Source: Pogonophryne albipinna (lineage: Eukaryota > Chordata > Actinopteri > Perciformes > Artedidraconidae). Taken from it: DNA of 64,000 bases. Location of the stretch: assembly GCA_028583405.1 (NCBI GenBank), contig CM053243.1, positions 49,983,826 through 50,047,825 on the forward strand, read 5' to 3'. Shown here piece by piece: positions 1 to 64,000 of this stretch. The stretch's first letter is position 1, and the number at the start of each line of letters is the position of its first letter. A program made the position numbers and the translations under genes. The notes below the pieces were generated by a model. That model ran no database searches, was not told where the DNA came from, and saw only the letters and a program-made list of their open reading frames with translations.

Positions 1-167
1 TGAGGCACTCTGCTAGGCTACAAATAATGTTATTGTGAGAGGATGATCCAACAGGTTTGGACTAGTAACAGTCGGTGTGGGAAAAGACACAGGTGAACAC
101 CTTGATAAATGCTGCCTGCAATACATGAGTCTATTTAAAACTGAAACTTATCTTTGCTTATTAACAG

Positions 168-353
<186 letters not shown>

Positions 354-540
354 TAAAGGATCCGTTAAGGGTTCATCTGTTTTTTATGGATAGTTGAGGT
401 GAACTAGTTCATGTTCCTGTTTGTTTACTCTGTTGTTTATTTTGTCAATAAATATGCCAGTGGGCTTCCAATGATTTTACCTCATTTGTGCGTTTGGTGT
501 GTTGTTTTTAATTGTACAATAAGATTACGTGCATTTTTGT

Positions 541-641
541 AGTGCAGCTCCAGTACTTCCAGGAGGAAGCTCACACTTAGGTTTCCTGTTAAACTTGGAC
601 AGGAAACCATTGTATGAGCTTCCTCCAGAAAGTACTGCACT
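541..641. repeat. Imperfect fold-back repeat beside the EnSpm left end
   Basis: The left arm (about 541-575, AGTGCAGCTCCAGTACTTCC then GAGGAAGCTC) pairs with a right arm (about 616-641, GAGCTTCCTCC then AGTACTGCACT), giving an imperfect hairpin. The right arm overlaps the first bases of the EnSpm terminus at 638. Confidence 0.5.
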
Positions 642-646
642 GTAAA

Positions 647-1230
647 AAAATATTTTGGATTTTAGTTCCTTTAACTCATTTCTGTGAGTCAGGTCACCTA
701 CATTTGGCCAAAAAGTTGAGACAACTAGAAACGTCAAGTTTTAATCCATTCAACTTGTCTGTGAAATTAAAATAGTACACTCAATTCAGAATGATGAGTT
801 TGCTCAGCTTTTGCACATGCGCAGAACACTGCCCCTGCAAAATTGCGTGTGTCAACCCGTGCATCCAGCATCCTCCCTCACCTCATGGAACGAATTGAAA
901 ACTAAGCCTGCGCGGTGCAGTTGAAATTGTGAATAATTACAAAAGGTGAGTTAATAATTGCTTTTTTCCGAGTTTAATGTTCAAATGTACCTATATGTAT
1001 GTATAACGTTTATTAGAGGCAAAACCTAACTAGCCACGGTGGCCGTGTTTCCCCTCTTAGTTAGTGTAGCTAGCTAACGTTAGCTAGCAAGTGAATTCAG
1101 TCGTTGCAAGAGCCAAAATATGCATGGGGGTTTCAGAATGGTTTAGTTTCCTGGGATATATTCAAGATTCATCATCTGTATTCGCCATGTAGACTACATG
1201 CTTCACACATTCTAGGAATTTGTATAGGGC
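647..1230. other. EnSpm 5' subterminal and leader sequence, no gene seen
   Basis: Contains AAGTTGA/CAACTTG motifs near 690-760 and a short palindromic GCTAGC/AACGTTAGC cluster near 1065-1092. I see no supported open reading frame. Confidence 0.4.
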
Positions 1231-1610
1231 AGTGGTTCTCAAACTTTTTCACCTTGCCAGCTACTTTCAAAATGACCAACGGTTAACTGGGGGGGGGGGG
1301 GGTTGCGGGGGTGCTATGGCGTTTACTAGGGATGCTCCGATCAAACAAAACAACAAATTATTACATTCAAACTAACTATTTATAGTAGATGAAGTACATC
1401 ATTCAAAAGTTTAGATTCACTTTGGATAATAACACGGGAGAAACGGAGGCTCTATTTTCCTCTCTCTCCTGACAGCCAGTCATTTTCAGACTCATGCAGC
1501 TCGCTAATCCGGTAATGAGTGACCCGACAGTGAAGAATAAACATATTTATAACTAGTTTAGCTTATTCCAGAGGTAGATAAAATAGTTAAGTGTGTTAGG
1601 TCTAACTTGG

Positions 1611-1663
<53 letters not shown>

Positions 1664-1967
1664 GCTCCGCTCAACGGTCCCTCACATCGGGAGGAGCTGC
1701 GGCGGTGATCATGTAGAGCTGCGTGTCTCCGTCACCTCTCTCTTTCTGCTTCACACACGTTGCATATAGCTATTTTATTGTCTTATCACGACACCTTGAA
1801 CTGCCACAACGGTGAAGCCATTTTGGCGAGCTTGTTTTGCCGCGCGCAGAGAAAAGTCTCATGTACCCCTGCATAGGCTTCTCTCCCCATGACAATGATT
1901 TTCAACCATTATTACCATTATCCAGGGGCTATATGAACACTCCTGTGCCCGGCCTGGAGCATCCCTG
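1231..1967. mobile_element. hAT-like terminal fragments, probably two nested non-autonomous elements
   Basis: CAGTGGTTCTCAAACTTTTT at 1231 is the terminal sequence of a widespread Charlie-type hAT group; its partner end is not visible nearby. At 1331 TAGGGATGCTCCGATC begins a second repeat whose likely inverse end GGAGCATCCCT lies at 1957-1967. I could not find a clean TSD for either. Assignment rests on end sequences only. Confidence 0.4.
1613..1662. repeat. (GT)n microsatellite
   Basis: About 48 bases of uninterrupted GT repeat. Confidence 0.97.
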
Positions 1968-2122
1968 ACTGGGTCCTATTTAATGACACGTCGTCCCCCC
2001 CCCATTTAAAAGTGCCTTTCCCCTATTGAATCACTGTTATCACACCCCAGCCCAAGCCCAGCACCTGGGCTGCTGCAGGCAGGGGACCTGCTGGAAGTCC
2101 CAGGGCTTTTGGTAATTGAGAC

Positions 2123-3196
2123 TAGGGCTGCAACAAACGACTAATTTGATAATCGATTAATCTATCGATTAATGAAACGATTAATCGACTATTCGGACTA
2201 TTACTGTATGCCTTGCACAATTTCTCAAACGCTCTTGTTTAGCCATCAACTTTTAGATTTAGCTTGAGGTTGTTTTAGGCATGTGGAAACTAACAATGAA
2301 GACAATAAAGATGAATACTTGATTCAAAAATACATATATTATTAAATTAACTAAACACATTTTGAACAAAATTAACATTGCTTTTCATTTAAATTAAATA
2401 AATAATATTTCACATCAAAAGAAACAGTGTTTTAACAAATCGTATTAAATAATCTGGTGACAGAACTGTAAACAGAATAGCTGAAACTTTAACAAACTAA
2501 ATAACTCAGTTACCTCTAATCATTAACCCATGTTTGTATAATGTAGTTAACTCCGTGTGTTGCTGCTAGCATACATAATACCTGACGTGGAAACGTTCCT
2601 CGTGGATGGGGCTACAGAGCTACTAGAAAGACAGTCGAACCCGGTGCATTCCTCCGTCTGAATGTGGTGCACTTTTGCTAAATGTTTAGAAAAATTGCTC
2701 GTGTTACCGCCATAGACTGTATAGGTTACCGCCCTTACATGCTAAACTCTTATTGCACTTTAGGCAACGAGCATTCTCCACATCGAGACGGGTAAAGTTT
2801 AACCACACCTTGGAGCGCTTCTCTCCGCCATCTCCTCCAGTGTGTTGCATGCATGTAGCAGCTGCGTGTGTGTAAACTGCCCGCCTCCTCGCACACAGAT
2901 GGGGGAGAGAGATCTCTTCTGATCGAAAATACATCATAGACGCATTTGTTTGTCTTTTTGCATATTAGAAACGAGTTGGCGGCACTAAGACTGCGATATA
3001 ATATTTTTGTAGCAATAATACATGACATATATTTTTTAAATGTCTCCAGTACCGATAAAAAGACCAATAACGTTGGAGCTTAACGGCGCGTAAAACACAT
3101 GTGATGACGTCACCAACGAATCGACGACTGAATTAGTTGGCAACTAATTTGGTAATCGATTTTAATCGATTAAGTCGATTAGTTGTTGCACCCCTA
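2123..3196 (-). mobile_element. Non-autonomous BED-type hAT element with perfect TSD
   Basis: The ends are TAGGGCTGCAACAA (2123) and TTGTTGCACCCCTA (ending 3196), inverted with one mismatch. The flanks ATTGAGAC at 2115-2122 and 3197-3204 are an exact 8-bp TSD, diagnostic of hAT. Both subterminal regions are rich in AATCGATTAA. On the minus strand at about 2740-2850 a remnant BED finger reads KVWLNFTRLDVENARCLKCN, with the C-x2-C pair but the distal histidines lost, and the rest of the transposase is gone. It sits upstream of the EnSpm transposase exon. A related internal region recurs at 44868-45412. Confidence 0.88.
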
Positions 3197-3204
3197 ATTG
3201 AGAC

Positions 3205-3406
3205 ACCCCAACCAACTAACATTACAGTAACATGGTCACATCTCCTCAACCCCAATTCAGCTAGCAATAGGGGAAAACACAGGCAATTAATTTCAGTGCT
3301 TTTATTTTTCTGTGTGCACTAATGTTAAACCACCTTGACTTTTTTTTTTTTTTCACAGGAAGTGTGAAAGGGAGAGGACCATTCCATTGCAGAACTAGGT
3401 AATCCT
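3205..3406 (+). other. Intron end and 5' UTR of the EnSpm transposase
   Basis: A long T tract followed by CACAG ends at 3358, a strong splice acceptor. The 48 bases after it lead to the ATG at 3407, so the transposase probably has an upstream non-coding exon that I could not place. Confidence 0.5.
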
Positions 3407-4579
3407 ATGAAGTGGAAATGTAAGTTCTGCACGTTTTCTTCAGCTAACCAGCGTAGTATAATAAGGCACTATAAGTTCAAACACGGACATTATGGTAGGT
3501 ATTGTCCTTTGCCTTGCATCTACAGTGACTGTGTGTGCTCTTTCAAGACACAAGTAGCCCTCAAGAATCATTTACTGAAGCATGAAACAGTGACTCTGAG
3601 ACCTCAAGATACTGTTGCTCGTGGATCTCAAAATAATATTGTGACTTATCGACTACATTGTGAATTATGTGATTTCTCTGAGCCCTGTACACTTAAAGAA
3701 TACTTTGTTCATTTTGGAGTTCATTTGAAAAACAAGGAAACTGTGAAGTGCCCTTTTCAGCAATGTCTATTTAATTCTAATGTGTATTCCACCTTTAGAG
3801 CACATAAAAGTAGATATCACTGCTCTTCCGAATTGAAAGATTTAAGGGCCGAGTTAATTTATGATTGTGATCCACCAGCTGCAATCAGTGGGGAATGTAA
3901 TGTAACGGCACCAATAGACATTGATGTCTCACAAGAGGATGTCTCACATGATGAATTTGAACATGTTAGTGGAGAGTCAGTTAAGCTTACACTTGCATCC
4001 TTATTCTTACGTATGCAGACACTCTTGCATGTCTCCAAGCCAGCTACACAAGAAATAGTTGATGAACTATATGAAATTGGTACTCTAGCTGGAGAGTGCA
4101 CCAAGACATCTATTGAAAATGTATTAAGGCAGCACAATTGTAACATTGAAGGCCCCACCTTAGCGTTGATAACAGAGGCTATACAGGGAACAAATCCTCT
4201 TGGTTTTCTTTCAAGGAGTGGCCCTTTTGGCACTGATCACAAAAGGTCAACTTTTTTCAAAGATAATTTCCCTGTCATTGAGCCAGTAGAATATGTCCTA
4301 GATGCAGACCGGAAAAAAACGTTTGTATATGTGCCCATATTGAGTGTGCTAACTGAGTTGCTAAGCAGGAATGATATCCTTGACAAAGTGTTAGCTGAAG
4401 AATCTTGTTCAAAGTTGCAGTCTGGTCAATTTAAGTCATTTCGTGACGGCTTGTTTTTCAAAGAAAATCCTCTGCTCTCTGGAGATGAGTTATCAATTGC
4501 TGTTGGTTTGTATATAGATGATTTTGAGGTTTGTAACCCATTAGGCACCTCCAGAAAAAAACATAAAGTGTGTGTCTTG
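3407..4579 (+). CDS. EnSpm/CACTA transposase, N-terminal half (C2H2 fingers)
   Basis: The frame encodes about 390 residues. Residues 1-140 hold C2H2-type zinc fingers: CKFCTF with HYKFKH, CPLPCIYSDC with a paired HLLKH, CELCDF with HFGVH, and CPFQQC with HKSRYH. An acidic linker follows (about 165-190). The region from about 195 to 390 (SLFLRMQTLLHV to GLYIDDFEVCNPLGTS) matches the upstream half of tnp2/EnSpm-type transposases, including the Y-x-D-D-x-E-V-x-N-P-L-G segment that precedes the catalytic core. A hAT element interrupts the frame at 4580. Reading across it with one TSD copy stays in frame (tgt gtc ttg then tat tgg gta at 6971). The start was chosen as the first ATG after the acceptor at 3358. 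Confidence 0.75.
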
Positions 4580-5166
4580 TAGGGGTTGTAACGGTTCACA
4601 AACATTTCGGTTCGGTTTTTAGGTCACGGTTCGGTTCGGTACGTTTTCGGTACAACAGAAAAAATTATCACAAAACATAACATATTTTTTTAAAATTATT
4701 ATTAAACTGTGAATAATGTATTCACTCAAATAAATACAACATATAATAAAATAAATATTAAGGTGCAGCATTTCGATGAACTGAAATAATCTGTATTTGA
4801 ACTTTACTGTACTAGTACTCACAAAACATAAACTATTAGTTTTGGGTTTTTAATTATTATTAAACTATGAATATTCACTCAAATAAATATAAAATATAAT
4901 AAAATAAACATTAAGGTGCAGCTTTTCGATGAACTGAAATAATCTGTATTTGTACTGTACTGTACTTGTACCTAAGCAGCCAGTTTGACATTATGACTTG
5001 CTTGTCATTGTATTTTCATGTTTCTTTAAAGAAAAATGAACTTGTCCACATTGCTTGCCGAAAGGGCAGATCTGCTGGCACTAACAATGTCTCCTGCTGT
5101 GGAGAACACCCTCTCTAGGGACAGAGGTAGCAGATACAGCCAGGTAGCGCTTTGCTAACATGGCAA

Positions 5167-6360
5167 TGTTGGCATGTCAACAATCACTCCTCTGCCACCG
5201 CTACAGTCACCCAAGGTGTTCCCCAAGGCTCAGTACTCGGCCCCCTCCTCTTCATCATCTACATCCTCCCCCTTGGTCAGATTCTCCGCCACTACAACCT
5301 GGACTTCCACTGCTATGCCGATGACACTCAGATCTACCTCAGCACCAAATCCCTCCATAACCCCCCCCTCACCCACATTGAATCCTGTCTGACTGACTTG
5401 AAATCCTGGATGCAAAAAAACTTTCTTAAACTCAACAGCAATAAAACTGAACTCCTCCTCATCGGCTCCAAATCCACCCTCAGTAAAACCCCCAACCTCA
5501 CAATGACCATCGATGGCACCCCTGTTTCCCCCTCAACCCAGGCACGAAACCTCGGGGTTATATTCGATCCCACCCTCTCCCTTGACCCCCACATCCGCCA
5601 AGTTGTCAAAATCTCATTTTTCCATCTCCGCAACATTGCCAAAATCCGTCCCTATCTCACCCGCCCCGCAGCTGAGCGACTCATTCACGCCTTCATCTCC
5701 TCCCGCCTCGACTACTGTAACTCCCTTTTATACGGCATCAGCTCCACCTCCCTCAGTAGACTCCAGCGTGTCCAGAACGCAGCCGCCAGACTCCTCACCC
5801 ACACCAAATCATGGCACCATATCACCCCGGTCCTCAAAGAATTACACTGGCTTCCCGTTACTCACCGCATCAATTACAAACTCCTGGTCCTCACCTACAA
5901 AGCCCTCCACCATCTGGCCCCTCCCTACCTCACTGACCTCCTCATCCCCTACCATCCTCCCCGGACCCTCAGATCCACCTCGGCCGGCCTGCTTTCCACC
6001 CCCAAAGCCAAACTCCGGAGTTTTGGGGACAGAGCTTTCTCTGTGGCGGCCCCAAAGCTCTGGAACTCCCTCCCCCAAGACCTCCGTGAGTCCGAGTCCC
6101 TCACTCTGTTCCAGTCCCGCCTCAAAACCCATCTTTTCATCTCTCTCTATCCGTAAAACGACCTCCTCCTGACTGTTTTGTTTTGCTCTTGTTCTTGTTG
6201 ACTTTCTTTCTTTGTTTTGTTTTGTTGTTTTTGTTGTTTTTCTTAGTCTGTTGTCTACCTGCCCCAGTCTATCTAACCCCCCCCCCCCTTCCCCCTCATA
6301 TTGTAAAGCGTCTTTGGGTTCCATAAAAGCGCTATAAAAATCCAATTTATTATTATTATT
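5167..6360 (+). mobile_element. 5'-truncated L2-type LINE with 7-bp TSD
   Basis: ATGGCAA at 5160-5166 recurs at 6361-6367, bracketing the copy. The 3' end has the L2-like AAAGCGCTATAAAAAT segment followed by a (TTA)n tail. The copy starts inside the reverse-transcriptase domain, the usual result of incomplete target-primed reverse transcription. It is on the + strand inside the hAT at 4580-6962. Confidence 0.85.
5195..6156 (+). CDS. L2 ORF2 fragment: reverse transcriptase core to C-terminus
   Basis: The uninterrupted frame begins at the RT motif [18 protein letters not shown] and includes the catalytic YADDTQIY box (about 5311-5335). It continues through the LNSNKTELLLIG and ARNLGVIFD motifs into the C-terminal RLQRVQNAAARLL and ELHWLPVTHRINYK segments typical of L2/CR1-group ORF2, ending in a natural stop. 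The endonuclease and N-terminal RT are missing, so it is not autonomous. The open frame suggests a fairly recent insertion. A shorter related copy lies at 50497-50775. Confidence 0.85.
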
Positions 6361-6439
6361 ATGGCAACATAAGGATATTTGGCGTTTGTAATAGCTTTGG
6401 CTTGGTCTGAACTTTTTGCGAGTGGTGGAGGCTTAAATG

Positions 6440-6706
6440 CTAGCGGGAGTTGGGTTTGCACTTCAGTCTTTTGGTACCGGTGATATTCACGTTCGGGTGA
6501 TGCCTTTTCAAATGAGTGTGCAAGTTTGATGTATTGTCAGCCGCGTAACCAATTTTAGTTGAACAATGCCGACAAACAGCTTTGGTTCGGTCCACCTGTC
6601 TTTGTCCGTCATCCTTGTACGTAACTGCGAAACCAAAATGTTCCCAAACCGGAGACTTCAATGATGCTGGAGGATTTTCGAGCTCAACTTTATCTGCGTT
6701 CGCCAT
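6440..6706 (-). CDS. BED zinc-finger N-terminus of a hAT transposase
   Basis: The minus-strand frame of 88 residues starts MANADKVELENPP. Its BED finger is built from SPVWEHFGFAVTYKD, VCRHCSTKIGY and NLHTHLKRHHPN, with the C-x2-C and H-x4-H type ligands present. This is the DNA-binding end of ZBED/Tam3-like hAT transposases. The frame stops soon after the finger and no RNase-H-like catalytic domain or dimerisation region follows, so it is a remnant of the element at 4580-6962. Confidence 0.75.
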   Translation of the reverse strand: MANADKVELENPPASLKSPVWEHFGFAVTYKDDGQRQVDRTKAVCRHCSTKIGYAADNTSNLHTHLKRHHPNVNITGTKRLKCKPNSR

Positions 6707-6970
6707 TTCGACAGTTCCTCAAATTACTGACTACATTTGAACGCATCCCTCTGACCAGCTCGTCCAATGAAATGACTTGCTCGCTCTATGACGCGTTGAA
6801 CACAATGGGAGCAAATTACTCTGAATGCTGCGACGCAGCACCTGAGATTACTTCCAAGAAGTTGTTCACGTTCTCAATTTTTTACGTTTAACGTTATATT
6901 CGTTCGGTACACTTCGGTACACATGTGTACCGAACCGAAGGCCGTGTACCGTTACACCCCTAGTGTCTTG

Positions 6971-8494
6971 TATTGGGTAATTGCCAATCTACCGATCAAA
7001 TATAGATCAGCTCTGTCATCTATTTACCTTGCCGTTTTCTGTAAGAGTGACGATTTAAAAACATTTGGGTACACTAAAATTCTAGATCCACTTTTGAAAG
7101 ATCTACAGATACTTGAAAACCAAGGAGTTTTTATCCAGCGGTTGGGGGCAAATATTAAAGGGACAGTGCTTTTTGTCTCTGCAGATAACTTGGGAGCTCA
7201 TTCTCTTGCTGGTTTTCAGGAATCGTTTAATGTAGATAAGTTTTGTAGATTTTGTTTGGCAAGTCGTAAGGATATTCAGACTACTGAATTAAGAGGTGAT
7301 TCATTTCCTCTCAGGACTAAATTGTCCTATGAAGCTTGTGTTTCGGAGCTCAAACAAAATGCAGATATAACATGTGTAAATGGTGTTAAAAGGGACTGTG
7401 TTTTAAACAGGTTGACCTATTTTCACACTGTAACAGGGTTCCCACCTGATGTTCTACATGACCTATTAGAGGGAATTGTGCCTGTTGAACTTAGCTTGTG
7501 TCTGAGCAAATTGATTCATGATAAATACTTCACACTTGCTGAATTGAACACTGCCATTCAGAGCTTCCCATATTCATTCTCGGATAAGACTAACAAACCC
7601 CAGAGACTAAGTCAGACTTTCAGAGTTAATGGAACAATTGGGGGAAATGGACACGAGAACTGGACTCTATTAAGGCTACTGCCCTTGATAGTTGGTCAAC
7701 TGGTTCCAGAAAATGACAAAACGTGGAGGGTACTTCTTGAACTAAAGGACATTGTAGAAATCTTATCCTCCTCTGTGTTTACAACTGAGTCGCTGTGCTA
7801 TTTGGAGTATAAAATCTCAGTCCATAGGCAGTTGCTGCAGGATGCATTTCCTGATTTGAAGTTAAGACCAAAACATCATTTTGTCGAACATTATCCATAC
7901 CTCATCCGATGCTTTGGACCTTTGCTTGACTGTTGGACGATCCGTTTCGAAGCCAAGCATAGTTTTTTCAAGAAAGCTGTCCGTGATGTAAACAATTTCA
8001 AGAATATTTTGCTCACATTGGCCAAGAGACACCAACTCATGCTGGCTTACTACCTGGACATGCCCAGCCTTTTTAAGCCCCCTGTGGAAGCTGGGAATGT
8101 ATCTTTTGTGTCTCCAGACATTTTGGATAACTCTGTCAAACAGGCTATCAAGTTAAAGTATAAAGATGTTTCATCTGTGTCTCTTGCTACCAGTGTCTCT
8201 CTGCATGGCACAAAATACGCTGAGGGGATGTTTTTATCTATTGGTACCACAAGTGGGCTCTCTGATTTTTGGAAGATTCTCAAAGTACTGATTGTTGGAG
8301 ACAAGGCCTCATTCATTATTGAGCCTTTTTCAGCCTGGTACGTGGAGCACCTGAGATGCTACGAACTTACCAAGAAACCTTCCACAGACCTCCTAGTTGC
8401 AGAGCCAGAAGAATTGAACAGTTGCTCCCCACTGTCCCCCTACCTTCTGCAAGGAAGACTCCTGATCTCACCTAAGGTGTTCCTAATACATTGA
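6971..8494 (+). CDS. EnSpm/CACTA transposase, catalytic half (tnp2-like)
   Basis: Continues the frame that ends at 4579, about 507 residues. Recognisable tnp2/EnSpm blocks in order are LFVSADNLGAHSLAG (Asp near 7184), the C-x2-C knuckle FCRFCLASR (about 7240-7266), GFPPDVLHDLLEGIVP (about 7438-7485, Asp and Glu), KHHFVEHYPYLIR, and WTIRFEAKHSFFKKAV (about 7935-7985, Glu). These fit the DDE layout of CACTA transposases. The frame ends in what looks like a solo LTR beginning at 8492, so the natural C-terminus has probably been replaced by a few residues and the stop. Apart from the hAT split the reading frame is open. I chose tnp2/EnSpm over KDZ/Zisupton families because of the DVLHDLLEG and RFEAKH blocks. 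Confidence 0.75.
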   Translation, partial: YWVIANLPIKYRSALSSIYLAVFCKSDDLKTFGYTKILDPLLKDLQILENQGVFIQRLGANIKGTVLFVSADNLGAHSLAGFQESFNVDKFCRFCLASRKDIQTTELRGDSFPLRTKLSYEACVSELKQNADITCVNGVKRDCVLNRLTYFHTVTGFPPDVLHDLLEGIVPVELSLCLSKLIHDKYFTLAELNTAIQSFPYSFSDKTNKPQRLSQTFRVNGTIGGNGHENWTLLRLLPLIVGQLVPENDKTWRVLLELKDIVEILSSSVFTTESLCYLEYKISVHRQLLQDAFPDLKLRPKHHFVEHYPYLIRCFGPLLDCWTIRFEAKHSFFKKAVRDVNNFKNILLTLAKRHQLMLAYYLDMPSLFKPPVEAGNVSFVSPDILDNSVKQAIKLKYKDVSSVSLATSVSLHGTKYAEGMFLSIGTTSGLSDFWKILKVLIVGDKASFIIEPFSAWYVEHLRCYELTKKPSTDLLVAEPEELNSCSPLSPYLLQGRLLISPKVFLIH

Positions 8495-8761
8495 GGTATT
8501 AACCCTGTTATTCCCTATTCGTATTTCCCTATTCTCCTTCCCCGTCTACCTGCCAGCCTGTCTGTCCTGGATTCCTGCTTGCCTGTCTGTCTCCCAGATT
8601 TCCTACCTGTCGTCGTTGTTCCCCTCGTACCATCGTTACCTGTCTGTTTATTCTGTCAGTGCTTTGACTGTAAAAAAATTGTTCCAGTAAAGCCTGTTTG
8701 CTCACCAAAACTTGCCATTGTCTCTGTCTGCGTTTGGGTCCTGCTTAACCCGACCGTAACA
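8492..8761 (+). repeat. Probable solo LTR (gypsy-like), about 270 bp
   Basis: The segment begins TGAGGTATTAACC and ends CCCGACCGTAACA, like ends of fish gypsy LTRs. TACAT before it and CACAT after it form a near-matching 5-bp duplication. No internal retrotransposon sequence accompanies it. It separates the two EnSpm genes. Confidence 0.5.
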
Positions 8762-8830
8762 CACATGCCTGAGTTACCTAATGTTCATATTCTCTTTTCT
8801 CCCAGCTCTCTCCTCTATTGAACAGCCAGC

Positions 8831-11793
8831 ATGTTGCTTCACGTCATCCTTGCAGATGACAACATACAGAGAGTTCGAATTGAAAGTCTTCCGGAGACAG
8901 TTGATGAACTGAAGACCATACTGAAGAACCACCTCACCCTGGAGGGTGAGATGGTCATCCAGTTTCAAGATCCTGAATTCAACAATGAGTTCTGCAACTT
9001 GACGGACATATCGGAGCTACCCAGAGAAAGGCTTAAACTGAAGATCATTATGTCAGACTACACATTGGACACAGGGAGTTTGGACACTTCCAGTGGGTCA
9101 TCAGGAGAGACGTCTGGTCGTTCAAAACACTGGCCTGATCCATTCACCATACCCAGCTTTTCCTATGACATTGAGTTGAAGCTCAGGCGAAGAAATGAAG
9201 CTTATGAAAAGGATGGTTCCTTGTTCGCTCCCACCAATGATGTCAAGACTGACATTCTTGACAAGGTTGGGCGAGCCATGTACGACTTCAATGCATATCC
9301 AACTCCAAAACAAGTTGAAGATGTTGCCAAAGCCCTGGTTGAAAAACATCCATGCTTAAAAGAGCCAGGATCCACACAGGGATGGTACTGCTGGAAGTTT
9401 AGCCTCAGTTTTAAGATGGGAAACCTGCATCAGAAGTATCGTATTGCTGGATGTCCTGAGCTTACAATCAACCGCAAGAGGTCAGCAGGTCAGGAAACCA
9501 GAAAGATGAAGAAAGCAAAGCGGGCCGAGATCAATTTCCTCCCAGATTTTCCGCAAGGTAGAACTCCCAACAGCCTTGAAGAGGAGAGAATAACTCTGCA
9601 AGATGAGGTAAAGAAGAAGAAGCCGGACTGTAATCTGATAGATTCACTGATGGGCAGGTCCTTTGCGCTGCGGAGACAGGAAATTGTTGAGAAGGAGCCA
9701 CTTGTGGCGGAGGTTGAAAGCAGATGGCCAGCATTGTTTTCAGAAAGACAAGTGAGTATAAAGCTTTCACATGTACACCCCCTCTTTATAATTGAAGAAT
9801 AATTTTAAAGAATTGTTTATTTGTCATACAGCTTTGACACATCAATACATGCGTGCAGTGGGAGGCGACACATCAACACAAAACACAAATACACATGCAC
9901 AATGAAATGTGTTCTCTGCTTTTCACCCATCTGTGCTGTCCTTCGTCCAAGGGCAGCCAGGAGCAGTGGGTGTCTGCAGGGGCCGCTCCCTGTCCAATCT
10001 TGGGTCAGGGACAAACAGGAGAGCAATATATTCTTCTGAATGTTTTAATATTGAGGTTCTGTTTTGGTCCTTACAGATTGCTGTTGAGTTCACGCGTCTT
10101 GTGGCTGCTGACCTCCCCAAGTCCTTCCTTTCTGGACTCGACCGGCATTTGCCAAGACTGCTCGAGTTGTACAAAGCACGAGAGAGACGCGACACAAAGA
10201 TTCACAGTCTGCTGGAGTCTCTGGATTCTGAAGTAAGTGAAGAAGTTGCTGTTAGATTGCTGCTAGACCGCCCCGTTAATACAGTGATGTCTTTACATGC
10301 CGGAGACCAAACTCTTTTATTTTTTATCTCGGTGAACATTTCAGTTTTTGAAAGACTAAGCTAATAAATATGGATTGAAGCAGAATATTTCGTTTGATAA
10401 AAACATGTTGTCTATGATGAAAATTATTACATCTATCTTTTTTACAATAAATGTTGACTTTTGGACTTTACAATGCCATAAAAACACATCCAAGCAACAC
10501 ATTAATGTAACGGATCACATGTAATATAGTCAGATCTATCGTGCTCTAGGTGGGCAGTGATATATAAGCCTATTCATTTAGCATTCACACAGTCGGTGAT
10601 ATTTTGCCAGCATTTGTCCGATTAAACTGTGTTGCTTTTAGCCGGTTTATGATTTTAACTTCTTGGTTCTTACGATCCGCGAGCACCATGCTGTGATTGG
10701 TCAGTAGGCGGCGCTTTTGTACGAGTTGATCTGATATCACGAACATAACCTGCTCCGGAGCAGGTTAGGCGTTCAGCATAAGTTACCGCGTTGATCTATC
10801 CCAGTAAGAAGTGAACCACCTTCGTAGTACAGAAAACCCAGGGTTAAACCTGAAGTGACCTCGCTAACCTCAAATCCTGCTTCGTAGTACAGGCCCCTGG
10901 TCTGTCTAGTTTATTTTCTTGATGCCTGTTTTGATGTTTTTGCAGAACTCCAACCAGAACAGAAGGTCTGCAGCACTTCTTGGACTGCCATATTTCATGA
11001 AGGAGGATCCCTCCAACTTCATCAAGTTCTGCGAGGTACGTTTCAAACTTAATAAGAGATGAGTTCCTTAGTGTTAATGTAGCACCCACCTTGACAGGCC
11101 ATGTTCTTGCAGATGAATTTCATCTGTTGCCATCAGGGCGTAGATATGCTCTACCTGCTCTTAAGACTAATCGCTTTTCAAAATCATTCATCCTCTCTGC
11201 ACTCAAACTTATAAATTCTTGGTAGGTTTTTTAACTTGACTATTTATTTATTTATTTATTTATTGTGATGCTATGAAACTACTTATCGTGTAAATTGGAA
11301 TGATCCACATCTCTGCCCCCGGGTGTATCTATCTGTGGGTTTTTCTTCCTGTATGTTCCTCCCTGTACATGACATAAACTGCTCACAACCAATTGCCCCT
11401 CGCGGGATTAATAAAGTTGTTGATTGATTGATTAGTTATTCAATGTTTTCTGATATAATTCAGGCCACTGACTCAGAGGAGGCGGCAGCTGTAAACGGAG
11501 TGGATGTTGGCATACTGATCGTCACTGAAGAACGGGAGCCGGCAGCCCTACCAAGGAATATTGCGGATGTTGCTGTGATCCTGGAGGGGCGCATTGTTTT
11601 GCGCAAGCTGCGAGATTTACCAACCGGCTTTGCTGTGCTGATGGGCATACTTTACAGCCTCAACATTGATTATCCTAAGGGACTGAAAAATACCTTTGAG
11701 GTCATTCAGAAGGTAATCATGGACATTGGGGGAGGCACCTGCTCTGCTCGGGCTCATGGACTGCGAAACAAATTGCTTCAGGGCACAATATAG
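8831..11793 (+). CDS. PB1-domain, SAMD3-like protein carried by the EnSpm element (four coding exons)
   Basis: Coding exons are 8831-9751, 10077-10232, 10946-11035 and 11464-11793, each with consensus GT/AG borders (GTGAGT, GTAAGT, GTACGT donors) and a continuous frame of about 498 residues. A TTCTCCCAG acceptor at about 8806 sets the 5' UTR. Residues 1-75 (HVILADDNIQRVRIESLP to LKLKI) resemble a PB1 domain. A Ser-rich linker follows, then a conserved block (WPDPFTIPSFSYDIELKL, FNAYPTPKQVEDVAKALV, GWYCWKFSLSFKMGNLHQKY) known from multi-copy fish proteins labelled 'sterile alpha motif domain-containing protein 3-like', then a basic patch (KRSAGQETRKMKKAKR). I see no SAM domain in this copy. 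The frame looks intact. Function is unknown; its place between the CACTA ends suggests a second transposon protein, perhaps an accessory DNA-binding factor. Confidence 0.7.
9803..10040. repeat. Intronic SINE/LINE-tail-like repeat in the PB1-like gene
   Basis: The intron segment (TTTATTTGTCATACAGC, then AATACACATGCACAATGAAA and a GC-rich stretch) looks like an inverted fish non-LTR tail. Family not assigned; no TSD established. Confidence 0.35.
10660..10897 (-). mobile_element. PIF/Harbinger-like terminal fragment in an intron
   Basis: Read on the minus strand from 10897, the sequence starts GGGCCTGTACTACGAAGCAG and contains a second TACTACGAAG copy, a pattern I associate with fish Harbinger-type ends. 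No matching left end is visible, so it is a fragment and the family is tentative. Confidence 0.4.
11095..11436 (+). mobile_element. 3' end of a Rex1/CR1-group LINE in an intron
   Basis: A short frame reads HLLPSGRRYALPALKTNR, the conserved C-terminal end of Rex1-type ORF2. The 3' UTR ends CCCCTCGCGGGATTAATAAA followed by a (TTGA)n-type tail at 11410-11436. It is severely 5'-truncated and lies in the last intron of the PB1-like gene. Confidence 0.7.
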
Positions 11794-11964
11794 AGATGTG
11801 GTTCCCTTCCCTGTCTGGGTTCCATCTTAAGGTTATTTAATGTGGTTATTTGATGTGCTGCACAACTCCAAGGCAGCCAGCAAGACTTGTTCTGTTCCAG
11901 CTAAACTGCATTACAAATGTTTAACAATTTCCTTTTAAACAGGGTGCTGGATTTTCCCTCTGTT

Positions 11965-13090
11965 GTTAATTTTGCAATTATATGTTAGCTTGTTATTTTA
12001 TGAAACGATAATATATCTGTCAAGTATAGAGTGCCACAGTGTAAATATATCAATCATAAATCTATCGATTATATTTATGATTAGAAAATTATAAAAGTAG
12101 GGTAGACATGTGGAGATTATCCGGCTGAACAAAACGTGATCTGTCTCTTAAATGTGTCTCAACCACAGGACCCTATTTCCAGCTATTTTCCAAAATCCTA
12201 TGGAGAAATTGCATTGTTTTTTGTCGAAGGAACCCATGTGCAGCTTACTTGCGGGTTTTAGGACGCGTCACTGTGGCACTCTATACTTGACAGATATATT
12301 ATCGTTTCATAAAATAACAAGCTAACATATAATTCCAAAATTAACAGAAAAAATAGCTGGAAATAATGTGTGTGGTTGAGACACATTTAAGAGACAGATC
12401 ACGTTTTGTTCAGCCGGATAATCTCCACATGTCAACCCTACTTTCATAATTTTCTAATCACCACATGTCAACCCTACTTTCATAATTTTCAAATTTTCTA
12501 ATCATAAATATATCAATCATTGCATTGCTTTTTGTCGAAGGAACCCATGTGCAGCTTACTTCCGGGTTTTAGGACGCGTCACTGTGGCACTCTATACTTG
12601 ACAGATATATTATCGTTTCATAAAATAACAAGCTAACATATAATTCCAAAATTAACAAAGGGAAAATCTGCAGTAAGCTGCACATGGGTTCCTTCGACAA
12701 AAAGCAATGCAATTTCTCCATAGGATTTTGGAAAATAGCTGGAAATAATGTGTGTGGTTGAGACACATTTAAGAGACAGATCACGTTTTGTTCAGCCGGA
12801 TAATCTCCACATGTCAACCATAATTTTCTAATCATAAATATAATCGATAGATTTATGATTGATATATTTATGATTAGAAAATTATGAAAGTAGGGTTGAC
12901 ATGTGGAGATTATCCGGCTGAACAAAACGTGATCTGTCTCTTAAATGTGTCTCAACCACAGACCCTATTTCCAGCTATTTTCCAAAATCCTATGGAGAAA
13001 TTGCATTGCTTTTTGTCGAAGGAACCGGAAGGAGTTTACTTCCGAGTTTTAGGACGCCTCACTGTGGCACTCTATACATGTTTATACAGA
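11965..13090. repeat. Cluster of inverted MITE copies
   Basis: Two sequence blocks recur in both orientations. Block X (TTTTAGGACGCGTCACTGTG, then CACTCTATACTTGACAGATA, TATTATCGTTTCAT) appears reversed at about 11965-12040 and forward at about 12250-12345, 12560-12655 and 13045-13080. Block Y (GACATGTGGAGATTATCCGG, then CTGAACAAAACGTGATCTG) is forward at about 12105-12240 and 12897-13030 and reversed at about 12365-12470 and 12690-12830. The arms are nearly identical and could fold into long hairpins. A relative is at 58316-58575. No coding sequence is supported. Confidence 0.75.
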
Positions 13091-13339
13091 TTCGGTTAAA
13101 GGCACAACTTTTCATTGTTTATCCACGTAAATATTAACCAATACAATATCTGTTTGCTGAACTGTAGCATGTTTTTAAGTTTGGCTTGTTTGCAGTTGGA
13201 TAGATGTTTCAAAGAAAGGCGTTGCCTTTAAACATATATTACTCGAGGCATAGTTCGTTGTTCTATTAATAATGTGCTGCTGATGTTCCGCCTTGAGCTA
13301 CTGCACTTTCAACAAAGTTACTACATTATGAATAAATGT

Positions 13340-13963
13340 ATGTTTTTGATTGTTAATTGTTTCAGAAATTCACTTCACCAGTTTGAAAATGTTGGATTCG
13401 GTAGCCAGAGCAATTGTTAATTCAAAAAAGTTGTCTGAATTTAAGATTGCTAGACAAGACAACTTTCTATGTTCACTGAACATAAAGTCAAGTTTAAACA
13501 ACTTTAATAACTTTACTGCTAAACCGAATAAGTTGATGAGACTTAGGGTAGTCAGTTCATTCAGTGTTTTATTGACTACACAGTCTATCAATTGAACTAA
13601 TTATTCTAAGTTTAAGACACTTAAGGGTGAGTTGAGAGAATTTGAGAAAAGTTGTTGATGCAACAAAAATATTTGTTCATTTGACAAAAATAAAAGAAGT
13701 TCACCCAATGGTTTACTTGCTTTATTTAGAGTCCTGTGAACTTGGTTTTTTAAGTTGGAGAAACGTAATTGAGAGTTGAAATTACTTGATATCCTTTCCT
13801 GGCTAAACTTAATTGAGAGTTGAAATTACTTGATATCCTTTCCTGGCTAAACTTAATTGTAAGTTGAATTTACTTGAGATACTTTCCTGGCCCTAATCAA
13901 AATTTTAAGGCAACAGGGTTACAAATTATTTTAAATTGAGTCAACTTGTATTTTTTTACAGTG
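13340..13963. repeat. EnSpm right subterminal region with short tandem repeats
   Basis: About 13755-13870 holds two and a half copies of a roughly 48-bp unit (AATTGAGAGTTGAAATTACT, then TGATATCCTTTCCTGGCTAA). Further GTTGA/CAACTT motifs lead to AAATTGAGTCAACTTG and the terminal TTTTTTTACAGTG. This fits the transposase-binding subterminal arrays of CACTA elements. Short open frames here look fortuitous. Confidence 0.55.
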
Positions 13964-14123
13964 TGGAGTTGGGGATTACAGTTATATTTCACACAGGCTC
14001 CGCCCTCTACTGGACTCTATGGGTACTACTCTCTATCATGCTGTGCGTGCTTTCACCTACTGAGTTTTACGTAAACGTAGCCGGCCAATCGGGGCGAGCC
14101 TACCTGAATGCGTGCGCAGGCCC

Positions 14124-14140
14124 ACAGTATATAAGGCGGC
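14124..14140 (+). promoter_or_regulatory. TATA-box promoter of the DIRS-like element
   Basis: CAGTATATAAGGCGGC lies about 100 bases upstream of the gag ATG at 14229, with a pyrimidine-rich initiator-like stretch (CTATCCTTTTTCTCTTC) about 30 bases downstream. Confidence 0.55.
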
Positions 14141-14228
14141 TACACCCGCCGCCCACTATCCTTTTTCTCTTCAGACGAGCTGACAACCGAAGAGTTAAAA
14201 TGAAACGAAGATTAAGAAGAAAACGAGA

Positions 14229-15063
14229 ATGGACTCACCGTTACTAGAAGCTCGGCCATGCCCCATCTGCCCTGGTTTGATCGCGGGCGCGGATCCACAC
14301 CGGTTCTGCTTTGAGTGTCTGGGGGCCGACCACGCCATGGAGGGTGGTGGACATTCCCCGACCTGCAGTGCCTGTCGGGCGAATCCGCGGCTCCGACGGC
14401 AGCATCGCCTGGACCATTTCCGGCAGGCACAATATGCCGTTCCTGAGGACGATCCGGACCGAGGCGATGTGGAGGTGGTGGAGATGGACGGAGAGGTGCC
14501 TTTCGTCTTCGCACTTCCGACCAGCCGTGCTGCTCCGCTGGTCGAGGAGGAAGAAGATGAGGAAGACTTTTCGCTGTCAGGCGTTTCTGGCAGCGTGGGG
14601 CCACCACACAGATCTGTTCGTCAGGATTTCCCGCTGGTGATGGCCATGGCAGCGGACCGTGCGGGCCTGACGGTTCCTCCTCTGCTACCACCCAGACCGG
14701 TGAGCCGACTCCGTCAGGGGTTTTATGGCCCGGTCCAGCCGACTTTTGTCTCGCCCCTGCTGCCGGACGTATGGCAGTGTGTGGAGGCGACGTGGCGGCA
14801 ACCTCTCAGAGCGAGAGCTTCGGTTGCCGGCATGACGGGGTTGCTAAGGCTAGAGGGCCAACCGGACTCAGTGTGTCCCGGTGTGCCCCCCTTAGATGAG
14901 AGCCTGGCGGCCCATCTGCTTCCCCAGGCAGCTGGTTGGGCAGAGGGGAGAAGGCCCCTGCCCCCGCTGCCTCGTGACCGTGAGGCGTTGGAATATCTAG
15001 ATAGGATATTCCAACTCGGGGCTCAGATGGCCGCGGCGGCCAACAACCTGGGCGTGTTGGGGG
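14229..15063 (+). CDS. DIRS/Ngaro-type gag, 5' part
   Basis: The frame starts MDSPLLEARPCPICPGLIAG and contains zinc-ligand clusters in CPICPGLI, FCFECLGADHA and CSACRA, the N-terminal layout of fish DIRS-type Gag proteins. An acidic stretch follows (EEEEDEEDF), then the conserved middle region: RAGLTVPPLLPPRP, PLLPDVWQCVEATWRQPL and ESLAAHLLP. A hAT element cuts the frame at 15064. It continues for a few codons at 16205-16217 and again from 18838. Gag would package element RNA. The promoter is 100 bp upstream. Confidence 0.7.
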
Positions 15064-16196
15064 CAGGGTAGGATTTTCACGGCGGCCATGACGGCCATGG
15101 CCGTCGTAGCCCCTTGGTCTGGCCATTATGCCCCACAAATAATTGTACGTCCTACGGCCACCATGGCCTGTGTGCCCCTGATACTGTTAAAATCTCGAAG
15201 TTGCTTTAAAAGCGACAGAACAGTGTTTTCTGAACTGCATTATGCTGCGTTCACAACGGACGTGATGCGAATATTCTCATCGCTCTAACCGCTGGAGTTT
15301 CACCGCGGCTGTCAGCTGTGTTTACCCCTGTCATTCAAACAGAACACGCTGGAGAGGGGGCGGGGCTTATTTCCATGTAAATACTGTGGTGGAAACCAAC
15401 TGCTACAAAATGAACATATTTGACCGTGATTTATTGTAATACACGTTTCAAAATGATGCCGAACTAACTAAATACTGATACCGGTTAGTAAAAAACATAA
15501 ATTAATGCTTTGACAAGTCTGCAGATAAGACGGCAAGCGAGAAACCTTTTAAAATGCGTGTTTTCTGAATGGATCAATCAGGCTAAACTAACCTGTAGCT
15601 GCTCCGTCCACACTCACAACAACGTCCTAAAGACAGAATTAAAGCAGCGATTGTATTCACCATGACAGTCTGTGATTTGTACATGTTTAACTTTTGTCCA
15701 GTTTCTGACCAGAGCTGTGAGGAGTTGATTAAAGATACTCTCGTACACACACACACACACACACACACGCGCACACACACACTTCACTGTGCACTGCTGA
15801 ATGATGTATGTGCAGAGTTTGACCCTTGAAGGCTGTTTCTTCTGCTCTGAAATGGAATATATTTGTTACATATTAATAGAATTTTAGATTTTTTGATTTG
15901 ATTTTGGATTTGTGAATGGGAGAAGTAGTATATGGAAAACATACCAAACACTAATTATTCAAAGTAAAGTATTTTATTGTATATGCGGTAATACTAAGGA
16001 GGCATAGGCCTATATGATGATATCATGTTTGACATTATTGATATTAAAAAAGTGATTTGTTTTCCATGTCATTCGTGTTATTTATTTGCAAGCTCCAAAT
16101 CCAAATGTTTCCCTCAATGGCCTTTGTGCCCTGAAAAAATGTGTAACACCAAAGGCCAAATGGCCTTGCCCCTAAAATGACGAAATTCCAAGCCTG
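15064..16196. mobile_element. Non-autonomous hAT in the DIRS gag, 8-bp TSD GTTGGGGG
   Basis: The ends CAGGGTAGGATTTTCACG (15064) and the inverse of CAGGCTTGGAATTTCGTC (ending 16196) are similar. GTTGGGGG flanks both sides (15056-15063 and 16197-16204). The subterminal GGCCATGGCC-type repeats match between ends. No transposase frame is present. The internal segment at about 15390-15530 is shared, inverted, with about 57000-57125. Confidence 0.85.
15746..15781. repeat. (CA)n microsatellite
   Basis: About 36 bases of CA repeat with one CGCG interruption. Confidence 0.9.
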
Positions 16197-17549
16197 GTTG
16201 GGGGTATCACTAATTACCAGAGGTGTGGACTCGAGTCACATGACTTGGACTCGAATCAGACTCGAGTCACAAATTTGATGACTTGAGACTCGACTTGACA
16301 AAATCACAAAACACTTGCGACTCGACTTGGACTTGAACACCAATGACTCGGGACTTGACTTGGACTTGAGCCTTCTGACTTGAGGTGACTTGATACTTTA
16401 ATTCAGAGGTCTCCAACACGCCGATCGCGAGCTGCCGTTAGAAGAGCAGACTCCCGTCGGGGAGAGCAGAATCTCTCCTACTCTTGCTGCGAATCCTTGC
16501 AGGCAGGGGCTGGTCTTTATTTAGCTGGGCCACCATGCGGCCAATCATATGCGAGGACACACTAGGATCATACCATTATGTGAAAGAAGGGTGGGGGGCA
16601 CAGCATGTGTAGTGGTACAGGCCAGCTGCACAGAGCGACGGGGAGCCGGATTTAAATGCAAGCGCGTCGGAAAAAGTCAAGAAATGAGCGAAAACCAAAA
16701 AAAGAAGCAGCATCTGGCTGCTTTTCAATGATATTGGAGAAAGCAAAGCTGAGTGCAGGATTTGTAAAATGAAAATGTTTTGGTAACCACTCAGGATTTA
16801 TTGTCAGAGGTAGGAGAAGTTCAGACAATTAAAAAAGTTACAATCAGGGTTCCCGCGGGGTCTTAACAAGTCTTAAAAAGTCTTAAATTTGATAATCTGA
16901 ATTTAAGCCCTTAAAAAGGTCTTAAATATGATTTAGAAGGTCTTAAAAATTATCGGATTTGAAAGGTACTTCTGTGTTGCGATAGCGTCTAAATGTGTTT
17001 TGGGGGACATGTCCGGGCTGCAAAGTAACCAGTACGGTAATAGCCTTTCAGTTCCCCCCAACAATTTGTATTGAATTAAATCAACATGGAACCAGTAATC
17101 ACTAACTTTGTTTCCCCCGGCCCCTTATTGGAGAACACCCAGCTAGTAACCTAGCAACCAAGCTTCAGCTCATGTAGCCTATCTTCGAATCTACTTACAA
17201 ATTAATATGGGAAGTGTCAGTTCAACCGTATTTGGTTGGAAAACATCTAATTTAGTGCTTGGTTGAAACCAGTGGAGGGGAACGTGTTTGAAGCCAGCTG
17301 CACCTTTTGCAAAAGAAATTAGCGTTTGTTTTGCTAATGTAGCGTTAGCTAGTGGAGCGTTAGCTAGTGCAGCAGCTCCCGCAACAACACCGGGGGACCT
17401 CCGGCGAAGTTTGGGTCTACGTCAACCCTAAAAGCGGAGGTGCTGTAGACGCTAAATACCGTAGCTAAACACCAATCATACAACAGCAACGATGAAATAG
17501 TGTAGCCAAGGCAGCAGAGCTCTGAATATAGCTCTGTCACTCTCTCTCA

Positions 17550-18049
<500 letters not shown>

Positions 18050-18837
18050 ACACGCTAACACAGTTCTGTACTGTTATGCTGTTACGTTCAGTCATTGTTC
18101 TTATGTTGAACATGAATACATTTACTTTGTAAGTGATTATGGGACGTATTTCTTCTTTCATATCAATTTTCCTTCATACTTTATTGCCGTGAAATAGGTC
18201 TTAAATTCTATTCAAAGTGGTCTTAAAAAGGTGTTAAAAAGTCTTAAATTTGAGTTGGCGAAACCTGCAGGAACCCTGTACAATAAAATGTTACAAGTAA
18301 AAGTAGAAAAGTATTATCATCAAAATATAGTTAAAGTACCACCTGCAGAGGGATCTAGATGCAGGTGTTCTTTTCCTCATAGAGACCGCCTCGCTGCACA
18401 TTATCCCTTGCATAAAGATAGATTGTGGGTCCCTCATAACATGTTGTACACAGTGGAAATAAACATTCTGGTCACCTCAACATCAGGGATCTTATACATT
18501 AAACTCCTTCTGAATCAAACCGTCACGGTAGCCTTACCTTACTGATCCCTCTTAAATTAGAAAAAAAAACACGTTACCAGCAGAGAGAAAATTGATTATT
18601 AAATTATTAATGTGACTAATAAAGAGCAGTTTTATTATTAAGTATTATTCTGTTGATCAATGTCATTACATTTGGCGAAAAGCACATAATGACTTGTTTA
18701 AGACTCGTTTTGTCAAAGTTTAAGACTTGGACTTGACTTGAACTTGCCCATCCTGACTTGAGACTTGACTTGGACTTGAGCGCAAAGACTTGAGACTTGA
18801 CTCGGACTTGCAAAACAATGACTTGGTCCCACCTCTG

Positions 18838-19376
18838 CTAATTACCCCGCAACCAGAAACCTCCGCCCCTTCGTCTCAGGGCGACCCGGGCGATTATGCG
18901 GACCGCTGCATCGGACAGATTAATAATCTGGTGAACGGTGTGGCGGCTGCAGCTGGCCGTGTGATGTCCCTAGCCACAGTGGGGTCACGACATGTGTGGT
19001 TGGGACTCACGGCATAGTCTAGGTCGGACCGTGACGATCTCCTGGGAGCCCCCATATCCACGGCAGGGCTCTTTGGGTCTGTTACCGCGGTAACACAGCG
19101 CTTTCGCCGCTTGGAGGAGGAAAGACAGCAGCTCAGCCGGATGCTGCCGCTGGCTCTCCCTCAGCGGGGTGAGCGCGGACCGACAGTGAGAAGGAGAGAC
19201 AGGCGCAGGGCCTTGGCTCCCATAGCTCCCGTCTCCTCTCCTGCTCACCCGTCCAGCTCTGCGCGGCGATTCCAGAGGGCTCCACGAAACCAAGCTGGGC
19301 GATCCTGGAGAAATCCTGCCCCGAACCCGTGTCAGCAGAGGGCCGCGGGTTGGGGTGCGCCGCCCGCTCCGCGTTG
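18838..19376 (+). pseudogene. DIRS/Ngaro-type gag, 3' part, with an in-frame stop
   Basis: The frame resumes after both hATs (LITPQPETSAPSSQG). Conserved DIRS Gag blocks follow: AGRVMSLATVGSRHVWLGLT, then DRDDLLGAPISTAGLFG and VTQRFRRLEEERQQ, ending in a basic tail. A TAG at 19015-19017 splits the frame in the middle of a conserved region, so this copy is dead independently of the hATs. No reverse transcriptase or tyrosine recombinase follows, so the element is a 5' fragment. Confidence 0.65.
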
Positions 19377-19829
19377 ACGGGCGGCGGGAGGTAGCGTCCC
19401 AGCGGAGAGGGCTCTCTCCACCCAGGACGCGAGGATGAATCCTGTCTCCAATATTTATGATCCTACTGTGTGCATAAATAAAAATGATTGCAATTATTCC
19501 GGTGTGAGAGTCATTCCCTTCCACAATCCCGCACTTCATGGTAATGCCTGTACAGATTCCCCCCTTCGCCACCAGTACAGGAAGCAACCAGCGGGTGCGC
19601 GCATGTGATAAACCGCAGGAAGCACTGTCAGAATGCTATGCGGGTACAAGGGCATTACGGGCGGCGTGAGGTTGTTAGAAAACACATCACGCCGAGTGTA
19701 AAAACTCCGGTTAATGCTTCTTTCTCTTTGAGAGAAAACAACATTACGGCGGAGCGTGCGCTCTCGCGAGAGCGGGCTGTGGGGCGTTTCAGGGACCTCA
19801 CTATCAGTGCAGGAGTAGTCTTTTTGGAG
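19377..19829 (+). other. Junction sequence between DIRS gag and piggyBac fragment
   Basis: An AATAAA-like signal occurs near 19480 (GCATAAATAAAAATG). The remainder has no supported gene, and I could not locate a left piggyBac end (TTAA plus terminal repeat) here. Confidence 0.35.
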
Positions 19830-20480
19830 ATGGCAAGGCATTACAGCACACAGGAAGCTCTGGACATCATCATGCACTCTGATTGCGAGGATGGCTCCTC
19901 ATCCTCCTCCGTGGACTCTGAGGCTGACACAGAAGAGGCCTCAGAGTCCACGGAGGACGCCTCAGAGGTGGGAACAGACCAGCTAGAGTCCAACTCAGAC
20001 TCATCTGAAACTGAGAGCGGAGGGGAGTTGGAGGAAGCAGCTGCAGGATGGACTTCAAAAAATGGTCAAGTGTTTTGGTCTCCCACAAACACTGAGACGC
20101 TCCGCTACGTCCCAGCAGCCACAAGTTTGACCCCGGGACCAACACACTATGCTGTCGCCCGAATCAGTGACCCGGCATCCAGCTTTGCACTGCTGATGAC
20201 AGATGACATCCTGCAGCATATTGTGTCCATGACAAACCTGCATGGGAGACGGTCAATTGCAGAGTGGCGAGATATGGACACAGAGGAACTGCAGGCTTAC
20301 GTGGGGCTGCTCATTTTGGCCGGTGTTTACAGATCAAAAAATGAATCGACCCTCAGCCTCTGGAGTGAGAAATCGGGACGGAGCATTTTCCGAGCCACGA
20401 TGTCCCACAAAAGGTTTCACCAAATCAGCCGAACACTGCGGTTCGACGACAAGCTATCCCGACCGCGAAATTCAAATTAA
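19830..20480 (+). pseudogene. piggyBac-type transposase, N-terminal third only
   Basis: The frame starts MARHYSTQEALDIIMHSD, followed by a Ser/Glu/Asp-rich acidic region (about residues 25-70). The conserved piggyBac domain opening comes next: TDDILQHIVSMTN, DTEELQAYVGLLILAGVY, STLSLWSEKSGRSIFRATMS, then LRFDD. Sequence after 20470 departs and stops, so the catalytic aspartates and the C-terminal zinc-binding region are missing. The 216-residue piece is about a third of a normal transposase. Confidence 0.8.
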
Positions 20481-20816
20481 TTTTGCTGCCAATCATTGAC
20501 CAATATAGGGACCTAATAATAACAATAATCAAATATTCCTTGAAATTTATCTTTTGAAAATTATTCTAGTTTTTTGTTCTTTTCAATAAAAAAAAACTGT
20601 GGAGTTTTTTCAACAAACTGGCATTTAAAGAGTTAAAATCCCCAAAATATAATTCATATTTCATATGTGTATGTCAGGCTGGAGTAGTTTTAAAAGACTG
20701 ACTCTTTGAAAGTGGAAATAAATATTAATATATCATATTTTTATAGCAGTTTTTGTGAAGGTGGCATTTTATGGCCTTAGGCCTTTTTTTTAAGGGACTC
20801 TTAAGGGTTAATACTG
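20481..20816 (+). mobile_element. piggyBac right end with TTAA
   Basis: An AT-rich non-coding stretch ends in TTAAGGGACTCTTAAGGG directly followed by TTAA at 20809-20812, the expected piggyBac terminus and target. It pairs with the truncated transposase as an internally deleted copy. Confidence 0.55.
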
Positions 20817-21005
20817 CTCACAGGCTGCTAGTGTATTCATACCCAAGCTCACTGTTTATTCATCATTCAATTCATTCTATATTTTATTCTGTAGATTGTG
20901 TACATTACTTTTCACTTTACTGCTTGTTGCACCGTTAGAAGCTAAACTGCATTTCGTTGTCTCAGTACCTGTAATCTGTGCAATAAAGCAGGCATCTTTA
21001 TTGTA
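20817..21005 (+). mobile_element. LINE/SINE 3' tail
   Basis: CTGCTTGTTGCACCG, then CTAAACTGCATTTCGTTGTC and TGTGCAATAAAG form a common fish non-LTR 3' tail. No ORF remains. Confidence 0.55.
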
Positions 21006-21044
21006 GCCTCAACAATCAAGTTCTAAGTAGTGCAATATGAAATA

Positions 21045-21375
21045 AAAACAACTACACTCTTTTGGCAGTGTTGTGGTGCTGAGAGATGGGAGTCGGAGGC
21101 GGGGTATCAAAGGTAAAAGCTAGACTTTTATTTAGCATCTGAAAACCATTGTGAACAACTTCATTCGCGTGAAGCGAAGACCGGCGGAAACAGGAAGTCC
21201 GGTTCACTAAAATGTCCGTGCAGAACAATACCCCAACCCATAGATCCGTGGGTGATCATGTCAATCACAACAACTACACTATTTTGGCAGTGTAACAATT
21301 AAACAAGATCTACACTCTTTTGGCAGTGTAACAATTAAACAAGAACTACACTCTTTTGGCAGTAACAATTAGATA
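21045..21375. repeat. Tandem repeat of a roughly 40-bp unit, with an insertion
   Basis: The unit CTACACTCTTTTGGCAGTGT followed by AACAATTAAACAAGA occurs at about 21053, 21274, 21311 and 21346. A 200-bp unrelated segment (about 21075-21270) separates the first unit from the rest. Confidence 0.75.
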
Positions 21376-21756
21376 AATAATAAACTGTCAGACTGACACT
21401 GAAGACAAACAAACTATTTTCAGCAATCAATCTGTTTAGTTGACTCTGGGTGACATGTGGCGATTTAAAAAAATCGTTTTTTGGCTGTTTAGATGGTGTT
21501 GCTCCATCTGGGTCACTGCCGGTGGTTGAGACGGTGGGGTCTTTGGCGACTAGTTTTATAGCCTCATGTACATTAGTTGGGTGCTTCAGGAGATTGGCAT
21601 TGCTGTTATTCGATGTGGACAATGCTTTTTGTCCTGCACACCGTTTACATTTGACCATAATATTTTGTGCGTCCTGTATCCCCACAAATTGAAAATAGTG
21701 GTTATATCTCCAAGTTGTAAATGCGCTGCTGCTCTCACTGATACTTGCATCTGCCA

Positions 21757-21757
<1 letters not shown>
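21335..21757 (-). pseudogene. BED-finger N-terminus of a hAT transposase
   Basis: The minus-strand frame starts MADASISESSSAFTTWRYN. It has a BED-like finger (VKCKRCAGQKAL, then NANLLKHPTNVHEAIKL) and a Ser/Thr/Pro linker ending at a likely exon border near SQLNRLIAENS. The catalytic part is absent. To its right, about 22015-22150, repeats of GTAACG/GTTAC read like the subterminal region of this hAT family. A (GT)n tract (21759-21790) sits just before the ATG. Confidence 0.6.
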
Positions 21758-21790
<33 letters not shown>

Positions 21791-22169
21791 CCGTGTATGT
21801 GTTAGCAAGTGTTTGTGTGTCTGTGTATTTTCCCCATAAGGCAAGACCCGCCCAACTCTGTCTCTGATTGGCTTACCCTGAAATGTTACCCCGCGTTAAC
21901 CAATCATCACTCCTCTCTGGTTACTTTCACTTTTCCATGGTGCTGTGAGAGGACATCACTGTATTCGCCTGTAAACTACATCCGCAGGGAGATTCGGTTC
22001 AGTTCCATCACATAATGTAACGCCGTAACGCACCCATTTAAATCACAGTAACTATAACGGTGTTACTGAATGGGAATAGGTAACTAGTAACGTTATTAGT
22101 TACCGCAAAAGGTAGTTGCGTTACAGTAATGCGTTAGTTTGTAACTGTTTAAAAAAAAAAAACGGTCGG

Positions 22170-22647
22170 ATTTTAACAACTCAATGTGTGATTGTTATAG
22201 CAGTAATATTAGACACTAATAATACAGTAAACTATTGACACTGTACATATTATTGTTTGCCCGTGGGATTAGGATTATCGGTAGTGAGAGCGCTGCATTT
22301 TCCTCAGGTCGGATGTGATATAAAAACAAAGCGATTATTTTTGTTGTTGTAAACTCACGTGGATTAAACTACATGTATTAGTGCATTCATTTCAATTCGC
22401 GAACATATGATACATTAAATGATCGTGAGGATGATGATTGAAAATCGTTTGTTTGAGCCGGGCTGCATTTCCTGATCTAAAAACATAGCGATGGTTTTGT
22501 ACTTACACCTACGTGAATTAAACAACATTATTTTGTTAAATAAAAACATGGTGATGTTTTGTAAATGATTACATGTCTCTTATTTAGCACAGAATATGAT
22601 CCTATCCGTGACATATGGATCTTAACAAATATCTGCTATATCAGATA
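22170..22647. repeat. Degenerate direct repeats, no gene seen
   Basis: Related segments with the pattern GCTGCATTT, TAAAAACA, AGCGAT and ACGTGRATTAAAC recur near 22290-22370 and 22460-22530, suggesting old tandem copies of about 180 bp. No coding frame is supported. Confidence 0.4.
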
Positions 22648-22892
22648 CCTGTAGACAGTGGTGTAGCCAGGAATTATTGTGTGGGTGGGCCTGGAGAAAT
22701 GTAGGTGGGCCAGGGGGAGACATATTAAGCGTGGGGTCTGAGCTGAAACTTCATTAATGATTTTAATGATTTTTTAATGCACTAATAGAACATAAGCATA
22801 AATTAGGAGTGAAAACAAAAAACATAGGCACGGCGGCCTCAGAATGTGTGTAAAACTGACATCCACATAGGGTACACAACGGTACTACTACT

Positions 22893-23875
22893 TTTATCGA
22901 TAGCGCTTATGCTTATGCTCCAGGTTCAGTACCAACCACATCATAAAGTACGCGGACGATACAACAGTGGTGGGACTCATCAGGGACAACAACGAACAGG
23001 CCTACAGGGAGGAGGTGAAACATCTGACAGACTGGTGTAACACCAACAACCTGATCCTGAATGTCGATAAAACAAAAGAGATCATTGTCGACTTCAGGAA
23101 CAAAAAGGACTCACCCACCACTCCACATCAACGGCACAGCAGTGAAGACTACAGACAGCACCAAGTTCCTGGGGGTGCATATCACAAGCAGTCTGACCTG
23201 GTCCACTCACACTACATCACTATTTAAGAAGGCACAGCAGCGCCTACACTTCCTGCACAGCTCCCCCCTCCCATCCTCACCACGTTCTACAGAGGAACCA
23301 TAGAGAGCGTGCTGACCAGCGGCATCTCCATCTGGTCGAGAGACTGCAACGCCAAAGACTGGAAGTCTCTGCAGAGAGTGGTCAGGACAGCAGAGAAGAT
23401 CATTGGAGTTTCTCTCCCTCCCATCAGAGACTCAGAAACGCTGCCTGACAAAAGCCCAGAACATTTTTAAAGACCCCACTCATCCTCACCATGCTCTGTT
23501 CTCCCTGCTGCCCTCCGGCAAGAGGTTCCGCAGCATTAAGAGCAGAACAGCCAGATTCTGCAATAGCTTTTCCCCCAAGCCATCAGACTGCTGAACAGCA
23601 AGTAGACCAGTAACATAAAGATTACATTACGCTGTGTAAAGAGCACATATTTGTTATATAGTATGTCTATTTTATTTATATGTATAGTAAGTCTTTATAT
23701 TTTAAATGCACACTTTATCTTTAATTATATCAGCACCACGTCACTATTATTTATTTATATGTACAATTTTAGCAAGTTTTTATATTGTCCTGTTCCTGTA
23801 AGCCAGTACAACGAAATTTCGTTTTAATAGTACACTCTGTGTCTTGTTGAAATGACAATAAAGTATGTCTATGTC
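22893..23875 (+). mobile_element. 5'-truncated Rex1/L2-group LINE, decayed ORF2
   Basis: Reverse-transcriptase text is recognisable from the YADDTTVVG catalytic box (about 22950) through LTDWCNTNNLILNVDKTKEI, KFLGVHI (in a shifted frame), QRLHFL and the C-terminal LLPSGKRFRSIKSR. Several frame changes break the ORF. The 3' end has TGACAATAAAGTATGTC. TTATCGAT occurs on both sides (22885-22892 and about 23876-23883) as a likely TSD. Confidence 0.7.
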
Positions 23876-23941
23876 TTATCGATCCTGTCCTTTAACATTA
23901 CTTTTATCGGTTCTTTTGGAGAAAAAAATAAGGTCAACTAA

Positions 23942-24740
23942 TGTTATCTGTGTTGGTTATTCTCGCGTCCAGGAGAGAAGCTTAAAAAGGAGACTAAATG
24001 GAGTCTCTGAGATGGGGTCAAATTGGTACTTTAATTAAAAATAAAGGCGCGGTTATGTTACAAACAGAATATTTGTTCGGTCAGGAGAGAAAGGCTGCAG
24101 CTTCCTCTCCCTGTGCTGGCCGTGAAGAAAGAGGCCGACCCCCTCAGGTCCCGATGTTTATATATCCTCTGCTGGCTCCTCCCTGCGGGCCGGCTCTCCA
24201 CGTCTTAATGTCTGTTGTTTCGCATATCAGAGGATTCAGACATTGTACATTCAATATATATCTAAACACGCCTTTTCTCTTCCTTAACTCTTTCATGATT
24301 TTTCATTTAACACATTCTAAACGCTGTAATCAATACTCCAAAAAATACAGGAAATACTTCACAGCAGTTTGGTTTCTGGTCGTTCCGGAAGTTGTCACAT
24401 GCTACTCACATCTGTAAACAATAACGTACTCAAATAAACTGTACCTTCATTTAATATTCAACAACAATAATAATATCTCGACGTCTATAGTTGTAGTGTT
24501 GAAATCAGTAGGTTTCGGTGTGCAACATCATATCATCTCGCTGCTAAATTCACCTCTATAGTAAATGGTATATTAGCCTCATGCTAAATGCTAACCGGAG
24601 ATGAAGGATTTTCAGTATAAAAGCTTAACAACTGGTTGTGCACAGGAACTTCTGGTTTTTCAGTATAAAACAGCTTTTTAAACTGACGGTATGTTTTATG
24701 GTTCATTATGCTATCAAAACATTGATTTTAATTTCTAACA
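23942..24740 (-). repeat. 3' LTR of the endogenous retrovirus (799 bp)
   Basis: Read on the minus strand it begins TGTTAGAAATT and ends CAGATAACA. A TATA-like GATATATAAAC lies near 24155-24167. By eye it differs from the other LTR at only about seven positions. Immediately to its right on the + strand lies the complement of the polypurine tract. Confidence 0.9.
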
Positions 24741-24752
24741 GTCCCTCCTTAC
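24741..24752 (-). promoter_or_regulatory. Polypurine tract next to the 3' LTR
   Basis: The minus strand reads TAAGGAGGGAC directly before the LTR start TGTTAG, the expected position for plus-strand priming. Five similar AAGGAGGGAG motifs occur further upstream in the provirus. Confidence 0.7.
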
Positions 24753-26749
24753 ACACCTAAAAGGTGTGTATAATACTGAAATCAATGAGTTCTTCATCTG
24801 AACTCTACATAGTACATAACTCATATCAAAAACATACAATAAAAATGGAATGTTTCGAATAGCCTCAACTTTACAAAAATACTTTGACTGTTCAAACATA
24901 AAAGCTTTCCCTTGTGCATAACTTCTAGTGTTAACATTCAATATGGTTCTTCAAAATAGCAGCAATGGCTTGGTATCAGAACATTTCTTCCTCCCTCCTT
25001 TCACAGAAACCGTTCTCATACCACGCTCAGTGTTAAGGCACTTGTTTTTACAAAGTGAAAAGAAACAACCCATTTTAAAATAGTAATGATTCTAAAATGC
25101 ATGAAATCTATCATATAGAACAGTGAAAAATAATAAAAATGAAATAAACTATCTTGGACCAGTGTTATGTAATAATAAAAATAAAAATACACTATCTTGG
25201 AATAGTATAAGTAAATTGAAATGGATTCACTCCATTTTAGCATTTTATTTTGCTCACTTCTTCACATGATTTCATCATTTAGAGAATCACATCGGCTGGA
25301 CATTCATTGAACAATCTCATCTCTGAACATCCATATCATTTAAAACTCATTCAAACTAACTCATCATTTTCATCAACATCTGTATATCTGTGGATCGTCC
25401 CTGTTCTACTAGCATTTGTAACTGTCTCCCCATGAGAAATGTACCCTCCCTCCTTTCATACCATTTAAGGTATGAAAGTAATATGTTCTCTAGAAGAGGC
25501 CGTTGTGATCAATCGGTATTTTAGGACATGGAATTAATGCAACATCTAGGCCTCCCCTGGGCGCCCCTATGCTATCCTTGTACCCTGGAGCCTAAACTCC
25601 CCCTGGGACTGGTCTCTTAGCCCTACTGGCTTTGGGGTGTTCTCCATGTTGTTTAAAAACATCACTGGCTGTGCTAATGCACAGGTCCCAGCCCAATCAT
25701 GTGGCAAGACTGAGTACAAGGTTTTAGTTCCATGATACCACCAAACATCTACTCTGGGGTACGGCACTTTAGACAGTCATTTCTGGGAGAAGATTTTGGT
25801 CAATTACAACAGTTGTAGAATTTCATCACTTAAAAGTTCCTACTTGGTGGCTTTGGGTGGTCTGTTCTATTACAGTGATAAAGTCCCTGAAATGGTGTGA
25901 AAACTGGTGTAATATCAATAACGCATTACACTAATTTATTTTCAATTCTGGTCTACTTAAATAACTATGCTGAGCCCTTTTAACAGTGTGTGGAACCTTG
26001 GGTGCCCGAGCATGTGATAATTACTCCCTCCTTTAACAAGGACTTTAAAAACAGAAGTCATTTCATTAATGGTTTGTAGTTCATTTCAGAAATGTTCACT
26101 CTTGGCAGATATGTTTCTCCTTTTAACTAACATCTCTAAATGTCAGGTCATCTGGCTAAATGGACGAGCATTAGGAGGTGGTGGCACTTGTCTTTTAAAA
26201 CTCCTACTCTGGTGCCGTGCGCTCCCTCTGAAGCTGCAAGTAAGATTTAAAACATCTGCAGGGTGGGTTGAGCGACCCCTTCTCCCTGAACGATATTGGT
26301 TGTCGAAAATATGCACCATTAAAATGAGTGATCCAAGGCCCCGCATGTATTACTCCCAATTATACTAGTTTTTCAAAATTAAAATTTTCAATCGCTCTTT
26401 GCCTAGTGTCTTTTTAAAACTCTACATCTTGGACGACAAACAAATGTTGTTTCCACCTTAACAGTTCTCCTATGGTATTAACCATGCTAGATTGGAATAC
26501 TTTCTTTGGCCTGGTTCTAGCTCTACCTTTAACATTTTCCATTCAAATAAAGATTTGCCTGCTATCTATATTGTAACAAATTAAATCTTCCCCAAATTCT
26601 CACATGAATAAGAATCTCTATAAGAATAATTTGTTTATATGATGAAAAGATTGAATAATATGTTCTACCCTCAGTGTGTTCTTAGGATTATTTTCTAATA
26701 AGTGTGTTTATGTGTAAACTCACTCACTCCCGTGTTCCTTCTCTCCCCT
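24753..26749 (-). other. 3' part of the provirus, degraded env-region sequence
   Basis: AT-rich minus-strand sequence without a long open frame apart from the env-like piece at 25567-25767. AAGGAGGGAG motifs (minus strand) occur near 24991, 25446 and 26025. Confidence 0.45.
25567..25767 (-). pseudogene. env surface-subunit-like fragment
   Basis: A minus-strand frame of 66 codons contains a Trp-Ala-Gly-Thr-Cys-Ala-Leu segment preceded by a Leu-Pro-x-x motif, an arrangement seen near the C-terminal part of SU in gammaretrovirus-like env proteins of fish. The transmembrane subunit is not recognisable downstream, and the upstream env is interrupted by a LINE. It is a relic with no intact protein. 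Confidence 0.45.
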
Positions 26750-29058
26750 CTGGTTGTCAAGCCACGACCCCCTCACGTTCTGCTGGACCACGCGAACTCC
26801 TCTGGTTCCGTCCTCTGCTCCGTCCTGTCTTCTCCTCAGTCCATCCGCTCTTAGATCCTCCCGCTGTAACTCTTTTCAGTGGCCCAACTGCTTTGCATTT
26901 CATCTCCTCCTTTTCAGTCTCTATGCTGTTGCATGGAGGGCGTATTCCGCTCTCATGTCCCACACTCTCTCAGACAGACTTGGAGGAACACACAGAGGCT
27001 GTCTTATCCTACATCAAGTTCTGCACAGACACTGTAACTGTGGAAAAACGCATTCGGGTCTACCCAAACCAAAAACCATGGATGACAAGAGCGGTGCGGT
27101 CTCTCCTGAGTTCCCGTGACACAGCCTTCACGTCGGGGGACGCAGCCCAGTACAGCTTGGCAAGGGCGAATCTGAGGAGAGGCATCAAGGCTGCAAAGGA
27201 GGACTACAAGGGAAAAGTGGAGGAGAATCTCGCTCATAACAACACACGGTGTGTTTGGCAGGGCCTTCAACAGCTAACCAACTATAAGGGCAAAACATCT
27301 GGCACTACTAGAGCTGACGCCCACCTTGCTGAGGAACTAAACCACTTCTTGCCCGCTTTGAGGCTAGCAGACCCCCCCACTTTTCTATTCTGCTCTGTCC
27401 CTGCAAACTACCAGCTCCATACCTCCTCTCATTCTCAAAGAACATCAGGTAAAGCAGACGCTGAAGTCTGTGAATCCTGAAAAAGCTGCAGGACCCGATG
27501 GAGTACTCGGAAAAGTACTCAAAGCTTGTGCTGACCAGCTTTCAGGGGTCCTGACCAGGATATTCAACCTGTCCCTGTCACAAGCTTGCATTCCATCCTG
27601 TCTGAAAACGGCTACCATCATTCCTGTCCCCAAAAAGACACCAGTCAGTGAGCTCAACGATTACAGGCCCATAGCCCTAACATCGGCGGTGATGAAATGT
27701 TTCGAAAGACTGATAGCCGACTACATCAAAGCCAGCCTCCCACCCTCCCTCGACCCTCATCAGTTCGCCTATAGAGCCAACAGATCCACGGATGATGCCA
27801 TCGCCACGGTCCTTCACACAGCTGTGAGCCACCTAGAAGGCCCAGGCAACTATATAAGGATGCTGTTTGTCGATTTTAGCTCAGCTTTTAACACTATGCA
27901 TACCTGATTATACTAGTGGGAAAAACTGTCAAGCCTAGGTTTCCCCTCCATCTTATGCGCCTGGATTAATAATTTCCTTATAGACCGTCCTCAGACAGTG
28001 AAAATAGGCCCTTATTGCTCCTCCACCCGCCACCCTCAGCACTGGCTCCCCGCAGGGCTGCGTGCTGAGCCCTCTACTCTACACTCTCTACACACACGAC
28101 TGCTCTCCCATTCACCCCTCCAACTCCATTATCAAATTTGCAGATGACACCACTGTGGTCGGCCAAATATATAAGGGAGACGACGAGTCGGCATACAGAG
28201 ACGAGATCCTGAAGCTGTCTGTGTGGTGTTCAGCAAACAATCTGTATCTGAACACAAGCAAAACAAAAGAAATCATCATAGACTTCAGAAAGCACCGTCC
28301 AGAACCCGCCCCCCTTCACCTCAATGGAGAGAGAGTGGAGAGGGTCTCCACCTTTAAGTTCCTGGGGGTTCACATTTCGGAGAGCCTCAGCTGGACGGCA
28401 CACACCACTGCAGCAGTTACGAAGGCCCAGCAGCGACTACACTTCCTGAGGGTGCTTCGGAGAAACCGACTGAACAAGAAGCTGCTGGTGTCCTTCTACC
28501 GGGCGACCATCGAGAGCGTGCTGTCATACTCCATCTCGGGGTGGTATGCAGGATGCTCAGCTGCGGACAAGAAAGCCCTGCAGAGAGTGATCAGGATGGC
28601 AGAGAAAACCATCAGCTGCCCCCTGCCCTCTCTGGAACACATCTCCACCTCCCGCTGCCTCAGCAGAGCTAACAAAATTATAAAGGACAGCTCTCACCCA
28701 GGTCACAGACTGTTCTCTCTCATGCCTTCTGGGAGGAGATACAGGAGCTTCAAGTCACGGACAAACAGACTCAAAAACTGTTTCTACCCCTGGGCCGTCA
28801 GGCTGCTCAACCACCACACATAATGCAATAACCGTAACCATCCTCACACACACACTTTTAATGCACTTTATATACTATTTTTTATATCAATATTTTTAAC
28901 TATTTATTCCCCCGTATGATTGTATGTTGTCTGTCCTATTGCCGTGTTTTTTAGTGTTATGTATTTGTTTGTATTTTTTGCACACCGGGACAGAGTTGCA
29001 CTCTGAATCTCGTTATACTCTGTGTACAATGACAATAAAAGGCTTTAACTTTAACTTT
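26750..29058 (+). mobile_element. Rex1/L2-group LINE inserted in the provirus env region
   Basis: Coding similarity on the + strand starts upstream of the RT domain (KPWMTRAVRSLLSSRD, about 27076) and runs to a 3' tail TGACAATAAAAGGC followed by a TTTAAC repeat near 29055. Orientation is opposite to the provirus. The endonuclease is not clearly present, so it is 5'-truncated. Upstream of about 26760 and downstream of about 29060 the retroviral sequence resumes. Confidence 0.75.
26950..28823 (+). pseudogene. LINE ORF2: reverse transcriptase with frame lesions
   Basis: Three frames cover one protein. The first, to 27480, ends before the finger region. The second (27470-27905) begins [18 protein letters not shown], includes [13 protein letters not shown] and [13 protein letters not shown], then shifts frame near 27895. 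The third (28062-28823) carries the catalytic FADDTTVVG (about 28136), STFKFLGVHI, AQQRLHFLRVLRR, SYSISGW and the C-terminal LFSLMPSGRRYRSFKSRT to a natural stop. All RT blocks are present but the frame is broken at least twice. It belongs to the Jockey superclade (L2/CR1/Rex1 group); the exact clade is uncertain. Confidence 0.8.
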
Positions 29059-29900
29059 TAACTCTGCTCTTGTGCCAAATCTCGTGGCTCAGGCTGGAAC
29101 TTCATGTCCTGTACTGGGACCGATGAGTTTGCCTCTTTGTCAGCATGCTGGTTTGGTTCTGGATGCCTCAGGTGGAGATGGTTCTGGATGCCTCAGGTCG
29201 TTGTTGGTTCAGCTCGGGTTCTCTGTCTTTTCAATGGAGGAGGAGGAGTCTCCTGTGGTGAGGTCATTTGTCTGAAGATGGGGTCGTAGCGTTCTGACAG
29301 GCAGAGAGAGAGAGAGATCTCGGGACGCATTACCTCTAGCTAATTCGAACACACTGAGGTTAAATATATCCAATCCTTTCCACGCTATTTTCCTAATCTT
29401 ACTATCTGTCTTAGATGTTAAATGTCATCTAAACCCAATTAATGTCTACTAATGGTTGTGCCATATCCCTAAACATTGTTTCCACCAACTGTAACATGGC
29501 TACTCCAAATAACTCTTTCAGGAAACCATTTTCTTCTATAAATTAAAAATACCTACATGTTTCAAGCACCACATATTTCACACACTATAAAAGAACGTCC
29601 CCATATTTTCTCCATCACTCTAAATCTCACTGTTATTTAGAACATAAGTAACTTCTGTGACTGGACATATCTGCAATGTCGCCACAATCTGCTGGGGAAT
29701 TTTTGTTCATAGAGTTTGTACGTACAAAGCTGTACTTGTGGGTTAGTAGCCTGTTTCTACTGTAATCATTTTCAATAATTTTGCTCAGGTCACCGGTCGG
29801 TTGTCCATAAACTTAACAGGGGGTGTTTCTGGTACAGACTAAAACATGGATCCAGTGTATTTGGAGATTCCCCTAATCTTTAAATCCCCATCACTGATTA
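29059..29900 (-). other. Provirus internal sequence, no intact ORF
   Basis: AT-rich minus-strand sequence presumed to be env coding remnants, between the LINE and the env-like frames. No domain recognised. Confidence 0.35.
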
Positions 29901-29910
29901 TCCCAATCAC

Positions 29911-30317
29911 TTAAACCCATCTCATCATTTGATACAAGAACTGCATATATGGGGGGTGAATCATCTTGATTGTAACCGCCTCACCTTTGGGACCGAGTAT
30001 TTCTAACTCCTCCTCTTGTTGCGCAGCTGATCTTTTGGCTCTGGGGATAAGTGAAAGTCTCTGAAACACAGCTGGAGTTTTGTTAGTGATGTGGGCATTA
30101 TCTATGAGTGGACTAATCCATGTCTTACTTGATATTGTACTCCCCATCCAACCAGAAAGGTGCCAAGTGTAATGAGCACAATCAACAATGCTATTCTGAC
30201 TCTTATCCCTAGGGGACCCCACAATTGCTTTGGTTTTGTTCTTGACATCATCTCTATTTTATCCCTGGTTGTGTCAGTTACAGACTTTAAATAATGAGTA
30301 CTATTTAACATATACAA
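29911..30317 (-). pseudogene. env-like N-terminal fragment with hydrophobic segment
   Basis: Two overlapping minus-strand frames (30102-30317 and 29911-30222) lie just downstream of the integrase remnant, where env should begin. The first has a basic stretch followed by about 22 hydrophobic residues (IALLIVLITLGTFLVGWGV), like an env signal/anchor region. The frame then shifts. No receptor-binding domain can be defined. The assignment is positional more than sequence-based. Confidence 0.4.
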
Positions 30318-30539
30318 AAATTGGACTCTTTTTTAGATGTAAAACAAAAATAGTTTTTTTAGTGTACAATCTATAAAAATCTATAGACAATTCGTCTTTT
30401 GAGCTGTTTCTATCTTTATCTTATTTCTATTTATTGTTTTGTTCCAGTTCTGCCAAATCAGTCCTAACTCCCAATAATGTTCTGGAAGTTGCCAGTGAAG
30501 GGTGACAATGTGTGAGGTGGTGTCAATTTGCTCCTTTGT

Positions 30540-30725
30540 CTTTACCTTTAAACCGGAGCGCGTGTGAAGTTCATTACAACTTCTCACTGTTCCGTCCACC
30601 GGGGATCAGCTCACTGTCTTTTGTGAACTTTCACCCTCACCCAATCACCTGGCCGAACAGGAGTCTCTTCTGGTGTCTCGTCTGGTATCTCTGTAGCTTT
30701 CCTAGCCTGTGTAGACAAAACTTGG
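30540..30725 (-). pseudogene. Retroviral integrase C-terminal remnant
   Basis: On the minus strand around 30625-30655 the frame reads GDWVRVKVHKR followed within a few codons by a DPRW tract, the SH3-like C-terminal domain of gammaretrovirus-type integrases. Two in-frame stops lie within the following 15 codons. The zinc-binding and DDE domains are not found upstream, implying a large pol deletion between here and gag. Confidence 0.6.
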
Positions 30726-32117
30726 ATAATATTACTCAGAGTTCTGACATATTCATTACTTTTATGCGTCTAATATCTAAAACTGGACCACTCCCTCCTT
30801 GGAGAAGGCCCAAGCTTCGGCATACCTCTTGTTGTTATGAGCCCTATTGTTAACTACATGTTATTATTTATTAACTACAATGTCACTGAAATCAACATAT
30901 CTGTATAATCATGACACTCCCTCCTTTGAGCATAACATGCTCAATTAATATTGCAATGATTACCCTATTCTGAACAGGACATGTAAAACCCCTAACGTTG
31001 CATTAAATAAATATAACCTGTCCGTGTACCCATAAGGCGTACACAAAATATCGTATGATGTATGGTTTTCTGATGGTATAAAAACATTTTAACTCAAATC
31101 TGCCATTAGCACAAAAAATTGTTTACTTGTTTCAATAATGGCTTTTGTCATGGTATTATGCATCATTGCTGTGAAAAACAATACCCCTGGTGTCGCTAAT
31201 GCGTCTCAATAATTCTAGGATTAGAGGATTGGTTGATACTGCTGACAAACGATATGATAAAATAATATTTCTCTAAACTAGAGGGAAAATACGAACTATT
31301 CTCACAGAGGGTGACATGTATGGAGGGCTGGTGCCCCTCACTCAAAATGAGATATTGCCTTACGCACTACATTATAAATCAGTAAAGTTACTCAAGAATA
31401 AATAAATAAAAACTGATTATTGAAACTGTTGTAAAAACCCTACAACTTTGTCATCCAAGCTCTCAATCAGTGTTATGTTATTTAATCTGCAGCTCATTGC
31501 CTTAAAACAGACACTTCAGACTGATTATAACATTTTGTTTATGAGAAAAATGTAATCTGACTCCATAAATCACATAATTGTTTGACCAAAAAACTACACT
31601 TCCACTAACAATAAATGAAGTTCCCCTTTAAACACAGCCCCGGTCTTCTGACGGGGTCTATCTATGTACTGGCTGGAAAATGTTGTGCCAGTCTCTGTCG
31701 ATCCGTCACTGTTCTCCCGCTTACAGTCACTCTCTAGTTCTGCTGGGTTCTTGTTGACTTCTTCACTGGTTTGAGACAAGCGACCCTATCGGACACCTCC
31801 CTTTGTAGCCAGACTTCACCACAGCAGAATCGAGTTTCTGTTTTCAGGTCTCAACAGCTCCACGTCAGGTGTATCGCCGCCCCTTGAACTGCAGTCGGTG
31901 TAAACAGGAGGACTTGGTAAGGATCCTCCGTCTTGGGCGAGTACTAGGTTTCCGTCTTCATATTTTTAGTGGAAACCCGTCGTCTTGACCTCACTAGCTG
32001 TGTGGACACAATAGTTGTCTGTGTAGGGGAACAACATCACTCGTAATCTCTTTCCTTCTCATAATAATAGTCTGCTAAATGTTCTATTCTGTGGATGCTT
32101 TGTGTAAATGCAATATG
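30726..32117 (-). other. Provirus interior where pol should lie; no RT found
   Basis: Only about 1.4 kb separates gag from the integrase remnant, against roughly 3.3 kb for a full pro-pol. I see none of the RT or RNase H motifs in any minus frame. A 61-codon frame at 31594-31779 is unassigned. Polypurine-like motifs occur at about 30791 and 30917. Confidence 0.5.
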
Positions 32118-32238
32118 CTACTCACTATCTTTTGAATAACATTCAAACTCTCCCTCCTGTGGTGACAGATATGGCTCAATGTAGCTGGATTTCAAAATAC
32201 CCTTGGGCTGAGGATGCATCACCTGGTGGTCTGACCCT

Positions 32239-32940
32239 CTAAGCTTCCTCATTGTTGTGGTTGATATGTGGACAATCTCTAGCCCAATGGCCCATTTGGC
32301 TGCAATGGTAACATCCCTCAAACCGTAAACGTCTTCTGCCTGTGCCTCCTTGGAAACCTCCTGGTTGTTGGTTCTGGTTCTGATTATCTGGCACTATCTG
32401 AGATTTAACTGTTTGAGGTGTCTGCCCTGCATTCTCTGGTTCTTCCTGAGCTTGAATTGTTGGAGGTGTCTGCCCTGCCTTCTCTGGAAGTTTCCCCTCC
32501 CTTCTCCTTGTCTTGTTCCTACAAGCTACGGTGTCTTTTGTTTTTTCTGCTATGTCTTCCCTCACTGGCAGGTCTGCTACTCGGACCACATTTATGCTGT
32601 GTGCCAATAGGCTGGCATATTCCAGATGGAGTATCAGACTTGTAACTCTTATATATCTTTCTTCAGCTTCCCTCCATATACTTAGCTGTTGTAGGCATTG
32701 TTCGTGCTCATAGTCGAGTACTGCTCTTCTATGGGCTTTTGCTGGTCCAGGTTGATCATCTGCTGGAATCAGTCCTCTTGTTTGCCACTGTTCCAACAGT
32801 TTCTCTATTTGGTTCCATGTCTTCTGTCTTTTAATTGGAAAGGTTAAAGCATCTGATCAGATTTTTCCCCTTGCCTTGATATCTGCAGTTGAGCCTGGCT
32901 CTGCGTCTGGTCTCAACTTAGTTTCTTTCGGTGACATGCT
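32239..32940 (-). pseudogene. Retroviral gag remnant with CCHC zinc knuckle
   Basis: The main minus-strand frame (32796 down to 32239, 185 codons) ends with a CCHC knuckle (CYHCSQMGHWARDC), a Gln/Pro-rich linker and an upstream helical region. Coding appearance extends upstream to an ATG near 32937, with a stop near 32859. The total is well below the usual 450-600 residues of class I gag, so matrix/capsid sequence is reduced or missing. It lies about 2.0 kb downstream of the Ginger insertion point. Confidence 0.7.
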
Positions 32941-34961
32941 CTCTTCCTATTCGAATGAATATTATTAAGTTATCAAAGATTGAAACACTAATCCTCCGAC
33001 TAGCACCTTCGTTCCTGATAAATAATATCCTATGTCATCCGAACTTAACTTTAAATCTGTTTTTTTTTTTTTTTCATTTTTTAAAAGTTATAGATATATA
33101 TATTTTTTTAATTATGATTTAAGTTTTTTGTAAAATATTAATAAATTAAAAGATAAAAATTATGCAAATGTTCAAATCTGAAATGTTAAAATAAAAATTG
33201 TACAGTCTATGGTTTTGACTTTTGAAATATGAAAATTAGAAATCTGGTGAAAATCTAAATCTACTGTGTACAGTGCATACCGAAGTGTATGAAATTATGT
33301 AAATGTCATAACTTGTGTTAGCTTCAATATATTTGTTCGCTTATTTTGAAAGAGTATTATGTAAAGTTTGTTATCTTATAATTAGAAACCACTTGCAATT
33401 CTATCTCGGCGATGAAGCATGTGTTTATTTATAACACTTAAAATTAAACTTCAAAATGCTATTGGGTGTTTCCTCTATGTAATAATTATGTACTACCAGC
33501 AGAGTGCGCTATTGTAATTTCCAGCTTAATCCACTAGGGATTACTGTTTCAAAACTAACCTCTATTTAACAAGAAAAGCTTATTTTCTTCTTAAAAATGG
33601 AAAGAGAATTTCACTAGGGAAGAACATTACACTATGGTAAAACAACACAGCACATAACCGCCAAAACACATTTGCAAACTAGAATATTTCAAAAAAACGT
33701 CAATTCACACTTGCAAGCAGCAAAGAAACTTCCAAAATCAGATCCCTACAAATACCAAACTTCCCACAGTAAAATAACCTGTCTGTTTTATAGTTCCAAC
33801 TTCTGCAAAGAAATATGATTTGTCCTTCTCAAGATGGAGTGCCTAGCCTCATGTGAATAGGACTGAGTACTTCAATTAGCATTTCACGAAATGGCGACTG
33901 CCATTGCTCATTGTAAACATGAGGGCAAGACAAGATGGCAACTGATTTTCCAACCTTTGACCTGAAGAACAAAGGGATTTGAAAACACCTCGTGGCTCTC
34001 CCAGCGGAGTTGAAATTATGCTAGAAAATTCAACACAAAACAACACTGCAGTTTAAAATAACATTTCTATGTAATGTACAATTATAAATGGGCCTCATAC
34101 CCTTACGTCATAGCAACCCATGTACGTAATGTTTGACTTTAAGAGCCAGTATGGTTGTCTCCTCTGTTTAAACACGCTATAATGGGACAAAGTAAGACGC
34201 TATCCAAACACAATCAGCAGAATATCGTCTATCTAACGCACGAATGGCGCACTTCTCGTCGTAATCCACACGCAATGTCTGTTTGAAAACAGAAAATACA
34301 CCACTGTAAAGCTTCAAACTTTACAGGCCTGTTCCCCGAACAGGACTTTTTTAATAAGAAAGCCTCACACTGCAATTAAAACACTCACTCAACTTTGTTC
34401 TTGTCTCAAACAGTCCCCACTGTTTAATGGCCTAAAACCATTCACGTTAAATTAAAACATAACAAGAAACACTTTGAAATGATTGCCCTCATCACACAAA
34501 GGACTTTAAAAAAAAACACAAACACTCACTCCAATATTCTCAGCTTCCACTGTGATTGTGTTCTTTGTCTCAAGCAGTCCCGACTGCTAAATAGCCTCAA
34601 ACCATTCACGTTAACTTAAAACGCAACAAAGAACACTTATTGGAGCAATTGGCCTCGCCGACATGTAATAACAGACAAACGAATAGCATGCAGGGTTAAA
34701 TGTAAGAAAAATAAGTAATTTGAACTCACCCTGCTTGTGACACAGCAACGCCACGTGTTATAGAATTGTTATTGTTATACATTTGGTTGTTTTAACATTA
34801 AATGCACAGCTATTTTCAGGATCCGCTGTCCTCCGTCAGACACACAAATTTAACATTGTCCTGAATAAACTATTGAAGAATTCGATTTAACAGGCTTCTC
34901 CTTACCGAATTGTTTGAGCTCTTTGTGTGTCGAACGGGTTGCCAGCGGCTCCGGACAACAG
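32941..34961 (-). other. Provirus leader / 5' untranslated region
   Basis: Long non-coding minus-strand region between the Ginger insertion and gag. About 34395-34500 and 34550-34655 are diverged direct repeats of about 85 bp (shared CCATTCACGTTAA). It is AT-rich with no ORF. The length is unusual for a retroviral leader and may include other inserted sequence. Confidence 0.4.
34898..34910 (-). promoter_or_regulatory. Candidate retroviral major splice donor
   Basis: The minus strand reads ATTCGGTAAGGAG, a strong splice-donor consensus, about 170 bp into the leader when the Ginger insertion is removed. Confidence 0.45.
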
Positions 34962-34965
34962 CCGG

Positions 34966-35905
34966 TGTTCCGGATTAACTTGTTTCCCGATCAACTCGTT
35001 ATCTTCGGGTACGTGGCTTTCGAATACACATTTTGATCGCTTTCTTCTGTCGTTTACATACATCTTTTGGTATATTTGGCTTCTTAGGAACACGTTGATG
35101 CACATCCAGTACCAGTGTGTGAGGTTGTGATTACGATGGCGATATCCGGACGCGAACAGCGAGGACTACAACAAGACAAACGAGTTGCTCGAATAAATCA
35201 TTTAAACCAGCTATTGTTACCAGACTTATTACGGAATATCGTTGTTAATGTCCAAGTCCATCTGTGTATACCTTCAGACAGCCTCCAAGTGCAGCACACG
35301 GTGTTTACTCACAGTTTGAAAGCAGCGTGGAGAAGTCTTCATCTGTGTTAAACTGTGATCCTCCAAGGGAACTGGGACCCGCCCACGTTAAAATGTGACC
35401 CGCCCACGTTAAAATGTGACCCGCCCAGGTTAAAATGTGACCCGCCCACGTTAAAATGTGACCCGCCCAGGTTAAATTGTGTTACGATTTCTGTGGCTAT
35501 CTACCAGCGATCATGTTTAATATGAAAGACTACCCACACTTATAAAAACGGTATTGTGCAGCACTCATCCAGATAAGATGTGACTGTTACCTCGTTTTGC
35601 AAAGATAGCAGCAGCAATGTCATTGGGGATATTTAGACTTTAAAGTGCTGCTTGGTCGTGAATGTTGGTGTCGGCAAACAATATTACGAATCCTCTATTC
35701 AAACATAATATTCAATGTGCATCGACATGAAAATAACAAAAAAGTTCATGCTGGACTCAAACCCGAGTCCCAACAGTAAAAATCAATCATGCCCTGCGCG
35801 CTATGAGTGCGCCATGAATCATCACATCCTAACAGATCACCACAGCTCATTTTGTTACATTAACATTGTCAACAACTTCTAGAAAAATGCAACTCGACAT
35901 CATAT
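34966..35905 (+). repeat. Ginger A left terminal inverted repeat
   Basis: Contains two copies of a 16-bp subterminal unit (like GATCAACTTGTTTCCC), a 78-codon frame identical in both TIRs (35115-35351, probably not a gene), five 22-bp minisatellite units (ACCCGCCCACGTTAAAATGT) at about 35388-35480, and a tRNA-like segment at about 35750-35822 (reverse). Confidence 0.8.
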
Positions 35906-36350
35906 TGATAATAATATATGATACAAATGTAAGACTGACAACAATAATAGTTAGTAAAGGATTTATTGATGTGAATGTTTTGAACAGTGAATACTTATTG
36001 TAAATCGCTTTGGATAAAAGCGTCAGCTAAATGCAATGTAATGTGATGTGATGTAACAGGCATCAACACAGCGACTTGATTTATTGTTCTCTGGTTATCT
36101 GTTAGGACGTGTTGAATGGAGAAGTCTTCATCTGTGTTAAACAGATCCTCCCAGGGAACTGGGACCCGCCCAGGTTAAAATGTGACCCGCCTAGATTAAA
36201 CTGTGACCCGCCCAGGTTAAACTGTTACGATATCTGTGTTCACTGTTCAAAACATTCACGTCAATAAATCCTTTACAAACTATTATTGTTGTCAGTCTTA
36301 CATTTGTATCATATATTATTATTAATATGATGTCGAGTCGATTTTACACC
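35906..36350. repeat. Rearranged TIR copy and SINE-like tail inside Ginger A
   Basis: ATCGCTTTGGATAAAAGCGT at about 36004 is the common fish SINE/LINE tail. Sequence at 36118-36235 repeats the TIR minisatellite region directly, and 36238-36345 is the inverse of about 35895-35990. This is a local duplication and inversion of the left TIR boundary. Confidence 0.6.
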
Positions 36351-36477
36351 CGTTTATACTTTCTGTTAGTGAAACATACAATTGAACAACAGGTGTACAG
36401 ACTTAATTAATTAATTCGCGCATGGGTCCAGTCTATATACATTGGATTAACATTTCGCCATGTTATGAGGTTAGTGA

Positions 36478-36715
36478 GGAGATAGCGAGAGACAGAGAGA
36501 TACAGAGATACAGAGATACAGAGATACAGAAAAAGAGAGATAGAGACAGATAGAGAGATAGAGAGATAGCGAGATACAGATATAGATAGATAGATAGCGA
36601 TAGATAGTGAAGAGATAGCGAGAGATACAGAGATACAGATATAGAGAGATAGAGACAGATAGCGAGATACAGAGAGATAGATAGATAGAAGCGATAGATA
36701 GTGAGTGATAGTGAG
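36478..36715. repeat. GATA/GACA-type satellite
   Basis: About 240 bp of GAGATACA, GATAGATA and GAGACAGATA units directly upstream of the Ginger A gene. Confidence 0.9.
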
Positions 36716-36965
36716 TGATTGAGCGTTGCCTGTGATAGAGTGATTGTCCTGGTGAGTGATAGTGGGTGAGTAATTGAGGTGCGACTGTGTGTATTTGAGA
36801 GAGGCTGGTATTGTAGGTTTGCGTGTATTTGTCACTTTGTTTGTTTGTCTTTGTTGTATTAATTTGTTTGTGTGTGAATAGGTGAGGGTAAGTAGGTAGG
36901 AAGTAGTAGGAGTTTAGGCGAGACAGGTGGAAGTAGGTGGAGTAAGGAGGGACAGAGAGTTGAAC

Positions 36966-39900
36966 ATGGATCCCAGAATTGTGCAACAAATTCTGGATCT
37001 AAAAGTCCACCACCAGTATCCTGAAGGGTCAACAAAGAGGGACAAATATGTCATTAAGAGGAGAGCTGACACCTTCAGGATAAAGGGTAAGGATGCATGT
37101 TATATGGAGTCTAGAACACAATGATAATATGCTATGGTAAAACTAATACATCTAATATTATGACATATAAACACCAGACGGAGAGCTGTACTACATCTGC
37201 AAGCGCAGACAAAACAAGACTGAGCACCTTGCCAAAGTTGTCTCTACTGCCGAAGAAGCAGACCAACTGTTCAAGGAGTTTCACTCCAGTAACATTGGTG
37301 GACACTGTGGAGTGGAGAAGACACACTGTGCGCTTATTGCTCGCTACTATTGGCCTGGCATGGAGAGTGACATACGCAAGTGAGTGAGTTGTATCTTCAA
37401 AATAATGAGGTGGAATACACATTCCGGTTCAAAAGTAGAGCACAGAGGAGTGTAATGTCAAGTGTATTTCAAAATTGCTTATACTGTATGTGCAAACATC
37501 CTATCAGCAGGATGATTAAGAGGTATGACTTTCAGGTGTTAAGCCATCACTGCTCTTAAGACCTGAAAGTCATGCCTCCTGCATGTGAAATAAATGTGAC
37601 TCTGTATATATATTTATATATATCATTATTATTATTATTATTATTATTATAAATACATACCTACTATTATTATTCATTACATTTTCGATTGTATACCCCT
37701 GCAAATAATTACTGCACTTTATTCCTTATATGCTGCGTGTATTTGTTTTCTTATGATGTGTTTTGTTTTGATGGCACCTTTTCAAAGGGAGAAGCATTTC
37801 TTTCTTTCTTTTTCTCTATTCTAGTTTAAAATATAATATAGCACATTTAATTGCACTAAATATTAGTCAGAACTTTGAAATGATGTTTGTCTGTTTTAGA
37901 TTGCTCAGTGTCCACAGTGCCAGGCCAAGAGAGCCAACATAAAGGAGAAGCAGGAGTACAGTCCGATAGAGGTAAAATAAACAATGGCATACTGGTATTG
38001 TCAGTGTAGAAACACGTCAACAGTGATTTACTGTAATGCTCATGTATTTTTTCCCCCCCAGGTTACGGAGCCTTTGGAACTGGTTGGGATGGACTTAGTG
38101 GGTAAACTCACAGTAACAGATGGTGGCAACCAGTACATATGTGTAATGGTTGACTATTTCACCAAATGGGCAGAGGCCTACCCACTAAAGAGTAAAACAG
38201 CAGAAGAGGTGCCCAATTGTATCATTGATTTCTTATACAAATTTGGTGCACCTCAAAGACTGCTAACAGACCAGGGCTCTGAGTTTTGCAACAAGGTACA
38301 GTGTTGATTCAGTATGAATCCCCAATATGTAACTGTAGTTGCTGTGCTAACCTATTGCTTGTCTGTCCTAATGATAATTTCAAGGTCAACTCTGCCCTGT
38401 GTGAGAGGCTGGACATAAAGAGAAGCCTGTGCTCCGCCTACCACCCACAGACCAATGGCCTTGTGGAGAAACTGAACGGCACTATACAGAGGTATTGGTT
38501 TTCAATACCTGATGGAATTCACGCTCTTCATAGAATAACAAACACATTTCCTGTTCCTATGTGAACAGGTAATCAGTAATGATATGTTGCTTTATCATAC
38601 ATGAGAACCCATATGCTCTCCTGCTTCCTCATACCTATACTTGAATTCTGCATTTTAAGGACGTTGAACAAAATGGTGGCTGGTCACCCCAAACGCTGGG
38701 ACCAGGTGCTCCAGTCCACCATGTTTGCTCTTCGGACAAAGAAACAGCTGACCACGAAATACAGCCCGTATTATTTGATGTTTGGGAGGGAGGCTAGGTA
38801 TCCTTCAGAGGTGCCAGAGGAGTACGTGGTAAGATGTTCTAATGTTGTAATCCTTTTCAAACGTCTTCATTTGGATCATCTGCCTTCTAAAATTCTAACT
38901 GTCATTTGTTGCAGGTCAAAGAAGACAAAGTCAGCAAGCTGGTCGAACGGGAGGAGATCCACGAAGGCCTGAAAAAACAGGAGGCTGTATTCACAGAGGT
39001 CAAAAACAACATGAAAACAAGTCAGGACAAGGTCCGCAAAAGAAAAATAGAAAGGGGCCAGGAAGACAACTTCCAAGTAGGGGATCAGGTGTTGCGGAGG
39101 AACGTGAGACAGGAGCAAAGGAAAGGGGGAAAGCTGGAGGATGACTGGTTGGGACCCTACAGCATCCTGGAACTAGAGGGGAAAAAGGCCATTGTTGGTA
39201 AGGGCACCACAAAGTTGCAGACCAACATAGACCATCTAACACATTATTTCCAGCCAGAGGAGAGGATCCCTGCCAAACTACAGAAGTTGTCCGATCCCTC
39301 TTCTCTGGCTGGTCCACAACACACAAAGACACAGACACACATCCACAGCACACAAACACCCACCACACAAACACCCACCACACAAACACCACAAGTGGCA
39401 CCTCCATCTCCATCTGACTGCGAGGCCCAAATGGCACCAAAAGATCCTGAACTTTGTAAGTAAACAGACAGAAAGTACACTCCAAATTATGCATTTCACA
39501 AATAACTGCCATTGCTATATTTACAGTAATTCGACAAATATGGACAGGGAGGAGAAAACACACGCTCTGGTGCAAGTTTGGGCCATATAAAGTATACACT
39601 GAGAACCTGATGGACTTGGCCCCAAGGAAGTGGTTGGAGGGAGAGGTAAATTACAAAACAAGATAATATTGGACTGATATGTATTTAGATTGTATCACAA
39701 GTTATTTTTGTACTCTTAGATCGTCAATTCATATTTAACTATGGTGGGAAGGAAAGCTAGCGCTCTCCTGATAGACTCCTATCCTCATGACATCGCTCTG
39801 GGAGGGAACCCACAAAGGTTCTTTGAGAAGGGTGAGTAGGACTATATAGTAGGATGATTTCGTTCTTTGTACATAAGTAGGCCTATGTATTTTGGGTATA

Positions 39901-41336
39901 TGTATGTTTGTATGTCCATACACACAAATACATACTTATGTTAGTGTATACATTAGTTGTTGTAATTATTAGAATTTGTTTTAGTTGGACCTTTTCAAAC
40001 ACGATGTGGCAGTTGGAGCGGTCTGCCACAACGGACACTGGACACTGATTGTAAGTAATCTTCAACGTAAACAGATCTAGACGGAACCATGACACTATCT
40101 GATGTAGGGGTTGGTTATAATTAGTATTTGCATTTCCATAGATCATGTACCTAAAGGAGAGGCGGTCCCTGTTCGTGGACCCATTTGGGGCCACAGAAGC
40201 GCAGATCGATAAATGCAAGGATGTAACAGGGTGAATGAAATGTCAGCTTTGATGTGTGCATTAGACAAATACATGTATTCATACACCATGGATCATCTTT
40301 TGGGAGCAACAAAAAGGTCATTCAAGCATTTTTGTCCTTTAACAGGATTCAACTGATCTTGAATTAAATGATTTTAATTGGGCATATGTTAAAATTGGCA
40401 AACTGTAATAAATGTGTGTTTTGTGTGTAGAGCATTGGTCCGCAAAAAGTGTCCGGGAATAGGGAGCTGGGAATGCGCAACCGTTGCTCACCCACAACAA
40501 ACTGACTCATCGTCATGCGGGGTGTTTGTGTGCAAGGTAAACATTTGATTATATCTGTTGCTATTTGTCATTATTAAAAAGTCCTCAAAATGATACTTAT
40601 CAGACACTTTTTAGCTTGCAGAGCAGATTTTGTCTGGGGAAAATGTGGCATATCCAGTTGACGCGATGGGTGTGGCCATGTTGCGGATGCACATGGCAAT
40701 GTCTCTGGTGACAAATTCAGGTATACAGAACTCTACCAGGTATACTTCAATGTGTCTATATTAGCATTAAACTACATTATCTTCTTTTTTGCAGATGACC
40801 TATCCCAGCTCTGTAGGGCTTGTGGGGAGCTCAGCTCGGGGGCTGAAGGGGACATTGATACGTGGGTATGTAGAGAAATTCATGTCCTTCTGCTGGAAGA
40901 CTGGGATGCCCCTTGGATAGGTTACCTCAACATCACTGGGTGAACACTCACTATCACACAGCTATTGCAAATGTATAGTTGAATTCACCTAACTTGCATG
41001 TCTTTGCACTTTCGGTGGGCACTGGAGCAGCTGCAGGAACATACCAACAGACTCCAAACAGAAAGGACCACAGCTAAGATTGTAACCCTATATCTGACAC
41101 CCATTGCCATACTATGTAAAGAAATAATGTCTAAGGAAGTTAAAACGGCTTAATTTGACATCCTAATCAGGATGATTGATGTGAACCTGACAAAATGTTT
41201 GACAGTATTCTAAAGTATTTCTCTTTTTCCCTGTCAGATTGAGTGCACCACCTGCCAAATGTGGTATCACTTAGGATGCGTGGGACTGGCCTCCCCCACA
41301 GAGGATGACTACTTTTGCCCTTCCTGCAAATCGTAA
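36966..41336 (+). CDS. Ginger A gene: integrase, GPY/F, Ulp1-like protease and PHD finger (about 15 exons)
   Basis: Exons, from splice signals and frame: 36966-37086, 37178-37379, 37900-37971, 38062-38295, 38385-38491, 38660-38828, 38915-39455, 39527-39645, 39720-39831, 39985-40050, 40142-40230, 40431-40536, 40615-40720, 40795-40865, 41238-41336; about 735 residues. Domains in order: HHCC zinc-binding (FHSSNIGGHCGVEKTH, CPQCQ); DDE integrase core (VGMDLVGKL, TDQGSEF, NGLVEKLNG); GPY/F (DDWLGPYSILELEG); a Thr/Gln/Pro linker; Ulp1/C48-type protease with His in NGHWTLI, Asp in LFVDPFG and Cys in QTDSSCGVFVCK; and a C4HC3 PHD finger (CRAC, CTTC, HLGC, CPSC). Lesions: a 1-nt insertion in exon 9 near 39782, and a frame mismatch at the exon 2/3 junction best explained by loss of a few bases. 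There is no reverse transcriptase, which argues for a DNA transposon and against a gypsy retrotransposon. Confidence 0.8.
40866..40943 (+). CDS. Alternative read-through C-terminus of the Ginger A gene
   Basis: If the intron after 40865 is retained, the frame continues 25 codons and ends EDWDAPWIGYLNITG at a stop (40941-40943). The same ending, EDWDTPWIGYLNITG, occurs at the same place in Ginger B (about 49364-49412), although the surrounding introns have diverged. This points to a conserved alternative terminal segment that would truncate the PHD finger. Confidence 0.5.
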   Translation, partial: VCREIHVLLLEDWDAPWIGYLNITG

Positions 41337-41339
41337 TGG

Positions 41340-41573
41340 CAGAGCAGAATATGTCTCCTTGGTCCCTCCCAGACCACCTGAGGACTCCACAGACCACTGA
41401 CGCCTTCAAGAAAGGCTTAAAAACCTTTCTTTTAAAAAAGCTTTTGATGACACTTTTGTTTATTTTGTTTGTTTTTATTATGCCTCCTGTAGCACCTTGG
41501 GATTGCTGTTAGCAATGGAAGGTGCTTTATAAATCGAATGTATTATTATTATTATTATTATTACTCTGCAATA
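41340..41573 (+). mobile_element. L2-type LINE 3' fragment within Ginger A
   Basis: A short frame reads SLPDHLRTPQTTDAFKKGLK, the C-terminus of an L2-like ORF2. It is followed by GGTGCTTTATAAATCGAATG and a (TTA)n tail ending near 41571. Confidence 0.75.
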
Positions 41574-42405
41574 ATCCAGTCTGTTCTCTGTACATCCATC
41601 ACTGTGTGGTTTGGATCCCAACCGGACAGAAAAAGGCTATGTTCCTTGTATGTTTATACATACTTGCCAAATAAAGCTGTACAAGAGAGCTATCCAGGTG
41701 TTTGACAGAAAGCCAAATTCATACCACCACTGTACCATCCTTGAAAAACACAATTTCTTGAGTTTTGACAATTTTAAGTCTTTTAAAAGTATGTGTTCTG
41801 TTTATAAATGTTTACATGGACTGCCCCCCCCCCCTCCCTTAGGGGAATTCATCCACAAAAGACACTGGACGCTGCACTAGGTCAGAAACCAGAGGAGACT
41901 GTGAAGTCCACCGTAGACGGACCACTTTTGGACAAAATGTCCTCTCCGTTAAAGGCAGCTCTTTGTGGAATAGCCTCCCAACTGAGATACGGGATTGTCC
42001 CACCCTCAATAGGTTCAAAGGTCAACTCAAAGAATGGTTGAGAAACAAACAGACGTGCAATCACCGCTAAATGCACTTTAACACAGGGGTATCTCCTCTT
42101 GCACTTTATGTAGCACTTTTATATTTTCTTGCACTTTATATGTTGTTGCTGCTATATTGTATTACCATGTGATAAATACTTGTGTATGCTGCTCTTGCTC
42201 TTTTGCACTTTTTGCATATCATGTATTTTGTTTTTGCCATGTTTGTAAAATGTAATTTTCTTAAATGTTTTATGTGAGGGACTGCGGATGGAAATTAGCT
42301 CAAAGCTAAATCTGGCACTGTTATGCTTGACGCATTTTAATGTTTTAAGTGTTCATTACTGAGCATTGTCCCTGCCAAGTAAAGGATTAAATAAATAGAT
42401 ACTGA
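41574..42405 (+). mobile_element. Second LINE 3' fragment (Rex1/CR1-like) within Ginger A
   Basis: Decayed coding sequence (YKRAIQVFDRKPNSYHHCTI, then CSVYKCLHGLPPPPL) breaks into several frames and leads to a 3' UTR containing GGGACTGCGGATGGAAATTA and a terminal AATAAATAG near 42397. Confidence 0.65.
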
Positions 42406-43094
42406 ATCATTAATATCATTGTTGTTGTCTTTCCTTCTGTCACACTAATGAGTAAGTCTATCTACTATAGGCTACAGAAGCAAAGCTTGCATTGCATATT
42501 AGAACATGAATTTGGCCACTGTTATTATAGTTGCAATGTGTAAAATTGGCCCTTAGCACACCATAGGGGACGTGATGCCTATGCTGTTAAGTATTTTATT
42601 TTTGTGAGTCTGTCGCAAGACAGAAAAGACAGCCAGTATTGCTAGAATATAAACCTTTTTTTAAATTGCATTCTGTTTCTAGCGCAACACCTTTGGTCCA
42701 GGTTTACATCCTATCAGCTACTGCATTAGCAGACAGAGCAAAAGGAAATGGGGGGCCTATTTAGAAAGTTAACGTTTCAAAATGTCTATATTGTGAGGCA
42801 AAATATTATATTATAGCATAATGTTGCATGGCAAATATCACGCAACACATGGCCTGATTTGCATATTGGAAGTTAATGTTTTCACTAGAACACATTTATA
42901 TGTAAAATTAACACTTATCACAACATAATGTGGGCTCGCAGGCTGATAAACTAGGATATCTGATCTCTGTGGGTCTTAATGAGGCTTGATACAGACCTCA
43001 GTCAGTATACTATTTCTAAGCAAATGCCTACTATAATATGTATATTATATGGCTTAAAGTGTACAGACATTCGCTCACATTATAAATGATGGTC
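42406..43094 (+). other. Ginger A interior between LINE fragments and right TIR
   Basis: AT-rich sequence with no supported ORF or recognised repeat. Confidence 0.4.
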
Positions 43095-44012
43095 GAGTTG
43101 CACTTTTCTAGAAGTTGTTGACAATGTTAATGTAACAAATTGAGCTGTGGTGATCTGTTAGGATGTGATGATTCGTGGCGCACTCATAGCGCGCAGGGCA
43201 TGATTGATTTTTACTGTTGGGACTCGGGTTTGAGTCCAGCATGAACTTTTTTGTTATTTTCATGTCGATGCACATTGAATATTATGTTTGAATAGAGGAT
43301 TCGTAATATTGTTTGCCGACACCAACATTCACGACCAAGCAGCACTTTAAAGTCTAAATATCCCCAATGACATTGCTGCTGCTATCTTTGCAAAACGAGG
43401 TAACAGTCACATCTTATCTGGATGAGTGCTGCACAATACCGTTTTTATAAGGGATACATGTGTGGGTAGTCTTTCATATTAAACATGATCGCTGGTAGAT
43501 AGCCACAGAAATCGTAACACAATTTAACTTGGGCGGGTCACATTTTAACGTGGGCGGGTCACATTTTAACGTGGGCGGGTCCCAGTTCCCTTGGAGGATC
43601 ACAGTTTAACACAGATGAAGACTTCTCCACGCTGCTTTCAAACTGTGAGTAAACACCGTGTGCTGCACTTGGAGGCTGTCTGAAGGTATACACAGATGGA
43701 CTTGGACATTAACAACGATATTCCGTAATAAGTCTGGTAACAATAGCTGGTTTAAATGATTTATTCGAGCAACTCGTTTGTCTTGTTGTAGTCCTCGCTG
43801 TTCGCGTCCGGATATCGCCATCGTAATCACAACCTCACACACTGGTACTGGATGTGCATCAACGTGTTCCTAAGAAGCCAAATATACCAAAAGATGTATG
43901 TAAACGACAGGAGAAAGCGATCAAAATGTGTATTTCAGTCGAAAGCCACGTACCCGAAGGAAACGAGTTGATTGGGAAACAAGTTGATCGGGAAACAAGT
44001 TGATCCGGAACA
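43095..44012 (-). repeat. Ginger A right terminal inverted repeat
   Basis: Inverse of the left TIR. It has three copies of the 16-bp subterminal unit where the left has two, and three 22-bp minisatellite units (about 43518-43580) where the left has five. The 78-codon frame recurs at 43606-43842 on the minus strand. Confidence 0.8.
43174..43244 (+). repeat. tRNA-like segment in the Ginger TIR
   Basis: GTGGCGCACTCATAGCGCG resembles an A-box region and GGTTTGAGTCC a B box, about 40 bases apart, in the order of a tRNA or tRNA-derived SINE head. The same segment occurs reversed in the left TIR (about 35750-35822). Folding into a full cloverleaf was not shown. Confidence 0.4.
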
Positions 44013-44016
44013 CCGG

Positions 44017-44065
44017 CTGTGTAGTCTCTCCCGGTCCAACGAAAATCACGTCAGCTGGTCCCAAT
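44017..44065 (-). promoter_or_regulatory. Retroviral primer-binding region and start of leader
   Basis: On the minus strand the LTR end AACA is followed by AT and TGGGACCAGCTGACGTG, the position of a primer-binding site. I could not match it to a specific tRNA. The CCGG TSD of Ginger A is at 44013-44016. Confidence 0.45.
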
Positions 44066-44863
44066 TGTTATCTGTGTTGGTTATTCTCGCGTCCAGGAGA
44101 GAAGCTTAAAAAGGAGACTAAATGGAGTCTCTGAGATGGGGTCAAATTGGTACTTTAATTAAAAATAAAGGCGCGGTTATGTTACAAACAGAAAATTTGT
44201 TCGGTCAGGAGAGAAAGGCTGCAGCTTCCTCTCCCTGTGCTGGCCGTGAAGAAAGAGGCCGAACCCCTCAGGTCCCGCTGTTTATATATCCTCTGCTGGC
44301 TCCTCCCTGCGGGCCGGCTCTCCACGTCTTAATGTCTGTTGTTTCGCATATCAGAGGATTCAGACATTGTACATTCAATATATATCTAAACACGCCTTTT
44401 CTCTTCCTTAACTCTTTCATGATTTTTCATTTAACACATTCTAAACGCTGTAATCAATACTCCAAAAAATACAGGAAATACTTCACAGCAGTTTGGTTTC
44501 TGGTCGTTCCGGAAGTTGTCACATGCTACCCACATCTGTAAACAATAACGTACTCAAATAAACTGTACCTTCATTTAATATTCAACAACAATAATAATAT
44601 CTCGACGTCTGTAGTTGTAGTGTTGAAATCAGTAGGTTTCGGTGTGCAACATCATATCATCTCGCTGCTAAATTCACCTCTATAGTAAATGGTATATTAG
44701 CCTCATGCTAAATGCTAACCGGAGATGAAGGATTTTCAGAATAAAAGCTTAACAACTGGTTGTGCACAGGAACTTCTGGTTTTTCAGTATAAAACAGCTT
44801 TTAAACTGACGGTATGTTTTATGGTTCATTATGCTATCAAAACATTGATTTTAATTTCTAACA
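44066..44863 (-). repeat. 5' LTR of the endogenous retrovirus (798 bp)
   Basis: Same orientation and almost the same sequence as the LTR at 23942-24740, one base shorter because of a T-run difference. It is separated from its gag by the Ginger A insertion. Outer flank CTAA. Confidence 0.9.
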
Positions 44864-44867
44864 CTAA

Positions 44868-45412
44868 CTAAACAAATTGTGAACAAAACTAACATTGCTT
44901 TTTATTTCAATTAAATACATAATATTTCACATCAAAAGAAACAACAACAATGTTTTAACAAATCGTATTAAATAATCTGATGACAGAATTGTAAACAGAA
45001 TAGCTGAAACTTTAACAAACTAAATAACTCTGTTACCTCTAATCATTAATCCATGTTTGTATAATGTAGTTAACTCTGTGTGTTGCTGCTAGCATACATA
45101 ACACCTGACGTGGAAACGTTACTCGTGGATGGGGCTACAGAGCTGCTAGAAAGACAGTCGAACCCGGTGCATTTCTCCGTCTGGATGTGGAGCACTTTTG
45201 ATAAATGTTTAGACAAATTGCTCGTGTTACCGCCCTTACATGCTAAACTCTTATTGCACTTTTGGTAACGAGTATTGTCCACATCGACACGGCTATAGTT
45301 TAACCACACCTCGGAGCGCGTTCTCTCCGCCATCTCCTCCGTGTGTGTGTTGCTGCATGTAGCAGCTGCATGTGTGTAAACTGCCCCGCCCCCTCGCTCA
45401 TTCACTCACGGC
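44868..45412 (-). pseudogene. BED-finger hAT remnant, right interior of the outer hAT
   Basis: The minus-strand frame reads MAERTRSEVWLNYSRVDVDN, then QKCNKSLACKGG and NLSKHL, a BED finger with C-x2-C and a downstream His, then a Ser-rich tail. It is clearly homologous to the remnant in the hAT at 2123-3196 and better preserved. The left continuation is separated by the retrovirus. The catalytic domain is missing. Confidence 0.65.
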
Positions 45413-45733
45413 AAAAGTTACGGTAAAAAAATGCACTCCCTATTCCATTGTCATGAAGGTGGAATCTAACTATAACCAGAATAAGTTTTATTGGATCCAG
45501 GCTAGAAACATGTTTATTTCTGCTGTAAAGTTGGGCATTTTAACATGGGGGTCTATGGGAATTGCTCCTTTTTGCATCCATCCCCTGTCGGCCACTAGAT
45601 GAACTGCAGTTTGTGGCACTTCCGTCTGGGCTTCCCGGCTCTGCGCTATGAAGCGCTGATTGGCTGTGGGTGGGCCAGACGTGCATGTGGGTGGGCCCAG
45701 GCCCACCCGGGCCCACCCACAGCTACGCCACTG
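45413..45733. other. Right terminal region of the outer hAT
   Basis: Contains the repeat piece ATGTTTATTTCTGCTGTAAA with GTTGGGCATTTTAACATGGG, common in fish genomes, then GGGCCCACCCACAGC and the terminal GCTACGCCACTG. No gene. Confidence 0.5.
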
Positions 45734-45741
45734 CCTGTAGA

Positions 45742-45940
45742 TCAGCTGTTTATTTCACATGAGTTCCAGTGTGGCAGCTTTTCACGGCTCCCCCTGGTGG
45801 ATCCATGATCCATTGCAGCTGGTTTCATTAAAATTACATTTATTTATCAAGGGGGCGTATCAAGTCCTGCGGGGGGGTTTTCCTTTTCAGCAGGGACCCG
45901 CACGGGTAGGCGTCTGAAATGAAGCGCTACATCTGTAGAA
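45742..45940. other. Sequence between the outer hAT and Ginger B
   Basis: No gene or recognised repeat. Ginger B coding similarity starts abruptly at 45941, so the left half of Ginger B was lost here. Confidence 0.4.
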
Positions 45941-46391
45941 AGAAGCCTGTGTTCCCCGTATCATCCACAGACGAATGGGCTCGTGGAAAAATTAAACGTA
46001 ACAATACAGAGGTATGTTAACTAATATAAATAACATATTATTGTTCCTACATTAAAGGGGGGGGTAGGTAAGTTTGAGAAACCGGCTTGAGATACACTTT
46101 TTGTTATATTCCATGGAATGCTCTTAACATCCCGATAGCAATGCATATCTTAAGTGCTTTGACAAAAAATCCATAAAAAAAATTTCATCTGTGGAAGCCG
46201 TAGTACTGTAAAAAGTACGACCAATCCGTTTAGCCGGGCCGGCTAAACGGATTGGATTGCCGTCCTGTCTGTCAGCCTTCCATCTCGTGCACGCACAAAT
46301 GTATCTCGTGCCCTCATTGGGCGTGCCGTCATTGGGCGTGCATTGCAGCAGTACTTCAATGACTCGCCAGCAACAGGCGGCCACTTTCACC

Positions 46392-46538
46392 ATGGCAGAG
46401 TTAGGTTCAACATCGTCTACTGGTGGCAAAAGAAATAATGTAACGGAGCAAATTAGGAACAAAAACAAAGTGGAAACTAGGAGAATTCAAACCAGAGTCA
46501 ATATCGGAGTTGCTTTTCAACTGATGGCGACTAACTGA
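46392..46538 (+). CDS. Short ORF with an R-V-N-I-G-x-A-F motif in the TTAA element
   Basis: The frame starts MAELGSTSSTGGKRNN, includes RNKNKVETRRIQTRVNIGVA and stops after 48 codons. A basic region followed by RVNIG.AF resembles the N-terminal segment of repeat-encoded fish proteins that I cannot name. Probably a truncated transposase or accessory exon; weak. Confidence 0.3.
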   Translation: MAELGSTSSTGGKRNNVTEQIRNKNKVETRRIQTRVNIGVAFQLMATN

Positions 46539-46547
46539 TGCAACACA

Positions 46548-46985
46548 CCTATGGGGGTTATTCCCTATCTTTATTCAAGAGCGTGGTATTTAAATTTGAG
46601 AGCATACTTTATGTATTTATTTCCCTCAAACCCTGTCCTCGCACTCAAATAGTGCCTGCTTGCACTTAATTGCTCTGCTTCTGCTCAAACTGTACGCTTG
46701 CACTCAGATATATTGCTGCTTACAGGATTTTTTCTGCTCTCAGATTTATTCTCTGCGCGCTCGAAACTTTTGTGCAACAATCCTGTCAAAATCCCTCAAC
46801 CAATAGGAGGCCAGGTGTCCTTGCGGGTGCGTTCGTTTTACTTATTACAGCGTCCCGTAAGGGCGGTTACTCTTTGGTTTGTCTTTGGTGCGATGACAGG
46901 GTTTGAGTGAAGGAAATCAATAAAGTATGCTCTCAAATGTAAATACCACGCTCTTGAATAAAGATAGGGAATAACCCCCATACAC
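46548..46985. mobile_element. Palindromic MITE nested in the TTAA element
   Basis: Arms of about 60 bp (ATGGGGGTTATTCCCTATCT with TTATTCAAGAGCGTGG, and their inverse at 46925-46983) are almost identical. ACACACC flanks both sides, a likely 7-8 bp TSD. No ORF. Confidence 0.7.
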
Positions 46986-49779
46986 ACCGAGTTGAAATCT
47001 GACGCCGTGGTCGCTCTTTTTCTCTTGGACAGGTGTTGTATGGTTTACAATTCCCCTGAACTATAGAGCCAACCTAAGTCATGTGCGCGTTCATGTGTGT
47101 TGGAGGAGGTGCTCTGTAAGGAAGTCTGAAGGAAGGGGCGGATTCTTTTCGGCTGTGTACTTTCAAATTTTAGTGCACTCGAGCCGGTTTCTGAAACTTA
47201 CCTACCCCCCCTTTAACAGTAATCACAAATTATACCTAAATAAGAGAGTAAATAAATGGGTTGCTTTATCATATATTCGAAACCATTTTGTCTTCTACCT
47301 TCTTGTGTCTGTACTTTACCTGAATTTAGGTCCCTGAACAAACTGGTGGCGGGTGAGCCCAAACGTTGGGACCAATTCCTGCAGTCCACCATGTTCAGTC
47401 TGAGAACAAAGTTTCAGGTGACTACAAAGTTCAGTCCATACTTTCTGATGTTTGGGAAGGAGGCGAGGGACCCATCAGAGGTGCCCAAGGAGTACAAAGT
47501 AAGATCCGGTTATTCTCTCATCCTGTAGCATTATTTTTAGTAATAATAATTTAATAATTTCAAACATGTATGTTCTCTACATTCTAACTGTTTTCTGTGG
47601 CAGATAACAGAAGACAAAGTCAAAAGGATGGTGGAAAGGGAAGATTTCTGGGAGGGACTTCAAAAACAGGAGGCCGTTTTCACGCTTGTCAAGAAAAACA
47701 TGAAAAAAAGCCAAGAGGAAACTGGAGAAAGGGCAAGCAGACAACTTCCAAGTGGGGGACTTGGTTTTAAAAAGAAATAAAAGGTTGGAGCAAAGAAAAG
47801 GTGGAAAACTAGAGGTGGAAATGCAGGGACCTTACCGGGTTGTGGACATTGAGGGGAAAGTTGCTGAAATTGTTTCAGAAAAAGGAAAGAATAAGATGAA
47901 AGTCAACATTGACCACCTCACACAGTATGTCCAGCCAGAGGAGAGGATCCCTGCTAAATTGAAAAAATGGTTGGATCCTTCTCCTCTGGCTGGTCCACTG
48001 ACCTCCAGCTCCACATCCACACCCTTGACATCCTCCCAAACCCTGGCTCCATCAAAAAATCAATAAACTGACACAATGTACACCTCAAAGTATGCATTTC
48101 CTTAATAACTAACATGCCTTATCTTTTTTTTTTTTACAGTAATCCGAGACATATGGGCTTGGCCCCAGGACAGCAGTTGGAGGGAGGTAAGCCTACTTTA
48201 TAAGACAAAAGTACATATGCAAACTGATAATTCTTTATCAAATGGGATAAAAACATATGTTGTATTTATAGATTGTCAATGCCTATTTATCATGGGTGGG
48301 TGCAAAAGCTGGGGCTTTCATTTTGGACTCCGACCTCATGACTTTCCTCTGGCAGGGAACACACAAAGGCGGTTTAAGAAAGGTGAGTAGAGTAGGACTA
48401 GAAATAAGTGAATGTACAAATATTTTTCAGTTGGACCTGACAAAACACGATGTGGCAGCTGGAGCCGTCTGTTACAGGGCACACTGGACACTCATTGTAA
48501 GTAATCTAAAATGTTAATGGGTCAAGATATGTTTTTATTCAACACTTTTTTATTTAACACTTGACACTTTGTTTAATTTGTTGCACTTCCATAGATCATG
48601 TATCTGAGGGAAAACAGGTCCCTTTTCTTGGGGCCACCAAAGACCAGATAAGCCGCTGCAAAAACCTAACACGGTAAATCAAATATCAGCTGTAATGTCT
48701 TTACTTCATGCATTCAGGATGTGGGATTATATTGAGGGAGCAACACAAAGCCACATAAATAATGTTCCTGATTACTGCTGTTTTACTTGAATAACATAAG
48801 ATTGTCCTGTGTGAACATTCAGCTGTTCTTGACTTAAAAAAGGATTGTATGTCCAAAACATAATGTATGTGTTCCCTGTGTAGATCGCTGTTCCGCAAGA
48901 CAAAGCCAGCTGTTGGGAGATGGGCATGCGACAGCATGGATCATCCCAAACAGCAGGACACAACATCATGCGGTGTGTTCATTTGCAAGGTAACATTTAT
49001 GAATGAGTATATATAACCATCTGTCATTAAACAATAATACAAAGACACATATCTCAGACTTTGTTAGCTTGCAGAGCAAATACTATTGGACCAGAAGGTC
49101 CAGGACCCTGTTGACCAGGCGGGTGTGGCCTCAATGAAGTTCGACATGGGAATGTCCTTGGTGAAAAATTCCGGTATACAGGACTAAACCAGAGAAACCG
49201 AAATATTCTGTATTTTTGGGCATTTCACTACATTTATGCCGGTATTTGTTTTTTACAGATGACCTATCCTAGCTGTGTCAGGCCTGTGGGGAACTTAGTT
49301 CAGGGTTGACCAAGGTTGACCAATGGGTAAGACGTTGTATTCATTTCCTGACCAACATTTGTATGGAAGACTGGGATACACCCTGGATAGGTTACCTCAA
49401 CATCACCGGGTGAACACTATAACAGATATTGAACATTTTCACTTTAATTCACCAATTGTCTTTGCACTATGGGAGAACACTGGCGCAGTGGAAGGAACTT
49501 GTGAGCACAGACTCTACACAGAAAGGACCACAGATAAGATCCCAACCTATACATTGCTTGTTTAGTTAAATGTAATCAGCGTGATTGTAAAGCGTACTCT
49601 GGATGAGTGATGTTAACCTAAAAAATGTTTGTCCATATTCTAACATGTATTATTTCTTTTTATAGTTTATAGTTTCTTTTCAGATTGAGTGCACCAGCTG
49701 TACCAAATGGTACCACACAACATGTGTTGGGCAGCCCTCTATCTCACTGGACTATTACTGCAAAGCCTGCACTTTATAA

Positions 49780-49919
49780 ACACACACAAATTCCTTGTTT
49801 ATGTTCACATGTGGTCCAGGCTCTTGTCATCGCACACTTAAAGCTAAAGTATTACGTTTTCAAAGGCAACTTTTATATATATATATTTAAATAAATGTAC
49901 ATATTTTGTGTGTATACAT

Positions 49920-49951
<32 letters not shown>

Positions 49952-49984
49952 CTGTACACCCACTGTTGTATATCATTTGGAATG
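49780..49984. repeat. 3' UTR of Ginger B and simple repeats
   Basis: AATAAATG lies near 49889, followed by (CATA)n and (CA)n at about 49913-49952. Confidence 0.5.
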
Positions 49985-50300
49985 GAATCTAACATACTGA
50001 CATGACAAATGGTGGAATGAGCTCCCCATAGACATCAGGACAGCAGATAGCTTACACATCTTCCGGTGCAGACTGAAAACTCATCTCTTTCGACTCCACT
50101 TCGAGCGATAGAATTACTAACAAAGAATTACTACCAAAGCACTTATATACTATTAAAGGACTGGCTTATCTAAAGCCAGTTGAGTTGCACTTGAAATGTT
50201 TTGGCTCTTTGAAATCTGATGTACTTATATGATTCTGTTTCCTTCAAGTTCTTCTTGGTCGAATGCAAAAAACTTTTCCAATAAAAGGTGTTTCTGAAAT
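49985..50300 (+). mobile_element. LINE 3' fragment
   Basis: A frame reads WNELPIDIRTADSLHIFRCR followed by LKTHLFRLHFER and a stop, the C-terminus of an L2-like ORF2, then a non-coding tail. Confidence 0.6.
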
Positions 50301-50496
50301 ATAACTTTCACTGTTGTTTTTCCTTCTATAACAGTAAAGTAGGTAAAAAAAAAGAAAGTGCATTTATGTAAACTAAACTGACATTTGGGAACCAAAAAGT
50401 GAATGTTGCAACCTAGGCAGTTAAGCATTTGAAATCATTGGGTGTTAATGCTGGAACAGTGGGAAGGTAGACATAATTGTAGACATCATTGAAATG

Positions 50497-50805
50497 TCAC
50501 CCAAGGTTCAGTACTCGGCCCCCTCCTCTTCATCATCTACATCCTCTCCCTTGGTCAGATTCTCCGCCACTACAACCTGGACTTTCACTGTTACGCTGAC
50601 GACACACAGATTTACCTCAGCACCAAATCCCCCCACATCGAATCCTGTCTGACTGCAATAAAATCCTGGATGCAACACAACTTCCTCAAACTCAACAGCA
50701 ATACAACTGAACTCCTCCTCATCGGCTCCAAATCCACACTCAGCAAAACCCCCAAGCTGATGAGTGTCAGCTTGGGGGTTTTGCTGAGGGTGGATATTAT
50801 GGTAT
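50497..50805 (+). mobile_element. L2 LINE fragment with a fold-back inversion
   Basis: Frame from the RT region ([20 protein letters not shown], then [11 protein letters not shown] and [14 protein letters not shown]), a diverged relative of the copy at 5167-6360. At about 50738-50800 the sequence runs into its own inverse (CAGCAAAACCCCCAAGCTGA, then TCAGCTTGGGGGTTTTGCTG), a perfect short hairpin, and coding ends there. Confidence 0.75.
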
Positions 50806-51139
50806 ATTATTATTATAATTGCTTACACGTATAGGCTAGAAGTTATAATAGAACAACTGTATTCTATGGATTCGATTTGTTATTTTCACAGCAATAACAT
50901 GTGAAGTCTGCAAACATCTTCGATGGTACTGTTTCACAAACAACCCAGTGCATAGTTGTTCGTTTTATGTTGCTATTTTTTCAAATCGACAATTTACATT
51001 CAATTGTAATAAAGACACATATCTGATGCACAGTGTAGAGTTGTGATGAGAGGGATACAGGTATTTAATAAAAACATTGATCGCTTGAGAATGGCTGGAG
51101 AAGTTGTATCACCATTTATTCGGAGCGGATCACAGCTTG
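50806..51139. other. Ginger B interior, no gene seen
   Basis: AT-rich sequence left of the right TIR; some resemblance to the inner TIR cannot be judged by eye. Confidence 0.35.
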
Positions 51140-51601
51140 CCACAGATGACCGTCATCTCCATGCTGCTTTCGGGCTGTGAGTTAACTTGTGTTTCACAGA
51201 GGCGGTCTGAAGGTATGGACAGCTATCAAAGCTATTATACATCACATTAAGAACGATGTACAACTGAAACTCTGACAAAGATATATTGTTAAAATGATTT
51301 ATTAACGTTCGCAATGTTTTGCACAGGCATCCCCACAGTCACCTACTTTGTCATTTTCCAGTCCTCACTGTAAGCTTCACGATATCAGCCTCTCACCCAC
51401 AACCTCACATACGCGTACTGAACGTGCATTAAAGTGTTCCTATTCAGTCAGATATAAGATTAATTTGAACGACAGGCGAAGCGATCGAGAAGTTTCTTTC
51501 CTGGTGAGTCAACAATGGGTCCTCAAGGTACAAGTCCCGATACATCTGTCTAAAATAATAGAATATCACCAGTTGTTCGTCCCACAACTTATTCGTTAAC
51601 A
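51140..51601 (-). repeat. Ginger B right terminal inverted repeat
   Basis: Read inward from 51601 it starts TGTTAACGAATAAGTTGTGG and shares collinear blocks with the Ginger A TIR: CGTTCAAAT near 51465, CACTTTAATGCACGTTC, GTGAGGTTGTG and GTGAGGACTG. Overall identity is low. Confidence 0.6.
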
Positions 51602-51756
51602 CCGGTACTGCGATACAGGATAGTACCGGCCCACTTTGAGCACTGTGCTTATGAAAAAGAAAAGTTTGGCTCTCGGTTCGTATTGCGAACAAAAAACTTG
51701 CCTGGCTGGAGCTGCGAATCAAAACGTGAGAGGGTTACGTTGCAGGCTGTGGAAAG

Positions 51757-52665
51757 ATTAACCTGAACTATACAGTTCATAGCGAGTACGGAGAAAACAA
51801 TACAGTTGTTACATAAGCAGTAGAGCCGAGAACGCAGTGATTATAACACAACCCCACATATGAATGTACATAATAGTGATGTTACGTAACATTAACCAGT
51901 ACCCGTACATTTTCCACCACATTTTAGCTGACTATCCGTTACCATCATTGACCGTCTTAACAGCGGCACAAGCCGTTCTTCTGTTGTTGTTTTATACAGG
52001 CGTGTCTGATTATCAGCTGTTATTAATATTTAGGCTAAACATGTTGTCATATCAGAACAGCACAAGTTAGATTATATTGAAAATACACCAGTACAGCAAA
52101 AGCAGCTTGTTATTGATCAGCGGGACGTGTACATGTCCAAACAGTGTACATTTAAAGCTACCAATTGCGAACCGCTGTTGAACCAGCACGGAGCCCGAAC
52201 GGTTCTCTGTTGCCACTTTCACACCAAACCGGAGCTAGTGCCTCATTAGCGCCGGCTTTTCGTGTTCACATCAAAGCGGAGCCGGCTTTAAGCGCCGAGA
52301 ACCGGCGATTAGCTGACCCAACTCGGCTGCTGGTACAAGCACCAAGCATCAGTTTCATATGGCGACGGGGTTAACCTGAGCAATGCAGTTCATGGAAATT
52401 ACGGGGAAACAAATACATTTGTTTTAGAAGCATTAGAGCCATGAGCACAACGTGATTAAAACGCCAACACACTTACATGTATATCACATAATATTAACCA
52501 GCATACGTATATTTTCCACCAGACTTTAGATGACTATGATTATCTGGGTTGAACAGCAGAACAAGACCTTTTTCCTGTTATTGTTTTATACTGGCTGTAG
52601 TCAACACTAAACAAGTTGTCATATCAGACCAACACTAGTTGGATCATGATGAAAGATACACGGGT
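51757..52665. repeat. Diverged direct duplication, two copies of about 320 bp
   Basis: The first copy is about 51757-52090 and the second about 52370-52660. Shared blocks in order are TTAACCTGA, CAGTTCAT, ACATTAACCAG/ATATTAACCAG, TTTTCCACCA, TGTTTTATAC and TTGTCATATCAGA. Between them (52165-52370) is a GC-richer stretch with repeated GAGCCGGCTTT-like motifs. No gene. Confidence 0.6.
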
Positions 52666-52899
52666 AGAAAATGGCAAATCTGCATGAGGGGACGTTGCTT
52701 GTGTGACAGTCAGAAAGTGAATTATTCCTTTACAGCTGCAGCTCCTCAAAGATAGCGAAAATGCCGGCAGGGCACAAGTGGTTTCACCAACACGGCGGTG
52801 TTCATGCTGCCTTCTTTGCCAGGTCGCTCTGAAAAAGAGATTTAACTCTTACTGAGACTTTTTTACCTGATTAAATGAAGGATATAAGAAAAACAAATA

Positions 52900-53155
52900 A
52901 AGAACTAAAAGCCCAGAGGATACGATGTCCATGATTTCCAAAAACAATTTGAAATGTGGACTCATCAGAACCCAGCACACTTTCCCACTTTGTCAGTCCG
53001 TCTCAGATCGAGCCCAAAGAAGCCGGCGGCTTCTTGATAAATGGCTTTCTCTTTGCATGGTAGATTTTTAACTTGCACTTGTAGATGTAGCGAGGAACTG
53101 TGTTGACTGAATGGCTTTCTAAAGTGTTCCTGAGCCCATGTGGTAATATACTTAC
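52900..53155 (-). pseudogene. Tc1/mariner-type transposase fragment
   Basis: On the minus strand the sequence reads YIYKCKL, KRKPFIKK, then RTDKVGK and, in a shifted frame, DESTFQIVFGNHGHR, the first catalytic Asp region of a fish Tc1-like transposase. Frames change within 250 bp. No terminal repeats were identified. The left part (52680-52900) has no assigned content. Confidence 0.65.
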
Positions 53156-53480
53156 TGTTACAACCCGAGCTCCGGGGTTGCAACAAAAAGCGGGCAGGCG
53201 AGACGAGGAGTATGAATAATAAAGACGTTGATTTTTAATAAACAAAAATGCGGACGCGGCACCAGCAACAGATCTCTGAGGCTGGCCCGGAGAGAGTGCC
53301 CAGAGGAGTGAGAGAGCGACGTATCCGGCGTGGCTCCTCTTGTAGGCTTCCAGCAGGTGTAGCTCATTAGGCAGGTGTAGCTCATCAGGCAGGTGCAGCT
53401 CATCAGGCACTGGAACCTGCAATCACCCACAAACACACACGAACAGACGGCACCCCACGTGGTGTGGAGGGGTCGTCACA
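53156..53480 (-). repeat. Gypsy-type LTR (325 bp), minus strand
   Basis: The minus strand begins TGTGACGACCCCTCC and ends GGGTTGTAACA. Immediately upstream on that strand (53481-53491) is a polypurine tract, TGGGGGGGAG, so this is a 3' LTR with little or no internal sequence left. An AGGTGYAGCTCATSAGGC unit is repeated three times at about 53350-53408. Confidence 0.65.
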
Positions 53481-53639
53481 CTCCCCCCCATAAAGAAAGG
53501 AGTTCCACTAAGAACACCGCCAACTACCCAACAGGACCCACCAACAGTAACATTCCAATTTTTAACAGATCCATACCGACAGTTTGTAGTTCCTGTACTT
53601 TTCTCCTTCCCATCTCATCAACTCCAGCTCCCAAAGAGG

Positions 53640-53780
53640 CACTTTAAAGGTCCCATGTCATGGCCATTTCTACTGATCATAATTCCATTGTTGAGGTATA
53701 CTAAAATAGATTTATACTGTGCAATGTTCCAAACTCACATTGGTTTCTCATACAGCATCTCTGTAAAGTATGTGTATTAA
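53640..53780. repeat. Fish interspersed repeat end (AGGTCCCATGTCATGG type)
   Basis: Starts AAAGGTCCCATGTCATGGCC, a terminal sequence I recognise from fish interspersed DNA elements. It is cut by the TTAA element at 53781. Confidence 0.4.
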
Positions 53781-55811
53781 CCTCTTAAGCCCTGAGCCTG
53801 TTTTTCAGGTTTCAGGCTCGAAAATGCCACTAACACAACAAAGACTATATCTTCACTTCTAAAAGGGGTAAATTAATCATCTTTTCTCTCAAAGCAAGGT
53901 TACATCTGTGAGTTGGATGTAGAAGTGTCAGAATCAATATAGATGTTTTTATTTTAAAGTAAATTCAGATGGAACATAGTAAAAACATGTAAATTCTAAT
54001 GTCCGCCTAAAAAATACCCATTACTTATAGTGAAAACCACCCTTGAATGATGGGTTAGTAGACTAAAAGCTTTAGGAATCCAAACTATAACATATAATAA
54101 GTACCCTGTATCAAGATTGATGCAAAACAAGTTAAATTTGACCTTTTTAGAGAGGTTTAGAAAAATAAAGTCCAGGCGGACTCACCTCTGGGTAATTTGG
54201 GAACCATCAGTTCCATTTGAACTTTTTCACTGTAAAAATCATTTTATTACTTTGAATTTTCACTATAGGTATTCATTCCATCCAAATACAACTGTTGTGA
54301 AAAAAATAAAAAATAAAAATAAAATATAAGAACATACTCTGTTATCCTCTTAGGCAAGGCAAGTTTATTTATATAGCACTTATAGGCCCCACGGACCGAA
54401 ATCGCGTCATTTGCAGGAAACAACGTCTAAGGAACCTTACTATTTAATAAACTATGAATATTTTATATCCATATAACGGGGAAAAACTCATTTAACTGAT
54501 CTTTTTAGTTTATTTTTTCAAAAAAACCACAATGCTAACAGTGAGCATCTGAATTAGCCCCGAGCGAAAAATGCTAACCTATTACTGCACCGAAAATCAC
54601 TCCTAGCTCCCTTATTACTTATCCTAGCTCCCTTATTACTTATCCTAGCTGCACATCCAACACATCGTTTTTGATCGTAAAGACACAGAATCTAACGGTG
54701 CCCACCTCAACACTGAAAGATACAAACTTGCGACGTTATCAACAAAAACGTACATCAAAACAAGTGGAGTTAGGTACTAGCATGCGCTAGGCTAATGGCT
54801 TACCTTCGTCTTTGCCTGGTCTAAACTGGTCTTCAATGGCATTAAAACGATAAAAACGATGATGTAGTTAATCCATAGGTTAATATCCAATGTGGCTGTG
54901 TCCCCTTTGAAATGTTCTGATAATCTATAAGCAATAAAACTGCAATTCCGTTATCTGCTGTCCGCTCTGTGCTCTGTGTCCTGTTGTAATGCCTGTTGTT
55001 AGGTAGTAAACAATAAATGAAGTCAGCTGCGTAATGTACGTAAACTGGCTGGCATTCTTTATACTTTACGCAGGACCATATCTCTGGAACCAATTGGTCG
55101 ATTCGTGTGATTTACACCTTTTTCTTAACCATCAGAACCAATAGAATCGATGGGCAGTTCCCAAATCAACGTAAACATTACCATAGCGGACGTAATAGAG
55201 AAACGGACAAAGCATATCTAAAAGTGCACGCCTGGACGGCGAAACTTTATACCCAGTATATTGCCATAAATATGATGAAGGATTATCAGTCAAAATTTCT
55301 ACGTGACACAAAGACATTGGATTAACCTTGAGCGGCGTTTTTATTCCGGTGAACACAACTTTTGATCACAAATCAAAAAAGGTAAGACGAAATTATTGTA
55401 ATATTTTTGAAACCGGATGTTGTTTACTTTCTCTTTTCTGGCTGATAGCTCCGCAATTCGGGGTCCTACAGTGATGATATTACATGTGTGGAATCTGTGG
55501 AGTCTCGGCTATAAATCGTATATCTTGTTTGTGCAGTTACGATAAGTAATAAGGGCATTTCTACCGTGAGTGCTGTGCAAATTCCGTTAGCATTACTTAG
55601 CATTTTTTCGCTCCATGCTAATTCAAAGGCTTGGTATTACTCTTGTGTTTCTTTTAGCTAAAAATGGTTCACATTGTCAGTTAGCTGAGTTTCTTAGCGT
55701 TAAAAGGGTATGGAACATTAATAGTTTCATAAATGTTAAGAAGCCCTGAGACATAGTCTCATAAAAAAACGGTGGGAGGGGTCCCCTGGGGGGACCCTCG
55801 GGCTTAAGAGG
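53781..55811. mobile_element. piggyBac-like non-autonomous element, 2.0 kb, TTAA ends
   Basis: TTAA at 53777-53780 and 55812-55815 brackets ends CCTCTTAAGCCC and GGGCTTAAGAGG, a 12-bp perfect inverted repeat. No transposase is present. A SINE/LINE-tail-like piece (AAGTTTATTTATATAGCACT) lies at about 54361-54390, and CTAGCTCCCTTATTACTTAT is repeated near 54605-54650. Confidence 0.75.
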
Positions 55812-55815
55812 TTAA

Positions 55816-56100
55816 AGCAAACAGATATTGTTCTAAACTGTATTAAAGTAAACAGGTATTATCTTGAACTGTATTGAAGTGAACATGTATTATTTGGGAC
55901 TGTTTTAAAGTAATCCTATATATATATAACCCTTTTCACTTACACTCAATGACCCAGATACCCTGACACACACACACTTACACCTCCTGTCTCCAGCACA
56001 CACACATACACTCACTGACCCAGATATCAGCACACACACACACATACACTTTCCCCCCCACCATCACATGCACATGTTCTTATTCAAGGTTCTTCCTGGG
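55816..56100. repeat. CA-rich simple repeats
   Basis: Interrupted (AC)n runs at about 55965-56050, flanked by GAACTGTATTAAAGTAA-like short repeats at about 55830-55915. Confidence 0.6.
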
Positions 56101-56740
56101 GCCAGTATAATCTCAAGCACCAATATATCTGTGTACAATGTTTGATTGTTTTGGGAAAGAATAGTTTGTGTGAAATCTTCCCTGGGAAAGTAAAGGAGTG
56201 AAGTTAGGTGGAAGATAAAAAGTGATTCTGACCTTGACTAGTTCCGAGGCTCTCACGCTTCACTTAGGAGTAAAATGGGATGGAAGAGCCGACCCACATC
56301 TCCGTCCCAAAAATGTCCATATATACTGTTGTTTATTCATGCAAAATGCCCCCCTTGTTTCTGACTGACTGGTCCCGATACCTGTATCGCACGGCAGTAG
56401 AGCGGGGAGCCCGGAGTGCTCTGTTACAGGGCACTCTGTATTTCGTATTGTGTTTTTTACCATTAAAATCAGATTATTGTTATAACTTTTATGCCGGTAT
56501 TTTGGACTCCTTCTCTTATTAAATCTGACCAGGCTCATCTAACGAACGGCGCGGAGCAGAGGTGGGCTTTAAGCCACCACTACTGTGTTTGCTCCAACAG
56601 CTGGTGACCTCCCGACGTGATGAGGGCTGGTCTCTAGAAGGACCACCGACAGCCAGCGGACGAATTTCTGTCCAGGGAAGGACACCCGGGACACCGTTGA
56701 CAACTAAACCAGGACGTCCTACATGATACAAAGGTAAAAC
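56101..56740. other. Possible LTR and leader remnant
   Basis: The stretch from about 56270 to 56530, followed by GC-rich sequence and a splice-donor-like AAAGGTAAAAC at about 56731, has the look of an LTR plus leader. I could not pair it with a second LTR or any gag, so it is only a possibility. Confidence 0.25.
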
Positions 56741-57356
56741 AGATACCTGTTGATTACCAAAATCTGTGATTTGGCTTTGCTACAAAATTTTAGAGTTGTC
56801 AGCGCGTTCTCAGTGTTCTTAGTCACGGTAAAAAATACAATACTTAAGAAAGTGTTTGTATAAGAGTCAGGTGTAAATTCCAGACCTATAGGGCACTAAG
56901 GGTGTGTAAGAGTCTGGTTTTGCATTCCAGTCCTTAGCTCACTAAAAGCAAAGTCGGTGCTCAGAGTCCGGTAGGGCATTCCGGACCGGACCAGGTTTTT
57001 CGCCTGCCGTCTGTCTGCAGACTTGTCAAAGCATTAATTCATGGTTTTTACTAACCGGTATCAGTATGTTGTTACTTCGGCATCATTTTGAAATGTGTAT
57101 TACAATTAAATCAGGGTCAAATATGTTCATCTTGTTGTAGTTGTAGCCCCCTTGCTAGCGATTCTCTCTCTAGTTTAGCATACTCAGCCCGACTCAGCCT
57201 GGTTGTTCCTGGCCCTAGAACCACGATTTAGTCGGGCCAGAAAAAAGGTGAAAAAGTAGCCCCGGGCCAAAGCTAGGCCAAGTGGAAACGCAACCAAAAA
57301 CGGGCCCCGCACGGCTCGGCACGCTTAAAGCGAGCTACCCGCTGCAGTGGAAACGC
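56741..57356. repeat. MITE-like sequence, includes a segment shared with 15390-15530
   Basis: About 57000-57125 is the inverse of about 15390-15530 (shared ATGAACATATTTGACC, ATTTCAAAATGATGCCGAA, ACTGATACCGGTTAG). The right part (57170-57356) has GGCCTAGCTTTGGCCCG and GTTTCCACTGCAG-type ends (minus strand). It truncates the P-element transposase at about 57357. Confidence 0.5.
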
Positions 57357-57822
57357 GCCATTAGAGCAAGACCAACCTTCATCTTATCAAAGTGACTTGG
57401 CTTGATGGCTGCAGCTGAAAGATGGGGAGCTATTTTTAAGGCCATCCCTTCCTGAAAGGTCAATAAGTCCTTAATGGGGACCACAGAAACCTCGTTAGAG
57501 GGGAGGTTCTCTCTGTTAACAACATCCTCAGGAATTATGAAGACCTGCCCACGGACAAGGGCACTTTTAAAAAAAATTACCAGATGTGGAACATCGGGCA
57601 TGAAATAAAGCTGCCTGTCTGGTTTTGCTGGATGTGGCACCGATGTTTTATTTTGGTCCACCCCAAAGGATTTCCACATGGCTCGGTTAGGGCTACCCAT
57701 GTCGGTGGTGACATCAAGCACATGTAGCCCTATGGATGCTGCCCTCTGTATTATATCAATAATGATTGGCCTGTACTCTGCTCCATTGGTAGAATTGCCA
57801 GTGTAATGATATGCCACTACTT
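57357..57822 (-). pseudogene. P-element/THAP9-like transposase, middle part
   Basis: The minus-strand frame downstream of the hAT-like insertion reads VVAYHYTGNSTNGAEY, then IGLHVLDVTTDMGSPNRAMW (the second catalytic Asp region of P-element transposases) and MPDVPHLVIFFKSALVRGQV. It ends where another repeat begins at about 57357. The C-terminal catalytic Glu region is missing. It joins in frame with 59086-59314 when the insertion at 57823-59085 is removed. Confidence 0.75.
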
Positions 57823-58315
57823 CAGGGGTAGACATTAAGGGTAACATTTCGGTGGAATTTTGTTATCACTGGCCCCACCATTGTAACCACTGGCCCAAGA
57901 GCATTCGTCCAAAAAAATCGACTAATAATGAAGAAAATGAACACTTGTTGCAATAGTAATTTATGCACAAACTACATTACTACTAGTACTACAACATTTG
58001 AATCATCAGTTCTTCCTCATTTTCCTCAATTGTTCATATCTGGTTTATTAAAATAATTATATTGTGGTCATTGGTAAAAAAATGTCTGCTATTATGGAGT
58101 ATTATTCTTAGTATAATGCGCTTTCTGCCTTCCTGTCATTATCAGGAGTTAGAAATGTAATGGCTATGTAATAGATTAGAACCTTCATTATCCTAAACTG
58201 CTGGGACATTTCCCTATAGCCAATACCTTTTATATTTTCTACTCTTTACTTACATAAGTCGGCATTGATGTACAGAGCCGACTAAAGACCTTGTTTATAT
58301 TGGCATCATACAGAG

Positions 58316-58575
58316 TGGTGCAGTGACGCGTCCTAAAACCAGGAAGTAAGCTGCTGGTTCCCTCGACGAAAAAGCAATGGGATTTCTCCATAGGATTTTG
58401 GAAAATAGCTGGAAATAAGGTCTGTGGAAAACTAACCTGTTTGATAAATGCACGTTTTGTTCAGCCGGATAATCTCCACATGTCTACCCTACTTTTATAC
58501 ATTTCTAATCATAAATCGAATCGATAGATTTATGATTCGAAAATTATAAAAGGGTTCTAGGACGCGTCACTCCAC
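58316..58575. repeat. MITE related to the cluster at 11965-13090
   Basis: The ends are GTGACGCGTCCTA and TAGGACGCGTCAC. The interior includes TTTCTCCATAGGATTTTGG, CAGCCGGATAATCTCCACAT and TCGATAGATTTATGATT, matching blocks X and Y upstream. Confidence 0.8.
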
Positions 58576-58606
58576 CACAATATAGAATTTAGTATAATAT
58601 AATAAT

Positions 58607-58894
58607 TTAATATAGAAGCCAACTCCATCGATCAAGCCAGTGTGGCTGAAACTTTCTCTCCCTCTTCTTCTCATGCTCCCTGTCACTCTCCTTTAACTCC
58701 TCCGGTGACTTTCTTTTATTTTGAAGATTGTTTTTTGCCCGGTTACCGCTGGTATTAAAAAATGTTTTGCTAATGGTTAGGTGGCGCGAAAGTCTGTAGT
58801 GAACGAGTGCGCTCCCGTTCACGGGAGCCTGCTCGCGCTGCGCTCCGCAGCAAACAGCTGTTTGCTTTTCACCCAACAACGACAACCGCCTCAT
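58607..58894 (-). pseudogene. ZNF862/TTF-like N-terminal fragment of a hAT-type protein
   Basis: The frame contains a charged region (SPEELKESDREHEKKRERK) followed by FQPHWLDRWSWLLY, the opening of the TTF-type zinc-binding domain in ZNF862-like hAT proteins. Zinc ligands and catalytic domain are lost. Low information. Confidence 0.45.
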
Positions 58895-59085
58895 GAAACG
58901 CTATGTTGTAGCGTTAATAAACAAAACCATTTTACAAAATTGCTAGTCAAAATACCAATACCAAAGGACCGTTTTTTTTTTTTAAGCAATATTTTTTAGT
59001 GGCCCGAGCGGGCAAGTGGAAAGTACGTTATGCTGGCCCGGGGTGTCTAAATAGTGCTTCCGGGCCATTTATAATGTCGAGCCCT

Positions 59086-59314
59086 GTACTTGCTTCCACC
59101 GTGTTGTGTTTCCAGCCAACATAAACACGCAAGCATGTGTTGCCACCCCTGTGTGACCTGGTAAAGTCACATCACCGTACAGTTTGCCTGTAATCATGTC
59201 TAACTCCACACTTGGTGTGATTGCCATTTCATCCAAGGTCAACACACACTCCCTTTCAAGGTCTGTCAATCTATCTGCCTTCAATTTTAGGAAATCAAAG
59301 ACCTCTGTCAACAC
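59086..59314 (-). pseudogene. P-element/THAP9-like transposase, upstream part
   Basis: The minus-strand frame reads LKLKADRLTDLERECVLTLD, then EMAITPSVELDMITGKLYGD and VFMLAGNTTRWKQV, the RNase-H-like domain entry with the first catalytic Asp (LTLDEM). The THAP DNA-binding domain and leucine-zipper region are not found to the right, where a LINE and direct repeats follow. This and 57357-57822 are the only surviving parts. Confidence 0.75.
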
Positions 59315-59375
59315 ACGTTCTCAAACTTAACACATTGCATCCTTCTTTGCAGTGTCCTTATTCCTGGAAGGGGAA

Positions 59376-59617
59376 TGCATCGAGACCGCGTGACGACACT
59401 ACCTATTGACGCAGCAACCACTGTAAGTTATATTCTTGTTTAATTAGACTTCTCTGTTTCATTTATTCTACTCTGTATAATTGTTCTGTAGTTATTGTAG
59501 GTAAAACGGCGCTTTTGAGAGATTTTAAATCTCAGATCTGCTCAAAGTGAACCTGTTACACAGGTCTCAGTGGGGTACTCAACCCTGCATTACAATATAG
59601 GCAGGGACACTCTGCTG
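59376..59617 (+). repeat. 242-bp direct repeat, first copy
   Basis: Starts TGCATCGAGACCGCGTGACG. It differs from the second copy (59704-59945) at one position that I could see (CTCTGTTTC versus CTCCGTTTC). Confidence 0.9.
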
Positions 59618-59703
59618 ATTGCGTGAAGTACAACAGCGTGACTTACCCTTCTTTCAGCTAAAAAGCACTTAAATACCGCATTTAAATTCTGAAGAACTCA
59701 GTG

Positions 59704-59945
59704 TGCATCGAGACCGCGTGACGACACTACCTATTGACGCAGCAACCACTGTAAGTTATATTCTTGTTTAATTAGACTTCTCCGTTTCATTTATTCTACT
59801 CTGTATAATTGTTCTGTAGTTATTGTAGGTAAAACGGCGCTTTTGAGAGATTTTAAATCTCAGATCTGCTCAAAGTGAACCTGTTACACAGGTCTCAGTG
59901 GGGTACTCAACCCTGCATTACAATATAGGCAGGGACACTCTGCTG
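59704..59945 (+). repeat. 242-bp direct repeat, second copy, next to the LINE
   Basis: Separated from the first copy by 86 bp (period 328) and directly followed by the LINE 5' region. Could be promoter monomers of the LINE 5' UTR or a recent tandem duplication. Confidence 0.9.
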
Positions 59946-60171
59946 TCGCCCATCAGCTGTAGAGAGTTAACTAATTTGAGGGGCGTGGCCCCACAGCTGT
60001 GAGAACTCAGCAATCAGGCGTCCATTTTAGGTAGCTCTTTCCTGGAGGGTCAGCTTCAGCGTCAGACAGCCGAAGACATTGGAGTCCTGCGGAGGCAAAT
60101 CCTCCTCTGATTGAGCTAATTACCGCTGGTGTTTTCTTTTCTTTCGTTTTCTAGCCCCTCATGCTATAATC

Positions 60172-61257
60172 ATGTGTATTTTCTCCATTCCTGTTCACGT
60201 GTCTTCTTGCAATCATCGCTGGCCCCGTGTATCTCCTAATCGCTATAACCGGCCTGCTCTCGTCTATCCCACATGCTCCACTGAGATCCAACATCTAGTT
60301 TCAGGTGGCCTGTGGAACTGCCAGTCAGCTGTTCCTAAGGCTGACTTCATCTCTGGCTACGCTTCCCTGCAGTCTCTGGATTTCCTTGCTCTCACTGAGC
60401 TCACCTTTGAATTCCATGCCGTCACAGTAACCCATCCAATACAATTAACCATTGTTGTTCTCTACCGTCCACCAGGCGCCTTGGGTGACTTCTTGGAGGA
60501 ATTAGATAATCTCCTCTCACACATCCCTGAAACTGGCCCTCCCGCTGTACTTCTCGGAGACTTCAACCTCCAGTCAGGGAAGATAGACGAACTAACACTG
60601 TTAACCGCCTTTGCTTTCTCACTGTCTCCATCCCCACCAACTCATAAAGCTGGCAATGTCCTTGATCTCATATTCTCAAGGAACTGCACTACTTCTAACC
60701 TCTCTGTAAACCCGCTCCACACATCCGATCACTTCTTCATTTTATTCTCTCTACCCCTTTCCAAACATAACAAACTAATCTCTTCTCATCTTGCACCTGT
60801 CCGCCGTAACCTTCGTTCCCTCTCCTCCTCTACCTTTGCCTCATCGGTTCTCTCAGCCCTCCCTTCCTCTGACTCGTTCCAACTCCTACCTCCAAACTCT
60901 GCTGCAGAAACTCTCCTCAGTACTCTCTCATCCTCTCTGGACTCTCTCTGTCCTCTCACATCTCGGCAGGCTCGTCAGTCCCCTCCTGCTCCCTGGCTAA
61001 ATGACGCACTGCGTGCTAATAGAACCGTCCTTAGGGCAGCAGAGCGGAAACCCAAACACCATGACGACCTCCTAACCTATCAGGCTCTCCTCTCCTCTTT
61101 CTCTGCTTCGATCTCTCAGGCAAAAAGCACTTTCTTTCAAGATAAGATCCAATCTTCCTATTCCAATCCCAAAAAAACTATTTTCCATCTTCTCCACCCT
61201 CTTGGACCCTCCCAAAGCCCCTCCCCCCTCCTCACTTCTGTCAAGCGACTTTGTTAA
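60172..61257 (+). CDS. LINE ORF2, endonuclease half
   Basis: The frame encodes a degraded N-terminus (GGLWNCQSAV, SLDFLALTE) followed by endonuclease blocks: VVLYRPPGALGDFLEELDNL, VLLGDFNLQSG (catalytic Asp/Asn), GNVLDLIFSRN and LHTSDHFFILF (catalytic His). A linker PAPWLNDALRANRTVLRAAE, typical of L2/CR1 ORF2, then leads to a frameshift near 61250. It nicks target DNA for target-primed reverse transcription. Continues in another frame at 61202-62410. Confidence 0.8.
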   Translation: MCIFSIPVHVSSCNHRWPRVSPNRYNRPALVYPTCSTEIQHLVSGGLWNCQSAVPKADFISGYASLQSLDFLALTELTFEFHAVTVTHPIQLTIVVLYRPPGALGDFLEELDNLLSHIPETGPPAVLLGDFNLQSGKIDELTLLTAFAFSLSPSPPTHKAGNVLDLIFSRNCTTSNLSVNPLHTSDHFFILFSLPLSKHNKLISSHLAPVRRNLRSLSSSTFASSVLSALPSSDSFQLLPPNSAAETLLSTLSSSLDSLCPLTSRQARQSPPAPWLNDALRANRTVLRAAERKPKHHDDLLTYQALLSSFSASISQAKSTFFQDKIQSSYSNPKKTIFHLLHPLGPSQSPSPLLTSVKRLC

Positions 61258-62410
61258 CTACTTTGAAAAAAAGGTTGATTATATTCGCTCTTCTTTTTCT
61301 GACTCACCTTTACTCACCGCTGGGTCACCAGACCCTCCTTCCACCCACACACTAACCTCCTTTTCCCCTCTCTCTCCAAGTGAGGTTCTTACCCTCATTA
61401 CCGCTGCCCGCCCTACCACCTGTCCTCTGGACCCTATCCCTTCAAACCTCCTTCAGACTATCGCTCCTGATATTCTACCGTTTCTCACCCATTTCATCAA
61501 CACTTCACTAACTTCTGGTCACTTTCCAAATAGTCTTAAGGAGGCAAGAGTAAACCCTCTCCTAAAGAAACCCACTCTCAACCCGTCTGATGTTATAAAC
61601 TACAGGCCTGTCTCTCTCCTCCCGTTCCTGTCTAAAACACTTGAACGCGCTGTCTTTAAACAACTCTCCTGTTATCTCCATCAGAACAACCTTCTGGATC
61701 CGCACCAGTCTGGTTTCAAGGCAGGTCACTCCACAGAAACTGCTCTCATTGCTGTCACTGAGGAACTGCACACTGCCAAAGCAGCATCCCTCTCCTCTGT
61801 CATCATCCTGTTGGACCTGTCTGCTGCATTCGACACGGTGAACCATCAGATCCTGCTTCGCACTCTCCAAGAACTTGGAGTTTCAGGCTCTGCACTTTCC
61901 CTCCTCACCTCATACCTCAAAGACCGTACCTACAGGGTAACTTGGAGAGGGTCCGAGTCCGACCCTTGTCAATTAACTACAGGGGTCCCACAGGGGTCTG
62001 TTCTTGGTCCCCTCCTCTTCTCCCTGTACACAAACTCGCTCGGATCAGTCATTAGCCCGCATGGTTTTTCATACCACTGCTACGCTGACGACACCCAATT
62101 AATTCTGTCCTTTCCCCGCTCAGAGACCCAGGTCGTCGCACGCATCTCTGCTTGTCTAGCTGACATCTCTCAGTGGATGTCTGCTCATCACCTCAAGCTC
62201 AACCTTGACAAGACTGAACTGCTTTTCCTTCCGGGAAAAGATTGTCCCACTCTTGACCTGACGATCAACATCGGCACCTCTGTTGTTTCCCCAACTCAGA
62301 CTGCCAGGAATCTGGGTGTGACCCTAGATAACAACCTGCAAACATCGCTGCTCCAACCCGTTGCTGCATATACACGCTTTACAACATCAGGAAGATACGT
62401 CCCCAGCTGA
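61250..62410 (+). pseudogene. LINE ORF2, reverse-transcriptase half
   Basis: Picks up the frame after 61257 (DFVNYFEKKVDYIRSSFSDS). RT blocks in order are [54 protein letters not shown] and the catalytic CYADDTQLIL (about 62078-62107). A frameshift near 62355 ends it. Similarity resumes in another frame (RPQLTQKATQVLVQALVTSR, about 62397-62456) to about 62600. Two frame lesions plus the missing 3' end make it defective. Confidence 0.8.
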
Positions 62411-62626
62411 CCCAGAAAGCCACGCAGGTTCTGGTCCAGGCTCTCGTCACCTCACGCCTAGACTACTGCAACTCCCTCCTGGCTGGTCTACCTGCATGTG
62501 CCATCCGACCTCTGCAGCTCATCCAGAATGCAGCGGCTCGTCTGGTCTTCAACCTTCCTAAATTTTCCCACACCACTCCGCTCCCTTCACTGGCTTCCGG
62601 TAACTGCTAGAATCCACTTCAAGACA

Positions 62627-63068
62627 ATGGTACCAGCGCCATATAGACTGAGAGTTATGTCATCTCCGTTCACTCCAATGGACCACTTTTTTACAGCAAT
62701 GGCGGATCGTGGAGCCTCTCAATCGTTCCCCGGAAGTTAGCGCCATGGCTAGCAGAGCTGTAGAGTTGCAGCATAATAGACCGTTCGTGACGGACTTTTA
62801 AAGGTAAGAAGAAGTTTAAAGATTTATATTGCGGATATTATCAGTACATCTGATTCAAATTAACATGTGTATTAAAGGATGTCAGTGATTATCCCTAAAT
62901 TAGTAGATTTAGGGAACGTTTACAGATAACAGATTAAGCTAGGATACCGAATCAAGTTAGCAACACATGTTGAACAGCCTTTTAATTGTAAATTCCGTTC
63001 TCTTAATGTCATTTCGTCCAACATTGTTGAATTAGAGAAGAGGGGCTTCTAAACGGGATTGTATGCGN
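62627..63068. other. Unassigned repeat-like sequence before the gap
   Basis: Contains ACTCCAATGGACCACTTTTT and AGCGCCATGGCTAGC. No ORF above background. It replaces the LINE 3' end abruptly. Confidence 0.35.
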
Positions 63069-64000
63069 NNNNNNNNNNNNNNNNNNNNNNNNNNNNNNNN
63101 NNNNNNNNNNNNNNNNNNNNNNNNNNNNNNNNNNNNNNNNNNNNNNNNNNNNNNNNNNNNNNNNNNNNNNNNNNNNNNNNNNNNNNNNNNNNNNNNNNNN
63201 NNNNNNNNNNNNNNNNNNNNNNNNNNNNNNNNNNNNNNNNNNNNNNNNNNNNNNNNNNNNNNNNNNNNNNNNNNNNNNNNNNNNNNNNNNNNNNNNNNNN
63301 NNNNNNNNNNNNNNNNNNNNNNNNNNNNNNNNNNNNNNNNNNNNNNNNNNNNNNNNNNNNNNNNNNNNNNNNNNNNNNNNNNNNNNNNNNNNNNNNNNNN
63401 NNNNNNNNNNNNNNNNNNNNNNNNNNNNNNNNNNNNNNNNNNNNNNNNNNNNNNNNNNNNNNNNNNNNNNNNNNNNNNNNNNNNNNNNNNNNNNNNNNNN
63501 NNNNNNNNNNNNNNNNNNNNNNNNNNNNNNNNNNNNNNNNNNNNNNNNNNNNNNNNNNNNNNNNNNNNNNNNNNNNNNNNNNNNNNNNNNNNNNNNNNNN
63601 NNNNNNNNNNNNNNNNNNNNNNNNNNNNNNNNNNNNNNNNNNNNNNNNNNNNNNNNNNNNNNNNNNNNNNNNNNNNNNNNNNNNNNNNNNNNNNNNNNNN
63701 NNNNNNNNNNNNNNNNNNNNNNNNNNNNNNNNNNNNNNNNNNNNNNNNNNNNNNNNNNNNNNNNNNNNNNNNNNNNNNNNNNNNNNNNNNNNNNNNNNNN
63801 NNNNNNNNNNNNNNNNNNNNNNNNNNNNNNNNNNNNNNNNNNNNNNNNNNNNNNNNNNNNNNNNNNNNNNNNNNNNNNNNNNNNNNNNNNNNNNNNNNNN
63901 NNNNNNNNNNNNNNNNNNNNNNNNNNNNNNNNNNNNNNNNNNNNNNNNNNNNNNNNNNNNNNNNNNNNNNNNNNNNNNNNNNNNNNNNNNNNNNNNNNNN
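63069..64000. other. Assembly gap (N)
   Basis: All bases are N to the end of the window. Confidence 1.

Follow-up and report, generated by a model that had tools for sequence, protein, structure and literature searches.

Evidence for a Ginger1-type DNA transposon with long inverted ends and a many-intron transposase gene in the teleost Pogonophryne albipinna

Contig CM053243.1 of Pogonophryne albipinna carries a whole DNA transposon of 9,047 bp, at positions 34966-44012 of the 64-kb stretch analysed here (64,000 nucleotides, hereafter the window). We consider it very probable that this sequence is best explained as a teleost DNA transposon of Ginger1 type that moves by cut-and-paste. An initial annotation had proposed a Ginger transposon with a multi-exon transposase, and this proposal is supported by the protein domains, the target-site duplication (TSD), the terminal inverted repeats (TIRs), a search between the ends that found no reverse transcriptase (RT) domain, and the presence of a second copy. 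The Ginger label is right, the type being the Ginger1 of Bao et al. 2010 (PMC2836005). CCGG duplications and the association of Ulp1 with PHD are already known for Ginger1 from the same study, which also bears out the annotation's statement that some Ginger elements carry Ulp1/OTU proteases and PHD fingers. The design is known, and the element is an unusually long-ended, many-intron form of it.

The annotation further spoke of a vertebrate Ginger. The vertebrate assignment stands and can be narrowed to teleosts, as the named proteins among the first 65 matches listed are from teleosts (two rows also bear a second name, Mustela putorius furo); the nearest protein relatives, among the matches listed, come from Pseudochaenichthys and Chaenocephalus. 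In the titles and abstract beginnings listed by a literature search that did not extend to Repbase and most subscription journals, no structure or splicing of a teleost Ginger1 element was described. The element offers a whole, recently moved vertebrate copy of Ginger1 type, with defined ends, target and exons, beside an older relative. This relative shows constraint on the SUMO-protease and the PHD finger, so that the function of both add-ons in an integrase-type DNA transposon can now be asked.

Ends and target site

The inverted ends, long TIRs and flanking CCGG reported initially were all located. The TSD lies at 34962-34965 on the left and 44013-44016 on the right. The left TIR (34966-35903, + strand, about 938 bp) starts with TGTTCCGGAT, and the right TIR (43086-44012, - strand, about 927 bp) finishes with ATCCGGAACA. 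When the left TIR (34968-35903) is aligned to the right one (43994-43086), 883 of 951 columns are identical, 57 of the columns being gaps, and identity without gaps reaches 883/894 over these roughly 930 bp. The outermost 31 bases, aligned separately, agree at 30 positions. Both TIRs contain tandem units: a 16-base unit (about two copies on the left, about three on the right) and a 21-base unit (five and three copies, respectively). A 35-base terminal pattern, allowing up to 3 mismatches, has two matches in the 64-kb window, one per end of the element, against a mean of 0.00 matches in 100 shuffles.

Ginger1 elements duplicate four bases, CCGG or CCGT/ACGG, and CCGG was found on both sides of this one insertion. 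The flanks ACAGCCGG and CCGGCTGT, if joined, produce a 12-base palindrome holding a single CCGG. The 5' end reads TGTTC: TGT is present and the fifth base is C, which does not match TGTNR, the conserved 5' pattern common to Ginger1 and Gypsy (Bao et al. 2010, PMC2836005). This mismatch counts against the Ginger1 reading; we treated the pattern as descriptive.

Transposase gene and protein domains

Within these ends lies one gene on the + strand, with 15 exons and 14 introns, in agreement with the approximately 15 exons first proposed. Exon 1 (36966-37086) provides the start codon, where several relatives begin alike, and the first part of the YPYY region. The remainder of this region and the His pair of the H2C2 finger are in exon 2 (37178-37383), and the Cys pair, supported by Pfam, in exon 3 (37900-37971). 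The integrase core occupies exon 4 (38062-38295), with the first two catalytic Asp residues, and exon 5 (38385-38491), with the catalytic Glu. Exon 6 (38660-38828) lies downstream of the core, and exon 7 (38915-39455) encodes the GPY motif and a low-complexity linker. The protease region begins in exon 8 (39527-39645), continues through exon 9 (39720-39831) and ends in exon 13 (40615-40720); in between, Pfam supports the catalytic His in exon 10 (39985-40050), the catalytic Asp in exon 11 (40142-40230), and the Gln and catalytic Cys in exon 12 (40431-40536). Finally, the PHD finger, also recognized by Pfam, is split between exon 14 (40795-40865), with its first Cys pair, and exon 15 (41238-41336), with the remainder and the stop codon. 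The reading frame of this copy is not intact: an in-frame TGA at 37381-37383 closes exon 2, and a one-base frame shift affects exon 9 at about 39780-39787.

The initial reading of an HHCC finger, a D-D-E integrase, GPY/F, a His-Asp-Cys protease and a PHD finger was borne out by Pfam and by residue placement. Four domains exceeded their gathering scores in the spliced translation, submitted in two parts: Integrase_H2C2 (8.9e-18), rve (6.9e-17), Peptidase_C48 (1.1e-8) and PHD (5e-7), the last three being those named in the suggested Pfam search; zf-H2C2, rve_3, C1_1 and a few others remained under their gathering scores. The integrase core is of the DD35E form (D144, D203, E239), GPY occurs at residue 383 and, by reading, the YPYY region, which precedes the zinc finger, has YP at residues 18-19 and YY at residues 45-46. 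Among 17 aligned rows, His579 and Trp580 of the protease are invariant, and Asp596, Gln636 and Cys642 of the protease, as well as Glu239 of the integrase, are conserved in at least 90%. A profile of 20 relatives compared with PDB chains found PFV and Ty3 integrase and SENP1/SENP2. In another PDB search, SENP1 came first. By fold, the first matches of a tilapia relative, as modelled by AlphaFold with pLDDT mostly above 90 in the protease region and 65 overall, were SENP2 and SENP1.

An older neighbouring copy

A search for further copies had been suggested, and a second, older and truncated Ginger copy lies at 45932-51500 (+ strand); its surviving part has the exon structure of the first. Exons 5-15 are found at 45932-49779, followed by a diverged right TIR at 51127-51500 and a weaker piece at 50968-51134; the outer end of this copy was not found, and the 64-kb window showed no further complete copy flanked by a TSD. 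Those of the older copy's splice sites that could be placed by hand have AG or GT at the matching spot, in 10/10 acceptors and 9/9 donors. Between the two copies, dN/dS is 0.21 (bootstrap 0.14-0.30, 403 codons), with values of 0.28 for the protease exons (144 codons) and 0.18 for the PHD exons (52 codons), in a comparison that skips stop codons and excludes exon 8 together with the last part of exon 11. Protease and PHD finger were therefore under constraint.

This older copy also bears on a composite origin, in which a long-TIR non-autonomous element captured the Ginger transposase gene of another family. Such a capture would fit TIRs that far exceed the description of Ginger1, and rearranged TIR pieces do occur at 36083-36345; however, downstream of the older copy's gene there is a stretch resembling the right TIR (64% over 385 columns), so that the gene seems to have moved in company with its TIR, and we hold the composite origin to be very improbable.

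Reverse transcriptase and integrase phylogeny

No RT domain was found between the ends of the element by tblastn with 19 queries (4 LINE ORFs and 15 relatives that bear an RT), a search that RTs unlike these queries could escape. The 53 matches comprise 52 in the region of the integrase exons (37100-39500) and one in a LINE 3' fragment. The latter, at about 41870-42040 on the + strand (34% identity, E 2.6e-6), is the remnant of a LINE ORF end nested in the transposon and no part of it; Pfam gave nothing over cut-off on the ORFs at 41575-42070. The original statement that there is no RT agrees with this search and needs amending for the nested LINE 3' end.

In a maximum-likelihood tree of 41 integrase cores, built without a Hydra Ginger1 reference and leaving out P0162, whose match was too short, the branch of the element (ultrafast bootstrap 96, SH-aLRT 95) holds the 15 rows chosen as Ginger-like, two of six 'other' rows and none of the 19 RT-bearing rows. 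The labelled Ginger-like rows alone do not form one clade, as the two 'other' rows fall inside (0% of 200 bootstrap trees). Judged by these core sequences, the element belongs to a clade that none of the tested RT-bearing integrases joins. One of the two 'other' rows, P0026, is the tree neighbour of the element and pairs RNase H with a Ginger-like integrase. Checked as a possible RT-bearing relative, it was set aside: it has two rve stretches, begins with RNase H and closes with the Ginger-like integrase, and is therefore read as a fused gene model.

These data weigh on whether the element could be an LTR retrotransposon of Gypsy type with inverted LTRs and a lost RT. The integrase, H2C2 finger and GPY motif are indeed of Gypsy type, and P0026 might be taken as a link, but the ends are inverted rather than direct LTRs and are flanked by CCGG, the gene has a protease-PHD tail and 14 introns, and the matches of the 19 queries, the tree branch and the fused P0026 likewise speak against it. 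This reading is, in our estimation, hardly credible.

Insertion site and age

The element sits inside an LTR element whose two LTRs are identical at 792 of 799 positions (99%), and it therefore moved recently. Compared with the window, the two joined flanks match only themselves and the LTR repeat; since the insertion lies outside the LTR, the other LTR copy cannot show the empty site. A domesticated host gene of GIN1/GIN2 type, placed between inverted repeats by chance, would account for the many introns and the constraint, and GIN2 has eight coding exons according to PMC3424704, but this is just as hard to credit given a TSD and TIRs exactly at the ends, a location within an LTR element with 99% identical LTRs, two frame lesions, an adjoining diverged copy and a DDE triad that is kept here and reportedly not in GIN2 (PMC3424704).

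Possible isoforms and mechanism

Protein models from other fishes point to a possible alternative extension of exon 14 (40866-40943, + strand) that keeps the beginning of intron 14 and would end in EDWDAPWIGYLNITG followed by a stop, without the remaining PHD finger. The P0004 tail-region search returned 10 rows. Conserved blocks in intron 14 suggest a putative PHD-less isoform. That the transposase has two or more conserved forms, of which one joins exon 14 to exon 15 and has the PHD finger and another keeps the intron 14 start and ends in EDWDAPWIGYLNITG, is a tentative proposal that we think somewhat unlikely. If true, the presence of a histone reader on the SUMO-protease integrase would depend on splicing, and the DNA transposon would have its own built-in switch for activity or the choice of target. 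The element makes it possible to ask whether intron 14 splicing turns the PHD finger off.

For the Ginger1-type element as a whole, we propose that the spliced protein would bind the long TIRs, perhaps through their 16- and 21-base repeats, and excise the element; an integrase of Gypsy/foamy-virus type would then join its TGT/ACA ends to a CCGG target cut with a stagger of four bases. The SENP-like domain could strip SUMO from the transposase itself, or else from chromatin or repair proteins of the host, and the PHD finger may dock the complex on histone H3. Both domains evolved under constraint and may have a role at chromatin. The present copy may have been moved by a partner's transposase, or may have broken after landing.

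Comparison with known systems

The closest described design is that of Ginger1, especially Ginger1-9_HM of Hydra (PMC2836005), which shares the YPYY region, H2C2 finger, DDE core and GPY/F, as well as the C-terminal Ulp1 and PHD domains. The CCGG TSD, the TGT start and introns in the transposase gene are common to Ginger1 (PMC2836005). Several differences from the Ginger1 of that study count against the assignment: the TIRs measure about 930 bp, where about 40-270 bp is described; the length is 9,047 bp, partly due to nested repeats, compared with about 2.6-7 kb; there are 14 introns, compared with 0-4; and the fifth terminal base is C and not a purine. Because 40-270 bp is only the range described for the TIRs, we file the element as a variant of Ginger1 type.

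Teleost Ginger elements belong to the same superfamily and host group; PMC4746887 gives copy counts for them, which we read from its table as 6,053 for zebrafish and 236 for medaka. Two kinds of host gene are likewise Ginger1-derived integrase genes with introns: the vertebrate GIN1 and GIN2, of which GIN2, unlike the element, does not keep the DDE pattern (PMC3424704), and Imagin of crustaceans, which has neither inverted repeats nor a DDE triad, unlike the element (PMC12863088). Finally, Ginger2/TDD shares with the element an integrase-like transposase, H2C2 and a TGT start, but has an AT-rich RTATAY target and neither GPY/F nor YPYY, whereas the element has a CCGG target and retains GPY.

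Ends, target and insertion site of the element

The transposon lies at 34966-44012 (9,047 bp), exactly the coordinates of the initial annotation, and has the inverted ends, long terminal inverted repeats (TIRs) and flanking CCGG reported there. Its ends are TGTTCCGGAT and ATCCGGAACA, CCGG flanks it on each side, and the 35-base terminal pattern occurs twice in the window, once per element end, where no occurrence is expected. The TIRs extend about 930 bp inward; 883 of the 951 columns in the alignment of both arms are identical and 57 are gap columns (883/894 counting only columns with a base in both arms). The arms are unequal in tandem unit number: a 16-base unit is found in about two copies on the left and three on the right, and a 21-base unit, GACCCGCCCACGTTAAAATGT, in five and three, respectively. 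Both units are candidate transposase binding sites. Judging from the flanking sequences, ACAGCCGG and CCGGCTGT, the target may have been a palindrome, ACAGCCGGCTGT, although this is a single site, too few for a preference. Inside the left arm, 36083-36345 contains rearranged TIR pieces, one repeating about 35328-35500 in direct orientation and another repeating 35885-35994 in inverted orientation.

The host of the insertion is an LTR retroelement, probably on the minus strand (23942-44863). Its direct LTRs (23942-24740 and 44066-44863) are 792/799 identical, and CTAA duplications border the retroelement at either end. On one side of the transposon is the right LTR of this host; on the other is a minus-strand ORF encoding a gag-type zinc knuckle (32239-32856). 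Being nested in the LTR element, the transposon should be the younger of the two, and would thus have moved recently. LINE reverse transcriptase (RT) ORFs also occur inside the host, at 27368-28823 on the plus strand.

Elsewhere in the window, ORFs of 404, 564 and 326 aa (3368-9802), none matching a Pfam family above cut-off, lie beside a LINE RT ORF at 5131-6156. An ORF at 19545-20480 covers the beginning of a transposase domain, DDE_Tnp_1_7, which is of piggyBac type, and a minus-strand ORF at 57335-57862 has a TNP-like RNase H N-terminal domain.

Gene and protein domains

The plus-strand gene, annotated with about 15 exons, was modelled with 15 exons and 14 introns, all GT-AG, and encodes a protein of about 739 residues. 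The integrase, Ulp1-like protease and PHD finger read from the sequence are borne out by Pfam matches above cut-offs to Integrase_H2C2, rve, Peptidase_C48 and PHD. Key residues are D144, D203 and E239 in the integrase; His579, Asp596, Gln636 and Cys642 in the protease; and Cys690, 693, 710 and 713, His718 and Cys721, 734 and 737 in the PHD finger, where Trp716 stands two residues ahead of His718. Prototype foamy virus integrase and that of Ty3 are among the matches to a profile built from 20 relatives. The protease's nearest solved structure by sequence is human SENP1 (E 5e-7), and the fold of a relative's protein model is nearest to SENP2 and SENP1. UHRF1 (1e-7) and then BPTF (9e-6), whose PHD fingers are histone H3 readers, head the 52 solved-structure matches of the PHD finger.

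The reading frame of this copy is not intact. An in-frame TGA closes exon 2, at a position read through in all 14 covering relatives (16 aligned), and exon 9 carries a one-base frame shift where the second copy and relatives are in frame; either could be a sequencing error.

Relatives and integrase phylogeny

A search with the element's protein returned 267 proteins at E 0.001, of which the best 120 were used; the top relative among these is a Pseudochaenichthys protein (82%). Precomputed Pfam matches place rve, Peptidase_C48 and PHD together in several teleost proteins (P0011, P0016, P0022 and P0041). In a midpoint-rooted maximum-likelihood tree of 41 integrase cores, including 15 hand-chosen Ginger-like rows (14 from fishes), the element's branch (ultrafast bootstrap/SH-aLRT 96/95) holds all 15 together with two other rows and none of the 19 RT-bearing rows; because of these two, the Ginger-like label as set is not a single clade. 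One of them, relative P0026, carries an RNase H, but its two rve stretches suggest a fused gene model.

A second copy and evidence of constraint

Translated search of the window revealed a diverged Ginger gene directly downstream on the same strand, with exons 5-15 at 45932-49779, a right TIR at 51127-51500 (64% alike to that of the first copy) and a weaker right TIR piece at 50968-51134; its 5' part and outer right end were not found in the window. This copy is older and from a diverged subfamily. Exon 5 has lost its 5' end and exon 7 its 3' end, and the copy is further broken by stop codons, deletions in exons 8 and 11 and a disrupted frame in exon 7. Hand-placed splice sites match those of the first copy at 10/10 acceptors (exons 6-15) and 9/9 donors (exons 5, 6 and 8-14). 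The 403 codons compared give a dN/dS of 0.21 (bootstrap 0.14-0.30) from a dN of 0.28 and a dS of 1.31, a rough ratio since dS is near saturation. With values of 0.28 for the protease exons and 0.18 for the PHD exons, this rough measure indicates constraint on both add-ons while both lines were alive.

A possible alternative C-terminus in intron 14

Intron 14 is 75% identical between the copies (249/330, 69 gap columns). Exons 12-15 are less alike (65-69%), as are all but one of the eight other introns compared (56-70%; the exception, intron 7, is at 76%); exons 6-11 are 68-82% identical. The identity is concentrated in blocks. The first, 40895-40947, is identical at 49/53 positions (P 5e-7 for a background identity of 62%, only a guide since block and background were picked after viewing the alignment); the second is at 41047-41082 (31/36; second copy 49507-49542). 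Through the first block, exon 14 is prolonged in frame (40866-40947; second copy 49327-49417) to WVCREIHVLLLEDWDAPWIGYLNITG-stop, the corresponding extension of the second copy ending in WVRRCIHFLTNICMEDWDTPWIGYLNITG-stop. This tail suggests a possible isoform with an alternative C-terminus lacking the full PHD finger. Isoform X3 of one Sebastes umbrosus gene carries the tail, and isoform X2 of that gene has a different end; these are untidy computer models, since X3 is also missing the stretch encoded by exons 9 and 10. Among the ten rows of a search with the tail region, the tail was found in relatives P0001, P0004, P0121, P0122 and P0123, and tail-bearing proteins among the matches listed come only from Pseudochaenichthys, Chaenocephalus and Sebastes. 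Among the best 120 of 267 relatives it is present in three (P0001, P0004 and P0021); the 117 without it count against an isoform. The rival reading of the blocks is a splicing-control element.

Proposed mechanism and comparison with described Ginger elements

On the best reading, an integrase-type transposase would move the element by cut-and-paste, joining its ends at CCGG with a four-base stagger. The protease may remove SUMO from the transposase or repair factors, and the PHD finger may steer the transposase complex to chromatin. In the available text of Bao et al. 2010 (PMC2836005), a role in transposition is likewise proposed for Ginger proteases.

According to the same portion of that paper, Ginger1 target duplications are CCGG (75%) or CCGT/ACGG (24%), the C-terminus carries OTU or Ulp1 with one exception, and three introns are common to Ginger1-5_HM and Gin genes. 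The fish element shares the N-terminal domains and CCGG target of Ginger1 as described there, and both Ulp1 and PHD with Ginger1-9_HM, in line with the Ulp1/OTU proteases and PHD fingers named in the initial annotation; the kind is therefore known and the pairing not new. Ginger copies have been counted in teleosts (PMC4746887), and relics are described in frog, coelacanth, turtle and alligator (PMC9004415). Whereas Ginger1 5' ends read TGTNR in the text available, the fish element begins with TGTTC, and its TIRs of about 930 bp, length of 9,047 bp and 14 introns are all beyond the range given there (about 40-270 bp, about 2.6-7 kb and 0-4 introns). Its long TIRs and many introns thus make it a variant outside the described Ginger1 range.
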